NCBI RefSeq assembly: GCF_007845675.1
Contig: NZ_VOBR01000018.1
Span: 62,001-126,000, forward strand
Origin: Lentzea tibetensis
GTDB lineage: Bacteria; Actinomycetota; Actinomycetes; Mycobacteriales; Pseudonocardiaceae
Direction of reading: 5' to 3'
Length of the DNA: 64,000 nt
Part shown: positions 1 through 64,000 of the stretch, one piece after another
Numbering within the stretch: position 1 is the first letter of the stretch
Layout of the letters: every line of letters starts with the position of its first letter
Made by a program: the position numbers and the translations under genes
The notes under the pieces: model-generated
Told to the model about the DNA's origin: nothing
What the model saw: only the letters and a program-made list of their open reading frames with translations
Database searches by the model: none

Positions 1-2388
1 TGGGAGTACACGCCGTCCGCGGTGTGGATCCCCAGGGAGGGCGTGACGAACGTCGGCCGCAGCGCACGTGACCGCCTGCACCGCGAGATGGACAACGTGC
101 ACGCCGAGTTCAAGCAGGAGATGGGACTCGAGGGCGCTGTCCGCACCTTCCGCAAGTCCGGCATCTCGCTGACGCCGCCGCAGCTCTCCGCCGAGGTGCT
201 CAAGTCGCTGCGCGCGGACGCCGCGTCCCGGTTCGGCGAACCGCCGCGGGCCGCCGTGATCACCGTGCCGGCCGCGTTCCGCCTGCACGAGAACAACGCC
301 ACCAGCCTGGCCGCCGAGCTCGCCGGGTTCGGCGCCTGCCCGCTGGTGCAGGAACCGACAGCCGCCGCGTTCGCCTACGGCTTCCAGAACGAGAGCGCGG
401 ACGCCTGCTGGATGGTCTTCGACTTCGGCGGCGGCACGTTCGACGCCGCGGTCGTCAGCACGCACGACGGCGAGCTCAGGGTGCTCGACCACGAGGGCGA
501 CCCGCACCTCGGCGGCAAGCTCATCGACTGGGCCATCGTCGAACGCGTCCTCGCGCCCGCGGTGGCCCGCGAGTTCGGCCTCACCGACTTCACCAGGGAC
601 AACCCGGCCTGGCGGCTGAACTTCTACCGGTTGAAGTGGGCTGCCGAGGAAGCGAAGATCTCGCTCTCCCGCAACGAGAAGGCGGTGCTGTACGCCGAGA
701 TCGACCTCGGCGACGGCGACACCGAGACGTTCGAGTACACGCTGCACCGCGACGAGGCCGACCGGGTCGCCGAGCCGTACTACCTGCGTGCGATCAACCT
801 GTGCAGGGCCGCGTTGAGCAAGGCGAACCTGCACACCGGCGACATCGACCGGCTCCTGCTGGTCGGCGGCGCGACGCTCGCACCCGGCCTCCGTGAACGG
901 CTCGCGGATCCCGTGGCCGGCATGGGGATCGAGCTGGACCACATCCAGGACCCGACCACGGTCGTCGCCCGCGGCGCGGCGGTGTTCGCCAGCACGGTGC
1001 CGCTCGCGATGCCGAAGGTCCGTCCGGCAGCGGGTGAGTTCAGCGCGGACCTGCGGTATCCGTTGAAGACGAGCCTGCTCACGGCGTCCGTCGTCGGCAG
1101 GGTCGAGAGCGCGCCGCCGCAGGACATGACCCGTTTCGCGATCCAGTTGGACAACCCGGACGGCATGCCGCCGTTCCGCAGCGCCAAGGTGCCGCTCGAC
1201 GCGCAGGGCAACTTCCTGGTCGACGTGAAGCTGGCCGAGAAGACCGCGTCGACGTTCACCCTGTTGCTGGTCAACGACTCCGGCGGCACCGAGAAGATCA
1301 CGCCGAGGTCCGTCAAGATCACGCACTGGCCGCAGGAACCGGGCGGCCAGGTGCTCACGAACTCGATCGGCCTGGCCGAGGCGGACCGCAAGTTCGCTCC
1401 GATCCTGCGCAAGGGCTCGCGGCTGCCCGCGAAGGAACGCGCCACCTTCTACACGACGGCCGCGTTGCACCGCACGGACACCACGACGTTCATCAAGATC
1501 CCGATCGTCGAGGGCGAGCAGCCGGTCGCGGACCGCAACCTCCAGGTCGGGTTGATCGAGATCTGGCCGAAGGACGTGCGCATCGACCTGCCGCAGGGCA
1601 GCGAGGTCGAGGTCACCATCGAGGTCGACGAGTCGCGCCGCGTCACCGTCGTCGCCGACGTGCCGCTGGTCGACGAGCAGTTCGAGGCCGAGATCGACCT
1701 GACCAACGTCCGCGCCCGCGACACCGACGACCTCGAACGCGAGCTCACCGAGGTGCGCAGGCGCATCGACGAGCTGCGCGACTCCGCGGGCAGGACCGGT
1801 TTCCGGCCTGCTCTGGACAAGCTCGACCAGATCGACGGTGAGCAGCGGGTCGTGCTCGCCGAGACCGCGGTCCGCGCCGCCAGGAGCGATGCGGGCAGTG
1901 CTGCCGCGGCCGACCAACGCCTGCGCGAGCTCCAGGCAGAGCTCGACGGGGTGGAGGCGGACGTCGAGCTGCCTGCGTTGCGCGAGGAGCTGGACGCGCT
2001 GATCAAGCGCTGCCGCCAGCTCGTCGACCGGCTCGGCAACGCCGACGACCGCACCGAGTTCGACGAGATCGCCCGCCGCGCTTCCCTGGCCCGCACGGCC
2101 GACGAGATCGAGGCGGTGCTGGAGCGAGCGGCGGACCTGCAGACCATGTTGATGAAGCGCGAGGGCACCTTCGACATCGGGCTCTTCTTCTACTTCAAGG
2201 AGAACCAGCACCGCATGACGTCGCCGGCGCGCGCACGGGCGCTGATCGGGGAGGGCGACCGGGCGATCGCCACCGAGGACTTCGACGCGCTGATCGGCAT
2301 CAACCAGCAGCTGCGCCAGCTGTGGCCCGCTGATCTCCAGGAACCGAGTGCCGGCGTCTCGAGCCAGCGGAACGGGCGTGGCTGGTGA
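1..2388 (+). CDS. Hsp70 (DnaK-like) family protein, 5' end outside window
   Basis: Open frame from base 1 (795 residues visible) with no convincing start: the N-terminal phosphate-binding loop of Hsp70 (IGIDLGTT-type) is missing, and the frame already reads WEYTPSAVWIP, which matches the segment just after it, so the gene begins upstream. Visible Hsp70 marks are EPTAAAFAYGF (about residue 117), the second phosphate loop FDFGGGTFDAAVV (about 140) and LLVGGATLAPG (about 286). After the ATPase domain the chain diverges from DnaK: a beta-rich stretch (about 350-570), then an Arg/Glu-rich helical, probably coiled-coil tail (about 570-740). This is the actinobacterial 'Hsp70 family protein' type rather than housekeeping DnaK; clients are unknown. 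The next gene overlaps its stop by 4 bases, so the two are probably translated together. Confidence 0.85.
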   Translation, partial: WEYTPSAVWIPREGVTNVGRSARDRLHREMDNVHAEFKQEMGLEGAVRTFRKSGISLTPPQLSAEVLKSLRADAASRFGEPPRAAVITVPAAFRLHENNATSLAAELAGFGACPLVQEPTAAAFAYGFQNESADACWMVFDFGGGTFDAAVVSTHDGELRVLDHEGDPHLGGKLIDWAIVERVLAPAVAREFGLTDFTRDNPAWRLNFYRLKWAAEEAKISLSRNEKAVLYAEIDLGDGDTETFEYTLHRDEADRVAEPYYLRAINLCRAALSKANLHTGDIDRLLLVGGATLAPGLRERLADPVAGMGIELDHIQDPTTVVARGAAVFASTVPLAMPKVRPAAGEFSADLRYPLKTSLLTASVVGRVESAPPQDMTRFAIQLDNPDGMPPFRSAKVPLDAQGNFLVDVKLAEKTASTFTLLLVNDSGGTEKITPRSVKITHWPQEPGGQVLTNSIGLAEADRKFAPILRKGSRLPAKERATFYTTAALHRTDTTTFIKIPIVEGEQPVADRNLQVGLIEIWPKDVRIDLPQGSEVEVTIEVDESRRVTVVADVPLVDEQFEAEIDLTNVRARDTDDLERELTEVRRRIDELRDSAGRTGFRPALDKLDQIDGEQRVVLAETAVRAARSDAGSAAAADQRLRELQAELDGVEADVELPALREELDALIKRCRQLVDRLGNADDRTEFDEIARRASLARTADEIEAVLERAADLQTMLMKREGTFDIGLFFYFKENQHRMTSPARARALIGEGDRAIATEDFDALIGINQQLRQLWPADLQEPSAGVSSQRNGRGW

Positions 2389-3266
2389 GCAACGCGTTCA
2401 CACGGGAGCTGAGCCGGTCCGAGGCCGCCGAGCTGGCGCGGGACGGCAAGTACGAGTCGGCCGTGCGCATCCTCGAAGGCCTCGACGACGACTCGGCTGC
2501 CACCCTCGACCTGCTCGCCAGGGTGCACGCGCAGCGCGGCGACCTCACCGCTGCTGACGCGGTGTGGCAGCGGCTGCTCGAGGTCACTCCCGGCCACGCG
2601 TCGGCGTTGTCCGGACGGCTGTTGATCGCCGAGATCCGGTCGGGCAACCGCCGTGCGCGGCCTCTTCCGCTGGTAGCCGTGGGTGGTGCTGCGGCCGCGG
2701 TGTTGCTGCTGGCCGGGACGGTCGCGGTCATCGCTTCACCCTCGTCCTCGCCTGGCCCGGTTGCCGTGGACGAGGCGGTGCAGGTGACGACCTCGGCCTC
2801 CGCTGTGCCGTCCGATGATGCTCGGGTTGATGCGGAAGCGGCGGCGCGGCTCGACGCGTTGGCGGCCGGGTTGGCCGGGCCGGGAGTGAAGCTGGAGAAG
2901 CGGAAGCAGGACGTCCAGGTCGTCTTCGACGAGGGACTGTTCCTGCCTGACGGCACCGAGCTCACGGCGAGCGGCCGGGACGCGCTCGTGCGGTGGGGCG
3001 AGGTGTTGCGCGGCAAGGAAGTCCGGGTCACCGTGCTCGGGCACGGCGTCACCGTCGACGGCGAACCCTCCACCGGTGGTTCGACCGTTGCGCTGGGGCG
3101 TGCGGCATCTGCTGCTGAAGTGCTGGCTCAGGTGAGCGGGCGGCCGATGACGTCGTTCGCGATCATGTCGGCTGACCAGTCTGCGGCGCCTCACCAGGGC
3201 AGCGGGGACGACGTTCGTGCCCGCAACCGCACGATCAGTCTGCTCGTGGAGCCGTCCGGCTCGTGA
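2385..3266 (+). CDS. TPR-like membrane protein with C-terminal OmpA-like domain
   Basis: 293 aa, GTG start inside the Hsp70 stop (GTGA overlap). Residues about 8-80 form a short TPR-like helical repeat (DGKYESAVRILEGL, then AQRGDLTAADAVWQRLL). One transmembrane helix follows at about 96-115 (VAVGGAAAAVLLLAGTVAVI). The outer part (about 155-290) looks like an OmpA/MotB-type domain: VVFDEGLFLPDGTELTASG, then a sugar-contact-like end ARNRTISLLVE. Likely a cell-envelope protein coupled to the upstream Hsp70-like protein; the partnership is inferred only from the overlap. The 3' end overlaps the convergent DUF397 gene by 32 bp. Confidence 0.6.
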   Translation: MSNAFTRELSRSEAAELARDGKYESAVRILEGLDDDSAATLDLLARVHAQRGDLTAADAVWQRLLEVTPGHASALSGRLLIAEIRSGNRRARPLPLVAVGGAAAAVLLLAGTVAVIASPSSSPGPVAVDEAVQVTTSASAVPSDDARVDAEAAARLDALAAGLAGPGVKLEKRKQDVQVVFDEGLFLPDGTELTASGRDALVRWGEVLRGKEVRVTVLGHGVTVDGEPSTGGSTVALGRAASAAEVLAQVSGRPMTSFAIMSADQSAAPHQGSGDDVRARNRTISLLVEPSGS

Positions 3267-3423
3267 ACGCCCGCCATGCGTTTGCGGAGAAGGTGAGTTG
3301 GGGACCGGTAGCGTGCTTGGAGTCGCGGATGCGCACGGCCTCGGCGAACGCCACCTCGACGCAACTGCCCTCAGGCGTGCCATCGCTGTAGCTGCTCTTG
3401 CGCCACGTGTGCTCCGGGGTCAT
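3235..3423 (-). CDS. DUF397 domain protein
   Basis: 62 aa. The hallmark pattern WRKSSYSDG...GSCVEVAF...VRIRDSKH...LTFSANAWRAF is the DUF397 signature found in small actinobacterial proteins encoded beside XRE/DUF5753 regulators (WhiJ/BldB-associated pairs). It starts inside the 3' end of the upstream regulator gene (53-bp overlap), so the pair should be co-transcribed and possibly translationally coupled. In Streptomyces such partners modulate the DNA-binding protein and often affect development or antibiotic production; the target here is unknown. Confidence 0.85.
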   Translation of the reverse strand: MTPEHTWRKSSYSDGTPEGSCVEVAFAEAVRIRDSKHATGPQLTFSANAWRAFTSRTAPRAD

Positions 3424-4252
3424 CTGGGTCCTCTCGCGGTCGGCTGAGGTACTGCATCAGCAGGCTCCGCGATTGTCCCTCATCCAAAGCGATCTCATCC
3501 AGGTGGTTGAACAGGTCCTTGCTGCGGGCGACAGCCTCCACGCTCTGGGCGAACAGCTGGCCGATGAGCGTTTCGGCGAAGGCCACCGGCCTGTCTTTCT
3601 CGTATTCCCAAAGGGTGTAGCTCCCGCCGATCGCTCCGCGCTCACCGGTCGAGGCGGGCACGATGCGGATGGCGTGGGTCTTGAAGAGCAGTCGGCTGAT
3701 CTGCTCCTCCATGACCCGAGCGCCACCCACCTGCAGCATCAAAGCTTGCTCGTGCAGGTAGAAGGTGCAGTCGGGCCTGTGTTCGCGCTGAAGGATGGCT
3801 TGGCGCTGTATTCGGAACTGCACGAAGGACTCGATCTTGTCCTCGGGGATCAGACCCCGCTGCCTGAACAACGCGCGTGCGTAGTCCTCGGTCTGGAGCA
3901 AGCCGTGTATGAAGGTCTGGTCATAGCTCGTGATCTTGGTGGCTGATCCTTCGGCGAACACCAAGGTGCGGAGGTTCTCCGGCACCTGCACGAAGTACGC
4001 GTCGAAGGCACGCCGGTAGCGGTTGAGGAACTGCTCGGCGAAGGTTCGGCTGCGCTTGCAGGTGGTCAGGTACTGGACGATGTCGATCTCGCTGGCGCGG
4101 ACCTTGCCGTTTTCGACGTTGGAGACTTTGGTCTGGTGCCAGCCGAGCACGTAGCCCATTTCCGTGCCGGTGTAGCTGGTGTGTTTTTCGCGCAGGTGCC
4201 GCAGCTCGTCGCCGAGGTCTCGGCTGTACGGCGTGGAGGGCGTCGGCGTCAT
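3371..4252 (-). CDS. XRE-family HTH regulator with DUF5753
   Basis: 293 aa. The N-terminal helix-turn-helix (about residues 11-65; LGDELRHLREKH..., then VLGWHQTKVSNVENGK) is a Cro/C1-type DNA-binding fold. The rest (about 95-270) is the DUF5753 ligand/partner region with its typical entry, ITSYDQTFIHGLLQTEDYA. This architecture is abundant in actinomycetes and pairs with DUF397 proteins, here the overlapping downstream gene. Function: probable DNA-binding regulator of a small local or developmental regulon. No operator is recognisable in the 72 bp separating it from the HNH gene. Confidence 0.85.
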   Translation of the reverse strand: MTPTPSTPYSRDLGDELRHLREKHTSYTGTEMGYVLGWHQTKVSNVENGKVRASEIDIVQYLTTCKRSRTFAEQFLNRYRRAFDAYFVQVPENLRTLVFAEGSATKITSYDQTFIHGLLQTEDYARALFRQRGLIPEDKIESFVQFRIQRQAILQREHRPDCTFYLHEQALMLQVGGARVMEEQISRLLFKTHAIRIVPASTGERGAIGGSYTLWEYEKDRPVAFAETLIGQLFAQSVEAVARSKDLFNHLDEIALDEGQSRSLLMQYLSRPREDPDDPGAHVAQEQLQRWHA

Positions 4253-4324
4253 GGCTTGGAGTTTCGGGTATGCGCTGGGGACATGGACCGCCCCGTTCGA
4301 GTGAGTACCGGATTCTCTTTGTTG

Positions 4325-5449
4325 TTAGTGGAGTCCGGGGAGGACTGGTTCGGGTTCGCGGGTGTAGACGCGGCCGGTGGGGCTGACACATTTGAATGTG
4401 CCTGGACGGGGTTGGGTGATGGTCCAGCCGGATTCGTGTTTGAGGCGGTGGTCGTGGGTGCAGAACATCCCGTTGTTGTGGTCCGCGGTCGGACCCTTGG
4501 GGTACGGGATGGTGTGGTCGACCTCGCAGCGGCTGGCCCGCGCGGTGCAGCCGATCATGCGGCAGGTCTTGTCCCGTGCCCACAGGAACCGCCGCAGATG
4601 CGCGGGTGGCCGGTAGGTGGTGGTGCCCAAGTCGAGCGGGACACCGGAGGCCGGGTCGGTGAGCAACCGCCGCCACGTCGCATCCCCCGCCAACTCGCGC
4701 GCCAGGTCGGCACTGATCGGCCCGTAGCCCTCCAACTCGCCGGGATGCTCGTCGAGACCCATCAGCGTGGTCGCCGAAACGGTGACCAGGAGTTCTACCT
4801 TGACCGGGCTCGCGTTGTCCGGGGTCGCCAGCAGCAGATCGGCGATGACGTCGGCGCGGCGCTGGTTGAGGGTGCGGGTGTCGCCGGGGAACTTCGCCTC
4901 CTCGGCCATCTTGTCCACCCGCAGCCAGCTGACCATGGCCTTGTCCGCGGGCATATTGATCCACAACATGGCCATGTCGTCTTCGAGGGACCGTATCCCG
5001 GCGGCGCGGGCGGCTTTCTTCTCCGCGACGCGTTCACGGGTGCCGTCGGGGTCGACGCTCATCACGATCCGCCGCCCGCGCTGCCGCATCTGCACACTGG
5101 TCTGCACGGGCGCCTTGGTCAGCACCCGTTGTTCGACCTCGGCCGCCTGCTCGGCGGACAGCGGCATGGTTTGGGTGTGGATGATCTGCGCCTTGTACAG
5201 GTCGATGTCGCCCTTCTCCAGGGCGTCGACCGTCGCGGGCAGCCGGGTCACGAGATCGCGGGAGACGCCGAGACGGTCCTCGGTCCAGTTCCGGGTCCAG
5301 CGCATCATCGCCGCGATCTCCGAGGACGCGAACTCGTCCTGCCACGTCAACTCGGCGTATTCGCCCAACGCGCGAACCTGCTGAGCCTGCCAGTAGTCGA
5401 TCTGTTTCTGGCAGTGCTGGATTGTGTCGAGAGCCCCCTCGATGTCCAT
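4325..5449 (-). CDS. DUF222 / HNH endonuclease family protein (13E12-repeat type)
   Basis: 374 aa from ATG 5449; an in-frame TTG at 5470 would add seven residues, with no clear ribosome site at either. The DUF222 region spans about residues 1-270. The C-terminal HNH nuclease has zinc ligands and the active core CRMIGC...CEVDHTIPYP..HNNGMFC..HHRLKH-like order (HDHRLKH seen). Members are mycobacterial 13E12/REP-type proteins, often multicopy and sometimes DNA-damage induced. A 10-bp palindrome, TGTTCGAACA (5472-5481), sits in the promoter region, but it is not a canonical actinobacterial LexA box. It lies next to a repeat-rich gap, which fits a mobile or repeat-associated history. Confidence 0.85.
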   Translation of the reverse strand: MDIEGALDTIQHCQKQIDYWQAQQVRALGEYAELTWQDEFASSEIAAMMRWTRNWTEDRLGVSRDLVTRLPATVDALEKGDIDLYKAQIIHTQTMPLSAEQAAEVEQRVLTKAPVQTSVQMRQRGRRIVMSVDPDGTRERVAEKKAARAAGIRSLEDDMAMLWINMPADKAMVSWLRVDKMAEEAKFPGDTRTLNQRRADVIADLLLATPDNASPVKVELLVTVSATTLMGLDEHPGELEGYGPISADLARELAGDATWRRLLTDPASGVPLDLGTTTYRPPAHLRRFLWARDKTCRMIGCTARASRCEVDHTIPYPKGPTADHNNGMFCTHDHRLKHESGWTITQPRPGTFKCVSPTGRVYTREPEPVLPGLH

Positions 5450-5554
5450 AACGAACACATTACCGCACAATTGTTCGAACAGGCATCACTCATTAGGATT
5501 AAAGAACGAAAAGGTGAGCCACCGCCCGCCAGTCACGGAGCCAGCGCGACCACA

Positions 5555-5665
5555 ACAACGAAAGCCGACAACCGGATCGGGACCACGGTGCCAAGCCACC
5601 CAAGAATTCGGTACGAGTGACGCCGACGGAGGAGGCATCACTCGTGGTCCGGGCGAAGCCCGGCA
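5555..5665. repeat. 111-bp direct repeat, copy 1
   Basis: Near-perfect direct repeat with copy 2 at 5776-5886 (offset 221 bp, one mismatch seen: GACGGAGG versus GACGAAGG). Lies in the roughly 440-bp gene-free stretch between the HNH gene and the NRPS end. The core contains GAATTCGGTACGAGTGACGCC. Short frames across it are low-complexity and repeat-derived, so I read it as non-coding repeat DNA. Confidence 0.9.
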
Positions 5666-5775
5666 ACCCCGCAAGCCACAGCGAGCGGGGACAGAGCCAC
5701 AACGGCAAGCAGGGTCACGAGGAAGCAAGGCAAGCCCAGCCACCGACCGGCAACCACGCAGCCAGCAGAACCAGG

Positions 5776-5886
5776 ACAACGAAAGCCGACAACCGGATCG
5801 GGACCACGGTGCCAAGCCACCCAAGAATTCGGTACGAGTGACGCCGACGAAGGAGGCATCACTCGTGGTCCGGGCGAAGCCCGGCA
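5776..5886. repeat. 111-bp direct repeat, copy 2
   Basis: Second copy of the element at 5555-5665. It ends five bases before the stop codon of the leftward three-module NRPS gene, so the NRPS transcript must run into it. No classic T-tailed terminator hairpin is evident here. Confidence 0.9.
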
Positions 5887-5890
5887 GCCT

Positions 5891-14646
<8,756 letters not shown>

Positions 14647-14650
<4 letters not shown>

Positions 14651-16536
14651 CGGACGCTCCCGGCGAGGTCGGTGATCCGGTCGATCACGTGCGCGCTGTC
14701 GGCACCCCACAACGCCAGTAGCCGAGCGGTCAGCTCACGTGGTGTCTGCGCGTCGAGCACGACGTCGATCGGCACGGGCAGGGCGAGCGCGTCCTCGGTG
14801 ACCGCCGCGATCTCGGCGGCGCGGATCGAGTCGCCGCCGATGCTGCTCAACGCCTGCGTCGGCGCGCACGCCGCCACCTCGCACACCGCGGCGAAGACGC
14901 TCGACAGCAGCTCCTCGAGCGGTTCGGTGGCGACGGCGGTCGCAGAGGACGCGGCGACGACCGTGCCGCCCAGTTCGCCTGCCGCGTAACGGGTTCTGGC
15001 CAGGCTGCGCTGGATCTTGCCGCTGGTCGTGCGCGGGATCGTGCCCGGCAGGCACAGCACGACGGTGTCGACGCGCGCGCCGGTCGACGACAGCACCTCG
15101 GCGCGCACGTCGACCGCCAGCTCACCGAGGTCGACGTCGGTGCGCTTGGCCAGTTCGACGGCCAGCACCAGTTCCTCGTCGTCGATCGTGAACGCGGCCG
15201 CGGTCGGGCGGAGCAGCGGGTTGTCCAGCACCGCGGCCGCCTCGATGTCGTGCGCGTGGTGGTTGACGCCGTTCTGGATCAGGACGTCCTTGCTGCGGCC
15301 GGTGACGAACAGGTGGCCGTCGCGCAGGTAGCCGAGGTCGCCGGTGCGCAGGTAGCGGCGGCCGTCGATGTCGCCGAACAGCTCGCTCTCCGGCTGGCCG
15401 GTGTCGTTGAGGTAGCCGCGGCTGATGCTCGGGCCGCGCACCCAGATCTCGCCTTCGCCGTCGGTGACCTCACCGTCGTCGACGATCTTCAGGTCGTGGC
15501 GGTCGATCACCGGGCCGCAGTCCACGCGTCCATCCGCGTCCACGCAGTCGTCGTCGAGATGACGTCCGGTGACGATCAACGTCGCTTCGGCGAGCCCGTA
15601 GCACGGGAGGAACGCCTCGGAGCGGAAACCGTTGGCGGCGAAGCGATCCGCGAACACCTTCAGGGTGCGCATGCGGATCGGCTCGGCTCCGTTGAACGCG
15701 AGCCGCCAGCGGCTCAGGTCCAGCTCGGACAGGTCCTTGCCCGCGGCGCGCCGCACGCACAGGTCGTAGCCGAAGTTCGGGGCGCCGGTGTGCGTGACGC
15801 GCTGCTCGCTGATCTGCCGGAGCCATTCGAGCGGGTTCTTGAGGAAGTGGATCGGCGACATCAGACGCACCGGGAAACCGCCGTGAACGGGCGTCAGAAT
15901 GAACCCGATGAGGCCCATGTCGTGATATGGCGGAAGCCAGGAAATCGCGCGCGTGTCCGTGTCCAGTTTGAAGACGTCACTGATCGCGCGCATATTCGCC
16001 ATCAGATTTCCGTGCGTCAGCATGACGCCTTTCGGCTGATTCGTGCTGCCCGAGGTGTACTGGACGAGCGCGAGGTCCTCCGGCGACGGCAGCCGGCTCC
16101 ACTCGCGGTCGATCGGCGTGTCCGGGTCGATCGTGACGACCGGCGGCAGGCCCTCCGGCGCGCCGGACGAGGTGAGCATCGAGAGCACGAACGGGTCCGC
16201 GAGCAGCGTGGTCGCCTGCGAGTCGGCGAGCACTCGCGCGAACCGCTGCTTGATCCGGTCGGCTGCTCCGAACAGCGGCGGATACGTCGGTACGGCCGGT
16301 ACACCTGCGAGGAAGCAGCCGTACACGGCGACGACGAAGTCCAGGCCGGGCGGGTAGAGCAGCAGCGCGGGCCCGGTGGAGTGCAGCTGCTGCGCGACCT
16401 GGGTCGCGCGGTCCAGGAGCTCCCGGTACGTCAGCGTGTCGACCCGGCCGTCGTCGTGCAGGTACTCGAACGCGAGCCGGTCTCCGTCGGCAGCGACGTG
16501 GTCGAGCAGGACATGCGCCAAGGTGCGTCCGGGCAT
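14647..16536 (-). CDS. Fatty acyl-AMP ligase fused to ACP (lipopeptide loading protein)
   Basis: 629 aa from ATG 16536, chosen because GGAG lies 9 nt upstream; an in-frame upstream extension lacks a site. The ligase has the AMP-binding motif [15 protein letters not shown] (about residue 158), the FAAL-type [12 protein letters not shown], the YGLAE motif, and the C-terminal hinge/lysine region [12 protein letters not shown] carrier domain follows with [14 protein letters not shown] (Ser at about 568). FAALs make acyl-AMP from free fatty acids and hand the acyl group to a carrier instead of CoA. Fusion to an ACP directly upstream of a C-domain-first NRPS makes it the chain-initiating unit. The chain length of the acid cannot be read from sequence. 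Confidence 0.93.
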
Positions 16537-16712
16537 CGGCGATACTCCATTTCTCCTGACCGCTTGTGCTGAATGTAAAGAGGGCCCCTCTCGGGTCGTT
16601 CTCACGTCCCTACCTGCGATCTCTCACCTTTCTACAGCCGCCTTGACTTGCCCATGGGGTGCGCTGGCACATTGATTGAGCCCGCCGACGGAAATCCATT
16701 TGGGAGGTGCGC
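16537..16712. promoter_or_regulatory. Divergent promoter region between FAAL and thioesterase genes
   Basis: 176-bp intergenic region from which both biosynthetic arms are transcribed outward. On the + strand a TTGACT (16643-16648) could be a -35 element, but the matching -10 is weak (CATTGAT region near 16670). Ribosome sites are clear on both sides: GGGAGG at 16702-16707 for the rightward gene and GGAG for the leftward one. No convincing SARP-type direct repeat was found by eye. Confidence 0.45.
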
Positions 16713-17456
16713 GTGGCCAGTTGGCTGACGTCTTTCGCCGACGTGTCCGATCCTGCGTGCGAACTGGTGTGCTTCCCCCACGCGGGCGGCGGGAGCTCGG
16801 TCTTCCAGACCTGGCACCAGCACACCGACTCGCTGCGCGTCTCCGCGGTTCGCCTGCCCGGCAGGGAGTCCCGGCTGCGCGAACCGGCGATCGCGGACCT
16901 CGGCGATCTCGTCGACGCGCTGGTCGTCGGACTGGGCAAGGTCTTCTCGAAGCCGTACGCCTTCTACGGGCACAGCATGGGTGCGTTGGTGGCGTACGAG
17001 CTGTGTCGGAAGCTGCGCGCGCTGGGACTTCCGCTGCCTCAAGGGCTTTTCGTCGCAGGCATGGACGCGCCGCAGCAGCTCGACCTCGACCGCGCGCACG
17101 ACCTCCCGCGCGACGAGCTCGTGGCGTGGCTGATCGGCGTCAACGGACTCGACCCCGAGGTGCTGGAGTACCCGGCGCTGATCGACCTGATGCTGCCGAC
17201 GATCCGCGCCGACCTCGCGGTCGTCGAGGACTACCACCACGTGCAACAGCCGCCGCTGCCCGTGCCGATCCACGTCCTGCGCGGGCGCGGTGACGTGCAG
17301 GTGACCGTGTCGGGTAGTTCGGGCTGGGCCGCACTCACCTCCGAGGGTTGCCGCGTCACGGACTTCGACGGTGACCACTTCTTCGTAGAGCACAACGAGC
17401 AGCGCATCGTCTCGCTGATCGAAGCCGACCTCGTCGCGGAAAGGGCCGAACGATGA
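16713..17456 (+). CDS. Type II thioesterase (NRPS editing)
   Basis: 247 aa; GTG 16713 chosen for the GGGAGG five bases upstream. Alpha/beta-hydrolase of the external thioesterase family: CFPHAGGGSSVF oxyanion segment near the N-terminus, nucleophile elbow GHSMG (Ser about 91), and catalytic His in FDGDHFF near the C-terminus. Type II enzymes clear misprimed or stalled acyl groups from carrier domains and help keep FAAL/NRPS lines running. It overlaps the next NRPS gene by 4 bases, so it is part of the rightward biosynthetic operon. Confidence 0.93.
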   Translation: MASWLTSFADVSDPACELVCFPHAGGGSSVFQTWHQHTDSLRVSAVRLPGRESRLREPAIADLGDLVDALVVGLGKVFSKPYAFYGHSMGALVAYELCRKLRALGLPLPQGLFVAGMDAPQQLDLDRAHDLPRDELVAWLIGVNGLDPEVLEYPALIDLMLPTIRADLAVVEDYHHVQQPPLPVPIHVLRGRGDVQVTVSGSSGWAALTSEGCRVTDFDGDHFFVEHNEQRIVSLIEADLVAERAER

Positions 17457-20344
17457 GCAGTTCGTCCTATGTGGGCGGTGTGAGTGGCGGGCCTGCCCGC
17501 GACTACAGCGACTTCTTCGTTCTGCCCGCGGCGTCGTCGCAACGACAGCTGTGGTTCCTCTGCCAGCTCGACGCTTCCTCCAACGCCGCGTACAACGTGG
17601 TGAGCGCGGTGTCCTTGGCCGGTCGCCTCAACCACGTGCTGCTGCAGCGCGCGTTGAACGAGGTCGTGGCGCGGCACGAGAGCCTGCGCACCGGCATCGG
17701 CCTGGTCGACGGCGAGCCGCGCCAGGTCGTGATCCCGGAGACGCTGGTGTCGCTGCCGGTCGTCGAGGGCGACGTGCAGTCGCTGGCCGCCGAGCAGGCC
17801 GCGATCCCGTTCTCACTGGACGAGCCGCCGCTGCTGCGCGTGGTGCTGGTGCGGGAGTCCGCCGAGCTGCACACGTTGATCGTGGTGATCCACCACATCG
17901 CCTGCGACGGCTGGTCGACCGAGATCTTCTACCGCGACCTCGCGATGGCCTACGGACGGTTGGCGTCCGGTGACCTGACGCCGCTGGACGAGCTGCCCAT
18001 CCAGTACGCGGATTACGTGGCGTGGCAACAGGAGACGCTGTCCGGTGAGCCGATGCGCGACCTGGTGACGCACTGGCGGTCCGCGCTCTCCGGTGTCACC
18101 CCGCTGAACCTGCCCGTCGACCGGCCGCGGGACACCGCGCGGCGGATGACCGGCGGGCGGCTGTCGCTGCCGTTGCCCGACGTCGCGTCGGTCGACCTTG
18201 TCGCCTCCTGCTGGGGTGCCACCCGGTTCATGGTGCTGCTGGCCGCCTTCAAGGTGGCGCTGGCCCGTGTCACCGGGCAGGCCGACGTCGCGGTGGGGAC
18301 GCCGGTCGCCGGGCGGCACCACCCCGACTCCGAAGAGCTGATCGGGTTCTTCGCCAACACGCTGGTGCTGCGGACCCGGTTGCCGCTGGAGGAGTCGTTC
18401 GGCGCCGCGGTCGTGGCGGTGCGGGACACCTGCCTGGCGGCGTTCCAGCACCAGCAGATGCCGTTCGACCGGCTGGTCGAGGAGATGCGGTTGCCCCGCA
18501 TGCTGGACCGGAACCCGTTGTTCGACGTCATGTTCTCGATGCAGGAGCAGCCGGCCGTCACGCTCGAGCTGCCTTCGCTGACCATGGCACCGGTCTCGCT
18601 GTCCTCGACGTCCGCCAAGTTCGATCTCTGGCTGACCGTCGTGCCCGCCGCCGTGGGTGTGGAGCTGCGGCTCGACTACGACGCCGACCTCTACGACTCG
18701 GCTACCGCGCAAGCGGTTCTGGCTGTCTACCGGGCCGTGCTGGACGAGGTGTGCCGCGACCCGGAGGTCGTGTCCGGGTCTCTGCCGGTGGCGAGCGAGG
18801 ACGACCTGGCCCAGGTGTCGTACTGGGCGGAGGGGGCTTCGCTTCCGGTGCCCGACGGCACGGTTCTCGACCTCGTGGCGAACGAGGAGCTGCGGGCCCG
18901 TGCCGCCGAACTGGCCGAGCGGCTGCGTGAGGAAGGCGTCGGCGGACACGTGGTGTCGACGCCACCGGTCGCCTCCGCCGACCTGGTCGTGATCGCACTG
19001 GCGGTGTTCGAGGTCGGCGGGCAGTTCGCGTACGGCTCGCGGCACACGCGGGACGGGGCGTTCGTGAAGGCGTCCGGTGCCGACTGGGTGATCACCACCG
19101 GTCCCCGCTTCGACCCGGCGGACGCCACGACGCCACGCTCGGAAGACGTTGCGTGGCAGGGCTTCTCACACCGGGACCTGGTCACCGCGGTCACCGTGAT
19201 GAGGAATCGGCTCGCGGCAGGCGACGTGGTCCTGCTGGCGGGCGACCCGCCCCACCTCGCCGACCTGTTCCTCTCCGAGCAGGTGACCATCGGCGACACC
19301 GGATCGCTGATCATCGGCCGGGCGCCGGCCTGGCGGCGGCTGCTCACCGACGGCTGGACCCCACCGCCCGGCGCCCGGTTGCTGTGCCGCGGCGAGGTGA
19401 TCGCCGACGACCTGGTGGACATGCTCCGCCGCACCGGCGCCGAAGTGCTGGTGGCGCACGAGAACCCGGTGTCGGCCATCCCGATCGGCCTCGCGGCGGA
19501 CGGGCTCGGCACCCCGCTGCCCAACACCACGAGGGCCCTCCTGGACCTCACCGGCGCACCCGCCCCGATCGGCACGGTCGGCGAGCTGCACCTCAACGGC
19601 GCGGCGACCGGCCAGCGCTACCGCTACACCCGCACCGGAGACCTGCACTTCGTCGGCTACACGGACAACCGCATCGTGGCGGGCGACCACCAGGTCGACC
19701 CGGCCAAGGTCGAGGCGGTGCTCGAATCCACCGAGGGCGTCCGGGCGGCGGCGGTGGTGGCGGGACACGTCGGCACCGAGACGAGGCTGGTCGGCTGGCT
19801 GGTGCTGGACGGCGCGAAAGCCGCGGCCTCCCCGCGTGAGCAGGACGAGTTCGTCGCCACGACCAAGGCGAAGGCGAACGCCACGCTGCAGCCGCACGAG
19901 GTGCCGGTGGCGTTCGGCATCCTCCCCGAGCTCCCGCGACTCACCGACGGCACCGTCGACCGCGCGGCCATCGCCGCACTCCCCGGTCAGGCGCTGCTGG
20001 GCGCGGTCGACGACACCCCGCCGCGCAACAAGACCGAGCGGGTGGTCGTCGCGATCTTCAAGGACACGTTGCCGGTGCAGGAGTTCGGCGTCCACGCGGA
20101 CTTCTTCGCGCTGGGCGGGCACTCGATGCTCGCGGCCAAGGTCATCGGGCGGGTGCGCGACCAACTCGGCGTGCTCGTGCCGATCAGGGACTTCTTCAAG
20201 CGTTCGACGGCGGCCGGGCTCGCGGAAGCCGTTGCGGCGCTGGAGAAGGAGAAGGGACCGAAGGACAAGGGCGATGCGTTGCGCGGCCAGCTCCAAGGCA
20301 TGACCGACAAGGAGATCGAGCAGCTTCTACGGCAGCTCGGCTGA
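17453..20344 (+). CDS. NRPS module C-A*-PCP with a degenerate, probably inactive A domain
   Basis: 963 aa. C domain (about 20-440) has an intact HHIACDGW motif (about 147). The region where an A domain belongs (about 460-850) is short and lacks the P-loop TSGSTGxPKG, the FDxS pocket segment and NxYGPTE. Only the ends are recognisable: an A1/A2-like start (RAAELAERLREEGV), an A7/A8-like YTRTGDLHFVGYTDNRIVAGD, and an A10-like DGTVDRAA in which the catalytic lysine of NGKVDR is a threonine. A normal PCP follows ([14 protein letters not shown], Ser about 889) and a charged helical tail that may be a docking element. The PCP must therefore be charged by another protein; the free-standing A domain gene at 26022 is the obvious candidate (inference). 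Confidence 0.9.
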   Translation: MSSSSYVGGVSGGPARDYSDFFVLPAASSQRQLWFLCQLDASSNAAYNVVSAVSLAGRLNHVLLQRALNEVVARHESLRTGIGLVDGEPRQVVIPETLVSLPVVEGDVQSLAAEQAAIPFSLDEPPLLRVVLVRESAELHTLIVVIHHIACDGWSTEIFYRDLAMAYGRLASGDLTPLDELPIQYADYVAWQQETLSGEPMRDLVTHWRSALSGVTPLNLPVDRPRDTARRMTGGRLSLPLPDVASVDLVASCWGATRFMVLLAAFKVALARVTGQADVAVGTPVAGRHHPDSEELIGFFANTLVLRTRLPLEESFGAAVVAVRDTCLAAFQHQQMPFDRLVEEMRLPRMLDRNPLFDVMFSMQEQPAVTLELPSLTMAPVSLSSTSAKFDLWLTVVPAAVGVELRLDYDADLYDSATAQAVLAVYRAVLDEVCRDPEVVSGSLPVASEDDLAQVSYWAEGASLPVPDGTVLDLVANEELRARAAELAERLREEGVGGHVVSTPPVASADLVVIALAVFEVGGQFAYGSRHTRDGAFVKASGADWVITTGPRFDPADATTPRSEDVAWQGFSHRDLVTAVTVMRNRLAAGDVVLLAGDPPHLADLFLSEQVTIGDTGSLIIGRAPAWRRLLTDGWTPPPGARLLCRGEVIADDLVDMLRRTGAEVLVAHENPVSAIPIGLAADGLGTPLPNTTRALLDLTGAPAPIGTVGELHLNGAATGQRYRYTRTGDLHFVGYTDNRIVAGDHQVDPAKVEAVLESTEGVRAAAVVAGHVGTETRLVGWLVLDGAKAAASPREQDEFVATTKAKANATLQPHEVPVAFGILPELPRLTDGTVDRAAIAALPGQALLGAVDDTPPRNKTERVVVAIFKDTLPVQEFGVHADFFALGGHSMLAAKVIGRVRDQLGVLVPIRDFFKRSTAAGLAEAVAALEKEKGPKDKGDALRGQLQGMTDKEIEQLLRQLG

Positions 20345-20363
20345 ACGAAGGAGAACCACTCAG

Positions 20364-20567
20364 ATGGGCATCGACGACGCCGACACGATCTTCCAGGTCG
20401 TGGTCAACGAGCAGGACCAGTACTCGATCTGGTTCGCCGACCGCGCACTGCCCGCCGGCTGGACCGCAGACGGCACCACCGGCACGAAGCAGGAGTGCCT
20501 GCAGCACATCGACACAGTCTGGACCGACATGCGACCCCGTTCCGTCCGCGAGCGCGTCAGCAGCTGA
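20364..20567 (+). CDS. MbtH-like protein
   Basis: 67 aa, with GGAG upstream. Family signatures are all present: NEQDQYSIWF, LPAGW, and CLQHIDTVWTDMRPRS. MbtH proteins bind A domains as chaperones or activators and are often needed for soluble, active adenylation. The position between two NRPS genes indicates that it serves the A domains of this cluster. Confidence 0.96.
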   Translation: MGIDDADTIFQVVVNEQDQYSIWFADRALPAGWTADGTTGTKQECLQHIDTVWTDMRPRSVRERVSS

Positions 20568-20592
20568 CCCGACCAACGAACAGGAGTTCACG

Positions 20593-23500
20593 ATGAGCCA
20601 GCAGCACGAGCTGGAGTCCATGACGCCGGAGGAGAAGCGCGCGCTGCTCGCCCAGCTCCTGGATGGTTCGGCCGAAGCGACCCCGAGCAACCTCTCACTG
20701 GAGCAGCGCAGGCTGTGGATGCTCCTCCAGCTCGACGAGACCAAGCCGTGGCAGGTCAGCATCGCCGTCCGACTCGACGGTGAGATCAGCCAGGCCGCCA
20801 TGCAGCAGGCACTCACCTCGGTGGTGCAGCGCCACGAGGTGCTGCGCGCGACGTTCCGGGAGGTCGACGGGCACCCGCTCGCGACGACCGTCCCCGCGGT
20901 GGCGCTCCGGCTGCCGGTGATCGAGACCGACGACCTGGAGAAGGTCGTCGCGAACGAGACCCGCACGCGGTTCGACCTCGCCAAGGGCCCGCTGGTGCGC
21001 GCCTCGCTGCTGCGCCGGACCGGCGACCACGTGCTCGTTCTGACGCTGCACCAGATGGTCGCCGACCGCCGGTCCGCGAAGCTGCTCGCGGACGAGGTGC
21101 TCACCAAGTACACCGAGCTCGTCGACGGCACCGCGCAGGACGTGCTCGCCACGCCGGTCGACTTCCACTCGCTCGTCACCGCGCAGCGCGACTGGGTCAA
21201 CAGCGACGACGCCACCAAGGACGTCGACTACTGGCGCGACCAGCTCGCCGCGATCCAGGCGTTGGAGCTGCCGACCGACCGGCCGCGCCCGCCGCTGAAG
21301 ACCATCCACGGCAGCTCGATCACCGTGCCGGTACCGGAGAAGCTCGCCGGGTGCGGCAGCGAGGTGCTGCTGTCCGCCTACGTCGCCGTGCTGGCGCGCT
21401 ACTCGCAGCAGCGCGACTTCGCCGTCGGCGTGCCGGTGGCCGCGTCGTGGCACGAGGACGGCGCGAACCTGGTGGGACCGCTGGAGAACATGGTCCCGCT
21501 GCGCATCGAGGTGAGCGAGTCCGAGACCCTCGAGCGGCTCGCCGCGCAGGTCGGCGCGATCCACGCCGAGGCGCTGACGCACTCCCGCCTCTCGTTCGAC
21601 CGGATCGTCGAGGCCGCCCAGCCGCAGCGCGACCTCAGCCGCACACCGCTGTTCCAGACGTTCTTCGCGTACGACGAGGAGGCGGGCTCGCACCAGGCGC
21701 TCGACCTGCCCACCACGTGGACGCCGCACGACATCGACCTGTACGCGGTCCGCCGCGACACCGGGCTGACGCTGCGCGCGCAGTACAACACCGACCTGTT
21801 CGACCAGGCCACGATCGAACGCTTCCTCGGTCACGTCCTGCTGCTGCTGGACGAGGCCGTCGCGAGCCCGGCCAAGCCGCTCGCCGAGATCCCGCTGCTC
21901 ACCGACGCCGAGCACGACCAGGTCGTCGTCGCGTGGAACGCCACGTACGCCGAGCACGACCGGTCCGCGACGCTGCACGAGCTGGTGGAGAAGGCGGCGG
22001 CCAACAACCCGAGCGGCATCGCGGTCGCGGCGGGCGACACCGAGCTGACCTACGCGCAGCTGGACGGCCGGGCCAACGCGCTCGCCGCCGAGCTCGTGTC
22101 CCGTGGCGTCAGCACCGAGTCGCGCGTCGGCGTGCTGGTCGACCGGACCGTGCACTCCGTCGTCGGCCTGCTGGCCGTGCTCAAGGCCGGTGGCGCCTAC
22201 GTGCCGCTGGACCCGTCGTACCCGGCGGACCGCCTGGCGTTCATCGTGAACGACGCGCAGATCGAGATCTTCGTCGGCCTGCGCGGCGCGGTGGACGTGC
22301 TGCCCAAGGAGGTCGCGGGCACCGACCGCATCACCATCCCCACCACGGACGTCACGGCCGACAAGCCCGAGTCCTCTGTGGACACCGGCGACCTCGCGTA
22401 CGTCATCTACACCTCCGGTTCCACCGGGCGTCCCAAGGGTGTCGCGGTCGAGCACCGCTCGATCGTGCAGTCGACCGCGGCCCGCAGCTCGCTGGAGGGC
22501 TCCGGCCTGCCGGAGCGCTACCTCGTGCTCGCGCCGCTCACGTTCGACGCGGCGGGCGGTGGCCTCTACTGGACGCTCAGCCGCGGCGGCACAGTGGTGT
22601 TCCCGACCGACTCCGAGGTGCTCGACCCGCGGCTGCTCGGCAGGCTCATCCGCACCCGCGAACTGACCCACGTGGACGGTGTGCCGTCGCAGTACGCGGT
22701 ACTGCTGGAGACCGACCTCGAGGCGCGCGACTCGGTGCGCACCACGGTCGTCGCCGGTGAGGCGCTGCCGCCGAAGCTGGTCGCGGACCACTACCGCGTC
22801 TCGCCGGACAACGCGCTGTACAACGAGTACGGCCCCACCGAGGCCTCGGTCTGGGCGACCGTGCACCCCGTCCAGCCGTCCGACGCGGACCTGCCGCGCG
22901 TGCCGATCGGCCGCCCGGTGCCGAACGCGAAGATCTACCTGCTGGACAAGCGGTACAACCCGGTGCCCGCAGGCGTGCCCGGTGAGATCTACATCGGCGG
23001 CGACGGCGTGGCCCGCGGCTACGTCAACCGGCCGGCGATGACGGCGGAGCGCTTCCTGCCCAACCCGTTCGGCGCCGGTCGCCTGTACCGCACCGGCGAC
23101 CTCGCCCGGTACCAGGCGGACGGCACGATCGAGTTCCTCGGCCGCGCGGACACCCAGGTCAAGATCCGCGGCTTCCGCATCGAGCTGTCCGAGATCGAGA
23201 ACGTCGTGCTGCGCCACCCGCTCGTGGCGGAGGCCGTCGTCACGGTCCGCGAGGACCAGCCCGGTGTGCCGCGTCTCGTGGCGTACGTCGTGCCGGTGAT
23301 CGGCCGCGTCCTCACCCAGGAGACGCTGATCAACCACGTCATCGGCCAGGTGCCGGACTACATGGTGCCCAGCAACTTCGTGACGCTCGAGAAGATGCCG
23401 CTCACCCGGCACGGCAAGATCGACACCAACGCGCTGCCCGCACCGCAGCAGATCCTCGCGAGCGGGTTCGTCGAGCCGGCCAACGAGCTGGAAGCCGGCA

Positions 23501-24948
23501 TCGCGGAGACCTTCGCGTCGGTGCTGGGACTCCAGCACATCAGCGCGACGGCCGACTTCTTCTCCCTGGGCGGCAACTCGTTGCTGGTCGCGCGACTCGC
23601 CTCGCAGCTCTCCCGCGAGAACGACATCGAGCTGCCGATCGACGAGGTGTTCCGCGTCCCCACCGTGCAGGGCATCGCGCGGGTCGTCGAGACCCACCAG
23701 CGCGAGCGCAGCGACGTCGACAGCGCCGCGCTGTACACGCAGCAGGTCGCCGAGCTGGTCGCCGACGTGAAGCTCGACCCGAGCATCAAGCCGGACGGCC
23801 TGCCGAAGGCGAACTGGTTCTCCCCGAAGCACATCCTCGTCACCGGAGCCACCGGCTACCTGGGCGTGTTCATCGCGGTCGAGCTGGTCAACCGCACTGA
23901 CGCGACGATCCACTGCCTCGTCCGCGGCGAGAGCCCCGACGCGGCGTGGGACCGGCTCGAGGAGACCATGCGCAAGTACCGCGCGTGGGACGAGTCGTAC
24001 CGCGACCGCATCAAGGTCGTCACCGGTGACCTCGCCAAGCCGTACCTGGGTCTGCCGAAGGAGGAGTTCGACCGCTACTGCGAGCTCTTCGACTCGGTCT
24101 ACCACTCCGGCGCGATCGTCAACTTCACCTACCCGTACGAGGCGATGAAGGCGGCGAACGTCCTCGGCACCGAGGAGCTGCTCAGGCTCTGCACCAAGAA
24201 GACCCTCAAGGCGTTCCACCTGGTGTCCAGTGTGGACGTCTTCATGGGCACCGGCGCGGAGCGGCCGTTCACCGAGGAAGACCTCGGCATGAAGCCGGTC
24301 AAGATCCCGACGGGCTACCCGCGCACCAAGTGGGTCGCCGAGCACATCACGGTCATCGCCCGCGACCGCGGCATCCCGGTGACGATCCAGCGTCCGTGGA
24401 TGATCACCGGTCACACCAAGACCGGTGCGTCGCACGACACCGACTACCTCTACGTCTACCTCAGGGGCTTCCTGGACCTCGGTGTCCTCCCGCTCTACAA
24501 CGACGTGATCAACGCGGTGCCGGTCGACTACACCGCCGAGGCGATCGTCTACACGTCGCTGCGCGAGGAGAACCTGGGCAAGAACTTCAACATCACCAAC
24601 CAGGAACCGACCACGATGACGCAGTGCTACCAGTGGCTGCGCACGTTCGGGTACGACCTCAACGTCGTCGACGAGGCAGAGGCCCGCAGGCAGGCGCTCG
24701 AGGTGGAAGAGGACCACATCCTCTACCCGCTGACCCCGTTGCTGCGCGTCGCGTCCATGAGGCACGCCGCGCTCGACCCCGACCTGCAGAAGGCGGTCGA
24801 CCCCATGGACGAGTGCCGCGTCCTCACCGAGGCGCTCGAAGGATCGGGCATCTCCTGCCCGCCGGTCAACGAGCAGTGGGCGCACTCCTGCTTCCAGTTC
24901 CTCGTGGACAACGGATATCTGCCCGCGCCGCAGGACGTGGTGCGGTAA
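20593..24948 (+). CDS. Terminal NRPS module C*-A-PCP-R (thioester reductase release)
   Basis: 1451 aa. The C domain (about 35-460) carries [10 protein letters not shown] (about 153) where HHxxxDG is expected: the second, catalytic His is Gln and the Gly is Arg, so its condensation activity is doubtful. The A domain is complete ([11 protein letters not shown] about 604, [10 protein letters not shown] about 651, NEYGPTE, RHGKIDT). The code by GrsA alignment is D-A-G-D-V-A-E-V-W-K, which I do not recognise; acidic residues at positions 278 and 322 would suit a basic side chain (inference). [12 protein letters not shown] (Ser about 995). C-terminal NAD(P)H reductase domain: VTGATGYLG (about 1081) and YxxxK in GYPRTKW (about 1240). 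R domains release the chain by reduction to an aldehyde or alcohol, which explains the absence of a cis thioesterase. Confidence 0.93.
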
Positions 24949-24970
24949 CAGCAAGGAAGGCAGCACGACT

Positions 24971-25993
24971 ATGAAGGGACACGTTCGCTACCTGGACCTG
25001 TCGTCCATCGACGCCAAGGATGTCGACACCCTCACCCGCAACATCGCTGCCGACCACGGCGCCAGCACCGCACCCGCGGTGCTGGCCGCGGCGGCCGGCC
25101 TCGCACAACGGTTGCCGCAGAACCTGATCGACGAACTGCGCGACTTCCGGTTGCGGGAGCCGTCCGCGGCGCTCGTGGTGCGCGGCCTGCGCGTCGACGA
25201 CGCTGAGATCGGCCCGACGCCGCTGGACTGGCGTTCGGCACCGGACCCCGCGTGCGCGGCGGCTCTCACCGCGCACGAGGTGTACCTGGTGCTGGTCGCC
25301 AGCCTGCTCGGCGACATCTTCGGCTGGTCAACGCTGCAGAACGGCAAGCTGCTGCACAACGTCGTACCGATGCCGTCGGAGGTGAAGGAGCAGAGCGGGC
25401 ACGGCACGGTGAAGCTGGAATGGCACACCGAGGACGGTTTCCACCCGCACCGCTGCGACTACCTCCTGCTGCTCGGCATCCGCAACCACGACGCCGTGCC
25501 GACGACACTCGCGAGCATCGACGAGGTCGTCCTCTCTTCGCGGCACCGAGAGGTGTTGTCGCAGAAGAGGTTCCTCATCCGGCCGGACAACGAGCACCTC
25601 AACCGGGCGCGTGCGCTCGTCGAGGGCACCGGCCGGGTGCACACCATCCAGCAGATGCAGGACAGCCCCGAACCCAGCGCGGTGCTCTTCGGTCACCCCG
25701 AGACGCCGTACCTGCGGATCGACCCGGCGTTCATGACCGCGCGCCCCGGTGACCCCGAGGCCGCGGCCGCGCTGGCCACGTTGATCAGCGAGCTGGACAC
25801 CCAGCTGACCGGCGTGCCACTGGGTGCCGGTGACCTGCTGATCGTCGACAACTACAAGGCCGTGCACGGGCGCAGCGAGTTCACCGCCCGGTTCGACGGC
25901 ACCGACCGCTGGCTCAAGAAGGTGGTCGTGACGAGGGATCTGCGCAGATCGCGTTCCTACCGGGCCGCGGCCCACGAGCGCGTCCTGCTCTGA
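24971..25993 (+). CDS. Fe(II)/2-oxoglutarate oxygenase, clavaminate synthase / amino-acid beta-hydroxylase type
   Basis: 340 aa. Iron ligands: [17 protein letters not shown] (HxE/D facial pair at about residue 155) and a distal His in [11 protein letters not shown] (about 302), followed by an Arg for 2-oxoglutarate in [11 protein letters not shown]. This layout is that of the VioC/AsnO/MppO/clavaminate-synthase subgroup, which usually hydroxylates free or carrier-bound basic or polar amino acids at C3. Located between the reductase-terminated NRPS and the free-standing A domain, it probably hydroxylates a peptide building block; which one is not readable from sequence. Confidence 0.85.
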
Positions 25994-26021
25994 TCGAGTC
26001 ACATCAAGAAGGGGAGTAGCT

Positions 26022-28466
26022 GTGCCTGACCCGACGCAACTCACCGATCGCGCCTGGCTGGTGCTGGGCGAGCTCGACCTCGGCCGGGCCCGAGCCCGGC
26101 TCGCCAGCGCCTTCCCGGCGTTGCGTCTGGTCGGGTACGACTTCACCTCACCCGGTGAAGAGCACACCGAAGCCGGGGCGTGCTGGGGCGAGCTCGTCCG
26201 CGCGGAGACCGAGTCGGCGGCCATCGACATCGCCGCCGCACCGGCCCGCGCGGCACTCGTCCGCATCGCCCGCGACCAGCACCTCGCCGTCGTCGTCACG
26301 AGGGGAGCACTCGACCCTCGCGCCGTGCTGGCGTGCGTGCTCGACCCGGCGGCACCGGTCCCCGAGACAGGCGGGCAGGTCGCGGCCGAGATCCTGCCGA
26401 AGATGGTCACCGTCGACCTGCCCGCCGCACTCCGCAACGGCCAGCGGTCCGGGTCGGCGAGCACACTCGTCCGCCCCTGTCCGCACGACGTCGACGAGGC
26501 CGATCTCGCGGCGGCGGCCGCGATCCTGTTGTCCCGCTACCGCTCCCGGCCCGACGCCGAGCTGCTGGTGTCCGGCGTCCGGGTGCCGGTCGTGGCCGAC
26601 GAGCAGGCGTCCTCGCAAGACCTGGTTCACCACATCCGCCAGGCGGTCGCCGGCGGAACGCCTGTCCCGCAGGGAACCGAGGCCACGGTGGCCGTGACCC
26701 GGCACCGCAGCCCGCGCGAGTTCCTCGCGGGCAGGGAGATCCGTCAGGTCCACGTGTCCGACGGCCGCGCCACGCACGAGCTCACGATCGCGCTCACCGA
26801 GGACGGTGAACTGCGCATCGACTACGACGCGGGCCTGTTCGACACGCACGACGTGTTCGTCGCCGCGAACCGGCTGCTCGCCGTCCTCGCGGACGTCGTG
26901 GCAGACAAGCCCGTGCTCGAGATCTCCGCGATGGCCGGCCTCGAACGCGACGCCGTCGCCTCGTGGTCGCAGGGCGTGGTGCAAGCCGTCGAGGACACCT
27001 GCCTGCACACGTTGGTCGAACGCCACGACCCGGAGAAGGTCGCGCTCGTCTGCGGCGGCACATCGCTGACCTACGGCGAGCTCAACAAGCGGGCGAACGC
27101 CGTCGCGCATCGGCTGGGACGCTTCGGGGTCGGCAAGGACGACATCGTCGCGATCCTCGCGGACCGCGCCGCCGAGTCGGTCGTCGCGATGCTCGGCGTG
27201 CTCAAGTCGGGTGCCGCGTACGTGCCGATCGAGCCGTCCTACCCGGCGGAACGAGTCCGGCACATCCTCAGCGACTCCGGTGCGCGCATCGTGCTGGCGC
27301 ACGGTGAGTTCGAGTCGCCGTTGCCGGTGCTGGACGTCTGCGACTGCACCGGCGAGCACACACCGGTGCGCGTCGACCCGGCCGACCTCGCCTACGTCAT
27401 CTACACGTCCGGCTCCACCGGTGTGCCGAAGGGCGTGTCGGTGAGCCATCGGTCCATTGTGGTCTCGACGCACGCACGCGGTGTCGGTGGACCACCGCCG
27501 GAACGCGACCTGGTCACCATGCCGTTGTGCTTCGACGGCGCGGCGGGCGGGTTGTACTGGACCCTCACCGGCGGCGGCACGGTCGTGCTGCCGACCGAGT
27601 CCGAGGCGCACGACCCCCTGGCGCTGCGGGCGTTGCTGCACCGTGCGCCGATCACGCACATCCACTCCGTGCCGTCGCACTACGGCCTGGTGCTGCAGGC
27701 CGCGGGCGGGTCGGGGCTGGAGGAGCTGAAGCTCGTGTCGGTCGGCGGCGAGCCGATGCCGCCGAAGCTGGTGGCGCGCCACCTGTTCGACTGCCCGGAC
27801 GCCGTGCTGCTCAACGACTACGGCCCGACCGAGGCGGCCGTGTGGGCGACCGCGCACCGCTGCGACATCGCGGACGCCACCGGCGCCAAGATCCCGATCG
27901 GCGGACCGCTGCCCAACTACCGGATCCACGTGCTGGACGCGCGAATGCGGCCGGTGCCACCGGGTCTGCCCGGCGAGATCTGCATCGGCGGGCCGGCTGT
28001 CGCACGCGGCTACCACCAGCGGCCGGGACTGACCGCGGACCGGTTCGTGCCGGACCCGTTCGGCGCGCCGGGCGACCGGCTGTACCGCACCGGCGACCGC
28101 GGCCAGTGGTCCGCGCAGGGTGAGCTGCACATCATCGGGCGCGTCGACAACCAGGTGAAGCTGCGCGGGTTCCGGGTCGAGCTCGGTGAGATCGAGGCGG
28201 CCGTGCGCAACCACCGCTCCGTCGTCGACTGCGTGGTGATGCTGCGCGCCGCGCCGAACGGACAGGACCAGGTGCTCGCGTTCGTCGCGTCCGGCGACGG
28301 CGGGCTGACCGACGCCGAGCTGCGGAGTGAGGTGGCGCGGTTGCTGCCCGCGTACATGCACCCCGACCGGTTCGTCGTGCTGCCCGAGCTGCCGCGCGGC
28401 CCGAGCGGCAAGATCGACGCGCAACGCCTGCGCAACTACGACGTGGACTTGGCGGCTGTGTCATGA
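26022..28466 (+). CDS. Free-standing adenylation protein with truncated C-like N-terminus (C*-A, no carrier domain)
   Basis: 814 aa from GTG 26022 (GGGGAG upstream). Residues about 1-320 resemble the edges of a condensation domain (the tail LRIDYDAGLFDTHDVF is typical) but lack HHxxxDG entirely. Residues about 330-800 form a complete A domain: YTSGSTGVPKG, FDGAAGGLYW, NDYGPTE, YRTGDRGQW, and catalytic Lys in PSGKIDA. The chain stops there with no PCP. The code by alignment is D-G-G-H-V-V-D-V-W-K, unassigned; it shares the GGLYW pocket type with the terminal module. It most likely loads an external carrier, best candidate the PCP of the C-A*-PCP protein. The stop overlaps the next gene's ATG (ATGA). 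Confidence 0.88.
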   Translation: MPDPTQLTDRAWLVLGELDLGRARARLASAFPALRLVGYDFTSPGEEHTEAGACWGELVRAETESAAIDIAAAPARAALVRIARDQHLAVVVTRGALDPRAVLACVLDPAAPVPETGGQVAAEILPKMVTVDLPAALRNGQRSGSASTLVRPCPHDVDEADLAAAAAILLSRYRSRPDAELLVSGVRVPVVADEQASSQDLVHHIRQAVAGGTPVPQGTEATVAVTRHRSPREFLAGREIRQVHVSDGRATHELTIALTEDGELRIDYDAGLFDTHDVFVAANRLLAVLADVVADKPVLEISAMAGLERDAVASWSQGVVQAVEDTCLHTLVERHDPEKVALVCGGTSLTYGELNKRANAVAHRLGRFGVGKDDIVAILADRAAESVVAMLGVLKSGAAYVPIEPSYPAERVRHILSDSGARIVLAHGEFESPLPVLDVCDCTGEHTPVRVDPADLAYVIYTSGSTGVPKGVSVSHRSIVVSTHARGVGGPPPERDLVTMPLCFDGAAGGLYWTLTGGGTVVLPTESEAHDPLALRALLHRAPITHIHSVPSHYGLVLQAAGGSGLEELKLVSVGGEPMPPKLVARHLFDCPDAVLLNDYGPTEAAVWATAHRCDIADATGAKIPIGGPLPNYRIHVLDARMRPVPPGLPGEICIGGPAVARGYHQRPGLTADRFVPDPFGAPGDRLYRTGDRGQWSAQGELHIIGRVDNQVKLRGFRVELGEIEAAVRNHRSVVDCVVMLRAAPNGQDQVLAFVASGDGGLTDAELRSEVARLLPAYMHPDRFVVLPELPRGPSGKIDAQRLRNYDVDLAAVS

Positions 28467-29509
28467 CCGTAGTCGATGCGCGAGACGTCAGCGTGCACGC
28501 GCTGCTCGCCTCGCACCCGTTGGTGGCCAAGGTGTTCGTCGTCCAGCAGGACGGCCGGACCGTCGTGATGGTCGTGCCGCGCAGGCAGGCCAGGATCCCC
28601 GACCAGGTGTCGCGGACCGTCCAGCTGCGCGACCGCGTCCTCCGGCTCGCTCCACAACGCGTGCTTCAGGTCGGCGTCGGTGACGCGGATCTGCCGGACG
28701 CGCTGGCGAAGCACTGCGCGGTGTACCGGCTCGTCGAGCCGCTCCAAGCCGCGGAAGCGCTCAAGACAGACCGGTACGACCTGGTGCTGCTGGACCTGGC
28801 CGCACCCAAGCTGTCCACTTTGGACATACCGGCCGCGGTGCTCGCCGCGTTGAGCCGCACCGGCGCGGTGTTCGTGGCCAACCTCCGCGACCCCCGCGTC
28901 GAACGGCTCGCGAGCTGGACCCGCACCGGCGAACCGCGCTCGACCCAGGACGCGGCCGGCTGGTCACCTCCGGCACTGGTGCGCGGCCTCGCCGACGTGC
29001 CCGGCGTCGAGGTGCACGCCTACCCGCCGCTCGGCCCGGTCGGCGACTTCGACGTGGTGCTGCGCCACGCCGGTGAGGCCGCCAAGGTGCCGATGCTGCG
29101 CTGGAACCGCGAGGTGCAGTCGCCGGCGCACCTGTCCCGCCTGCTCTCCGAACGCTGCGTCGAACGCGTCCGGCTCGTCGGCATCCCGCTCGCCGGCGTC
29201 GTCGACAACGTGCTCGCCTGGCGGGAGAACGCCCCGCGCTCGGCAGGCGTCCGCTACGGCTTCGGTCTCGGCGTCGACTGGCGCGAGGTCGAGGCCATCA
29301 GTGCCGATCACGGCTACGACGTCACGTTCGTCGCGTCGCTCACCGGCACCGAGTACCACTTCGACGCGGTGCTCGAACGTTCCGGCAGACCGCCCCGCCG
29401 CCCGCCTGACCAGCTGGCACCGCTGCTGCGGCGGTGGCTGGCCGAACGGGCACCGGACATCGGTCCGGTCGACCTCGCTGTTCTCGACGACTTCGGTGGT
29501 GTGCTGTGA
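28463..29509 (+). CDS. NRPS-type methyltransferase-like protein with A-domain flanks
   Basis: 348 aa. Its organisation mirrors an N-methyltransferase inserted between A8 and A9 of an A domain, cut out as a separate protein. The start (about 1-45) resembles the end of an A domain (HPLVAKVFVVQQDGR...). A SAM-methyltransferase-like core runs about 55-200 (VLQVGVGDADLPDAL in place of VLEIGVGxG). The second half (VRLVGIPLAGVVDNVLAW; VDWREVEAISADHGYDV) matches the back half of NRPS MT domains. The end (LRRWLAERAPDIGPVDLAVLDDF) looks like A9. The SAM-binding glycine loop is imperfect, so activity is uncertain. It is coupled to the A-domain gene (ATGA), implying it works on the same residue. Confidence 0.6.
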   Translation: MTVVDARDVSVHALLASHPLVAKVFVVQQDGRTVVMVVPRRQARIPDQVSRTVQLRDRVLRLAPQRVLQVGVGDADLPDALAKHCAVYRLVEPLQAAEALKTDRYDLVLLDLAAPKLSTLDIPAAVLAALSRTGAVFVANLRDPRVERLASWTRTGEPRSTQDAAGWSPPALVRGLADVPGVEVHAYPPLGPVGDFDVVLRHAGEAAKVPMLRWNREVQSPAHLSRLLSERCVERVRLVGIPLAGVVDNVLAWRENAPRSAGVRYGFGLGVDWREVEAISADHGYDVTFVASLTGTEYHFDAVLERSGRPPRRPPDQLAPLLRRWLAERAPDIGPVDLAVLDDFGGVL

Positions 29510-30378
29510 CTCGTACGGTTGTGGTCGGTGGCGCCGGTCAGGTGGGGGAGCTCTTCACCCGCCTGTGCCTCAAGGGTGGCCGGGTCGTGTCGATCGACGG
29601 TGGAGACACGCTCGTACCGGGAGCTGAATCCGTCACGGGTGACGCGTGCACCCCGACCGACGCCATGCTCGACGAGATCAGCGAAGCGGACGTGGTCATC
29701 TTCGCCCTGCCGGAACGCGCCGCGCTCGCCGCGGCACGAGCCTGCGCGCCCGCCGTCCGGCCGGGCACGTTGCTGGTGGAGACGCTGTCGGTGCAGCAGG
29801 TCGTCACACGGGGGTTGACCGTGCTCGCCGAAGAACGCGGTGCCGAGGTGTGCGGGCTGAACCCGATGTTCGCGCCGGCACTGGGTTTCGACGGCAACGC
29901 GGTCGCGGCGATCAGGGTGGTCGACGGCCCGCGCACCGCGACCATGATCGACCTGATCGAGGACTCCGGCGCGGACGTCGTCACGATGTCGGCGGAGGAG
30001 CACGACCGGATCACCGCGGTGCTGCAGGCCGCGACGCACGCCGCCGTGCTGGCGTTCGGCAGCGTCGTCGCGGAACAGGGAGACATCAAGGCTCTCATCG
30101 CGCTCGCACCACCGCCTCACCTGACGTTGCTCGCGTTGTTGGCCCGGATCACCGGTGGCAACCTGGACGTGTACTGGGACATCCAGGCCGCCAACCCCAG
30201 CGCGGCCGACGCGCGTGCCGCGTTGAGCGAGGCGGTCACGGTGCTGGACAAGCTCGCGACGGTCGGCGACCGGGACGGGTTCTGGGAGTGGGTGCGCCGG
30301 ATCGACGACCACCTCGGCGACCACGGCCCTGGGCTGCGCGACCGCTGCGCCGAGCTGTTCGCACTGCCGAGCCGGTAG
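29506..30378 (+). CDS. Prephenate/arogenate dehydrogenase (TyrA/PapC-like)
   Basis: 290 aa; GTG 29506 overlaps the preceding stop (GTGA). Rossmann motif VVVGGAGQVGELF at the N-terminus. The helical C-terminal half carries the TyrA-type signature SAEEHDRITAVLQAATHAAVL. Closest family roles are oxidative decarboxylation of prephenate to 4-hydroxyphenylpyruvate or, in antibiotic clusters, of 4-amino-4-deoxyprephenate (PapC/CmlC type). A chorismate mutase gene at the other end of the cluster (42374) would supply prephenate. No PapA-like aminodeoxychorismate synthase is in the window, which favours the hydroxy rather than the amino series. Confidence 0.8.
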   Translation: MTRTVVVGGAGQVGELFTRLCLKGGRVVSIDGGDTLVPGAESVTGDACTPTDAMLDEISEADVVIFALPERAALAAARACAPAVRPGTLLVETLSVQQVVTRGLTVLAEERGAEVCGLNPMFAPALGFDGNAVAAIRVVDGPRTATMIDLIEDSGADVVTMSAEEHDRITAVLQAATHAAVLAFGSVVAEQGDIKALIALAPPPHLTLLALLARITGGNLDVYWDIQAANPSAADARAALSEAVTVLDKLATVGDRDGFWEWVRRIDDHLGDHGPGLRDRCAELFALPSR

Positions 30379-30391
30379 AGGGGCAGAACTG

Positions 30392-31975
30392 ATGAAGACG
30401 GTCCGCGACGTCACCCGTGACCTGATGCGGCAGCTGGGGCTCACCACGGTGTTCGGCAACCCCGGCACGACGGAGATCGCGTTCCTGACCGACTGGCCGG
30501 ACGACTTCCGCTACGTCCTCGGACTCCAGGAGTCGGCGGTCGTCGCGATGGCCGACGGGTACGCGCACGCCGCCCGGCGGCCGGTGCTGGTGAACCTGCA
30601 CTCCGCCGGTGGTCTCGGGCACGGGCTCGGACACGTCTTCACCGCGTTCAAGAACCGCACGCCGCTGATCGTGCTGGCCGGGCAGCAGATGCGCACGCTG
30701 CTGCCCGACGACCCGTTCCTCGGCGCGAAGGACGCGGCCGAGTTCCCCAAGCCGTACGTGAAGTGGAGCTGCGAACCGGCCCGCGCGCAGGACGTTCCCG
30801 CCGCGTTGGCACGGGCTTTCCACGTCGCCACCCAGGCGCCGCAGGGCCCGGTGTTCCTGTCCGTCCCCGTCGACGACTGGGACCAGCCGTTCGACGGGCC
30901 GGTGCCGGTCCGGCCGCGCATCCCCGGTTTCGCACCGGATCCGGAGACTTTGCAGGCGTTGGCGGAGGCGCTGAACAACAGTGAACGACCGGGCATCGTC
31001 GCCGGCCCCGCGATCGACGAGGACGGTGCGGTCGACGACCTCGTCGCGCTGGCCGAGAAGCTGAACGCCGGTGTGTGGGCGGCCGGTGTGTCACCGCGCT
31101 GTTCGTTCCCGGAGAACCACGCGTTGTTCCGCGGTTTCATCAGCCCCGAGCGCAAGGCGACCGCGGAGGCGTTGGCCGAGCACGACGTCGTGCTGGTGCT
31201 CGGCGCGCCCGCGTTCACCTACCACGTCTACCGCGGCGAGTCGGAAGTCCCGCTGCCACCGCTGTTCCTGGTCTGCGACGACGACCAGGAGCTCGCACGG
31301 GCCCGTGAAGGCGTCGGCCTGCGGTCGACGATGAAGCTCGCGATCACCGCTCTGCACGACCTGGTCGTGCAGAGCGATCGGGAACGACCGGCCGTGCTGC
31401 ACAGGCCGCCGCGGCCGGTCGAGACCACTCCGCTGTCCGCGGGTTTCGTGTACTCGACCATCGCGGAACTGCTGCCGGACAACGCGATCGTCGTCGAGGA
31501 AACGCCGAGCCACCGCACTCTGCTGCACGATCACCTGCCGATCACGAGCACCGACTTCGGTTTCCTCACCACGGCCAGTGGCGCGCTGGGCTACGGCCTT
31601 CCCGCGGCGGTGGGTGCGGCACTCGCGCGTCCGGAGCGGAAAGTCGTCGCGGTCATCGGTGACGGCTCGTCGATGTACAGCATCCAGGCGTTGTGGACCG
31701 CGGCCCGCGAGGAACTCCCCGTCGCGTTCGTGATCCTCGACAACGCCCAGTACTCCGCCGTCCGAACGCTGGGCGCGGCCGCGGGTGGGCGCAACATTCC
31801 CGGCGTCGACCTGGGCGACCTCGATTTCACCGCACTGGCAAGGGGAATGGGGTGTGCGGCGCACACCGTCACTCAGCCCGACGAACTGAAAACCGCACTG
31901 GCGCAGGCGTTCGCTGATGACGTACCGCACCTCGTTCACGTTGTGGTGGACCAAAAACCACCAGCCATGTACTGA
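30392..31975 (+). CDS. Thiamine-diphosphate decarboxylase, benzoylformate decarboxylase-like
   Basis: 527 aa; ATG 30392 with GAGGGG upstream. Three-domain ThDP fold: N-terminal GNPGTTEIAF with the activating Glu, the His segment HSAGGLGHGLG (about residue 70), and the C-terminal cofactor motif GDGSSMYS...LDNAQYSAV. The HSAGGxG segment and GNPGTTE are typical of benzoylformate (arylglyoxylate) decarboxylases. Following a TyrA-like enzyme, it could process an aryl-2-oxo acid. Alternatively it could act on a small 2-oxo acid to make a C2 unit. The sequence alone does not decide. Confidence 0.82.
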   Translation: MKTVRDVTRDLMRQLGLTTVFGNPGTTEIAFLTDWPDDFRYVLGLQESAVVAMADGYAHAARRPVLVNLHSAGGLGHGLGHVFTAFKNRTPLIVLAGQQMRTLLPDDPFLGAKDAAEFPKPYVKWSCEPARAQDVPAALARAFHVATQAPQGPVFLSVPVDDWDQPFDGPVPVRPRIPGFAPDPETLQALAEALNNSERPGIVAGPAIDEDGAVDDLVALAEKLNAGVWAAGVSPRCSFPENHALFRGFISPERKATAEALAEHDVVLVLGAPAFTYHVYRGESEVPLPPLFLVCDDDQELARAREGVGLRSTMKLAITALHDLVVQSDRERPAVLHRPPRPVETTPLSAGFVYSTIAELLPDNAIVVEETPSHRTLLHDHLPITSTDFGFLTTASGALGYGLPAAVGAALARPERKVVAVIGDGSSMYSIQALWTAAREELPVAFVILDNAQYSAVRTLGAAAGGRNIPGVDLGDLDFTALARGMGCAAHTVTQPDELKTALAQAFADDVPHLVHVVVDQKPPAMY

Positions 31976-32081
31976 CGAAAGACCGCCACGAGAGACACGG
32001 AACTTAGTGTCGGTGGCGGGTCGGCGCACAGCGCCACCGGATGACTCTTTCGAGAAATGCCCCTTGTGGAGAGGAAGAGAT

Positions 32082-33431
32082 ATGAAGGCGGAGCTGGCGA
32101 TGTTCGGCGGCAAGCCCGCGGTACGGACGGAATACCGGAGACTCGAATGGCCGGTGGTGACCGATGCCGAGCGCGAAGCCGTGCTGCGCGTGCTGGACCA
32201 CCGGAAGTTCACCGTCGGTGCGAAGAACGAGCCCGAGATCCACGGCCTCGAGTCCGAGTGGGCCGAGTTCTGCGACACCCGGTACGCGGTCGCCGTCAAC
32301 AGCGGCACGGTCGCACTGGAGCTGGCGCTGACCGCGCTCGGCATCCAGCCCGGCGACGAGGTCATCGTGCCCGCGCTGAGCTACGTGGCGACCGCGATGG
32401 CGCCGCTCTACCAGCTGGCGATCCCGGTGTTCGTCGACATCGACCCCGTCACGTTCAACATCGACGTCACCAAGATCGAAGAGAAGATCACCAACCGCAC
32501 GCGCGCGATCGTGCCGGTGCACCTCGGCGGTCTGCCCGCGGACATGGACGAGATCCGTGCGCTCGCGAGGAAGTACAACCTGCTCGTCGTCGAGGACGCG
32601 GTGCAGGCGCAGGGCGGCAAGTACCGCGGCGAGACGATCGGCTCGCTCGGCGACGTCGGCTGCTGGAGCCTCAACGTCGAGAAGTCCATCCCCACCTGCG
32701 GTGAGGGCGGCCTCGTCACGACGAACAACGAGGAGGTCGCGGAGCGGATCAAGTCGCTGCGCATCCTCGGCGAGGACCTCAGCACCGAAGAGCGCCTCTA
32801 CGTCTCCACGACCCGCGGCTCCAACCTCAAGCTCAGCTCGGTGCTCGCCGCGTTCACCCGCGCGCAGCTCGCCAGCTTCTGGGACTACCAGGCCAAGCGC
32901 GACGTCAACGTCCCCGTCTTCCTCGACCGGCTGGCCCAGCTGCCCGGCATCACCATCCCGACCGTGCCGAACGACCGGACGCACATGTGGCACATGCTGC
33001 GCTTCCGCTTCGACGCCGAAGCCGCCGGTCTCGGTGACCTGTCCGCGGGCCGGTTCCGCGCCGCGCTGCGCCGCGCACTGCTCGCCGAGGGCGTGCCGCT
33101 CACCCACTACCAGCTCATCCCGTTGCCCGGTCAGCCCGTGTTCACCAAGCAGGACGCGTACGGCCAGGGCCTGCCGTGGTCGCTGCCCGGCGCGAACCCG
33201 CAGCGCTACGACCTCGCCGACTACCCGGTCACCTGCCAGGTCATCGAGGACTCGCTGTGCCTGCGCCGCATGCACCTCAACCCCGGTGCCGGCCCCGCGC
33301 TGGAGGAGTACGCGGACGCGTTCGACCGGGTCTGGAACAACCTCGACGTCATCGGCCGGATGGCCCGTCAGCTGGACTACGCGCCGCCGTGGGCGGCCGT
33401 GCCGGGCTTCGAGAAGGTCGGTGCGGCGTGA
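32082..33431 (+). CDS. DegT/DnrJ/EryC1/StrS-family PLP aminotransferase
   Basis: 449 aa; ATG 32082 preceded by GAGGAAGAG. Motifs: VNSGTVALELAL (PLP phosphate), VVEDAVQAQGGKY (Asp to the pyridine N, about residue 174) and SLNVEKSIPTCGEGG, where the Lys (about 202) should form the Schiff base. In carrier-protein pathways such as vazabitide, an aminotransferase of this fold puts the second amino group on the AmCP-bound 6-oxo intermediate after C2 addition. Its position directly before the split transketolase, with GTGA overlap, supports that role here. Confidence 0.9.
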   Translation: MKAELAMFGGKPAVRTEYRRLEWPVVTDAEREAVLRVLDHRKFTVGAKNEPEIHGLESEWAEFCDTRYAVAVNSGTVALELALTALGIQPGDEVIVPALSYVATAMAPLYQLAIPVFVDIDPVTFNIDVTKIEEKITNRTRAIVPVHLGGLPADMDEIRALARKYNLLVVEDAVQAQGGKYRGETIGSLGDVGCWSLNVEKSIPTCGEGGLVTTNNEEVAERIKSLRILGEDLSTEERLYVSTTRGSNLKLSSVLAAFTRAQLASFWDYQAKRDVNVPVFLDRLAQLPGITIPTVPNDRTHMWHMLRFRFDAEAAGLGDLSAGRFRAALRRALLAEGVPLTHYQLIPLPGQPVFTKQDAYGQGLPWSLPGANPQRYDLADYPVTCQVIEDSLCLRRMHLNPGAGPALEEYADAFDRVWNNLDVIGRMARQLDYAPPWAAVPGFEKVGAA

Positions 33432-34267
33432 CGGTCCAGGCCGAGGCGGTCACAGCGGACCTGTTCCGGTTGGAACGGGTGGCGCTCGCCGTGCGCGAGA
33501 ACGTGCTGGCCATCGGCGCGGGGCCGATCGGCACGCACGTCGGCGGATCGCTGTCGGCGACGGACATCCTCGTCGCGCTGTACTTCGACGTCCTGCGGGT
33601 GCGGCCGGACGAGCCGCGCTGGGACGACCGGGACCACTTCATCCTCAGCAAGGGCCACGCGAGCGCCGCGCTGTACGCGACGCTCGCCGAGCGGGGCTTC
33701 ATCTCCCGCGACGAGCTGGTCACCTACGGCAGGGCGACGGGCAGGCTGATGGCCCACCCGACGCTGTCCGTACCCGGTGTCGAGTTCGCCACCGGAGCGC
33801 TCGGCCACGGCCTGTCGCTCGGCGTCGGGCTCGCACTGGCCGCGCAGCGGGCGTTGCGTCCCAACCGGGTGTTCGTCGTGCTCGGTGACGGTGAGCTCCA
33901 GGAGGGCTCGGTCTGGGAGGCGGCCATGTCGGCCGCGCACCTCGGGGTGGGCAACCTCACCGCGATCGTCGACCGGAACCGCCTGCAGATCAACGGTTCC
34001 ACCGAGGATCGCATGGCACTCGAGCCGCTCACCGACAAGTGGCGCGCGTTCGGCTGGGACGTGTCCACTGTGGACGGGCACGACTTCGCCGAACTGGTAC
34101 CGGCACTGCGGGACGCGCCCGGTGGCGGCAGGCCGTCCGTGATCATCGCGGACACCGTCAAGGGGCGCGGCGTCCGGCACCTCGAGCACCGCAAGCAGGG
34201 CCACTTCGCCAAGCTCAGCCCCGAGGCCTACGAGAGAGCACTCGCCGCATTGCGAGCGGTCGCATGA
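33428..34267 (+). CDS. Transketolase, N-terminal (ThDP-binding) subunit
   Basis: 279 aa; GTG 33428 overlaps the aminotransferase stop. Shows LSKGHASAALYATL (catalytic His loop), GALGHGLSLGVG and the ThDP motif GDGELQEGSVWEAA...VDRNRLQING. This is the first half of a transketolase split into two genes, as often seen in secondary metabolism. With the next gene it should transfer a two-carbon ketol unit. In AmCP pathways the acceptor is the carrier-bound glutamate semialdehyde. Confidence 0.93.
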   Translation: MTVQAEAVTADLFRLERVALAVRENVLAIGAGPIGTHVGGSLSATDILVALYFDVLRVRPDEPRWDDRDHFILSKGHASAALYATLAERGFISRDELVTYGRATGRLMAHPTLSVPGVEFATGALGHGLSLGVGLALAAQRALRPNRVFVVLGDGELQEGSVWEAAMSAAHLGVGNLTAIVDRNRLQINGSTEDRMALEPLTDKWRAFGWDVSTVDGHDFAELVPALRDAPGGGRPSVIIADTVKGRGVRHLEHRKQGHFAKLSPEAYERALAALRAVA

Positions 34268-35211
34268 CCAGCACCTTGTCCGCCGCCACGTCCGACAGGG
34301 AGGCCTACCGGGCCACCCTGCTGGAGCTCGCCCGTGCCGACCAGCGGATCTGGTGCCTCGACTCGGACACCGGCGGGCTGGAGAAGGTGTTCGAGTCCGA
34401 GCTGCCCGGCCAGTACGTCGACCTGGGCATCGCGGAGGCGAACCTGATGTCGGTCGGCGCGGCGCTGGCGAGCACGGGACTGCTGCCGTTCGTCAACACG
34501 ATGGCCGCGTTCGCGTCGGCTCGCGCGCTGGAGCAGGTGAAGATCGACATCGCCTACCACGCGCTGCCGGTGCGGATCGTCGCGACGCACTCCGGGTTCT
34601 CGGCCGCGCATCTCGGGCCGACGCACCACGCGCAGCAGGATCTCGCGATCATGCGGTCGCTGCCGAACATGACCGTGATGACGCCGGCCGACGCGGGCGA
34701 GACCGTCCGCATGGTGCGGGCGGCCGCGTACCTGCCGGGCCCGGTGTACATCCGGATCGGCCGCAACGCCGTCGAGAACGTGTACGACGAGGACGCGGAC
34801 TTCACCGTCGGCCGGGCGGTCGAGCTGCGCTCCGGTGACGACGTGACGATCGTCGCCGCGGGCTCGTACCCGGTGGTGTTCGCACTGGAGGCCGCCGAAC
34901 GCCTTGCCGCGCAAGGCATCGAGGCCACCGTGCTGAACATGCACACCATCAAGCCCCTCGACATGCCCGCCTTGATCAAGGCGGCGGGCACGACCAGAGG
35001 CATCGTGACGGTCGAGGACCATTCGTTGCTCGGAGGGCTCGGCGGCGCGATCGCCGAGGCCATCTCCGTGCACCGGCCGACCCGCGTGCTGCGGGTCGGC
35101 GTGGCGGACGCGTTCTGCGCCCGTCCCGGCACCCATCGCGAGCAGCTCGTCGCGGGCGGCGTCTCACCCGAGCACGTCATCGCGGCCGCCCGCGCGATCG
35201 TCACCAGATGA
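34264..35211 (+). CDS. Transketolase, C-terminal (pyrimidine-binding) subunit
   Basis: 315 aa; ATG 34264 overlaps the partner's stop (ATGA), consistent with equimolar synthesis of the two halves. Motifs include YVDLGIAEANLMSVGAALA with the conserved Glu that activates ThDP, THSGFSAAHLGPTHHAQQD, and the C-terminal domain VTVEDHSLLGGLGGAIAE. Completes the heteromeric transketolase encoded with the preceding gene. Confidence 0.93.
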   Translation: MTSTLSAATSDREAYRATLLELARADQRIWCLDSDTGGLEKVFESELPGQYVDLGIAEANLMSVGAALASTGLLPFVNTMAAFASARALEQVKIDIAYHALPVRIVATHSGFSAAHLGPTHHAQQDLAIMRSLPNMTVMTPADAGETVRMVRAAAYLPGPVYIRIGRNAVENVYDEDADFTVGRAVELRSGDDVTIVAAGSYPVVFALEAAERLAAQGIEATVLNMHTIKPLDMPALIKAAGTTRGIVTVEDHSLLGGLGGAIAEAISVHRPTRVLRVGVADAFCARPGTHREQLVAGGVSPEHVIAAARAIVTR

Positions 35212-35243
35212 TCGTCCACAGTGGATGAAGAGGAGAACGGATC

Positions 35244-35423
35244 ATGACAACCGCCACCGCGAGCATTTGCCCTGACTGCACGGAGACCGTACCGGTGTCG
35301 GCCGGCCTGCGCGTCACGTCGATCGTCGTGTGCCCCGGTTGCAAGGTCGAGCTCGAGGTCATCAGCCTCGACCCGGCCGAGTTCGCCCTGGCGCCGGAGA
35401 TCGAGGAAGACTTCGGGGAGTAG
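35244..35423 (+). CDS. lysW: LysW-like amino-group carrier protein (AmCP)
   Basis: 59 aa with a strong upstream site (AGAGGAGA). Two CxxC zinc pairs (CPDC at 9-12 and CPGC at 30-33) form the knuckle of LysW proteins, and the acidic C-terminus ends EEDFGE, matching the EDWGE tail whose last Glu receives the substrate's amino group. Known role: the carrier's terminal Glu protects the alpha-amino group of glutamate or aminoadipate while side-chain chemistry proceeds. Here it sits between transketolase and LysX genes, the arrangement expected for a secondary-metabolite AmCP as in vazabitide/azinomycin-type pathways, rather than primary lysine synthesis. Confidence 0.95.
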   Translation: MTTATASICPDCTETVPVSAGLRVTSIVVCPGCKVELEVISLDPAEFALAPEIEEDFGE

Positions 35424-35425
35424 CC

Positions 35426-36268
35426 GTGCTGGCCGTCCTGACGACCCGCGCCCGCCTGGAAGAGCGCATGATCTTCGACGCGCTCGAACGGCGAGGCGTC
35501 GCCTACGAGGCGGTCGACGACCGAACGCTGGTCGAAGACCTGCAGGCAGGTCCCGCTGTGCGGTACAGCGGGGTGTTCAACCGGATCATGTCGCACACGC
35601 GCAGCGTGTACGCCGCCCGCCTGTTCGAGGCATCGGGTCATCAGGTCCTCAACTCCAGTCAGGTCGTCGAGACCTGCGGCGACAAGATCCTCACGTCGCT
35701 GGCACTCGTGCGCGCGGGTCTGCCGACACCCCGGACGGTGGTGTCGGTGACGCCCGACGGAGCGTTGAAGGCCATGGAGATGATCGGGTACCCGGCGGTG
35801 GTCAAGCCCGCCGTCGGGTCCTGGGGCAGGCTGCTGTCCAAGGTCAACGACCGGGACGCGGCGGAGACGCTGATCGAGCACAAGCAGGCCCTGAAGTCGC
35901 CCGCCCACAACGTCTACTACGTCCAAGAGTTGATCGACAAACCCGGCCGCGACATCCGGGTGATCGTGCTCGGCGACCGGGTCGCCGCCGCGGTCTACCG
36001 GCGGTCCGAGCACTGGATCACCAACACCGCGCGGGGTGCGACGACCGAGCGGTGTGCTCTGACACCGGACCTGGTGAAGCTTTCCCTGCGGGCGGCCGAA
36101 GCTGTCGGTGGCGGGATGCTCGCCGTCGACCTGATCGAGCGGTCTTCCGGTGAGCTGCTGGTCACCGAGGTCAATCACACGATGGAGTTCCACGGTCTGG
36201 CCGCGGTCGCGGACGTCGACATCGCGGACCTCATCGTCGAGCACGTGCAGGAGGTGCTGTTGCGATGA
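35426..36268 (+). CDS. lysX: LysX-like ATP-grasp ligase (AmCP-glutamate ligase)
   Basis: 280 aa; GTG 35426, two bases after the LysW stop, with GGGGAG just upstream. RimK-family ATP-grasp: GYPAVVKPAVGSWGR (ATP-binding Lys and loop), YYVQELIDKPGRDIRV, and the metal site LLVTEVNHTMEFHG, whose NxTMEF is the LysX/ArgX signature. It should join the alpha-amino group of glutamate (or a near analogue) to the C-terminal Glu of the carrier encoded just upstream. Substrate choice cannot be read with certainty. Confidence 0.93.
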   Translation: MLAVLTTRARLEERMIFDALERRGVAYEAVDDRTLVEDLQAGPAVRYSGVFNRIMSHTRSVYAARLFEASGHQVLNSSQVVETCGDKILTSLALVRAGLPTPRTVVSVTPDGALKAMEMIGYPAVVKPAVGSWGRLLSKVNDRDAAETLIEHKQALKSPAHNVYYVQELIDKPGRDIRVIVLGDRVAAAVYRRSEHWITNTARGATTERCALTPDLVKLSLRAAEAVGGGMLAVDLIERSSGELLVTEVNHTMEFHGLAAVADVDIADLIVEHVQEVLLR

Positions 36269-36417
36269 GCGCGGACTCTGGGGTCGTCGGCGGTGAGCTC
36301 GTCCGGTTCCTGCTCCAGCACCCGGATGCGAGTTGGGCCTGGGCGCTCGTGCCGGGCCTGGTGCGGCTGACGCCGCGAGTGGTCGAGGAGGTGGAAGCCC
36401 GATGCGAGCGTCGGTGA
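36265..36417 (+). CDS. 50-aa ORF resembling a duplicated LysY N-terminus
   Basis: ATG 36265 overlaps the LysX stop (ATGA) and the frame runs to TGA at 36417, overlapping the start of lysY by 16 bp. The reading GGELVRFLLQHPDA nearly repeats the beginning of LysY (GGELVRLLLQHPEV), and the DNA at 36289-36325 matches 36438-36474 (offset 149 bp). It lacks the Rossmann glycine loop and is far too short for a reductase. Most likely a partial 5' duplication that may now serve only as a translational bridge between lysX and lysY; an expressed small protein cannot be excluded. Confidence 0.5.
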   Translation: MSADSGVVGGELVRFLLQHPDASWAWALVPGLVRLTPRVVEEVEARCERR

Positions 36418-37424
36418 TCGGCGGCAGCGGGTACATCGGCGGAGAGCTCGTCCGGTTGCTGCTGCAGCACCCCGAGGTCGACCTGATGCACGTCACGTCG
36501 TCGCGGCACAGCGGACGCCCGCTGCGGGCCGTGCACCCGAACATGCGCGACCAGACCGACCTCACGTTCGTGCCGGACGAGGAGGTCACCGCGTGCGACG
36601 TGGTGTTCCTCGCGGTGCCGCACGGCGCGGCGGCGAAGTCGCTCGACAAGTGGTCCGAGATCGCACCGAAGATCGTCGACCTCAGCGCCGACCACCGGCT
36701 GCACGACTCGGCTGCCCGCGAACGGTTCTACAGCGGTCCGGGGCCGGATCCCGAGTGGCTGTCCCGATTCCAGGCCGGGTTCCCCGAGCTGAACCGGGAC
36801 GGGCTGCGCGGCGCCGACCACATCTCGGTGCCGGGCTGCATGGCGAACGCCGCGATCCTCGCGCTGCATCCCTTGGCACGCGCGGGACTCGTCGAAGGGC
36901 CGGTGCAGGTCGACGCGCGCACCGGGTCGAGTGGCGGCGGCCGGACACCGGACGAGGGCAGCCACCACCCCGAACGCAGCGGCGCGCTGCGGATGGCCAA
37001 GCCGCACGGGCACCGGCACATCGCGGAGATCGAGCAGGCGTGCGGCGTGAAGGTGCACATGTCGGTCACCGCGATCGAGGCGGTGCGCGGCGTGCAGGTC
37101 GTCTGCCGCGTCACGCCCTCGCGTCGCGTGTCCGAGCGCGAGCTGTGGGCGTTGTACCGCGAGGCGTACGGCAAGGAGCCGTTCGTGCGGCTCGTGCGGG
37201 AACGCTCCGCGCTGCACCGGCTGCCCGAGCCGAAGATCCTCAGCGGCACCAACTACTGCGACGTCGGCTTCGCGCTGAACGCCGACGGCGACCACCTCGT
37301 GGTCGTGGCCGCGCTGGACAACCTGGTGAAGGGAGGTGCGGGCAATGCCGTCCACTGCTTCAACATCGCCAACGGTTTCGACGAGACCGCTGGGCTCCGG
37401 TTCGCCGGACTCCACCCGGTCTGA
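36402..37424 (+). CDS. lysY: LysY-like AmCP-glutamyl-phosphate reductase
   Basis: 340 aa; ATG 36402 with GAGGAGG upstream. N-acetyl-gamma-glutamyl-phosphate reductase fold: Rossmann VIGGSGYIGGELVRLLL, catalytic Cys in SVPGCMANAA (about 146) and the conserved STG...PHGHRHIAEIE-type segment (RMAKPHGHRHIAEIEQ). Reduces the carrier-bound acyl phosphate to the semialdehyde. Order in this cluster is W-X-Y-Z-K, all tightly packed. Its 3' end overlaps the kinase gene by about 80 bp. Confidence 0.93.
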   Translation: MRASVIGGSGYIGGELVRLLLQHPEVDLMHVTSSRHSGRPLRAVHPNMRDQTDLTFVPDEEVTACDVVFLAVPHGAAAKSLDKWSEIAPKIVDLSADHRLHDSAARERFYSGPGPDPEWLSRFQAGFPELNRDGLRGADHISVPGCMANAAILALHPLARAGLVEGPVQVDARTGSSGGGRTPDEGSHHPERSGALRMAKPHGHRHIAEIEQACGVKVHMSVTAIEAVRGVQVVCRVTPSRRVSERELWALYREAYGKEPFVRLVRERSALHRLPEPKILSGTNYCDVGFALNADGDHLVVVAALDNLVKGGAGNAVHCFNIANGFDETAGLRFAGLHPV

Positions 37425-38241
37425 GCGGTACGTCATCAAGGTCGGCGGCTCGCTCGGCGCCGACATGTCCCGTGCCTGCGCCGACATCCGCGCGCTGGTC
37501 GATGCCGGGTGCTCCGTGGTCGTCGTGCACGGCGGCGGTGCCGAGTCCGACAAGCTGGCCGCGGAACTGGGGCGTCCGCCGCGCTACCTGACGTCGACGA
37601 AGGGCAGGCGCAGCCGCTACACCGACGCATCACAACTCGACGTGCTCACGTTGGGCATGCTCGGCCGCGTCAAGCCACCGCTGCTGGTGGAGCTGCTGGG
37701 CATGGGCGTGAACGCGGTCGGACTGTCCGGAGTGGACGGCGGGCTGGTGACCGCGCGGCGCAACCCGCCGGTCCGGGTGGTCGTCGACGGCGAGGAACGA
37801 GTGGTGCGCGACGACCTGTCCGGGCGCATCACCTCGGTGAACCCGCGGCTGGTGCGGACGTTGCTGGACGCGGGATACGTGCCCGTCGTGTCACCGCCCG
37901 CGCTGGACCCGGTGGCCGGCCCGCTGAACGTCGACGCGGACCGGTTCGCCGCCGAGCTCGCGATGGCGATGGAAGCGGACTGGCTGATCATCCTGTCGAA
38001 CGTGCCGGGGCTGCTGCGCGACCAGGACGACCCGTCGTCGCTGGTGTCGTCGATCCCGGTCGGTGAGCTGCCCGCGTACCTGGACCTGGCAGGCGGGCGG
38101 ATGAAGGTGAAGCTGCGCAGCGCGGGTGACGCGTGCGCGGCGGGGGTGCGGCACGTCGTCCTCGCGGACGGCAGGCACTCCTCGCCGGTGCTGGCGGCGC
38201 GAGCGGGTACCGGGACGACTTTCGTCGGAGGAACAGGATGA
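37345..38241 (+). CDS. lysZ: LysZ-like AmCP-glutamate kinase
   Basis: 298 aa from ATG 37345, chosen because GGGAGG lies 8 nt upstream inside lysY; the family's conserved part begins later at YVIKVGGSL. Amino-acid-kinase fold with KVGGSL, VVVVHGGGAESDKLA, LTLGMLGRVKP, GLSGVDGG, and the nucleotide-site region VPGLL...AGGRMKVKLRSA. It phosphorylates the free carboxylate of the carrier-bound substrate for the LysY reduction. The long overlap with lysY gives an N-terminal extension of about 32 residues of low complexity, so the true start may differ. Confidence 0.9.
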   Translation: MPSTASTSPTVSTRPLGSGSPDSTRSERYVIKVGGSLGADMSRACADIRALVDAGCSVVVVHGGGAESDKLAAELGRPPRYLTSTKGRRSRYTDASQLDVLTLGMLGRVKPPLLVELLGMGVNAVGLSGVDGGLVTARRNPPVRVVVDGEERVVRDDLSGRITSVNPRLVRTLLDAGYVPVVSPPALDPVAGPLNVDADRFAAELAMAMEADWLIILSNVPGLLRDQDDPSSLVSSIPVGELPAYLDLAGGRMKVKLRSAGDACAAGVRHVVLADGRHSSPVLAARAGTGTTFVGGTG

Positions 38242-39284
38242 GCACGCGAGCAGAGAACCTGTTGCGGCAGATGGTCGACATCCCGTCGCCGTCGGGGGAG
38301 GAGGCCGCGATCGCCGGCTTCCTGGCCGAGGTGCTGCCGGACTTCGGATTCGACGAGGCCTACGTCGACGAGGTGGGCAACGTGATCGCCCGCCGGGGAG
38401 ACCCCGCCGCACCCATGATCATGCTGGTGGGGCACATGGACACCGTGCCGAGCCAGATCCCGGTGCGCCAGGAGGGCACGATCCTGCACGGCCGCGGCAC
38501 CGTCGACGCCAAGGGCCCGCTGGCCACCATGATCTGCGCGGCCGCGGAGGCTTCCGCCGAAGGCGTGCAGATCGTCGTCGCCGGCGTGGTCGAGGAGGAG
38601 ACGTTCGGCAAGGGCGCCACGCACCTCGCCGAGACGTTCCGGCCCGCGGTCGGGTTCGTCGGCGAGCCCAACGGCTGGGCCGGCGTCGGCATCGGCTACA
38701 AGGGCCGCGTCATGATGCAGATCGACGTGAGCCGCCCGTCCGTGCACACCGCGAGCCCCGAGGAGAAGGCGTCCGAGGCCGGTGTCGCGTTCTGGAACAA
38801 GGTCGTGGACTACTGCACCGAGGTGTCCACATCGGACAAGGCGTTCGAACGGCCGATCGCGACGCTGGTGGAGATGAAGGGCGACATCGAGGTCGCGTCG
38901 CTCACGATCTCCGTGCGCACGCCACCCGGCTTCGACCTGCCCGCGTTCGAGGAGTTCGTCGTCGACGCGGCGGGCTCGGACCTGCTGAAGATCGACGACC
39001 GCACGCCCGCGGTGCGCGTCGACACGGCCGGTTCGGCGGTGCGCGCGCTGATGGCCGGGATCCGGGCGCGCGGCGAGCGGCCGCGGCTGAAGCTCAAGAC
39101 CGGCACCGCGGACCTCAACATCGTCGAGCCCGCGTGGCAGGTGCCGATGGCGGTGTACGGGCCGGGTGACTCGAGCCTGGATCACACCGACCGCGAGCAC
39201 ATCGACCTCGTCGAGTACCAGCAGGCCATCGACGTGCTGAAAGACGCGCTGGAGCGCCTCGCGGAGGATCTCCGCGCCGGTTAG
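38238..39284 (+). CDS. lysK: LysK-like M20 metallopeptidase releasing product from AmCP
   Basis: 348 aa; ATG 38238 overlaps the kinase stop (ATGA). Zinc-peptidase marks: VGHMDTVPSQIP (His and Asp), HGRGTVDAKGPLA (bridging Asp) and VVEEETFGKGA (catalytic Glu-Glu). LysK/ArgE-type enzymes hydrolyse the isopeptide bond between the carrier's terminal Glu and the finished amino acid. This is the last step of the carrier pathway, delivering the free diamino acid for NRPS use. Confidence 0.92.
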   Translation: MSTRAENLLRQMVDIPSPSGEEAAIAGFLAEVLPDFGFDEAYVDEVGNVIARRGDPAAPMIMLVGHMDTVPSQIPVRQEGTILHGRGTVDAKGPLATMICAAAEASAEGVQIVVAGVVEEETFGKGATHLAETFRPAVGFVGEPNGWAGVGIGYKGRVMMQIDVSRPSVHTASPEEKASEAGVAFWNKVVDYCTEVSTSDKAFERPIATLVEMKGDIEVASLTISVRTPPGFDLPAFEEFVVDAAGSDLLKIDDRTPAVRVDTAGSAVRALMAGIRARGERPRLKLKTGTADLNIVEPAWQVPMAVYGPGDSSLDHTDREHIDLVEYQQAIDVLKDALERLAEDLRAG

Positions 39285-39344
39285 TACAGTCGGTTCATCA
39301 CCGAGAAACGCCAGGCCCCAGCGCTCATCGCGATCACGGTCGCG

Positions 39345-40172
39345 ATGGTGCTCTGGGGCCTCGCGCCGGTCGCGACCCGGTTCCTGGTGCTGACGTCCGA
39401 CCCGCTCGGCGTGATCGCGATCCGGCTGTCGTTCGCGTCGCTGTGCTTCGCGCCGCTGCTGCCGTGGATCAAACCGACGCGCGAGTCCGTGTCGTGGCCG
39501 ATGATCGTGTGCGGGTTGGTCGGGATCGTCGGTTACAACGTGCCGATGACGTACGGGATCCAGCACGTGCAGGCCGGTCTCGCCGGTGTGCTGCTGGCGA
39601 CCGAGCCGCTGTGGATCGCGGTGCTGAGCGTCGTCTTCCTGAAGGAGAAGCTGACCCGGCCGCTGCTGCTGGGGCTGCTCGTGGCGTTCGCTGGCGTCGT
39701 GACGCTGAGCGTGGGCGGCGGGATCGCGTTCGACCCGTCCATGCTCGCCGGGGCGGGCCTGGTGCTGTTCGGCGCGTTCATGTGGGGCGTGTACTCCGTT
39801 GCTGTGGCGCCGCTGGTGCGGCGGTTCGGCGCGTTGCGGGTGAGCGCGGTGACGTTGTGGATCGGCACCGCGCCGCTGCTGGTGTTCAGCGTGCGCGCGA
39901 TGGTCACCACGGGCTCGAACCTGACCCCGACGGCCTGGCTGGTGCTGTTCCTCTACGGCCTGGGCCCGCACCTCGTCGGCATGCTGCTGTGGAACTACGG
40001 CCTGTCGAAGGTGCCGAGCAGCCGGGCCGGCCTGCTGCTCAACCTCTACCCGGTGGTGAGCGTGGCCGCGGGCGTCGCGCTGCTCGGTGAACACGTCGAT
40101 GCCGCCACCCTGATCGGTGGCGGCATCGTCCTGCTGGGCCTCGCAATGTCCCAGCTCAGGGCTCGTGAGTGA
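39345..40172 (+). CDS. EamA/DMT-family transporter
   Basis: 275 aa from ATG 39345. Two EamA repeats with about ten hydrophobic helices (VLWGLAPVATRFLVL..., then a second half after about residue 140). The start is uncertain: the reading frame extends upstream without a stop to the LysK TAG at 39282 and contains a plausible N-terminus (TEKRQAPALIAITVAM) but no ATG or GTG in that stretch, only an ATC at 39297; starting at 39345 trims the first helix. Position at the end of the operon suggests export of product or intermediate; substrate unknown. Confidence 0.8.
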   Translation: MVLWGLAPVATRFLVLTSDPLGVIAIRLSFASLCFAPLLPWIKPTRESVSWPMIVCGLVGIVGYNVPMTYGIQHVQAGLAGVLLATEPLWIAVLSVVFLKEKLTRPLLLGLLVAFAGVVTLSVGGGIAFDPSMLAGAGLVLFGAFMWGVYSVAVAPLVRRFGALRVSAVTLWIGTAPLLVFSVRAMVTTGSNLTPTAWLVLFLYGLGPHLVGMLLWNYGLSKVPSSRAGLLLNLYPVVSVAAGVALLGEHVDAATLIGGGIVLLGLAMSQLRARE

Positions 40173-40210
40173 TCAGGAGGCCCAGAGCACTCCTGATCAC
40201 TCACGAGCCC
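40159..40210. terminator. Perfect 21-bp hairpin between convergent genes
   Basis: Inverted repeat with arms 40159-40179 and 40190-40210, no mismatches, and a 10-nt loop (40180-40189). It overlaps the last codons of the EamA gene and abuts the stop codon of the leftward SARP gene, so it can serve both directions as a bidirectional terminator. There is no long T-tract on either side. Confidence 0.85.
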
Positions 40211-42292
40211 TTAAGCGACGTGGTGGCCGGGGGTGGCGACGGGCAGCGTGGTGGCGAAGGCGGACAGGTGGGTGCGGTGCGGCCGCGCGATCGTCAGCTT
40301 GTGCAGCCACGGCAGGTTGGGCCGTTCCTGCGCCAGCCACAGCTCCGCGCGCTGCGTCACGTCGCGCAGCAGGTCCTCGCCGATCTCCCGGACGACGTCC
40401 GGCGGACGCACCAGCTGACCGGGGTGCTCCAGTGCGCGCCGCGCGTGCGCCTCGAGCCATGAGAACACGTCCACGAGCCGGTCGAGCGCCGTCGCCAGCT
40501 CCTCCAGGTCGAGCTCGGCGTCGGCGAGCTGACGCGCGCGGATCCTGGTGAGCGAGTGGAACTCGTAGTGCGTGCCGCCCAGCTGGTTCTCCGTGACGAC
40601 GTCGAGCAGCTGGTGGTCGACGAGCTTGTCCAGCAACCGCTGCGCCTTGTCCTCGGTGACACCGGCGACGGTCGCCGCGACCCACCCGGAGATGTGCGGC
40701 AGGTCCGGGATGCTGAGCTTCAGCCACAGCGCGCGTTCGGTCGGCGAGAGCCGGTTGGCCGCGGCGGCCAGCCGGGTGCCGGTGTCGAGCGAACCGTAGG
40801 CCAGCTCGGCGATCCGGTGGGTCTCGTCGGCGATGTGGTCGACGAACCGGTCCAGCCGCACCGTCGGCCGCGTGTGCAGCCGGGCACCCGCGGCGCGCAG
40901 CGCGAGCGGCAGGTGACCGCACAGGTCGACGATCGACCGCGCGCTCTCCGGTTCCCGCGCGATCCGCTCGTTGCCGATGAGCCTGCCGAGCAGCTGCACC
41001 GCGTCAGCCATGTCGAGCCCGTCGATCCGCCGCGACGTCACGCCCGGCGTCTCGACCATGCTCGACTGGCTCGTCACGAGCACCGCGCTGTCCGTGCCAC
41101 CGGGCAGCAGCGGCTCGATCTGGGCGCCGGACTCCGCGTCGTCGAGCACGATCAGCAGTCGCTTGCCCGCGGTGATGCTGCGGAACAGCGTCGCCTGGTT
41201 CGCCAGGTCGGTGGGAATGCTGCGCTCCGGCGTGCCCAGCGCGTAGAGGAAGCTGCTCAGCACCTCTTGCGGCTCAAGGGGAGTGGTGCTGCCGCGCAGA
41301 TCCGCGTGCAGCTGCCCGTCGGTGAACCGCTCGCGCGCCCGGTGTGCGGCGTGCACGGCCAGCGCGGACTTGCCGACACCGCCGCGCCCGATCAGCGCGA
41401 CGACCGGTGGCCGTTCGCGGCGCAGCTCGTGGTCGATCCACTCCAGGTGCTCGGTGCGGCCGGTGAAGTCACCGACGTCCGCGGGCAGCTGCGCCGGGAC
41501 CTTCGTGGCGTACCTGGCGCGCTGCGGCTGCGGCGACGTGATCGGGTGCCCGGCGATGATCCGCCGGTGCAGGTCCTGCAGCCGGGCGCACGGGTCCAGC
41601 CCGAGGTTGCTGACGAGCGTCGCCCGCCCCGCCCGGTACACGGCGAGCGCGTCGGCCCGCCGGTCGGACAGGTACAGCGCCGTCATCAGCCTGCCGCGCA
41701 ACTGTTCCCGCAGCGGGTGCTCGTCGACCAGCAGCCGCAGCTCGCTGATCAGCTCCCGGTGCCTGCCCATGGCGAGCTCGATGTCGAGGCACTCCTCGAG
41801 CACCGAGAGCCTGCGCTCGGCCCAGTACGCGGCGACCGCCTCGATGGCCGGGCTCTCCAGCTCCGCCAGCGGACGTCCCTGGAACAACGCCAGAGCCGCG
41901 CGGTACTCGTCGACCGCACCGCCCAGGTCGCCGTCCTCGGCGCGTTCCCGGCCGCGCAGCATCGCCTTCTCGAACACCTGCGCGTCGAGGCACCCCTCGG
42001 GCAGCCGCAGCAGGTAGCCGCCGCGCGCCGTCTCGATCAGCCCGGTCCCGCCGGCCTTCTCGAACGCGCTGCGCAGCCGCCACACGCAGGTCTGGATCTG
42101 CTTGTCCGCCGTGACCGGTGGGGCGTCGCCCCACACGGCGTCGATGATCCGCCCGACCGACACGACCTTGTTGGCCTCGGTCAGCAGCAGTGCGAGGACC
42201 GTCAGCTGACGGTTCTTCGCGAGCTGGACCACCCGGTCCGCGATCGTCACCTGCAATGGTCCAAGAATGCGGAAGAAAACGTCGGTGCGCAT
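40211..42292 (-). CDS. SARP-family regulator with NB-ARC domain (AfsR-like, cluster-situated)
   Basis: 693 aa. N-terminal OmpR-type winged helix (about 1-90; RILGPLQVTIADR..., RNRQLTVLALLL, IIDAVWGD), bacterial transcriptional activator domain (about 95-245), then an NB-ARC ATPase with P-loop ALIGRGGVGKSAL (about 305) and LIVLDDAES Walker B. It is shorter than full AfsR; the C-terminal third is helical without clear TPRs. SARPs activate secondary-metabolite clusters by binding direct repeats near -35 elements. Its position at the cluster edge marks it as the likely pathway activator. It lies 81 bp downstream of the chorismate mutase gene. Confidence 0.93.
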   Translation of the reverse strand: MRTDVFFRILGPLQVTIADRVVQLAKNRQLTVLALLLTEANKVVSVGRIIDAVWGDAPPVTADKQIQTCVWRLRSAFEKAGGTGLIETARGGYLLRLPEGCLDAQVFEKAMLRGRERAEDGDLGGAVDEYRAALALFQGRPLAELESPAIEAVAAYWAERRLSVLEECLDIELAMGRHRELISELRLLVDEHPLREQLRGRLMTALYLSDRRADALAVYRAGRATLVSNLGLDPCARLQDLHRRIIAGHPITSPQPQRARYATKVPAQLPADVGDFTGRTEHLEWIDHELRRERPPVVALIGRGGVGKSALAVHAAHRARERFTDGQLHADLRGSTTPLEPQEVLSSFLYALGTPERSIPTDLANQATLFRSITAGKRLLIVLDDAESGAQIEPLLPGGTDSAVLVTSQSSMVETPGVTSRRIDGLDMADAVQLLGRLIGNERIAREPESARSIVDLCGHLPLALRAAGARLHTRPTVRLDRFVDHIADETHRIAELAYGSLDTGTRLAAAANRLSPTERALWLKLSIPDLPHISGWVAATVAGVTEDKAQRLLDKLVDHQLLDVVTENQLGGTHYEFHSLTRIRARQLADAELDLEELATALDRLVDVFSWLEAHARRALEHPGQLVRPPDVVREIGEDLLRDVTQRAELWLAQERPNLPWLHKLTIARPHRTHLSAFATTLPVATPGHHVA

Positions 42293-42373
42293 ACCCGCCC
42301 CCCGGCTGTCCCGTTGGTAGCGGAACTCTCGCAGCGGGAAGTGGAACCGAACTTGAGCGCACCTCGAACACGA

Positions 42374-42646
42374 TCACCCGATGATCTCGTCCTCCAGCCG
42401 GCAGGCCTCGTTGATCAGCAGCGTCGCCAGCTCCGCCATGAAGTCCGGTGACACGCCCAGCGCGCGCCCGCGCTCCGCGTACGCGCGACAGACCGCGCGC
42501 ACGCGGTCCGGCTGCATCATCGGGATGCCCTCGGCCTTCTTCACCGCGGCGACCTCGCCGCACACCCGCAGCCGGTCCGCGATCAGCGCGGCCAGCTGGC
42601 CGTCGAGCACCTCGATCCGTTCCCGGAAGGGTCGGAGGATCTCCAT
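42374..42646 (-). CDS. Chorismate mutase, AroQ type
   Basis: 90 aa all-helical protein: RERIEVLDGQLAALIADRLRVCGEVAAVKK is the AroQ first helix with its active-site Arg and Lys; MMQPDRVRAVCRAYAERG and LINEACRLEDEII complete the three-helix pattern. Converts chorismate to prephenate, or the amino analogue in Pap/Cml pathways. Placed with the cluster regulator and matching the TyrA-like gene at 29506, it probably feeds an aromatic precursor into the NRPS pathway rather than serving primary metabolism. Confidence 0.9.
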   Translation of the reverse strand: MEILRPFRERIEVLDGQLAALIADRLRVCGEVAAVKKAEGIPMMQPDRVRAVCRAYAERGRALGVSPDFMAELATLLINEACRLEDEIIG

Positions 42647-42834
42647 AAGAGGCTCCCGTCGAGTCGCACTGGAGTTGAGGTAAAGCTAGGTCGTGACGGT
42701 CTCAGTGCGGTCTTCCACCACGGCTCCACCGGGGCCCTTGCGCCCACCGATACAGCGTTAGGGGCTTAGGGGAGTACCCCTAGTGCCGCTGACCAGGGCT
42801 ATACGGGTGTCCATTTGAGACGTAACTTTCTCCC
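42647..42834. promoter_or_regulatory. Promoter region upstream of chorismate mutase/SARP
   Basis: 188-bp region between leftward chorismate mutase and a rightward membrane-protein gene. It holds two copies of TTAGGGG (42758-42764 and 42766-42772), 8 bp apart, overlapping a palindrome with arms TAGGGG/CCCCTA (42767-42782). The function is unproven; short direct repeats are the kind of site SARPs use, but the usual spacing is nearer a helical turn. Confidence 0.35.
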
Positions 42835-43128
42835 ATGTCACCGCGCACGTTCACCGTCGTCATCGGACTCGCGTTCTTCCTGGCCGGTTTAGCGATCTTG
42901 CTGGTGGCACTCGCCGTCGAGGCGCCGAACGGGACGCTCATCCCGTGCGGCAACAGCCTCGGCTTCGGGTTCGACGAGGTGGACGCGGCCGCGACGAGCC
43001 CCGCGTACGTCACCATCTGCGGTGACCTGCGCGAGAAGCGGCTGGTCTGGGCGGCGCCGATCGTCTCCGTCGGGGTGCTGCTCCTGCTGGGTGCCATGGT
43101 CGTGCGCAAGCGACCTACTCACCGGTAA
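42835..43128 (+). CDS. Small two-helix membrane protein, unknown function
   Basis: 97 aa. Hydrophobic helices at about 6-28 (FTVVIGLAFFLAGLAILLVALAV) and about 70-88 (AAPIVSVGVLLLLGAMVV), with an outer loop holding two Cys (IPCGNSLGF and TICGDL) that could form a disulphide. I recognise no family. The following gene starts 10 bases after its stop, so the two are likely co-transcribed. Confidence 0.65.
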   Translation: MSPRTFTVVIGLAFFLAGLAILLVALAVEAPNGTLIPCGNSLGFGFDEVDAAATSPAYVTICGDLREKRLVWAAPIVSVGVLLLLGAMVVRKRPTHR

Positions 43129-43138
43129 GGTCCGCCGC

Positions 43139-44170
43139 ATGACGTGGATGCTGTACGGCGCGAACGGTTACACCGGACGTCTCATCGCGGACCTCGCGGT
43201 CCGCCGCGGCCACCGGCCGATCCTCGCGGGACGCACCGCGGCCAAGGTCGCGCCGCTCGCCGAGGAACTGGGACTGGAGCACCGGGCGTTCGACCTGAGC
43301 GACGCGGCCGCCGGGCTGGAGGGCGTCGACGTCGTCGCCCACTGCGCCGGCCCGTTCTCGGCCACGTCCGCGCCGATGGTCGCCGCGTGCCTCGCCACCC
43401 GCACCCACTACATCGACATCACCGGCGAGATCGACGTCTTCGAGACCATCGCCGCGCAGGACGGTGCCGCGCGCGACGCGGGCGTCGTCCTGCTGCCGGG
43501 CGCGGGTTTCGACGTCGTGCCGACGGACTGCGTCGCCGCGATCCTGGCGAAGGAACTGCCCGGCGCCACACACCTCGACCTCGCGTTCGTCGTGGGCGGC
43601 GGCGCGAGTGCCGGCACGGCCAAGACATCCGTCGAGGCGGCGTCCGTCGGCGGGCGCATCCGAGTCGACGGCGAGCTGCGGTCGGTGCGCATCGGGCACC
43701 GCACGCGCGTCGCCGAGTTCCGGTCCGGGCCGCGTCAGGTCGGCTCGATCCCGTGGGGTGACGTCAGCACCGCGTACCGGTCGACTGGAATCCCCAACAT
43801 CACGGCGTTCACGCTCGTGCCCGGCATGGCGGGACAGATGCAGGCGATCTTCGCGCCGATCCTGCAGACGCCCCTGTTCCAGAAGTTCGGGAAGTCCGTT
43901 GTGGAGCGTTTCGTCGGCGGGCCGGACGAGCAGAAGCGCCAGAACACCACGTGCGACGTGTTCGGTGAGGCGTGGAACGACGCGGCGCGGGTCTCCGTCG
44001 CGCTGACGGGACCCAACGCCTACGACCTGACGGCCGACTCGGTCGTCAGGGCCGTCGAGAAGATCTCCGACGTCGCGCCCGGTTCCCACACGCCGTCGAG
44101 CGCTTTCGGCGCGGACTTCGTGCGGGAACTGGACGGCGTCGTGCTCACCGCGGTGCGAGGAGTGAAGTGA
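43139..44170 (+). CDS. Saccharopine dehydrogenase-like NAD(P)-binding protein
   Basis: 343 aa; ATG 43139. N-terminal Rossmann fold [17 protein letters not shown], then AGRTAAKV and [15 protein letters not shown], followed by HYIDITGE, the usual saccharopine-reductase-like/trans-acting enoyl reductase pattern in actinomycetes. Catalytic role not established; family members include membrane-lipid-linked oxidoreductases. Its last 26 bp overlap the convergent lipA gene, so it probably belongs to the conserved chromosomal backbone, not to the NRPS cluster. Confidence 0.8.
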
Positions 44171-45146
44171 TCTCCTGAGACGCGGACGCCTGGAGGAGGT
44201 GCAGGAGGTTCTCGGGCAGCTCGTGCCCGCGCTTCTGCACCGCCTGCGCGTACAGGCGCCCGGCGCGGTACGAGGAGCGGACCAGCGGCCCGGCCATGAC
44301 CCCGGAGAACCCGATGCCCTCGGCGGTCTCCTTGTGCACCACGAACTCCTCGGGCTTCACCCAGCGCTCGACCGGGTGGTGCCGCGGCGACGGGCGCAGG
44401 TACTGCGTGATCGTGATGATCTCGCAGCCCGCCTCGTGCAGGTCGTGCAGCGCCTCGGTGACCTCTTCGGACGTCTCGCCCATGCCGAGGATGAGGTTCG
44501 ACTTGGTGACCAGGCCCGCCTCACGAGCCCGCGTGATGACCTCGAGCGAACGCTCGTAGCGGAACGCGGGCCGGATGCGCTTGAAGATCCGCGGCACGGT
44601 CTCCAGGTTGTGCGCGAGCACCTCGGGCCGTGACTCGAAGACCTCGGCCAGCTGCTCGGGCACCGCGTTGAAGTCCGGGATCAGCAGCTCGACGCCGGTG
44701 CCGGGGTTCATCTCGTGGATCTGCCGGACGGTCTCCGCGTACAGCCACGCGCCGCCGTCGGTCAGGTCGTCACGGGCGACGCCGGTGACCGTGGAGTACC
44801 GCAGGCCCATCGCCTGGACGGACTCCGCGACGCGACGGGGCTCGTCGCGGTCGAGGTCGGCGGGCTTGCCGGTGTCGATCTGACAGAAGTCGCAGCGGCG
44901 GGTGCACTGCTCGCCACCGATCAGGAACGTGGCCTCGCGGTCTTCCCAGCACTCGTAGATGTTGGGGCAGCCGGCCTCCTCGCACACGGTGTGCAGGCCC
45001 TCGCGCTTCACCAGACCCTTGAGCTCCCGGTACTCAGGACCCATCTTCGCGCGGGTCTTGATCCACGAGGGCTTCTTCTCGATCGGCGTCTGGCTGTTGC
45101 GGACCTCGAGACGCAGCAGCTTCCGACCCTCAGGTACCACAGTCAC
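44145..45146 (-). CDS. lipA: Lipoyl synthase
   Basis: 333 aa radical-SAM enzyme. Auxiliary cluster cysteines lie in [12 protein letters not shown] (Cx4Cx5C) and the radical-SAM cluster in CTRRCDFC; the C-terminal RSSYRAG carries the conserved Ser ligand. Inserts two sulphurs into protein-bound octanoyl groups, maturing E2 and GcvH proteins; sucB at the right end of this window is one such substrate. Its usual neighbour lipB is here about 13.5 kb away. Confidence 0.98.
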
Positions 45147-45204
45147 TCGCTCACCCTACGCCGAACCGGCATGCGTCTTCTCTCAAGGTCCGCTCCGCCG
45201 CAGG

Positions 45205-46095
45205 TCACGCGGGGTCGGGTGTGACGCCCGTCAACTTCGCGGTGAGGTCCCACAGCTTGCTCGCGCCCAGATCGTCGCGCGCACGGGCCGACATGTCCGC
45301 CTCGGCCGGGTAGCCGAAGGCGCCGCCGAGGCCGTTCGGGCCGTAGTACTGGCCGCCGCGCGCCTCCAGCGCCGTCGCCGCGTACAGCTGCGGCAGCGCT
45401 CCGCGCTCGACGGACTGGGAGAACAGGTGGCTGATCCGGCCACCGACCTTGAGCAGGAGGCTGCGGTGCGCGGACGCCATGTTGTCGGTCAGGTCGGTTC
45501 TGGTGACGCCGGGGTGCGCGGCGATGGACGTGACGTCCGGCGAGCGGCGGTCCAGTTCCCTCGCGAACAGCAGGTTCGCCACCTTCGACTGGGAGTAGGC
45601 GTTGGCCGGGCTGTAGCGGCGGTGCTCGAAGTTCGGGTCGTCGAAGTCCACGTACCCGCGCTGGTGCGCGAGGCTCGCCACGGTCACCACGCGCGAGCCG
45701 GGACGCTGCCGCAACGCGGGCATCAGCAGCCACGTCAGCGCGGCGTGCCCGAGGTGGTTCGTGCCGAACTGGCGCTCGAACCCGTCGGCGGTCAGCCCGT
45801 ACGGCACGGCCATGATGCCCGCGTTGTTGATCAGAATGTCCAAAGAGGAGACTCGCCCGGCGGCCGCGCGCACCGACGCGAGGTCCGCGAGGTCGAGCTC
45901 CAGCGCGGACGAGTCACCGCCGACGATCTCCAACGCCTTCTGCGCGCGTTCGGTGGAGCGGCACCCGAGCAGCACCGTCGCGCCCTTGGCCGCGAGCACC
46001 TGTGCGGTGCGCAGGCCCAGCCCGGAGTTCGCCCCCGTGATGAGCGCGGTTCTGCCGGTCTGGTCGGGGATGTCGTCTTCGGTCCACTTCGCCAT
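45205..46095 (-). CDS. Short-chain dehydrogenase/reductase
   Basis: 296 aa from ATG 46095. Classical SDR fold related to retinol-dehydrogenase/WW-oxidoreductase-like proteins: TALITGANSGLGLRTA cofactor loop, ILINNAGIM, catalytic YSQSKVAN (YxxxK) and HPGVTRTDL. NADPH-dependent; substrate unknown. A 14-bp palindrome (46105-46118) lies directly upstream of its start and the divergent TetR gene is near, so regulation by that repressor is plausible. Confidence 0.88.
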   Translation of the reverse strand: MAKWTEDDIPDQTGRTALITGANSGLGLRTAQVLAAKGATVLLGCRSTERAQKALEIVGGDSSALELDLADLASVRAAAGRVSSLDILINNAGIMAVPYGLTADGFERQFGTNHLGHAALTWLLMPALRQRPGSRVVTVASLAHQRGYVDFDDPNFEHRRYSPANAYSQSKVANLLFARELDRRSPDVTSIAAHPGVTRTDLTDNMASAHRSLLLKVGGRISHLFSQSVERGALPQLYAATALEARGGQYYGPNGLGGAFGYPAEADMSARARDDLGASKLWDLTAKLTGVTPDPA

Positions 46096-46104
46096 GGCTA
46101 ACAA

Positions 46105-46118
46105 CTACCGTCCGGTAG
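46105..46118. promoter_or_regulatory. Palindrome upstream of the SDR gene
   Basis: CTACCGTCCGGTAG: perfect 6-bp arms with a 2-bp centre, ending 10 bases before the SDR start codon and overlapping its ribosome-binding region. It shares the ACCG/CGGT character of TetR-family sites, but differs from the CATACC/GGTATG sites nearby. Confidence 0.5.
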
Positions 46119-46121
46119 CCC

Positions 46122-46427
46122 TCACGCGCTACGGGCGAGGTGCGTGACGTGCGCGTCGAGCACGGCGCGCAGCGTCGGGTCCTCAACCGAAAGCATGCGC
46201 GTCACGCGCGCCACGACGGTGTCGTAGTCGTCGGTGGTGTCCAGCAGCTCGACCGCGATTCGGCTGGTCAGCCGCTGGTTCCAGCGGTAGGTCATCGCCT
46301 GCAGCAGCTCGTCGCGGCTCTCGAACACGTCGGGGTCGACGATCAGCGGTGCCGCCGGGTCGTGGCGGGCGTCGTTGAGGACGGCGTCGATGGCGTCGCG
46401 CCGCCGGTAGAAGTCGCTCCAGCCCAT
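46122..46427 (-). CDS. Conserved small protein of unknown function
   Basis: 101 aa from ATG 46427. Begins MGWSDFYRRRDAIDAVL and is mostly helical and polar, without signal peptide or membrane helix. I do not recognise a domain with certainty; similar small proteins beside TetR/SDR genes are common in actinomycetes. It is transcribed divergently from the TetR gene across a 72-bp region holding two palindromes, so it is probably the repressor's first target, with the SDR gene 26 bp downstream in the same direction. Confidence 0.7.
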   Translation of the reverse strand: MGWSDFYRRRDAIDAVLNDARHDPAAPLIVDPDVFESRDELLQAMTYRWNQRLTSRIAVELLDTTDDYDTVVARVTRMLSVEDPTLRAVLDAHVTHLARSA

Positions 46428-46449
46428 GTATCGTACCCCCGGTTCTTCA

Positions 46450-46464
46450 CATACCCTCGGTATG
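46450..46464. promoter_or_regulatory. TetR-type operator 1
   Basis: CATACCCTCGGTATG: perfect 6-bp inverted arms around a 3-bp centre, in the divergent promoter of the 101-aa protein and the TetR regulator. The same arm sequence recurs in operator 2. Confidence 0.65.
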
Positions 46465-46472
46465 GCACCGAC

Positions 46473-46500
46473 CATACCACGGGTACGTACCGTTGGTATG
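46473..46500. promoter_or_regulatory. TetR-type operator 2 (28-bp palindrome)
   Basis: Outer arms CATACC (46473-46478) and GGTATG (46495-46500) are centred on the perfect inner palindrome GGTACGTACC (46482-46491); 12 of 14 positions pair. Its last base is the first base of the proposed GTG start of the TetR gene, so bound repressor would block its own expression. Length and symmetry fit a TetR dimer-pair site. Confidence 0.65.
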
Positions 46501-47126
46501 TGAGCTACCGTGACGCCGTGGTGAACGTGCGGTCGAGGCGGGTGGAGTACTCCGAGTCCACGCGGCAGGCGCTGGTGGACAACGCCGTCGAGTTGTTCAC
46601 CAAACGCGGCTACGCAGGCACGTCGCTCGACGAGGTCGTCAAGCGGGCGCGTGTGACGAAAGGCGCGCTGTACCACCACTTCAGCGGAAAGCAGGCCCTT
46701 TTCGAGGCCGCGTTCGAGTCCGTCGAAACGCGACTGGTCGAGCGGCTGTCGAAGATCGTCAACACTCCCGGCGACGCGTGGGAGATCGCGACCGGCGGCC
46801 TGCGCGCCTACGTCCGCGAGTGCCTCGAACCGTCGTACCAGCGGATCGTGATCCACGAGGCGCCGGTCGTGATGGGCTGGGAGCGCTGGCGCGAGGCCGA
46901 GGAGCACTACAGCTTCGGGCTGCTGCGCGCGGGAATGCAGTTGCTGCGCGAAGCCGGGGAGATCGACGAAGATCTTCCGGTCGAGATCACCACGCGGCTG
47001 TTGTTCGGCGCGTTGTCCGCGGGTGCGAGCACCATCGCGAGCTCACCCGACCCGCGGAAGGTCAGCAAGGACGTGGAACGGACGGTCGTGCGCGTGCTCG
47101 AAGGACTGCGCTGTAACCGACGGTAG
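46500..47126 (+). CDS. TetR/AcrR-family transcriptional regulator
   Basis: 208 aa from GTG 46500; GTG codons at 46518, 46521 and 46527 are alternative starts a few residues later. N-terminal HTH: RQALVDNAVELFTKRGYAGTSLDEVVKRARVTKGALYHHF is unmistakably TetR (about 20-60). The C-terminal ligand domain has the form common to uncharacterised actinobacterial members. Palindromes just upstream suggest autoregulation and control of the divergent genes. Confidence 0.9.
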   Translation: MSYRDAVVNVRSRRVEYSESTRQALVDNAVELFTKRGYAGTSLDEVVKRARVTKGALYHHFSGKQALFEAAFESVETRLVERLSKIVNTPGDAWEIATGGLRAYVRECLEPSYQRIVIHEAPVVMGWERWREAEEHYSFGLLRAGMQLLREAGEIDEDLPVEITTRLLFGALSAGASTIASSPDPRKVSKDVERTVVRVLEGLRCNRR

Positions 47127-47259
47127 CGCTCCAATTACACATTACGAATGGGTCACTGGGGCATTCGGCGCAGTTCACCCTGCGTACGGGCCAATTCCTT
47201 GGCACCCCCTGTCACCGAGTGTAAGACTCGGTACTTTGAGCTGACACGTAGGGGGCTCG

Positions 47260-47865
47260 ATGATCAGAGTGTTGCTCGCCGAGGACGTGCAAATGGTCCG
47301 CGGAGCACTCGTCGCGCTGTTGGATCTCGAGCCGGACATGCAGGTTGTCGCGTCGGTGGCCAACGGTGACGAAATCGTTCCCGCGGTCGAGAAGAACAAA
47401 CCTGACGTAGCCGTGCTGGACATCGATCTGCCCGGAATGGACGGCCTTTCCGCGGCCGCCCAGATCCACGAGGTCGCACCCGCCACGCGCACCTTGATCC
47501 TCACCAGCCTCGGCCGTCCCGGCACGCTGCGCAGGGCGTTGAACGCGCGGGTCAACGGCTTCATCCTCAAGGACGCGCCGATCAACCAGCTCGCGGATGC
47601 GATCCGCGGCGTCGCGGTCGGCCGCCGGGTCATCGACTCGCAGCTCGCGCTCACCGCGTGGGACGGCGACGAGTGCCCGCTCACCCCGCGTGAACTGGAG
47701 GTTCTCCGGCTCGCCGCGGACGGTGCCGACGCGATGGAGATCGCGGGCACGCTGTACCTGTCGGTCGGGACGATCCGCAACTACCTGACGACCGTCACCA
47801 TGAAGCTCGAGGCCCGCAACCGCATCGACGCGGTGCGCATCGCCCGCAAGGCCGGCTGGCTCTAG
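47260..47865 (+). CDS. NarL/LuxR-type response regulator 1
   Basis: 201 aa. Receiver domain (about 1-115) with acidic pocket LLAEDVQM, phosphoacceptor Asp in VLDIDLPGMDG (about 54-58 region) and Lys in ILKDAP. LuxR-type HTH (about 135-198; CPLTPRELEVLRLAADG... NYLTTVTMKLEARNR). DesR-like size. Closely similar to the response regulator at 50123, so one is a duplicate. It faces the histidine kinase gene at 47870 with 4 bp between stops, the likely partner. Confidence 0.93.
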   Translation: MIRVLLAEDVQMVRGALVALLDLEPDMQVVASVANGDEIVPAVEKNKPDVAVLDIDLPGMDGLSAAAQIHEVAPATRTLILTSLGRPGTLRRALNARVNGFILKDAPINQLADAIRGVAVGRRVIDSQLALTAWDGDECPLTPRELEVLRLAADGADAMEIAGTLYLSVGTIRNYLTTVTMKLEARNRIDAVRIARKAGWL

Positions 47866-47869
47866 AGCT

Positions 47870-48994
47870 CTACAGGGGGATTTGGGCGTGCAGGTGGAAC
47901 CTGCCGCTCTCCCGCCGCGATGTGAAGCTGCCGCCGATCTCGTCGACGCGCTCGGTCATGTTCCGCACCCCGCTGCCGGACGGGTCGCAGGGCGACTCGT
48001 CCGCCCCGTCGTTCATGATCTGCAGCTCGATCAGGTCTTCCTTCTGCCGCAACGAGATCTCGCAGTGCTCGGCCCGGCTGTGTCGCAGCACGTTCGTGAC
48101 GCTCTCGCGCAGCACGGTGGCCAGCACCGTCGCGGCGGGCTCGGGGATCTCGCCGTGGTCGAGCTCCATGTTCACGGTGATGTTCGCCGAGGTCAGGACG
48201 GCTTTCGCGGAGCAGAACGTCTCCTCGACCGACAGCAGCCGGTAGCCGAGGGCGACGGACCGCACGTCGACCAGCGTGTGCCGGGTGATGTCGAGGATCT
48301 CGCCGAGCGTCTCGCGCGCCTGGTCCGGGTGGTCGGGCAGCAGCCGGTGCGAGAGCTCGCTCTTGAGCTTGATCGCCGACAGGCCGTATCCGAGCAGGTC
48401 GTGCAGGTCGCGGGACACGCGGATGCGTTCCTCGGCGACCGCGCGGTCGGCCAGGTCGGAGCGGGTCGCGTCGACCTTCACCGCGAGGGCGGCGAGCCAC
48501 GGCAGCCCGTGCAGCACGAGCCCGGCCATCGCCGTCGTCACGATGCTCAACGACGCTGCGGTGAGGTCGTGACCAGCGGAGATGTGCACCCCGCCCGCGG
48601 CGATGACGATCGCGGTGAACGCCGTCCAGCCCGCCGTGCGCGGTAACACCAGCAGTACGCTTCCGGCGAGGAAACCCGTCGCGGCGATCCACGTGTGGCC
48701 GAACAGCAGCATCGGCAGGAACACCAGGAGTGCGTGCACCGTGAGCGCCAGGTGGCCGGTCGGGAACTCCAGTCGCGCGGACGGTCTGCTGAAATAGGAA
48801 AGCTGAATGGCGGCCAACGCCCCAATTACCGTGACGACGACCGCCGAATGGGTGGTCCCGCGGCCGAGCAGAAGCACGTGAACCACTTCTATCAACGAGA
48901 GCCCGCTGACTATCACGAGGCTCGTTCGCATCGTCCGCCGTGCGGGCGGCATCGACACCCTGACCGTTCCGGGTGGATGTGCCAATGCTGCCAT
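47870..48994 (-). CDS. Sensor histidine kinase (DesK-like, HisKA_3)
   Basis: 374 aa. Five to six membrane helices in the first half (about 25-165), then a dimerisation/phosphoacceptor helix RIRVSRDLHDLLGYGLSAIKL (His about 203) and an HATPase domain (LRESVTNVLRHS N-box; DPSGSGVRNMTERV G-box). It probably phosphorylates the convergent regulator at 47260. No extracytoplasmic sensor domain, so the signal is likely sensed in the membrane. Confidence 0.92.
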   Translation of the reverse strand: MAALAHPPGTVRVSMPPARRTMRTSLVIVSGLSLIEVVHVLLLGRGTTHSAVVVTVIGALAAIQLSYFSRPSARLEFPTGHLALTVHALLVFLPMLLFGHTWIAATGFLAGSVLLVLPRTAGWTAFTAIVIAAGGVHISAGHDLTAASLSIVTTAMAGLVLHGLPWLAALAVKVDATRSDLADRAVAEERIRVSRDLHDLLGYGLSAIKLKSELSHRLLPDHPDQARETLGEILDITRHTLVDVRSVALGYRLLSVEETFCSAKAVLTSANITVNMELDHGEIPEPAATVLATVLRESVTNVLRHSRAEHCEISLRQKEDLIELQIMNDGADESPCDPSGSGVRNMTERVDEIGGSFTSRRESGRFHLHAQIPL

Positions 48995-49273
48995 TTCAAC
49001 CCCCGCACAACCGAGGCGCCGCCCGCGAATAATACGGCAACGTCAAGACTCGCTGATCGAAAAGAATCACACAAACGGACGAGTATCAGAGGCGTCCCAT
49101 TACTAACCGCGTCGGACCCGTCACGTTCGGAAGCGGTTTTGGGCCCGTGTGAAAGATTCATCGTTCCCGCGGGTACAGCTCATCACGGACTTGTGGGGTG
49201 CTCCGTGGCGTCGGCGATGCCCTCTCGGTTGCACTAGTAGGTGCTCGAAACAGGCCGCCGTAGGGAGAGTTCC
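48995..49273. promoter_or_regulatory. Divergent intergenic region, kinase / SARP 1
   Basis: 279 bp between a leftward kinase gene and a rightward SARP gene. GGGAGAG lies just upstream of the SARP GTG start. I see no confident promoter boxes or small ORF here. Confidence 0.3.
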
Positions 49274-50056
49274 GTGGACATCAAGGTGCTGGGACCGCTG
49301 GAGGCGCACGAGAACGGTGTCTCCATCACGCCGACCGCGGCCAAGCCCCGCCAGCTGCTGGCGCTGCTCGGACTGCAGGCCGATCACGTCGTGACCGTGC
49401 CGACGCTGATCGAGGAGCTGTGGGGCATGGCCCCGCCGCGCAGCGCGCTGACCACGTTGCAGACCTACGTGCTCCAGATCCGCAGGCGCATCGAGGCCGC
49501 GGGCAACGACGCCGCGAAGGACGTGCTCGTCACCCGGTACGGCGGCTACCTGCTGGACGTGGGTGCCGGCGCCGTCGACGTGGTCGAGTACGAGCGGCTC
49601 GCGTCTCGCGGCCAGCGCGCGCTGGAGGAGGGTTCGCTGGAGCCCGCGGCCAGGATGCTGCGCGCGGCGCTGGAGGTGTGGCGCGGCCCGGTGCTCGCCG
49701 ACGTGCGCATCGGCATGCGGCTCGGCATGGAGGTCACCAGGCTGGAGGAGAGCAGGCTCGGCGTGCTGGAGGCGTTGATGGACGCCGACCTCCGCCTCGG
49801 CAGGCACCAGCAACTGCTCGGCCAGCTCTCGATGCTCACCGCGCAGCACCCGCTGCACGAGAACTTCTGCGCCCAGCACATGCTCGCGCTGTACCGCTCA
49901 GGCAGGCAGTGGCGTGCACTCGAGGAGTACCGGACGTTGCACGACAAGCTGATGGACGAGCTGGGCCTCGCGCCGTCGGAACGCCTGCGCCGCCTGCAGA
50001 GCGCGATACTGCGCGCCGACCCCGATCTCACCCAGGTACCACAACTCGCGGGGTAG
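49274..50056 (+). CDS. SARP-family activator 1 (small, DnrI-like)
   Basis: 260 aa; GTG 49274 with GGGAGAG upstream. OmpR-type winged helix (about 1-90: VLGPLEAHENGVSI, TPTAAKPRQLLALL, TLIEELWG) followed by the BTAD (about 95-255; VVEYERLASRGQRALEEG, VTRLEESRLGVLEALM). No ATPase part. A close paralogue of the SARP at 56516; the two flank the TOMM genes, so both are probably its activators. A response regulator gene follows 66 bp downstream on the same strand. Confidence 0.93.
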   Translation: MDIKVLGPLEAHENGVSITPTAAKPRQLLALLGLQADHVVTVPTLIEELWGMAPPRSALTTLQTYVLQIRRRIEAAGNDAAKDVLVTRYGGYLLDVGAGAVDVVEYERLASRGQRALEEGSLEPAARMLRAALEVWRGPVLADVRIGMRLGMEVTRLEESRLGVLEALMDADLRLGRHQQLLGQLSMLTAQHPLHENFCAQHMLALYRSGRQWRALEEYRTLHDKLMDELGLAPSERLRRLQSAILRADPDLTQVPQLAG

Positions 50057-50122
50057 CTGTGTGGTTCGAGGCGGATGGTCGGGCGCTAATGTGTGCCGGA
50101 CGGGGCTGAGGGGACGGCAGAG

Positions 50123-50728
50123 ATGATCAGGGTTTTGCTCGCCGAGGACATGCACATGGTCCGGGGCGCGCTGGTAGCTCTGCTCGATCTGGAACCCGAC
50201 ATCGAGGTCGTCGCCGAAGTGGACTCCGGCGACCAGATCGTCTCCATGGTGGAAAGCCACCAGCCCGACGTGGCGGTCATCGACATCGACCTGCCGATCC
50301 TGGATGGACTGACGGCCGCGGCCAAGATCCGCAGCACGATCCCCGGCGTGCGCACGCTGATGCTCACGTCGCTCGCCCGCCCAGGCACCCTGCGCCGCGC
50401 ACTCGCCGCCGGTGTCGACGGGTTCATCCTCAAGGACGCCCCGCCCGCGAAGCTGGCCGCCGCGATCCGCGACGTCGCCGCTGGCCGCCGCGTGGTGGAC
50501 TCCCAGCTGGCGCTGGCCGCGTGGGACTCCGGCGAATGCCCGCTGACCGAGCGCGAGCTCGAAGTGCTGCGGCTCGCCGCGAACGGCACCGACGCGCCGG
50601 ACATCGCGCGCGCGTTGTCGTTGTCCCCCGGGACGGTGCGCAACTACCTGACGTCGGTCGTGGCGAAGCTGGACGCGCGCAACCGGGTGGACGCGATCCG
50701 CATCGCCTCTGAAGCCGGTTGGCTGTAA
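50123..50728 (+). CDS. NarL/LuxR-type response regulator 2
   Basis: 201 aa from ATG 50123. Receiver MIRVLLAEDMHMVRGALVALL with DIDLPILDG phosphosite and ILKDAPP, then LuxR HTH (TERELEVLRLAANG, NYLTSVVAKLDARNR). Highly similar along its whole length to the regulator at 47260, indicating local duplication. Convergent with the double histidine kinase at 50766 (37 bp between stops), its probable partner. Confidence 0.93.
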   Translation: MIRVLLAEDMHMVRGALVALLDLEPDIEVVAEVDSGDQIVSMVESHQPDVAVIDIDLPILDGLTAAAKIRSTIPGVRTLMLTSLARPGTLRRALAAGVDGFILKDAPPAKLAAAIRDVAAGRRVVDSQLALAAWDSGECPLTERELEVLRLAANGTDAPDIARALSLSPGTVRNYLTSVVAKLDARNRVDAIRIASEAGWL

Positions 50729-50765
50729 ACCTTTCCGGGTTTTCCCCCGCCCAATGCCGTCCAGT

Positions 50766-53096
50766 TCAGTGCAGGGGAATTTCGGCCTGCAGGCGGTAGG
50801 TGTTGTCCGGTGTGGTGCCGGCGACCAGGGTGCCGCCGATGTTCGTCACGCGAGCCGTCAGGTTGTGGATCCCGCTGCCACCGCCGTTGGTGGAGGGCGG
50901 TGGCACGGCCAGCAGCCCGTCGTTGACGATCTCCATGGTCAGCCGGTCCTCGCTCCGCGCCAGGGTGATCTCGCAGTTGGCGGCCTTGCTGTGCCGCAAC
51001 AGGTTCGTGACACCTTCGCGCAGCACGGTGGCGAGAGTCGTGCGCACGTCGGAGGACAGCTCGCACGGCTCGAACCGCAGCGTGACGTTGATGTTCGCCG
51101 CGGCCAGCAAAGCCCGCGCGGACACGGTTTCCTCGTCGAGCGACATCTCGCGGTACGACGAGGCGACCGCGCGCACGTCGGCCAGCGCCTGCCGGGAGAT
51201 GTCCAGGATCCCGGACAGTTCCTGTTGCGCCCGTTCGGGATCGCGCTCCACCAGCCGGTGCGTGAGCTCGCTCTTCAACGTGATGGCCGAGAGGCTGTAG
51301 CCCAGCAGGTCGTGCAGGTCCCGCGCGAACCGCAGGCGTTCCTTGGTGACGGCGAGGTGCGCGAGCTCGGTCCGCGCGTCGTGCAGGTCCTGCACCATGG
51401 AACGCAGCCGCGACAGGCCGAACACGACCAGGCCGTGGTTGCTCGTCACGATGAACCCGAACACGATGTTGATCGAGCTGCCCTCGAACAGCCAGTGCGC
51501 ACCACCGGCGCTCGCCATGACGAGCAGGAACACCGGTACGCCGAACCGCGCGGGCAGCACCAGCAGCGAGGCGCCGGCGAGGTAGCCGGGCATGCCGAGC
51601 AGCGGGTGTTCGAACAGCGCCATCGGCAGGTACGTGAGCACGGCCTGCGCGCACAGCAGCGCGTACCCGAGCGGCGAGCGCACGGAAGCGCTGGGGCGGC
51701 TGAAGAAACCGAGCATCAGGCCGAGCGACGCGAGGATGCACGCGATCGCGACGGCGCGGCTGGTGGTGTCGGGCAGCCAGGCGAACGTCAGGATGATCGA
51801 GCTGATCGCGTACCCGGTGAACACGGCCGTGGCGATCAGGGAACCCAGCCGCGGCGCCATCACCGCACCGTGCTCGGTGTGCGGCTCCGATGTGGTGGGC
51901 GAGTTCTCCTGGCCGGACAAGGGGATCGACGCGTGCAGGCGGTACGTGTCGTCGTCCGCGCGGGCGGTCAGCGTGCCGCCGAGTGCGCGGACGCGCTGCG
52001 TCAGGTTGCTGATCCCGTTGCCGTGGCCCTCGGATTCCACGTCGTCGCGCACGCCGTCGTTCACGATCTCGATGCACACCGCGCCGTCGTCGCGCGACAC
52101 GGTGATCGAGCAGTTCTCGGCCTTGCTGTGCCGCAACAGGTTCGTGACGCCCTCGCGCAGCACGGTGGCGAGTACCGTCCTGACCCGCGGCGGCACGTCA
52201 CCCTGGCCCGCGTGCACGTCGACCACGACCTCGGCCGCGGACAACACCGATCGCGCCGACGCCAGCTCGTCGTCCAGCGACAGCTCGCGGTAGGACGACG
52301 CGACCGCACGCACGTCGGCGAGCGCCTGGCGGGAGACTTCGAGTATCTCGTCGAGCTCCTGCTTGGCGCGCTTGGGCTGCAACGGCACGAGGCGGTGCGT
52401 CAGTTCGGTCTTCAACGTGACCGCGGACAGGCTGAACCCCAGCAGGTCGTGCAGGTCCCGAGCGAACCGCAGGCGTTCCCGCGCGACGGCGAGCCCGGCC
52501 AGTTCGGACCGGGCGTCCTCGAGCTCGCGCACGAGCGAACGCAGCCGTGACAACCCGTAGACGACGAGGCCGATGACCATCGTCAGGTTCGCGATGTAGA
52601 CGACCTCGAGCCCTGGGCCGGTCAGGTTCGACTGGATGACCCCGGCGACAGCGGCGATCGCGAAGAACGCGACCCAACCGGTGCCCAGCCGCAGCACCAG
52701 CAGCGCGTCACCGGCGAGGAAGCCGGGCATGCCGGTCCACGCCTCGTGGAAGAAGAACATCGGCACGAACGTCAGCAGCGCCTGGACGAACAAGGCGGAA
52801 TAACCGAGCGGGCCTCGCACGTCCGCACCGGGACGGCTGAAGAAACCCAGCTGCAGCACCATCATCAGCGCCAGGCACGCGCCTGCCGGAACGACCCTGG
52901 CGAACGTCGCGCCCTGCACGACGACGTACTGGAAGGCGTTCACGGCGAATCCCGCGAACACGACGGTGACGACGAGGAGCGCGAGGCGGGGGGCGAGCCC
53001 GGCCGCGCGGCCCTGGCTGTCGCTCTCCTGCCCTAACGCGGAGTCGAGGCGTCTTGCCACAACCGCTCCCATGCGAAGAGTCCGGGACTTCGCCAT
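50766..53096 (-). CDS. Tandem-fused double sensor histidine kinase
   Basis: 776 aa containing two complete DesK-like kinases in one chain. Unit 1 (about 1-400): membrane helices, RFARDLHDLLGFSLSAVTL phosphohelix, N-box LREGVTNLLRHS, G-box GHGNGISNLTQRV. Unit 2 (about 413-776) starts MAPRLGSLIATAVF and repeats the same order: RFARDLHDLLGYSLSAITL, LREGVTNLLRHS, GGGSGIHNLTARV. Both keep His and ATP-site residues, so both may be active. A linker rich in Ser/Thr/Glu joins them with no stop or frameshift. The start lies 12 bp after the stop of the truncated SagB gene, so it is the last gene of the TOMM operon, linking sensing with RiPP production. Confidence 0.9.
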   Translation of the reverse strand: MAKSRTLRMGAVVARRLDSALGQESDSQGRAAGLAPRLALLVVTVVFAGFAVNAFQYVVVQGATFARVVPAGACLALMMVLQLGFFSRPGADVRGPLGYSALFVQALLTFVPMFFFHEAWTGMPGFLAGDALLVLRLGTGWVAFFAIAAVAGVIQSNLTGPGLEVVYIANLTMVIGLVVYGLSRLRSLVRELEDARSELAGLAVARERLRFARDLHDLLGFSLSAVTLKTELTHRLVPLQPKRAKQELDEILEVSRQALADVRAVASSYRELSLDDELASARSVLSAAEVVVDVHAGQGDVPPRVRTVLATVLREGVTNLLRHSKAENCSITVSRDDGAVCIEIVNDGVRDDVESEGHGNGISNLTQRVRALGGTLTARADDDTYRLHASIPLSGQENSPTTSEPHTEHGAVMAPRLGSLIATAVFTGYAISSIILTFAWLPDTTSRAVAIACILASLGLMLGFFSRPSASVRSPLGYALLCAQAVLTYLPMALFEHPLLGMPGYLAGASLLVLPARFGVPVFLLVMASAGGAHWLFEGSSINIVFGFIVTSNHGLVVFGLSRLRSMVQDLHDARTELAHLAVTKERLRFARDLHDLLGYSLSAITLKSELTHRLVERDPERAQQELSGILDISRQALADVRAVASSYREMSLDEETVSARALLAAANINVTLRFEPCELSSDVRTTLATVLREGVTNLLRHSKAANCEITLARSEDRLTMEIVNDGLLAVPPPSTNGGGSGIHNLTARVTNIGGTLVAGTTPDNTYRLQAEIPLH

Positions 53097-53108
53097 CAGG
53101 GCGCCATG

Positions 53109-53855
53109 CTACCGGTGCCCTGTCGAAGTCCTGTCTGTTTTCCCTGTTCCCTCAGTGAGGATGAAACCAGCGCTCGCCAGATACGCCACGACGTCGGACA
53201 CGACCTCTTTTCCGACCTCCGAACCGGCCGCGACCTCGGCGATCGTCGTCTCGCCGTCCAGCAGCGACTTCACGATCCCGGTGGCGGGCGGCCGGTGCAA
53301 CACAGCGGTGTACGACAGACCGTCGCAGACCAGCACGTGGTCGCCATCAACGTCCTCTATCGACGCACCTGGCCGGATCGTGATCAGCTGTTCGTCGGCC
53401 ACGTGCGGACATCGGAACACCGCATTCCCCACGACCGCGATCAGCGACAGAATCGGGCCCGCACCGTCCTGCAGGCCCAGCGACGGCACCACGCAGCCGC
53501 CGAGCCGGTCGAGCGTCCGCCGCAGCCGCAGCCACTGCGCACCGATCTTGCCGGACGACTTCCACAGCACGAAGTCGTTGAACAGCACGGGAATGTTCTC
53601 CAGCGACACCGGGCCGAGCCCCATCCGGTGCAGCGCCTCGCGCACCAGCGGACTCGAGTCCGTCACCTCCACGGCACCCCATCTGCCGTGCACCGTCAGC
53701 CTGCCGGACTCGGCGCTGACGAGCGTGTCCTCGAGCAGCGAGAACAGAGGTCGCCCGGCGGGGATGTGCCCAGAAGGAAAGTCCCCAGCAGGGATGTCAG
53801 ATGTCACCGCGCTTCTCCAGCTCTGCCAAGGCCGCGCGAGATCAACGCCGGTCAT
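53109..53855 (-). CDS. Truncated SagB-type protein (N-terminal region only) of TOMM cluster
   Basis: 248 aa; ATG 53855 overlaps the YcaO stop (ATGA). The two winged-helix-like repeats seen at the N-terminus of actinobacterial SagB dehydrogenases are present (GRLTVHGRWGAVEV, then FRCPHV...SIEDVDGDHVLV and VAYLASAGFIL). The FMN nitroreductase half that would oxidise azolines to azoles is missing; the next gene begins 12 bp on. It may act only as a scaffold or peptide-binding subunit. Family assignment rests on pattern memory, so it is moderately sure. Confidence 0.62.
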   Translation of the reverse strand: MTGVDLARPWQSWRSAVTSDIPAGDFPSGHIPAGRPLFSLLEDTLVSAESGRLTVHGRWGAVEVTDSSPLVREALHRMGLGPVSLENIPVLFNDFVLWKSSGKIGAQWLRLRRTLDRLGGCVVPSLGLQDGAGPILSLIAVVGNAVFRCPHVADEQLITIRPGASIEDVDGDHVLVCDGLSYTAVLHRPPATGIVKSLLDGETTIAEVAAGSEVGKEVVSDVVAYLASAGFILTEGTGKTDRTSTGHR

Positions 53856-56095
53856 AAGAACATCGGGACCGGGTTGAGTTCTTCGAACGCGGCACGTCGC
53901 TCGACCCGTCCCAGGGTTAGCGGGACGTCGTAGAGGCGCCCTTGAGCGAGCCTGGACCAGAAGTGCCGCATCCCTGGCACCACGACCCTGACGACGGGCA
54001 GTTCGACGTCGGGTCGCGTCTGGTCGAGCACCAGCAGTTCCAGGCCCGCGGCCTCCAGGCGCGTCCGGATGCTCTCGACGTCGGCGCGCAGGTCCTGCTG
54101 CGGCACGTACGAATGCCGAGGAGTGAGCAGAGTGGGATCTGGTACCAGGTAGGGATGTTCGGCGGTAGTCGCGGTCAGCAGCCACCGCCGCAGATCCACG
54201 TCCATCGTGCGCCACTGGTGTTCGGAGACGTTCAGCACGGGCGGCATCACCTGGTTCAGCTCGGTCAGCGCGCGCTTCACCGCGATGCGCGGGTCGAGGT
54301 GCGCGCCGAAGCCGAAGACGATGTCCTCGCGCGGGCCGTCGACGCACCGCGAGATCGCGGCCATCACGGGCACCGCGAGGTCCGCGGTCAGGTCGAGCAC
54401 CCACACCTCGCGACCGAGCGAGGCGTAGACGGAGCGCAGCTCGTCGACGAACGGGTCGTTCATCCGCTCGAGGTCGATGGTGGGCATGCGGGTGCGGTTG
54501 TACCACCACAGCGCGACCGCGTCCCGTTCGATCACCTCGAACAGCGCCTGCAGGATCGCGTCCTCGACGCTCGACCCGGCCGCACAGCCGTTGGAGCTCG
54601 CGGTGATCGACGCGGGGGAGGGCGCCCCGTAGTAGAGAGATGCGGTCGGCAGCAGCCGGTGGCACTGGTTCGTCACCGACCACACCGGCGTCCAGTCGAG
54701 CACGCCGTGCTTGTCGAACGGTTCCGGCACGTGCTGGAACGCCGCGTGCGCCGCGTTCCACTCCGTGCGCGAGTCGAACTGGCGCGGGTCGAACAGCTGG
54801 AAGGCATCCGGGTGCACGGCTTCGTCGCCGAGCGCGCGGAAGCTGGCGCGGATCCTGGCCTCGTCGCCGTGGTAGGTGCCGCTGTAGCGCTCGACGGCCT
54901 CGCACAGCGCGCCCGCCTCGGCGTGCAGCGGCGTGACGCCCTTGCCGCCGTTCTCGCAGCGCAACGTCGAGCGCAGTGAGTCGAGACCGGGTCCGCCCGC
55001 GGCCACGTTCGTGCCGGAGCGGTAGGAGTTGAAGAAGTCGTGGCCCCTGCTGTCGCGGCGGATCTCCTTGACCACACCGGAGATCGGGCTCACCAGGTGC
55101 CGGTAGCGGTCCAGCACCTCGCGCGCGGACGCGGACCGGTGCCCGCCGCCGTCGGAGGACCGCTTGATCCTCGACTCGACGCGCACCGGCCGGAGCGTCC
55201 GCTTGCGCACCAGGTCCGGGTCACCGCACGCGGGACACTGCGGCAGCGCCCGCACGGCGTGCTGCGTCGCACGCAGCTCCAGGCTGTCGAACGCCCAGAT
55301 CTCGCGCTGCCCGGCGTGCCGGTACCCGGCCAGCCACTTGGTCGCCTCCAGCGCCGCGACCTCGACCGCGGTGGCCGAGACCGAGGGCAGGCCGACGGCG
55401 GGCCGCGCCGCGGGACCGTGCACGCCTCGCCGGGCCTGCACGTGCGCTTCGGCCGGCCGGTTGGCCGACAACCTGGCGGCGAGACAACGCCAGCAGGCGC
55501 CGTCGCCGGGCGTGAACACCGGGCCGACCCACACCTGCGCGCCGGTCGGCTTGACCAGCAGCCAGGGTGTGCCGGTCGCCCGGTGTTCGTCGTCGACTTC
55601 CCTCAGCGCGGGAGCGAGGTAGTCGTTGCAGATCACGATGGAGAGCGAGGGCGGGATGTCACGGGCTGCGCCGGCCGTGACATCCAGTTCGGCGCGGCGT
55701 AGCGCGCCGATCATCGCATCGGGCTCGACGCCACCGGCGGTGATGACCCGGACGTGGGCGTTCCTCGTCGCGCCGACGGCGGTGGAGGCATCCAGGCCCG
55801 CTGCGTCCCAGTAAGCGTGCGCAGCGGTGCCGTCGGTGTCGTCCGATGAGCGGGTGCCGATGAGCCCGGCGGCACCCAGCCTGGTGAGCAGGCGTCCCGC
55901 CTGTTCGGCGGGCACCTCCTCGGGCAGGTCCCTCAGCAGCGCCGAGAGATCCCGTGTTCCGTCCAGCAGCGAGGCCAGCAGTTCGACGTGAGGTCCTTGC
56001 AGGGCCGTCACCCCGCTCTCCGAGAACAGGTAGACCGCCTCACCTCGGACGATCTCCGGTCTCAGATGACGCTTGAACCCGATTCGTTCGTGCAC
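53852..56095 (-). CDS. TOMM cyclodehydratase: leader-binding (E1-like) domain fused to YcaO
   Basis: 747 aa from GTG 56095 (GGAG about 8 nt upstream). N-terminal RiPP recognition element-like region (about 1-85: RPEIVRGEAVYLFSESG), then an E1/SagC-like zinc part with CWRC (about 197-200) and CPAC (about 281-284). The YcaO domain starts near 380 with ATP-site Glu-rich motifs LHAEAGALCEAVERYSG, GSSVEDAILQALFEVIERDA and RALTELNQV. Converts Cys/Ser/Thr of a precursor to azolines using ATP. The C-terminus ends NPVPMFL, close to but not exactly the PxPxP end of active TOMM YcaO proteins. Encoded 14 bp after the candidate precursor. Confidence 0.92.
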   Translation of the reverse strand: MHERIGFKRHLRPEIVRGEAVYLFSESGVTALQGPHVELLASLLDGTRDLSALLRDLPEEVPAEQAGRLLTRLGAAGLIGTRSSDDTDGTAAHAYWDAAGLDASTAVGATRNAHVRVITAGGVEPDAMIGALRRAELDVTAGAARDIPPSLSIVICNDYLAPALREVDDEHRATGTPWLLVKPTGAQVWVGPVFTPGDGACWRCLAARLSANRPAEAHVQARRGVHGPAARPAVGLPSVSATAVEVAALEATKWLAGYRHAGQREIWAFDSLELRATQHAVRALPQCPACGDPDLVRKRTLRPVRVESRIKRSSDGGGHRSASAREVLDRYRHLVSPISGVVKEIRRDSRGHDFFNSYRSGTNVAAGGPGLDSLRSTLRCENGGKGVTPLHAEAGALCEAVERYSGTYHGDEARIRASFRALGDEAVHPDAFQLFDPRQFDSRTEWNAAHAAFQHVPEPFDKHGVLDWTPVWSVTNQCHRLLPTASLYYGAPSPASITASSNGCAAGSSVEDAILQALFEVIERDAVALWWYNRTRMPTIDLERMNDPFVDELRSVYASLGREVWVLDLTADLAVPVMAAISRCVDGPREDIVFGFGAHLDPRIAVKRALTELNQVMPPVLNVSEHQWRTMDVDLRRWLLTATTAEHPYLVPDPTLLTPRHSYVPQQDLRADVESIRTRLEAAGLELLVLDQTRPDVELPVVRVVVPGMRHFWSRLAQGRLYDVPLTLGRVERRAAFEELNPVPMFL

Positions 56096-56109
56096 GGCCC
56101 CGCTCCTGC

Positions 56110-56283
56110 TCAGGCTGCTGCGGTTGTCGGCGCCTCACCGATGATCACTGGGCCGCCGCAATGGACTGTGAACGCGAGCAGGTCGAGATCTCCAGCCGTG
56201 CCGGTGGGCCGGTCGAACTCGTAGATCACCAGGTCGGCCTCGTCGGCAGGAACGATCTCTTCGAGGGTGCGGGTGCTGAACAT
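56110..56283 (-). CDS. Candidate TOMM precursor peptide
   Basis: 57 aa, with a strong AGGGGAG site 8 nt upstream of ATG 56283. It is immediately upstream of the cyclodehydratase gene. The N-terminal part (about 1-37) is acidic and leader-like (TLEEIVPADEADLVIYEF). The C-terminal part reads FTVHCGGPVIIGEAPTTAAA, so a likely core has a single Cys followed by Gly-Gly, and a few Thr. Assignment as the precursor is by position, size, leader character and heterocyclisable residues; no family match is known to me. The single Cys suggests one thiazoline plus possible methyloxazolines. Confidence 0.72.
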   Translation of the reverse strand: MFSTRTLEEIVPADEADLVIYEFDRPTGTAGDLDLLAFTVHCGGPVIIGEAPTTAAA

Positions 56284-56515
56284 GATTGTCTCCCCTTGGG
56301 GTCTGGCGTGGACCGGAAGTGCTGGGAGCGATTCTGGGTCGGTGGCCGATGCCCCCGGTAGTTACGCGTTAACGCGCCCGAATATGAAGTTCTCACCCCT
56401 CCGCACGGGGTGACTTCATGCGCAACTGGTGGTAGGGACACTGCCGCTGGAGGCCCAGTTGCGATGGACTGATCTGCACACGTCGGGGCGGGTTTTCCTG
56501 AGGAGGAACGTGGCG
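56284..56515. promoter_or_regulatory. Divergent promoter of TOMM operon and SARP 2
   Basis: 232 bp between the leftward precursor gene and the rightward SARP. It contains a perfect 12-bp palindrome, CGCGTTAACGCG (56365-56376), centrally placed and a good operator candidate. AGGAGG precedes the SARP start. No promoter boxes could be assigned securely. Confidence 0.5.
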
Positions 56516-57301
56516 ATGCAGATCAAGATCCTGGGGCCGCTCGAGGCCACGCGGAACGGCCGTTCGACGTTGCCGACCGCCGCGAAACCGCGGCAGATCT
56601 TCGCCCTGCTCGCCCTGCGCGCCGGGCAGGTCGTACCGGTGACGACGCTCATCGAGGAGCTGTGGGGCGAACGTCCGCCGCGTAGCGCGCGCACCACGCT
56701 GCAGACCTACATCATGCAGCTGCGCAGACTCCTCGGTGACAACGCCAGCGACGTGCTGGTCACCCGGTTCGGCGGCTACCTGCTGAACGTCCCGGTGGAG
56801 AACGTCGACGTGCACGAGTTCGAACGCCTCGCGGCGGCCGGACGGCGTGCCTCCGAAGCAGGAGACCACGAGTCCGCCGCCCGGCTGCTGGGCACGGCGC
56901 TCGGCATGTGGCTCGGGCCCGCGCTCGTCGACACACCGACCGGTGACGTGCTCAGCATCGAGGCGACCAGGCTGGAGGAGTCGCGGCTGAGCGTCGTGGA
57001 GAGCCGCATCGACGCCGAGATGCTGGTCGGACGGCACCACACGCTGCTCAGCGAGCTGGCCGTGCTGACCGCGCGGCACCCGATGAACGAGAACCTGTGC
57101 GCCCAGTACATGGTCGCGCTGTTCCGGTCGGGCAGGCAGTGGCAGGCGCTGGACGCGTTCAAGTCGCTGCGTCAGACGCTGATCGAGGAGCTGGGCGTCG
57201 AGCCGTCGGCCAGGCTGCGCGAGCTGCACCGCGCCGTGCTCACCGCCGACTCGTCCCTCGACCGGGTGGAGACCTCCGAGGTGCGCCAGTTACTCGCTTG
57301 A
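56516..57301 (+). CDS. SARP-family activator 2 (small, DnrI-like)
   Basis: 261 aa; ATG 56516 chosen because AGGAGG sits about 9 nt upstream (GTG 56510 is too close). OmpR winged helix (KILGPLEATRNGRSTLPTAAK, TLIEELWGERPPRSARTTLQ) and BTAD (VHEFERLAAAGRRASEAG, ATRLEESRLSVVES). Clearly paralogous to the SARP at 49274. Divergent from the TOMM operon, so its immediate target is probably that operon. Confidence 0.93.
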   Translation: MQIKILGPLEATRNGRSTLPTAAKPRQIFALLALRAGQVVPVTTLIEELWGERPPRSARTTLQTYIMQLRRLLGDNASDVLVTRFGGYLLNVPVENVDVHEFERLAAAGRRASEAGDHESAARLLGTALGMWLGPALVDTPTGDVLSIEATRLEESRLSVVESRIDAEMLVGRHHTLLSELAVLTARHPMNENLCAQYMVALFRSGRQWQALDAFKSLRQTLIEELGVEPSARLRELHRAVLTADSSLDRVETSEVRQLLA

Positions 57302-57315
57302 CTAGATTCGGGGTC

Positions 57316-58251
57316 GTGGAACTCCGGATCTTCACCGAGCCCCAGCAAGGGGCCAGCTACGACGACCTGCTGCGCGTGGCGCGGACCGCCGAGGACGCGG
57401 GCTACGGCGCGTTCTTCCGCTCCGACCACTACCTGAAGATGGGGTCGGTGTCCGGTCTGCCGGGCCCGACCGACCCGTGGATCACGTTCGCGGGCCTCGC
57501 CCGCGAGACGTCCACCATCCGGCTCGGCACGCTGATGACCGCCGCGACGTTCCGCTACCCCGGACCGCTGGCGATCAGCGTGGCCCAGGTGGACCAGATG
57601 TCCGGCGGCCGCGTCGAGTTCGGCTTCGGCGCCGGGTGGTACGCCGACGAGCACACCGCCTACGGCATCCCGTTCCCGTCCGTCACCGAGCGCTTCGAGC
57701 GGTACGAGGAGCAGCTGGCGATCATCACCGGCCTGTGGGAGACGCCCGCCGGTGACACGTTCTCGTTCTCCGGCGAGCACTACGAGCTCACCGACTCGCC
57801 CGCGCTGCCCAAGCCTCTTCAGTCGCCGCGCCCGCCCGTGCTGATCGGTGGCGTTGGCGCTCGGAGGACCCCGGCGCTGGCCGCCCGCTACGCCAACGAG
57901 TTCAACCTGCCGTTCCAGTCGATCGAGACCGCCGAGACGCAGTTCGCGCGCATCGACGCGGCGTGCTCGGAGATCGGCCGCGACCCGAGCGAGATCACCC
58001 GCTCCGCCGCGCTCGTCGCGTGCATCGGCCGCACGGACGCCGACGTCGCGCGCCGTGCCTCGGCCATCGGGCGCGAGGTCGAGGAGCTCAAGGAGAACGG
58101 CCTGGCCGGTACTCCGGACGAGGTCGTCGAGCGCCTCTCGGTGTGGCGCGAGCGCACCGGCATCCAGCGCGTCTACCTGCAGGTGCTGGACCTGTCCGAC
58201 CTCGACCACATCACCGAGATCGCGTCGGACGTCATGCCGAAGCTCGGCTGA
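57316..58251 (+). CDS. LLM-class F420-dependent oxidoreductase
   Basis: 311 aa from GTG 57316, the usual family start (VELRIFTEPQQGASYDDLL). Luciferase-like TIM barrel: FFRSDHYLKMG, TIRLGTLMTAATFRYPGPLA, VDQMSGGRVEFGFGAGWY, VLIGGVGARRTPALAARYA. Such enzymes use coenzyme F420 (common in actinomycetes) or flavin; substrate unknown. It starts 15 bp after the SARP stop but ends in the conserved lip region, so I do not assign it to the TOMM pathway. Its 3' end overlaps the convergent gene by 20 bp. Confidence 0.88.
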   Translation: MELRIFTEPQQGASYDDLLRVARTAEDAGYGAFFRSDHYLKMGSVSGLPGPTDPWITFAGLARETSTIRLGTLMTAATFRYPGPLAISVAQVDQMSGGRVEFGFGAGWYADEHTAYGIPFPSVTERFERYEEQLAIITGLWETPAGDTFSFSGEHYELTDSPALPKPLQSPRPPVLIGGVGARRTPALAARYANEFNLPFQSIETAETQFARIDAACSEIGRDPSEITRSAALVACIGRTDADVARRASAIGREVEELKENGLAGTPDEVVERLSVWRERTGIQRVYLQVLDLSDLDHITEIASDVMPKLG

Positions 58252-58711
58252 CCGCCTTCACGACGGACTCGGGGAGCGCGAACGCGCGATCCCGGAAGCG
58301 CGGGAAGTTGCCGATGACCCGCAGCTGCAACGCCGGGTCGCGCAGGTAGCGCTCCTCGAGACCGTCCTCGTCCAGGATCAGCTTGAGCCCCTTGCGCAGC
58401 ATCGACGGCGTGTCCAGCTTCAGCCGGTCGCGCAGGTAGTCGGCCGCGGCGTGGTCGCCGTGCTCGACGACCGCCTTGACCACGTCGGCGATGTCGACCT
58501 CGCGGTTCGGCTCGTCGGCGCGGACGCCGTCGCGGTGCGCGATGCCCAGCGCCTTCATGGCCCGCTGGTGCGCGCCGCCGTCCAAGCCGAGGTAGTAGCG
58601 CTCCCAGTCGCCGATGCGCACGGTCCCCTCGGGCACCGAGGCGTGCGCGACCGAGGGAGCGATCACGGTGATACCGATGGCGGCGAAGAGCTGACGCCGG
58701 GAGAGGAGCAC
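58232..58711 (-). CDS. Secreted or lipid-facing protein of unknown function
   Basis: 159 aa. N-terminus LLSRRQLFAAIGITVIAPSVAHA looks like a signal peptide with a twin-arginine-like SRRQLF motif and an AHA-type cleavage site. The mature part is helical and charged (VVKAVVEHGDHAAADYLRDRL), with no recognised domain. It overlaps the lipB stop by one base, consistent with co-transcription from the lipB side. Confidence 0.7.
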   Translation of the reverse strand: MLLSRRQLFAAIGITVIAPSVAHASVPEGTVRIGDWERYYLGLDGGAHQRAMKALGIAHRDGVRADEPNREVDIADVVKAVVEHGDHAAADYLRDRLKLDTPSMLRKGLKLILDEDGLEERYLRDPALQLRVIGNFPRFRDRAFALPESVVKAVSRASA

Positions 58712-59439
58712 TACGGCATGCTAGCGAAGGTGATCCCAGGTGCGACTGGGCCAGATCGGGCAAGGTAGCGGTCCGTCAGTGGCAACGTTCCGTCAAGTGC
58801 GGCCAACACCGCGTCACGAGCGAGCGGAAGCACCTCTGCGACCGTGACGTCGCGCCCCAGTTCGACGGACAGCGACGCGACACCCGCGTCCCGGATGCCG
58901 CACGGGATGATCTCGCCGAACGCCGACAGGTCCGCGTTGCAGTTGATCTCGAAGCCGTGCATCGTCACGCCGCGCTGCACCCGGATGCCGATCGCGGCGA
59001 TCTTGCGCTCCGGCCCCCGGTCGTCGGCGGGCAGCCACACGCCGCTGCGCCCGTCGACCCGCCCGGTGTGCACGCCGAGCTGGTCGCACACGTGGATCAG
59101 CCCCTGCTCGACGCGCCGCACGTACTGCACGACGTCCATCGGCTCGGTCAGCCCGACGATCGGATACCCCACCAGCTGACCGGGCCCGTGCCAGGTGATC
59201 TTCCCGCCGCGGTCGACGTCGATGACCGGGGTGTCGCTGTTGGTGGGCCGCTCCTCGTCGAGCGTGCGGCGTCCGCACGTGTAGACGGGCGGGTGCTCCA
59301 GCAGCAGCAGCGTGTCCGGCCCCTCGCCGGCGGCACGCGCTTCGGCGATCTCCTTCTGCAGGTCCCACGCGGCCGTGTACTCGATGAGCCCGAGCTCACG
59401 AACCTGGACCGGATCTGCGGAAATGCGGCACGACGTCAC
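58711..59439 (-). CDS. lipB: Octanoyl-ACP:protein transferase (lipoate biosynthesis)
   Basis: 242 aa. Conserved [36 protein letters not shown] (catalytic Lys side) and the thioester-forming Cys in [14 protein letters not shown]. Transfers octanoate from ACP to E2/GcvH lipoyl domains, the step before LipA. Start ATG 59439 lies inside the 3' end of the PAP2 gene (44-bp overlap). Confidence 0.97.
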
Positions 59440-59974
59440 GTCCCGACGTTACCAACCCGAGCGCCAGCGCGGCGAGGAGCCCGACCCCCACCACACCCAG
59501 CACCGACCCGATCACATCGGTCACCCAGTGCCGCTCCAGCACCACCCGGCTGGCAGCCGTGAGCACCGTCGCCGTCACCGCGATCGTCGCGCCGCGCCCG
59601 AGCAGCACGACCAGCGTGAACCCCACCGCGGCCACGGCCACCGTGTGCCCGCTCGGGTACGCCCACTGCGGATAGTCGACCGGCCGCACACGCCGGAAGA
59701 GGTAGCGGCTGAGCAACGTGCCCCAGCACAACCCGAACAGGACCAGCCCGCGCCACAGCCGCGCGTCTTTCTTCCGGTAGGCGATGACGGCGAGCCCAAC
59801 GCCGAACGCCGACGCGACGACCGGCCCGAACACGTACCCGAAGAAGGTCGACGCCGTCCGCAGCCACTCGGGCCGGGGCACGCGCGACTGAACCCACAGG
59901 TCGAGCGCGGTGACCTCCGGCAACCCCAGGAGAACCCACGAGATCACCAGCACCGCACCGACCGCGCGCGTCAT
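59396..59974 (-). CDS. PAP2-family membrane phosphatase
   Basis: 192 aa from ATG 59974, which overlaps the upstream epimerase stop (ATGA). Five or six membrane helices; the three phosphatase motifs are present: RYLFRRVRP (end of KxxxxxxRP), YPSGHT, and [12 protein letters not shown] (SRxxxxxHxxxD). Probably dephosphorylates a lipid phosphate such as undecaprenyl-PP or phosphatidate on the outer face of the membrane. Confidence 0.9.
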
Positions 59975-60861
59975 GCCACGGCAGCGCTCAACGCGGATCC
60001 GAGCGCCGGGTGCTGGAAGTGGAACCCCTTGCTCTCCAGCACCTGCGGCGTCAGCCCGGGCCCGGTCAGCAGCAGCTCGTCGGCCCGCTCCCCGCCGAGC
60101 AATGCCCGAAGCGCGAACCCCGGCACCACCCACGGCGTAGGCCGGTGAATCGCATGCCCCAGCGCCTCGGTGAACTCGGCGTTCGTGGCCGGTGTCGGCC
60201 CGGCGAGGTTGACCGGCCCGGCGATGTCGTCGTGCTCGACGACGAACCGGTACGCGGACACCACGTCATCCAGCGAGACCCAGGGGAAGAACTGGTCACC
60301 GCTGCCCAGCTTCCCGCCGAGGAACAACGAGAACACCGGCTTGATCCGCCCGAGCACACCACCGTTGGGCGACACCACCACAGCCGTGCGCAGCAACACG
60401 ACGCGCACCCCGCCCTGCTGAGCCGCCGCGGTAGCCGCCTCCCAGTCCTGCGTGAGCCTGGACATGAAGGTGCTGCCACCAGGCGCACTCTCGTCAGCGA
60501 TCCGGTTTCCGGTGTCGCCGTAGTAATGCGCCCCCGACGAGTTCACCAACACCGGCACCCCGTGCTCCACGACCGCGGCCGACAACACCTCGGTGGGCAC
60601 GATCCGACTGTCCCTGAGCACCTGCTTGCGCGCGTCGTCCCACCGCTTGTCCCCAACCCCGGCGCCGCACAGGTTGATGACCGCGTCCACACCGTCGAGC
60701 GCACCTTCGTCGATGCGCCCCGCGTACGGGTCCCAGCCCCGCTCGTCGGGCGCGGCGGGCTTCCGACGCACCAGCCGAAGCACCTCGTAGCCCTCCGCGC
60801 GCAACGACGCGACCAGGCTGCTGCCGATCAGACCGGACGAACCCGCGATGACAACCCGCAT
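59971..60861 (-). CDS. TIGR01777-type NAD-dependent epimerase (SDR39U1-like)
   Basis: 296 aa from ATG 60861. N-terminal VVIAGSSGLIGSSLVASL, VINLCGAGVGDKRW, the family segment NSSGAHYYGDTGN, and FFPWVSLDDVVSAY; the C-terminal DUF1731-like tail ends in VLESKGFHFQHPAL. Commonly sits beside lipB and sucB in actinomycetes, supporting that this end of the window is chromosomal backbone. Enzymatic role not established. Confidence 0.9.
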   Translation of the reverse strand: MRVVIAGSSGLIGSSLVASLRAEGYEVLRLVRRKPAAPDERGWDPYAGRIDEGALDGVDAVINLCGAGVGDKRWDDARKQVLRDSRIVPTEVLSAAVVEHGVPVLVNSSGAHYYGDTGNRIADESAPGGSTFMSRLTQDWEAATAAAQQGGVRVVLLRTAVVVSPNGGVLGRIKPVFSLFLGGKLGSGDQFFPWVSLDDVVSAYRFVVEHDDIAGPVNLAGPTPATNAEFTEALGHAIHRPTPWVVPGFALRALLGGERADELLLTGPGLTPQVLESKGFHFQHPALGSALSAAVA

Positions 60862-61192
60862 GCGTTGATCGTCTCCCACCAGGCGTGCGCTTGCACGCGG
60901 GGAATGTGTGCTGAACGACACCTGAACCGGTAGCGGGCCGCTTGGCCCACTTCTCGAGCTCCGAACGCCGTAGTTGCAGCCCCGATGGGGCGCTCGGCGT
61001 GGGCCGGGGTGTGCGGGCTCGCCGGTTGGTGGGCGTGTCGACGTGCCCGGTTGTCGCCTGGCTGGGCTTGGCTGCCGGTTCTCGTCGGGGCCGGGCTCTT
61101 TGCCTGGCTGCCGGTTTCGTGTGGGCTGGATTCCGATGCTTGCTGCGCTTCGGTGTTTCGCTGTCGGGTGGTTGCGTCGCGCCTTCGGCGCA

Positions 61193-61311
61193 GCGATTGG
61201 GCCTTGACTTGGGGCCCCTCGCGGCGTGGTGGGGCCGGCTCCGCCGGCAGGAAGAGAACCTGCCGGCCCGATAGGGGTACCACGCCGCACCCCAAGTCAA
61301 GGCCCAATCGC
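61193..61311. repeat. Nested inverted repeat A (119 bp)
   Basis: Three tiers share one centre: outer 22-bp perfect arms (61193-61214 / 61290-61311), middle 10-bp arms (61221-61230 / 61279-61288) and an inner hairpin GCCGGCAGG/CCTGCCGGC (61243-61251 / 61259-61267). Such a foldback element resembles a REP/MITE-type repeat. No transposase is nearby. Confidence 0.85.
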
Positions 61312-61361
61312 CAGGTGCCCACCACCCCGCTGACTGCGGAAGCGCACACTCCTTGCCTGAT

Positions 61362-61555
61362 CACACCGGCCCGCCTGCCGTCGGACTCGCTTTCCGCAAT
61401 CACACCGACCCGCCTGCCGTCGGACTCGCCTTCCGTAGGTGCACCGACCCACTTGCCGTCGGGCCCGCCTTCTGTCGGCACACCGACCCGCCTGCCGTCG
61501 GCCCGCGATCCGTAGACACACCGACCTGCCCGCCGTCGGGCCCGCCAGCTCGACC
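61362..61555. repeat. 39-bp tandem repeat, about five copies
   Basis: Unit begins CACACCGACCCGCCTGCCGT; starts at about 61362, 61401, 61440, 61479 and 61517, so the period is 39, 39, 39, 38. Copies abut directly with no spacers, so this is a minisatellite and not a CRISPR. The 13-codon period keeps a frame open without evidence of coding. Confidence 0.85.
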
Positions 61556-61799
61556 CACCCGCCGCTGGGCCCGACTTCCACCCGACACGACACACCCCTG
61601 GCCCTGCCAGGCCGCCGCTCACGGCCGCGAGCGCGCTCACGCGGGCGTCCCCCGCACCCGAGAACCCCCCGAACCGATGCTCCCAGCCAGCACCGACAAT
61701 CCCCCGCCCCACAGACAGGCCAGCCACGAAACCAGGGGTGCGACAGCCCGCAACATCTGCGGCGCAGCGTGGACCCCGGCGAGCGAAGCGACGCCAGCA

Positions 61800-61955
61800 C
61801 ACCAAGCAACCCACCACGAAACCGGCAGAAACCAAGGGAGCACCGGCCAAACCGGCAGGCACCAAGCGAGCCCAGCGAAACCGGCGCGAACCAAGCGAGC
61901 ACCGATCAAACCGGCAGGTACCAAGCGAGCCCAGCGAAAACGGCGCGAACCAAAA
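61800..61955. repeat. 30-bp degenerate tandem repeat
   Basis: Repeats of ACCAAGCGAGC followed by a variable part and AAACCGGC, with a period near 30 bp over about five copies. A-rich on the + strand compared with flanking DNA. No gene recognised. Confidence 0.75.
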
Positions 61956-62056
61956 GAAAAGAGCGCCCGCCGCATTCCCAACCCCCGCACTGCCAACCGG
62001 GCGCGGCCCCCGAGCCAAAACCGGCAGCCAAATGATCCCAAGCATCCGAAGGGCCA

Positions 62057-62186
62057 GGGTGGGGAGGTTCTCGCTGATCAGGCGCAGCCTTGCCATATTT
62101 TCAGGGCGGGGTCAAGACGTCTTTTTGTCTTGACCCCGCCCTGAAAATATGGCCACCTCTGGTGATCAGCGAGAACCTCCCCACCC
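62057..62186. repeat. Nested palindromic element B (130 bp)
   Basis: Outer perfect 24-bp arms (62057-62080 / 62163-62186) enclose an inner perfect 27-bp hairpin (62092-62118 / 62127-62153) with an 8-nt T-rich loop. The inner stem includes the AT-rich tract CCATATTTTCAGG, unusual for this genome. Its order of nested repeats is like element A but the sequence is different. Reads as a MITE-like or other foldback element between convergent chromosomal transcripts. Confidence 0.88.
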
Positions 62187-62230
62187 ACCACCGAAAGCCC
62201 GCACAACCAAAGCAAGCAAAGCAAGCAAAA

Positions 62231-62258
62231 GGCCACCCCGGCCGAAACCGGGGTGGCC
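62231..62258 (-). terminator. Rho-independent terminator of sucB
   Basis: Perfect 11-bp stem GGCCACCCCGG / CCGGGGTGGCC (62231-62241 / 62248-62258) with loop CCGAAA, 18 bp beyond the sucB stop. Read leftward, it is followed by TTTTGCTTGCTTTGCTTGC, a T-rich run suited to intrinsic termination. Confidence 0.85.
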
Positions 62259-62276
62259 CAAGCAATACGTCAGACG

Positions 62277-64000
62277 TCAGAGACCGAGATCAGCCTCGAA
62301 CGCGCCTTCCTCGAGCCGGTTCTTCACCGTGGTGAGGAACCGACCGGCGTCCGCACCGTCGACCAGCCGGTGGTCGTAGGTGAGCGCGAGGTACATCATC
62401 GACCGGATGGCGATGGTGTCGCCGCCGTCCTCGTCGGTGATGACGACCGCGCGCTTCTTGACCACGCCGACGCCCAGGATGCCGACCTGCGGCTGCTGGA
62501 TGATCGGGGTGTCGAACAGCGCGCCGTTGCTGCCGAGGTTGGTCAGCGAGAACGTGCCGCCGGTGAGCTCGTCCGGCGTCAGCTTGTTGGACCGCGCCCG
62601 AGCGGCGAGGTCGCCGATCTTGTGCGCGAGACCGGCCAGGTTGAGGTCACCGGAGTTGTGGATGACGGCGTTGAGCAGGCCGCGGTCCGTGTCGATCGCG
62701 ATACCCAGGTGCTCGGCACCGTGGTACGTGACCTCCTTCTTCTCCTCGTCGATCGACGCGTTCAGCACCGGGTGCTGCTTGAGCGCCTCGATCGCCGCCT
62801 TGGCGAAGAACGGCAGGAAGGTCAGCTTGGCGCCCTCGCGCTGCTCGAACGCCTTCTTGGCCTGGTTGCGCAGGCGGGCGATCTTGGTGACGTCCACCTC
62901 GAACACCTGCGTGAGCTGTGCGGACATCTGCAGCGACTCGCGGGTGCGCTGCGCGACGATCTGACGCAGGCGGGGGAGCTTCTGCACGGTGCCGCGCTTG
63001 CCGCTGGTGTCGACCGAGGCCGGAGCGGCGGTGCGGGCGGCGGGTGCGGCCGCGGCCGGAGCGGCGGGTGCCGGAGCCGGGGCCTTCTTGGCCTCGACGG
63101 CGGCGAGCACGTCCTGCTTGCGGATGCGGCCACCGACGCCGGTGCCCTTCAGCGAAGCCAGGTCGATGCCGTTCTCCGACGCCAGCTTGCGGACGAGCGG
63201 CGTCACGTACGGCTGGCCGTTCGCGTCCTCGCCCGAAGCCGAAGCCGGCGCGGCGGCCGGCGCGGCGGCGGCCGGAGCAGCAGCCGGGGCCGGAGCGGGG
63301 GCAGCGGCGGCGGGTGCCGGGGCAGCCGGAGCCGGCGGAGCGGCGGCGGGAGCCGGAGCAGCGGCGGCCGGGGCCGGGCTGCCGGAACCGATGACGGCGA
63401 GCTGGCCGCCGACCTCGACGGTCTCGTCCTCGCCCGCGGTGATCGCCAGCAGCGTGCCCGCGACCGGGGACGGGATCTCGGTGTCGACCTTGTCGGTCGA
63501 GACCTCGAGCAGCGGCTCGTCGACGGCGACGCTGTCGCCGACCTGCTTCAGCCACCGGGTGACGGTGCCCTCGGTGACGCTCTCGCCGAGCGCGGGCATC
63601 GTGACCGGCGTGCCCTCGGCAGAACCGGAATCGGCAGAACCGGAATCGGAAGAGGCGGGAGCGGCGGCCGGGGCCGGAGCCTCCTCGGCGGCCGGAGCGG
63701 CGGGCTCCTCGGCGGCGGGCGCGGACTCCTGAGCGGGCTCGGGCGTGGCGGCGGGCGCGCTGTCACCGTCACCGATGACGGCGAGCTCACCGCCGACCTC
63801 GACGGTGTCGTCCTCCTGCGCGACGATCTTCTGCAGAACGCCTGCCGCGGGGGAGGGGATCTCCGTGTCGACCTTGTCGGTGGACACCTCGAGCAACGGC
63901 TCGTCCACCTCCACCCGGTCGCCTTCCTGCTTCAACCACCGGGTGACGGTGCCTTCGGTGACGCTCTCACCGAGTGCTGGCATCTGGACGGAGAAGGCCA
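62277..64000 (-). CDS. sucB: 2-oxoglutarate dehydrogenase E2 (dihydrolipoamide succinyltransferase)
   Basis: 574 aa predicted; the start codon's A lies one base beyond the window, since the last bases read TGGCCTTCTCCGTCCAG in frame, giving the usual (M)[13 protein letters not shown]. Two lipoyl domains with lipoyl-Lys in [14 protein letters not shown], joined by long Ala/Pro linkers, then an E3-binding domain ([19 protein letters not shown]) and the catalytic core with [13 protein letters not shown] (catalytic His/Asp). Central carbon metabolism enzyme and a client of LipA/LipB, whose genes are in this window. A strong terminator follows. Confidence 0.97.

Follow-up and report, generated by a model that had tools for sequence, protein, structure and literature searches.

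The window, that is, the whole stretch of 64,000 nucleotides of Lentzea tibetensis DNA analysed here, carries what is probably (at about 0.7) a biosynthetic cluster for a tetrahydroisoquinoline (THIQ) alkaloid antibiotic of the dnacin/naphthyridinomycin type that has taken up and retained a functional amino-group carrier protein (AmCP) sub-cluster, as judged from profile matches, gene order and related loci. The LysW-X-Y-Z-K set proposed by the first-pass annotation is real, all five proteins having profile matches, and the zinc cysteine pairs (CPDC/CPGC) and EDFGE tail ascribed to LysW are present in its 59 aa (C-terminus EEDFGE). Likewise present are the co-directional run behind NRPS genes, DegT aminotransferase and split transketolase, as well as the FAAL with carrier domain and the C-A-T-R NRPS, accompanied by an MbtH protein and by other NRPS genes. 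The 18 genes that run in one direction, starting with the thioesterase and ending with EamA, are separated by gaps of -4 to +133 bp.

Features of the locus, by position in the window
Feature	Position	Strand	Basis
Three C-A-T modules, near-identical codes (DinO counterpart)	5891..14710	-	domains, motifs, A codes
FAAL + carrier domain (DinN), predicted to load cryptic fatty acyl group	14647..16605	-	domain search; 62% to G057 locus
Putative SARP box before FAAL	16587..16604	-	matrix search
Type II thioesterase (DinM)	16707..17456	+	PF00975
C-degenerate A-T NRPS, DinL/NapL counterpart	17453..20344	+	domain and motif reading
MbtH-like protein (DinK)	20364..20567	+	PF03621
C*-A-T-R NRPS, DinJ/NapJ counterpart	20593..24948	+	domain search; 75% to G057 locus over 1449 aa
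NapI/DinI-type Fe/2-oxoglutarate enzyme, probable arginine 4,5-desaturase	24971..25993	+	best PDB match 6DAW, E 5e-140
Stand-alone adenylation protein, DinH/NapH counterpart	26022..28466	+	PF00501; 55% to G057 locus; code DGGSSGDVW, as in G057
DinG counterpart	28463..29509	+	position as DinG; no Pfam or NCBIfam match
Prephenate-dehydrogenase-like (PDH), DinF/PapC counterpart	29506..30378	+	PF20463 (longer frame); 47% to G057 locus
BFD-like (benzoylformate-decarboxylase-like) ThDP enzyme	30392..31975	+	NF005485 677 bits (cut-off 493); PDB 4q9d E 4e-128
Putative SARP box, heptamer repeat, 11-bp period, before AmCP operon	31978..31995	+	comparison across loci
DegT-family aminotransferase, first AmCP-unit gene	32082..33431	+	PF01041 E 1.6e-85
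Transketolase N-terminal half	33428..34267	+	PF00456 E 8e-42
Transketolase C-terminal half	34264..35211	+	PF02779/PF02780
LysW, amino-group carrier protein, tail EDFGE	35244..35423	+	PF21344 E 5.7e-11
LysX, ligase loading amino acid onto LysW	35426..36268	+	TIGR02144 323 bits (cut-off 276); PDB 3vpd E 1.9e-80
LysY, carrier-bound acyl-phosphate reductase	36402..37424	+	TIGR01850 argC 333 bits (cut-off 234)
LysZ, carrier-bound amino acid kinase	about 37432..38241, start codon uncertain	+	[LysW]-aminoadipate kinase NF010659 287 bits (cut-off 223)
LysK, hydrolase freeing product from LysW	38238..39284	+	[LysW]-lysine hydrolase NF003367 364 bits (cut-off 363)
EamA/DMT amino-acid-type exporter (predicted)	39345..40172	+	PF00892 E 1e-42
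SARP regulator, DinR3 counterpart	40211..42292	-	PF03704; 55% to DinR3
Chorismate-mutase-like (CM), DinE/PapB counterpart	42374..42646	-	PF01817; 67% to DinE

The probable THIQ assembly line

The gene order is that of the dnacin B1 cluster of Actinosynnema pretiosum, DinR3-E-F-G-H-I-J-K-L-M-N-O in Table 1 of PMC7570522, with the BFD-like and AmCP genes as extras. Genome G057, in which 15 protein lengths equal those of that table, appears to carry the dnacin locus itself; the best match listed there for DinG is an Umezawaea tangerina protein. The 20 kb to the left of the window hold, among others, a PapA-type synthase, an HpaB-type hydroxylase, a berberine-bridge-type FAD oxidase, an ACP, a KASIII and the E1/transketolase-lipoyl pair of the glycolyl unit. 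The glycolyl-unit genes NapB-E/DinU-T-S-Q have their counterparts in this flank (L152) at 57-68% identity, with E1 and transketolase-lipoyl-acyltransferase domains. The PapA/B/C-type aminophenylalanine genes of the dnacin branch are present as DinV (GATase and chorismate-binding domains), DinE and DinF counterparts, and the cryptic-leader parts as the FAAL-carrier loader and Ala-type C-A-T modules. The THIQ nature of the upstream genes had gone unremarked in the first-pass annotation.

The best PDB match of the Fe/2-oxoglutarate enzyme, 6DAW, is NapI (PMC10884159), which makes an arginine 4,5-desaturase probable; NCBIfam names it instead GntD enduracididine hydroxylase (402 bits, cut-off 345). 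In the first domain of the C*-A-T-R protein, HQxxxDR stands where HHxxxDG is canonical, as in 10 of 11 loci, G057 having HQxxxDQ. The D-x14-Y spacing does not discriminate a Pictet-Spengler domain, because the three-module NRPS has it in an ordinary C domain too. In the latter protein Pfam gives four condensation stretches and the motifs three, while the true start of the FAAL is probably about 20 codons inside the annotated frame. No match to the DinC/NapG leader peptidase was detected in the 104 kb around the window, a 39% homologue lying elsewhere in the genome; as this peptidase is treated as accessory, its absence lowers the THIQ claim without dropping it.

Adenylation codes, read against a GrsA reference segment, agree in seven clusters carrying both gene sets (hereafter fused) and five THIQ-only clusters, as far as each could be read, the Ala-type modules being incompletely reached in G060, G386, G219, G220 and two Microbispora contigs. 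The fourth Ala-type letter is D/N in one alignment and T/S in another, a difference due to the alignment, and one letter of the stand-alone protein (A814) varies, being S in nine loci, H in G076 and G385, and A in G386. Since the presence of AmCP genes hardly changes the codes, no adenylation slot appears free for an AmCP acid, and an A domain re-tuned to it was rejected on the same ground. This bears on the first-pass proposal that the NRPS builds an AmCP-made residue into a lipopeptide ending as an aldehyde or alcohol. A FAAL and a terminal R domain are indeed there; against it speak the shared gene order and sequence identity with the dnacin locus, the NapI-type enzyme, the PapA-type and glycolyl-unit genes and the unchanged codes. 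A simple lipopeptide aldehyde is thus very improbable, because the gene order matches a THIQ core and the left 20 kb hold many of its remaining genes: the FAAL and NRPS genes form the THIQ assembly line. According to section 7 of PMC7570522, the dnacin/naphthyridinomycin line has a fatty acyl chain that acts as a cryptic leader and an R domain that leads into Pictet-Spengler and Mannich chemistry.

By analogy with dnacin and naphthyridinomycin, the FAAL would start a fatty acyl-Ala-Ala-Ala leader, and the reductive C*-A-T-R module would join three units: a ketose-derived glycolyl unit encoded to the left of the window; a unit derived from p-aminophenylalanine, which the PapA-, CM- and PDH-like genes would make, with the free A protein as its loader; and 4,5-dehydroarginine formed by the NapI-like oxygenase.

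The AmCP genes and their likely substrate

The carrier set is supported as an azinomycin/vazabitide-type pathway of secondary metabolism, as the first-pass annotation had it, by the combination of W-X-Y-Z-K with an aminotransferase and a split transketolase. LysW is the sole PF21344 match in the 9.36 Mb genome and scores 41 bits on the NCBIfam lysW model, below the cut-off of 53. Primary lysine synthesis, the alternative raised alongside that claim, is countered by two dapA matches over cut-off and by the lack of any homocitrate synthase LysS over cut-off in the genome (best 242 vs 414 bits).

In archaeal LysX-type enzymes, Gly-Phe is given as the signature for glutamate and Asn-Thr for aminoadipate (PMC10433800, from whose named residues the alignment position was deduced). 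At this position all ten members of the clade concerned have Gly-Leu, and other actinobacterial AmCP LysX rows have Gly in 17 of 22 and another residue in five. The LysW tail is DFGE in all ten of the clade and DWGE in the 50 other rows with a recovered tail, two rows being incomplete. The ArgX-like Gly-Leu signature favours glutamate and therefore a DADH-type acid; LysX nonetheless retains the aminoadipate-type WITNTARG and NHTMEF, so that glutamate is not certain. NCBIfam names are no guide to whether LysX/Z/K are of glutamate or aminoadipate type, since the same models are also matched by other AmCP proteins of actinobacteria.

Loading of aminoadipate, giving a C8 homologue or a lysine-type product, is an unlikely but serious alternative. 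In its favour, HWITNTARG and NHTMEF are those of Thermus thermophilus and Chloroflexi rows, on whose side of the tree LysX branches, the deeper fork being weakly supported; against it count a signature other than Asn-Ser, Asn-Ala or Thr-x, the missing LysS, and a lysine 6-aminotransferase over cut-off in just two of nine genomes searched, both Microbispora. Much less probable still is that the set serves solely to provide ornithine/arginine for the dehydroarginine unit, leaving the transketolase unused. Archaeal W-X-Y-Z-K with an aminotransferase can make ornithine (PMC10433800), and the signature fits glutamate; yet both transketolase genes are kept in 7/7 fused and 3/3 stand-alone loci, the stand-alone AmCP stretches have no homologue of this cluster's NRPS genes, and five THIQ loci manage without the set.

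Following family knowledge, LysX would attach glutamate to the C-terminal Glu of LysW, LysZ and LysY would convert it into the semialdehyde, the transketolase pair would add a C2 ketol unit, the DegT enzyme would aminate the extended intermediate, and LysK would release a 2,6-diamino-5,7-dihydroxyheptanoate (DADH)-type acid, which would not serve as an NRPS extender unit.

Distribution, promoter repeats and the possible link between the two parts

The first-pass annotation suggested a search for other clusters uniting LysW, transketolase and FAAL/NRPS-R genes; the THIQ-AmCP fusion was found in seven genomes of two actinobacterial families (G000, G248, U. tangerina G385, G076, Microbispora amethystogenes, M. 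triticiradicis and G555). With G555 left out, the trees of NRPS3 (88/93) and FAAL (80/90) place the fused clusters together with moderate support; counting against the joint reading, they are ungrouped in the oxygenase tree. Replacement of the glycolyl-unit genes by LysW, transketolase and aminotransferase was rejected, DinQ/S/T/U counterparts being found left of the window as well as in G385 and G076; G555 has DinQ and DinS counterparts up to the end of the stretch fetched, and this side was unreached in G248 and the two Microbispora, because their contigs end near or inside the three-module NRPS.

The case for a promoter element rests on comparison across loci; scanned at three mismatches, the window by itself gives 19 sites against a shuffle mean of 26.7, hence no excess. 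At up to one mismatch the element precedes the aminotransferase in 7/7 fused clusters, the very sites from which it was defined, three of them, of Microbispora type, being nearly identical; outside these it occurs before the FAAL in G057 and before a GNAT gene in S. sennicomposti, whereas 26 control loci (503,311 bases) yield none at up to one mismatch and ten at up to two. A matrix trained on AmCP-side sites only gives the FAAL region a regional E of 0.046 here and 0.0016-0.016 in the other six fused clusters, values uncorrected for the 21 regions tested and for relatedness. The same holds for the THIQ-only FAAL regions (G057 0.0009, G060 0.0008, G219 0.016, G386 0.26, G220 0.42) and two left-flank regions of this genome (0.58 and 0.14). 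Given similar SARP-type repeats before the AmCP operon and the FAAL, the THIQ and AmCP parts are probably co-regulated.

As to a link between the two parts, the leading guess, a tentative one, is that the already assembled THIQ is where the AmCP acid is used and that the BFD-like enzyme takes part in this step; a separate co-produced metabolite is nearly as likely. The former would mean, no less tentatively, a new THIQ subclass in which attachment or condensation would join a carrier-built diamino-polyol acid to a DNA-alkylating core, with an aldehyde or acyloin partner for the link provided by the BFD-like enzyme, e.g. from the 4-aminophenylpyruvate pool. In the stretches fetched, only fused clusters have the BFD-like gene (7/7, against 0/5 THIQ-only and 0/3 AmCP-only), which argues against a supercluster whose AmCP genes serve to make a small exported amino-acid metabolite in its own right, co-regulated with the THIQ antibiotic and unjoined to it. 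Homologues of 28-61% lie elsewhere in several genomes, the closest (61%) in the AmCP-only genome of Actinophytocola algeriensis, in 18-kb surroundings that match the gene set solely by DinC-, ABC- and BFD-like genes. That the two parts stay together in two families and have similar promoter repeats goes beyond neighbourhood, but a supercluster would show both too. This possibility, itself a tentative one, draws on the AmCP unit, likewise led by the DegT gene, standing apart from THIQ genes in three genomes with transporter or acyltransferase neighbours (S. sennicomposti, MFS and GNAT; A. algeriensis, EamA and GNAT; G042, MFS), on adenylation codes that all match AmCP-less clusters, and on the EamA gene (TIGR00950 90 bits, below the cut-off of 230) behind LysK in three of four Pseudonocardiaceae fusions; A. 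algeriensis brings the gene to four of ten genomes searched. Also counting against a joint reading, other genes can stand between the BFD-like gene and the aminotransferase gene: G076 has an SDR-like gene there, M. amethystogenes has genes of the lantibiotic-dehydratase/pyridine-synthase type, and M. triticiradicis has TauD and ABC-transporter genes. Among the fused-cluster-specific genes scanned, none was recognised as coding for an amide-forming enzyme that could link the acid with the THIQ.

Known systems and meaning

Antitumour leads are found among the THIQ antibiotics, which alkylate DNA, and AmCP-type pathways, as for azinomycin, build residues that can alkylate DNA as well. The dnacin cluster shares with the present one the PapA-type, HpaB-type and glycolyl-unit genes and the A codes, but lacks the LysW set and the BFD-like gene in the 80-kb stretch searched; conversely, its DinC peptidase and UvrA-like DinR8 have no match in the 104 kb around the window. 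The naphthyridinomycin cluster of Streptomyces lusitanus has counterparts of NapI, J, L, N, O and B-E via Table 1 of PMC7570522, and no AmCP is mentioned for it in the text consulted; NapI was compared directly, the rest through that table. The vazabitide A, azinomycin and ficellomycin pathways (review PMC9570651) use the same LysW-X-Y-Z-K, two-part transketolase and aminotransferase; the present set differs by its DFGE tail and separate LysX clade, and no aziridine-forming sulfotransferase was recognised among the genes scanned. The Thermus/Chloroflexi lysine pathway shares a homologous LysW and LysX, with WITNTARG and NHTMEF in common, whereas here LysS is missing over cut-off, a transketolase is added and a single carrier copy sits inside an antibiotic cluster. 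No description of a THIQ-AmCP cluster was found in the open-licence literature, subscription papers (e.g. on vazabitide or NapB/NapD) lying outside the search.

The pairing points to a new kind of DNA-damaging THIQ antibiotic or to a pair of co-produced compounds. THIQ clusters with and without AmCP genes, and AmCP units with and without THIQ genes, offer a natural comparison for the roles of the carrier set and the extra ThDP enzyme. If post-assembly use on the THIQ is true, AmCP chemistry would feed a Pictet-Spengler-type assembly line. The clusters that combine the two gene sets, present in seven genomes from two actinobacterial families, are a tangible source of chemistry not described before.

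A very probable dnacin-type tetrahydroisoquinoline locus

The genes surrounding the amino-group carrier protein (AmCP) set very likely belong to a tetrahydroisoquinoline (THIQ) antibiotic cluster of the dnacin type. The oxygenase gene upstream of the set has as its best PDB match 6DAW (E 5e-140), which an excerpt of PMC10884159 describes as NapI, the arginine C4-C5 desaturase of naphthyridinomycin; NCBIfam names the same gene a GntD hydroxylase, related to NapI. The dnacin gene order, DinR3-E-F-G-H-I-J-K-L-M-N-O in the excerpted Table 1 of PMC7570522, is matched in the window by genes for a SARP, a CM, a PDH-like protein, a no-family protein, a stand-alone adenylation (A) protein and the oxygenase (DinR3 to DinI), followed by a reductive C-A-T-R NRPS (NRPS3), MbtH, a C-A-T protein, a thioesterase, a FAAL and a three-module NRPS (DinJ to DinO), with the exception of a benzoylformate-decarboxylase-like (BFD-like) gene and the AmCP-EamA genes, inserted between PDH and SARP. 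On the left, the 20 kb adjoining the window (L152) hold counterparts of DinP, DinV, DinX and DinY, two ABC transporters, the glycolyl-unit set DinU/T/S/Q, and also an FAD oxidase; by Pfam, the DinV counterpart, neighboured by an HpaB-like gene, carries GATase and chorismate-binding domains, and the DinS counterpart combines transketolase, lipoyl and acyltransferase domains in one protein. By gene order and left-hand counterparts, most of a THIQ cluster thus very likely lies in the window. The DinG counterpart, found in most THIQ loci compared, has no Pfam or NCBIfam match; one stretch of it is methyltransferase-like by eye.

The dnacin locus itself is apparently present in another genome, G057, whose proteins match DinC, D, R3, F, H, N, O, R4, Q, S, T, U, R7, R8 and Y in length (Table 1 of PMC7570522); a few other lengths deviate from that table, as automatic start choice would lead one to expect.

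Distribution and descent of the AmCP set

Profile matches place the LysW-X-Y-Z-K set where the first-pass annotation had read it, within what was then taken for a FAAL/NRPS lipopeptide cluster. Ahead of it come genes for a DegT aminotransferase and the two halves of a transketolase, all co-directional with short or overlapping gaps (the LysZ start codon is uncertain in position), and its LysW is the single match to that family in the genome. LysW-type carriers (PF21344) are encoded in 30 of 391 family genomes, 28 of them exceeding the cut-off, so that this kind of carrier is not rare as such.

NapI-like genes of at least 59% identity occur in nine of the 391 genomes (next best, 50%). In four of these (L. 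tibetensis, G248, Umezawaea tangerina and G076) the cluster also includes the AmCP set; the fetched loci of the other five (G057, G060, G386, G219, G220) gave no LysW match, and G060 and G220 encode a divergent LysW elsewhere. Among the matches listed in a contig scan, LysX relatives of 77-85% identity were those of U. tangerina, Streptomyces sennicomposti, two Microbispora species and Actinophytocola algeriensis, the remaining 75 of 80 loci lying at about 49-56%; G248, G076 and G042 were absent among the matches listed. The THIQ core adjoins the AmCP set on both Microbispora contigs. LysX at E < 1e-90 occurs in two of a further 393 genomes sampled from the class; one of them is M. amethystogenes once more, at 100% across 3831 bases, and the other, G555, has an additional fused cluster. 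The fused clusters thus number seven in all. In three loci the fetched stretch contains the AmCP unit but no THIQ genes, namely S. sennicomposti (21 kb), A. algeriensis (61 kb) and G042 (contig C3, 20 kb). In S. sennicomposti a partial SARP remains beside LysK, and the best NRPS3 match in the genome reaches only 43%.

When the window's genes were compared with 13 loci, the aminotransferase, both transketolase halves and LysW, X, Y, Z and K were found in 5/5 fused and 3/3 stand-alone loci and in 0/5 THIQ-only stretches; among these stretches the BFD-like gene is confined to fused clusters, the G555 cluster, added separately, included. In the LysX tree, which has 62 rows and includes 28 of the 75 loci of lower identity, a single clade (100/99) comprises the window, the rows of five more fused clusters and the three stand-alone ones, with 22 other actinobacterial AmCP rows placed outside. 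Fused clusters are also grouped, with moderate support, by the NRPS3 (11 rows, 88/93) and FAAL (10 rows, 80/90) trees, and the oxygenase tree leaves their grouping undecided; G555 is not among the rows of these trees. Since the stand-alone rows are nested within the LysX clade, the THIQ part may have been lost in those loci, or the two parts may have been joined more than once.

A deep LysX group (L126, L128, L132, L134), with motifs WRTNTHLG or WKTNTHLG and NANPEF and its own aminotransferase, transketolase, X, Y, Z and K genes adjoining a LysW, is another AmCP subtype in the family.

Building blocks and carrier substrate

Fused clusters (seven) and THIQ-only clusters (five) have their adenylation codes in common, as far as each could be read. 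The codes of the three-module NRPS are Ala-type, the free A protein reads DGG[S/H/A]SGDVW, and the reductive module has DAGG[V/I]AE[V/I]W. The Ala assignment follows an excerpt of PMC7570522, in which every DinO A domain is said to recognise alanine. With codes shared by clusters with and without the AmCP set, the THIQ building blocks look alike, and there is no adenylation slot for the AmCP acid.

The LysX residues around WITNTARG and NHTMEF resemble the Thermus thermophilus enzyme. Two residues decide the substrate of archaeal LysX, according to an excerpt of PMC10433800, Asn-Thr denoting aminoadipate and Gly-Phe glutamate. This signature pair is Gly-Leu in 10/10 clade members. The T. thermophilus enzyme has Asn-Ser there, that of T. 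kodakarensis Asn-Ala, and the ArgX structure Gly-Phe; 28/28 Chloroflexi rows show Thr-x. To judge from sequence, glutamate is a more likely substrate than aminoadipate. A route from AmCP pathways to 2,6-diamino-5,7-dihydroxyheptanoate (DADH) is known for this pathway family. Part of that route is taken here from an excerpted review (PMC9570651), which also describes sulfation en route to the azinomycin aziridine. Of the genes scanned at this cluster, none was recognised as a sulfotransferase. The AmCP product is probably a DADH-type acid.

Putative promoter elements and locus-specific genes

In the fused clusters the aminotransferase is preceded by a common heptamer direct repeat of 11-bp period (form TGATACC-N4-CGAGAG), located at 31978-31995 in the window. 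Its layout is that of SARP-bound promoters, and a SARP gene is located in the cluster. A matrix built solely from these aminotransferase-side sites finds TGAGAAC-N4-CGAGAG, equally spaced, in the FAAL/thioesterase region of 7/7 fused clusters, with a regional E of 0.046 in the window (element at 16587-16604) and of 0.0016-0.016 in the six others; 3/5 THIQ-only loci have sites as well. A SARP would thus be a candidate for binding the putative elements.

Individual genes of this and other loci are listed in the table. Those of the first tabulated group, and those from the chorismate mutase to 47126, have no counterpart in the 13 compared loci, a distant SDR match in G076 excepted. The YcaO protein is kept at 73% beside the THIQ-AmCP cluster in U. 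tangerina and G076, with kinase/regulator genes and small SARPs, and was not found in the fetched stretch of G248; the TTHB210 gene had no match in the other stretches compared. In M. amethystogenes the tabulated genes separate the BFD-like gene from the aminotransferase, and in M. triticiradicis TauD- and ABC-transporter-type genes stand there. The A. algeriensis unit also has a GNAT gene; one of this kind adjoins the S. sennicomposti unit as well and is preceded there by a putative SARP box.

Coordinates of individual genes in the window and in fetched loci
Feature	Location	Strand	Remark
HSP70-like, OmpA-like, HTH/DUF5753 and DUF222 genes	window 22-5470		between DinQ counterpart and three-module NRPS
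DinG counterpart	window 28463-29509	+	
BFD-like gene	window 30392-31975	+	
YcaO protein	window 53852-56095	-	weak N-terminal winged-helix match
Lipoprotein-like gene, TTHB210 domain	L152 12910-13716		in the 3 fused Pseudonocardiaceae clusters with left flank read
Lantibiotic-dehydratase-N-like protein and TbtD/PbtD-type thiopeptide pyridine synthase	L034 1855-6414 (Microbispora amethystogenes)		pyridine synthase 410 bits, cut-off 325
Tryptophan-halogenase-family gene	L035 4630-6165 (Actinophytocola algeriensis)		directly upstream of stand-alone AmCP unit

To sum up, the AmCP set is likely functional and co-regulated, and its acid may be joined to the THIQ or made as a separate co-product. Both halves are of known kinds; the new element is their fusion and its tie to the BFD-like enzyme.

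Follow-up and report, generated by a model that had tools for sequence, protein, structure and literature searches.

A carrier-protein amino-acid cassette within a predicted dnacin-class THIQ antibiotic cluster of Lentzea tibetensis

The 64,000 nt stretch of Lentzea tibetensis analysed here (contig NZ_VOBR01000018.1, positions 62,001-126,000, assembly GCF_007845675.1; hereafter the window) probably carries a tetrahydroisoquinoline (THIQ) antibiotic cluster of the naphthyridinomycin/dnacin class with an added amino-group carrier protein (AmCP) cassette and a benzoylformate decarboxylase-like (BFD) enzyme, the product of which would be joined to the THIQ core. The cluster begins beyond the left edge of the window and ends near 42.6 kb (Table 1). 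Homology, gene order and adenylation (A)-domain codes identify the predicted THIQ line, and the AmCP set appears as a separately conserved block. As in vazabitide biosynthesis, LysX would load glutamate onto the carrier LysW; LysZ and LysY would then make the semialdehyde on the carrier, the transketolase would add a two-carbon unit, and the DegT aminotransferase would give a DADH-like C7 diamino acid, to be released by LysK. This amino acid may be processed further, perhaps by way of a 2-oxo acid that the BFD-like enzyme decarboxylates. It would then be attached to a THIQ core that is complete or almost complete, the simplest site being the PAPA-derived aryl-amine.

Table 1. Features of the cluster within the window (coordinates are window positions; percentages are identities to dnacin proteins)
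Feature	Coordinates	Strand	Basis
Three-module NRPS, C-A-T x3, Ala-type codes; NapO/DinO homologue (acyl-tri-Ala leader)	5891..14710	-	57% to DinO
FAAL-PCP loader; NapN/DinN homologue	14647..16605	-	63% to DinN
Type II thioesterase; DinM homologue	16707..17456	+	59%
C-A*-T NRPS, degenerate A domain; NapL/DinL homologue	17453..20344	+	53% over 58% of length to dnacin locus
MbtH-like protein; DinK homologue	20364..20567	+	77%
C-A-T-R NRPS, code DAGDVAEVWK; NapJ/DinJ homologue	20593..24948	+	73%
Fe(II)/2OG oxygenase, NapI/DinI kind (L-Arg 4,5-desaturase)	24971..25993	+	PDB 6daw; 64% to DinI
Stand-alone A-domain protein, code DGGHSGDVWK; NapH/DinH homologue (aromatic amino acid)	26022..28466	+	55% to DinH
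Protein without Pfam match, in DinG place	28463..29509	+	45% over 74% to dnacin locus
Prephenate dehydrogenase-like; DinF (PapC-like) homologue	29506..30378	+	47% to DinF
BFD-like ThDP enzyme	30392..31975	+	NF005485 677.4 vs cut-off 493
DegT-type aminotransferase, DADH kind	32082..33431	+	Pfam, closest PDB relative, tree
Transketolase N-terminal subunit	33428..34267	+	PF00456 145.1 bits
Transketolase C-terminal subunit	34264..35211	+	PF02779, PF02780
LysW amino-group carrier protein	35244..35423	+	59 aa, tail EDFGE, profiles
LysX ATP-grasp ligase	35420..36268	+	TIGR02144 323.5 vs cut-off 275.6; GSWGR motif
LysY (ArgC-like) reductase	36402..37424	+	argC model 332.7 vs cut-off 233.6
LysZ (ArgB-like) kinase	37345..38241	+	NF010659 286.6 vs cut-off 223
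LysK (M20) hydrolase	38238..39284	+	NF003367 363.9, barely above cut-off 363
EamA-family transporter	39345..40172	+	Pfam
SARP regulator; DinR3 homologue	40211..42292	-	55%
Chorismate mutase; DinE (PapB-like) homologue	42374..42646	-	67%

Genes of the window with a match in the dnacin B1 cluster of Actinosynnema pretiosum are 45-77% identical to their counterparts, and to the left of it lie further dnacin homologues at 39-77% (DinU, T, S, Q, X, V/W, R6, R7, P and the DinA/B region) with the expected Pfam domains. With dnacin B1 (PMC7570522) and with naphthyridinomycin, the cluster shares the NapO/N/M/L/K/J/I/H-type line, a gene in the DinG place, PapB/PapC-type genes, ADC synthase, an HpaB-type hydroxylase, hydroxyethyl-unit genes and a SARP; core order and A-domain codes are the same as well. 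Marks of the class that are present include a FAAL-PCP with three Ala modules (codes DLYDNALTYK, DLYNNALTYK and DLYNNALTYK), a degenerate-A module followed by C-A-T-R, and a NapI-type oxygenase, and the PAPA-type genes of the dnacin subtype (ADC synthase, chorismate mutase and prephenate-dehydrogenase-like) are there too, with an HpaB-type hydroxylase gene also of PAPA type. No TSGST motif was found in the A domain of the C-A*-T protein, which is predicted to be inactive; dehydroarginine is assigned for DinJ in PMC7570522. The predicted activity of the oxygenase follows its best PDB match, 6daw (NapI, 469.8 bits). Its RIDP-x-F stretch, which we mapped to the Asp/Ala pair of NapI, reads RIDPAF in Lentzea and four other clusters and RIDPVF in two, and was unmatched in three compared clusters (dnacin of A. 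pretiosum G150, G577 and G578), which makes it an unreliable marker. The protein also passes the NCBIfam model GntD (enduracididine hydroxylase) while being closest to the NapI arginine desaturase, and the GntD name is likely a misnaming. The rightmost gene common to the compared clusters is the chorismate mutase; the EamA gene is not conserved, having matches in the Lentzea and Umezawaea clusters and none in the S. syringae and Microbispora (G400) clusters.

From these similarities, the FAAL, the tri-Ala NRPS, the inactive-A module and the C-A-T-R enzyme are read as the dnacin/naphthyridinomycin THIQ line, and a novel lipopeptide line was dropped on recognition of NapI, NapH and the dnacin gene order. 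The LysW-linked transketolase was rejected as a source of the NRPS hydroxyethyl unit, since a separate transketolase/ACP/KASIII set lies to the left of the window (DinU 66%, DinT 60%, DinS 57%, DinQ 69%). Two differences from dnacin stand out. First, the 80 kb of the dnacin locus examined contain neither the LysW/aminotransferase/transketolase cassette nor a BFD. Second, the genomes with both AmCP and THIQ genes lack a close relative of the DinC leader peptidase and have an added DUF5602 lipoprotein. No NapG/DinC-type peptidase was matched in the Lentzea cluster, the best match in its genome (39%) being on another contig; the peptidase is also absent in G577 and G578, and is thus not universal among the THIQ clusters sampled.

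The original prediction of a complete LysW-X-Y-Z-K set with an EDFGE tail, CPxC pairs, an aminotransferase and a split transketolase was confirmed. These genes lie in one directon, at 32082-39284, W to K occupying 35244-39284 and the aminotransferase and transketolase genes lying directly upstream (32082-35211). The whole directon comprises 18 genes, NRPS genes included, with intergenic gaps of -4 to 133 bases, except for the LysY/LysZ overlap of 80 bases, which depends on a LysZ start picked from in-frame codons. Co-direction with the NRPS genes, also claimed, holds for the cassette and the C-A-T-R NRPS, but not for the FAAL and the three-module NRPS, which are on the opposite strand. The carrier is a zinc-ribbon protein with two Cys pairs (CPDC and CPGC) and a C-terminal Glu, adjacent to LysX with its GSWGR motif, LysZ, LysY and LysK, as expected of an AmCP system. 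It passes Pfam PF21344 (42.3 bits, cut-off 27) and falls below TIGR01206 (41.2, cut-off 53.2), a cut-off missed by 14 of the 21 LysW matches in an order-wide search of 397 genomes. Its EDFGE tail is found in 11 of 11 members of its own clade, against EDWGE in all 13 other loci listed. The one LysK tried from elsewhere scored 354.3 with NF003367, under the cut-off of 363.

A split transketolase and a DegT aminotransferase alongside LysW are the marks of a DADH-type AmCP pathway, and this part of the original interpretation, the assignment of the cassette to that type, is supported by homology. The aminotransferase (DegT/DnrJ-type, 287.9 bits) has as its closest solved relative Fic25 of ficellomycin (459 bits). 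In 19 of the 20 other LysW loci of the order, the two transketolase halves are likewise found close to LysW. The PDB entry is titled 'Fic25 complexed with PLP-(5S,6S)-N2-acetyl-DADH adduct'; the structure model of the Lentzea enzyme has a mean pLDDT of 48.9, and the fold search was used solely to read the Fic25 entry titles. In the tree, the aminotransferase belongs to a clade of 11 members (support 100/100) that a long branch of its own (0.64) sets apart from Fic25. Identities are 82-92% within the clade, against 48-51% for 11 loci outside it and 33-36% for four more. The split transketolase and DegT aminotransferase are common to the pathways of vazabitide A, s56-p1, ficellomycin and azinomycin, and LysW, X, Y, Z and K are likewise present in those of vazabitide A and s56-p1 in PMC9303977, where DADH is given as (2S,6R)-diamino-(5R,7)-dihydroxy; for azinomycin, the main account in PMC9570651 has N-acetyl glutamate. 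The Lentzea cassette differs from all these in its distinct aminotransferase clade, its association with a THIQ line and the extra BFD. It is unlikely that the LysW set serves primary lysine or arginine synthesis, because LysA and ArgJ of the same genome pass their cut-offs and LysW occurs in just 21 of the 397 genomes of the order, L. tibetensis included.

The order of the cassette, from aminotransferase and transketolase halves through W, X, Y, Z and K, is kept in nine of nine relatives (aminotransferase identity 82-92%), which excludes a chance association; the counts of gene order, transketolase proximity and dnacin-gene matches refer to locus stretches, not whole genomes. THIQ clusters with the cassette were found in at least six genomes including L. 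tibetensis, in four genera (Lentzea, Umezawaea, Saccharothrix, Microbispora). Six is a lower bound, as the scan missed S. syringae (91%) and 36 protein clusters are listed at 79% or more. By genome-wide search, the BFD is present in all six AmCP-THIQ genomes (72-84% identity in the other five), with a best match of 42% in five THIQ-only genomes, and both cassette and BFD were unmatched in the examined stretches of five other THIQ clusters. The DUF5602 lipoprotein, which sits among the THIQ genes, is in the same six genomes and in none of 10 others searched. The joining of AmCP logic to a FAAL loader and a reductase-terminated NRPS had been called unfamiliar. The assembly line itself is of a known THIQ type, but no description of an AmCP cassette joined to a THIQ cluster was found in the open-licence papers searched.

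Two genomes counted as cassette-free (G444 and G578) have another, distant LysW elsewhere. One AmCP-only genome (G403) holds a BFD at 61%, on a different contig from its cassette; this distant BFD was set aside, having no adjacent AmCP gene, and the only THIQ-type matches near it are a DinC-like stretch (34%) and ABC-transporter stretches.

The fate of the DADH-like product can be taken one step further. Tetrazomine, made by Saccharothrix mutabilis, carries a hydroxypipecolyl residue as an aryl amide, and it is possible, though rather doubtful, that the cluster is of tetrazomine type, the AmCP pathway and BFD giving (2S,3R)-3-hydroxypipecolic acid. DADH would be transaminated at C2 to a 2-oxo acid and decarboxylated by BFD, the aldehyde would close on the 6-amino group to form the piperidine, and the CH2OH (C7) end would be oxidised to a carboxyl that acylates the aryl-amine of the PAPA-derived THIQ core. 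Mapping C6/C5 of DADH onto pipecolate C2/C3 by CIP rules, by hand, gives 2S,3R, a fit on paper to the isomer tied to tetrazomine in PMC9968057, and tetrazomine belongs to the two-carbon-bridge THIQ group according to PMC9268379. The presence of PAPA-type genes and the constant company of BFD and cassette (6/6) point the same way. On the other hand, no ligase, shared imine reductase or shared C7-end oxidase was identified, and Fic25, the nearest solved aminotransferase, has a (5S,6S) adduct that would lead to the opposite isomer. Moreover, the DinX-like ring hydroxylase suggests a quinone, which tetrazomine is not. No tetrazomine gene cluster was found in the open-licence literature. We offer only tentatively, and with low confidence, the proposal that DADH made on LysW passes through BFD-type decarboxylation to (2S,3R)-3-hydroxypipecolic acid or a close hydroxymethyl-piperidine, fixed to the aryl-amine of a DNA-alkylating THIQ. 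The decorating group may also shield the warhead, a task otherwise left to leader-peptide maturation, since none of the six AmCP-THIQ genomes gave a close match to a NapG/DinC-type peptidase.

It is unlikely that the two pathways, neighbours under one operon and regulator, each yield a compound of their own, with an AmCP product that stands alone as it does at AmCP-only loci in Streptomyces and Actinophytocola. Five of the nine relatives do have the cassette with no THIQ-line matches within 10 kb, and FAAL matches in these five genomes do not exceed 52% identity, versus 69-83% in the other four; the cassette of Streptomyces sp. SPB074 adjoins a PF13480 transferase and an MFS gene, and the Microbispora BFD lies 6.5 to 7.2 kb from the cassette. 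The co-occurrence of BFD and the DUF5602 lipoprotein with the joined clusters speaks against two products.

Loading of aminoadipate by LysX, which would make the cassette product a C8 homologue or a lysine-like residue, is the less likely reading of a mixed sequence signature. The LysX stretch HWITNTARG has Ile as in Thermus LysX, where other actinobacterial rows of the alignment mostly have Arg, and its clade groups with Thermus in the tree (98/96), the Thermus row being a long branch. Yet the same stretch is carried by the Thermococcus LysX, bifunctional according to PMC10433800, and the Gly-Leu after EF, in our own placement of the motif, is nearer the Gly-Phe/Ala-Leu given there for glutamate enzymes. 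The NCBIfam 'aminoadipate kinase' label of LysZ was discarded as evidence, the model being passed by both other actinobacterial LysZ tried.

How the AmCP residue would be attached is constrained by the A domains. The code of the stand-alone domain (DGGHSGDVWK) and that of the C-A-T-R enzyme (DAGD[VI]AE[VI]WK) are each found in all 10 THIQ clusters compared, dnacin included. Both non-Ala codes thus equal those of AmCP-free clusters, which leaves no adenylation domain for the AmCP residue; it is probably not an NRPS extender, and off-line attachment is most likely. The lipopeptide aldehyde or alcohol originally proposed, with the AmCP amino acid as extender, is therefore very improbable, even though the cassette shares its directon with NRPS genes and R domain and FAAL are present, for the line is THIQ-type, its codes are unchanged, and in the naphthyridinomycin class the acyl chain belongs to a leader, PMC7570522 describing a leader peptide or acyl chain that is cryptic, with an R domain serving Pictet-Spengler/Mannich steps. 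For the off-line attachment that we favour, a Pfam scan of genes in the window and part of its left flank showed no ligase or amide synthase, and no reductase common to the AmCP-THIQ clusters was seen. The DUF5602 protein was considered as the ligase and rejected: its N terminus resembles, by eye, a lipoprotein signal, it has no PDB profile match, and its confident model (pLDDT 91) gave no fold match at E <= 0.001.

Amino-acid synthesis on a carrier protein and THIQ assembly, each a well-studied logic, occur as a conserved combination in at least six genomes of four genera. The expected product is a THIQ antibiotic to which an amino-acid unit has been added, for which Saccharothrix syringae, Umezawaea tangerina, Lentzea sp. 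NBRC 105346 and Microbispora are candidate strains, and the combination gives the odd benzoylformate-decarboxylase relative a testable role. It also yields a concrete proposal for where the hydroxypipecolate of tetrazomine-like compounds comes from. If true, tetrazomine-like antibiotics would have a route to this residue that is independent of lysine and pipecolate.

By family scores and gene order, the gene set named in the original prediction, an amino-group carrier protein (AmCP, LysW) set running behind NRPS genes, is indeed present in the window. By its sequence the NRPS line itself is not new, being that of naphthyridinomycin (NDM) and dnacin B1, which are tetrahydroisoquinolines (THIQ). 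The gene order reported for dnacin B1 is DinE (chorismate mutase), DinF (PapC-like), DinG (unknown), DinH (A domain), DinI, DinJ (C-A-PCP-RE), DinK (MbtH), DinL (C-A-PCP with an inactive A domain), DinM, DinN (AL-PCP) and DinO (three Ala modules), and the neighbours of the window line are the same genes in the same order (PMC7570522). Our comparison locus was 80 kb of Actinosynnema pretiosum (G150), whose ORF lengths agree with the table in that source. Identities to it are 57% for the three-module NRPS, 53% for the C-A*-T NRPS (over 58% of its length), 73% for the C-A-T-R NRPS, 55% for the stand-alone A-domain protein, 62% for the FAAL, 59% for the thioesterase, 77% for MbtH, 66% for the oxygenase, 45% for the unknown protein, 48% for the prephenate-dehydrogenase-like protein, 56% for the SARP regulator and 67% for the chorismate mutase. 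The likeness continues through the 20 kb to the left of the window (DinA/B region 59%, P 39%, V/W 63%, R6 67%, R7 77%, X 64%, U 66%, T 60%, S 57%, Q 69%), where Pfam finds FAD-oxidase, ADC-synthase, HpaB and methyltransferase domains.

Features of the window and of compared loci (unprefixed positions are those of the window; L096 is the locus to its left, L024 a Microbispora locus)
Feature	Position	Content
Window	G000:C20:62001-126000	Lentzea tibetensis genome (G000), 9.36 Mb
Directon	16707-40172	18 co-directional genes: thioesterase, C-A*-T NRPS, MbtH, C-A-T-R NRPS, Fe/2OG oxygenase, A-domain protein, unknown, prephenate-dehydrogenase-like, benzoylformate-decarboxylase-like enzyme (BFD), DegT aminotransferase, two transketolase halves, LysW, X, Y, Z, K, EamA transporter; spacing -4 to 133 bases, except that the LysZ start overlaps the LysY end by ~80 bases
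Loader and first NRPS		opposite strand, left of directon: FAAL-PCP, three-module NRPS
Right-hand genes		opposite strand, right of directon: SARP regulator, chorismate mutase
Oxygenase	24971-25993	closest PDB entry 6daw (469.8 bits)
Protein in DinG place	28463-29509	no Pfam match
YcaO locus	53852-58251	YcaO protein, SARP-type regulators, luciferase-like monooxygenase
Hsp70-like stretch	22-5470 and L096:17925-19906	Hsp70-like, OmpA-like, HTH and DUF222 genes; 70 bases at this place in Umezawaea
DUF5602 protein	L096:12910-13716	DUF5602/TTHB210-like, lipoprotein-like N terminus
Microbispora insert	L024:3480-9553	separates BFD from cassette: TauD-type oxygenase, ABC-transporter parts, M48 peptidase

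The oxygenase passes the NCBIfam model for GntD, an enduracididine hydroxylase (NF041363; 402.2 over a cut-off of 345), yet its nearest PDB relative is the arginine desaturase NapI, the protein of entry 6daw (PMC10884159); the model is thus a likely source of misnaming. NapI has Asp245 and Ala247 where VioC has two Asp, according to the same source. By our own count these map to a RIDPAF stretch that the window oxygenase also has; as RIDPAF occurs in only five of ten clusters and RIDPVF in two, with no match to RIDP-x-F in the remaining three, dnacin's included, the stretch is a weak marker. The protein in the DinG place is weakly conserved (29-63% where matched), and no counterpart was matched in the fetched stretches of Microbispora G400, G714 and G578. 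In L. tibetensis the DinQ homologue is parted from the NRPS genes by 8 kb with Hsp70-like, OmpA-like and DUF222 genes, which looks like a lineage-specific insertion. The YcaO genes form a separate locus, probably of RiPP type; in Saccharothrix syringae a YcaO protein at 74% lies ~6 kb from the chorismate mutase end of that strain's own AmCP-THIQ cluster.

The A-domain codes bear on what the line builds. With numbering by a GrsA stretch, the stand-alone A domain reads DGGHSGDVWK and the C-A-T-R NRPS DAGD[VI]AE[VI]WK in all ten clusters, with and without AmCP. Codes that we take as alanine-type were found in the seven clusters with the three-module NRPS inside the stretch searched (one in part), a count omitting G444, G714 and Microbispora G400, whose rows matched other domains. 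In dnacin the corresponding domains are assigned 3-hydroxy-PAPA (stand-alone), dehydroarginine (C-A-PCP-RE) and alanine (DinO) (PMC7570522). A search for TSGST in the C-A*-T NRPS found none, which agrees with DinL, whose A domain is inactive. Because the first two codes are equal with and without AmCP, it is unlikely that the line uses the AmCP-made residue as an extender. The lipopeptide aldehyde or alcohol proposed from the FAAL and the reductase domain was most likely a wrong reading: the line is that of the NDM/dnacin THIQs, with A-domain codes as in AmCP-free clusters.

We searched 391 genomes of the family with the oxygenase; 50 gave matches at E <= 1e-60, nine of them at >=59% identity. 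The cassette (aminotransferase, transketolase halves, LysW, X, Y, Z, K) was present in four of these nine (L. tibetensis, Lentzea sp. NBRC 105346, U. tangerina and S. syringae) and missing from the fetched stretches of five (A. pretiosum, G444, G714, G577 and G578); G444 and G578 have a different, distant LysW elsewhere in the genome. Two Microbispora genomes each hold line and cassette on one contig, from FAAL to chorismate mutase, with the left-side genes on other contigs. Genome-wide checks of 16 genomes found BFD at 72-84% in the five other AmCP-THIQ genomes, at most 42% as best match in five THIQ-only genomes, and at 61%, on a different contig, in one AmCP-only genome. The DUF5602 lipoprotein was found in six of six AmCP-THIQ genomes, among THIQ genes in each, and in none of the ten others checked; its predicted fold is confident (pLDDT 91) and has no PDB match at E <= 0.001. 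A search of 11 genomes for the leader peptidase DinC matched, besides G150 itself, G444 (51%) and G714 (49%); DinC-like proteins at 37-39% lie elsewhere in three AmCP-THIQ genomes, G150 likewise has a second copy (38%), and the other three AmCP-THIQ genomes, G577 and G578 gave no match.

In a scan of GTDB genomes the aminotransferase of the window had relatives at 82-92% identity in at least nine loci, and nine of nine keep the gene order AT-TKN-TKC-LysW-X-Y-Z-K (aminotransferase, N and C transketolase halves, LysW to LysK); the scan is a lower bound, as it missed S. syringae and left 36 further protein clusters at >=79%. LysW occurs in 21 of 397 genomes of the order, L. tibetensis counted. 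Around the LysW of the 20 others, over as much as 20 kb per side where the contig permitted, both transketolase halves are present in 19 loci; a FAAL-grade match occurs in two (G040, 345 bits; G168, 380 bits) and an R-domain match in one (G196). The joining of AmCP with FAAL or an R domain thus occurs at other loci but is rare, and that with FAAL exists outside a THIQ context. The FAAL-grade proteins of G040 and G168 (L117, L118, L123, L124) are 40-41% identical to the window FAAL. In trees midpoint-rooted for drawing, 11 cassettes of the window kind form one clade (aminotransferase 100/100, stem 0.64; LysX 99/94), which in the aminotransferase tree stands apart from that holding Fic25, the related aminotransferase of ficellomycin. 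The PDB entries of Fic25 are titled as enzymes of 2,6-diamino-5,7-dihydroxyheptanoate (DADH), which supports a DADH-type reaction for the cassette, not an exact stereoisomer. With this relation, and with the transketolase halves beside LysW, the predicted DADH-type pathway probably holds in kind. Five loci have a cassette of this clade without the THIQ line: L026, L027 and L030 in Streptomyces, L028 and L029 in Actinophytocola. By Pfam, a PF13480 transferase and an MFS gene adjoin that of L026, and a PF13480 gene and a tryptophan-halogenase-like gene lie near that of L028; by eye, L027 and L030 have ORFs resembling these.

For LysX, glutamate appears a likelier substrate than aminoadipate. LysX of the window clade carries HWITNTARG, as does Thermus LysX; at its Ile position none of the remaining actinobacterial rows has Ile, and most have Arg. 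NHTMEF is common to the clade and Thermus, and also to one other row (G033). HWITNTARG is also carried by Thermococcus LysX, which PMC10433800 describes as bifunctional. The pair after EF, by our own placement, is Gly-Leu, which seems closer to the pairs given in that paper for glutamate enzymes, Gly-Phe and Ala-Leu.

The working that we propose stands on observed gene content, order, conservation and A-domain codes. By analogy with vazabitide, the model for AmCP steps to DADH (PMC9303977), LysW would be loaded with Glu, which would then be phosphorylated, reduced, extended by a C2 unit, aminated and released as a DADH-like amino acid. Further along, this may be processed by BFD and the product joined to the THIQ core, the simplest acceptor being an aryl-amine from PAPA chemistry. 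In alignment BFD retains the Glu and two His positions of benzoylformate decarboxylase. The weakest link is attachment, for which no ligase was found among the genes scanned with Pfam in the window and to its left.

One might speculate, though we consider it unlikely, that this processing leads to (2S,3R)-3-hydroxypipecolic acid. C1 of DADH would be lost via the 2-oxo acid and BFD, the 6-amino group would close on C2 to give a piperidine, and C7 would be oxidised to the carboxyl. DADH is 2S,6R-diamino, 5R,7-dihydroxy (PMC9303977); by CIP rules applied by hand, C6 changes from R to S because the new carboxyl takes priority over the carbinol carbon, while C5 remains R, giving the (2S,3R) isomer linked to tetrazomine in PMC9968057. 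Against this, the adduct in the Fic25 structure is (5S,6S), there is a homologue of DinX, a ring hydroxylase, and the clusters were not seen to share any reductase or oxidase for such steps. The openly licensed literature searched for a pairing of AmCP cassette and THIQ cluster yielded none; the real novelty of this DNA lies in the joining of the two, with an AmCP cassette set inside a THIQ cluster of the dnacin class.
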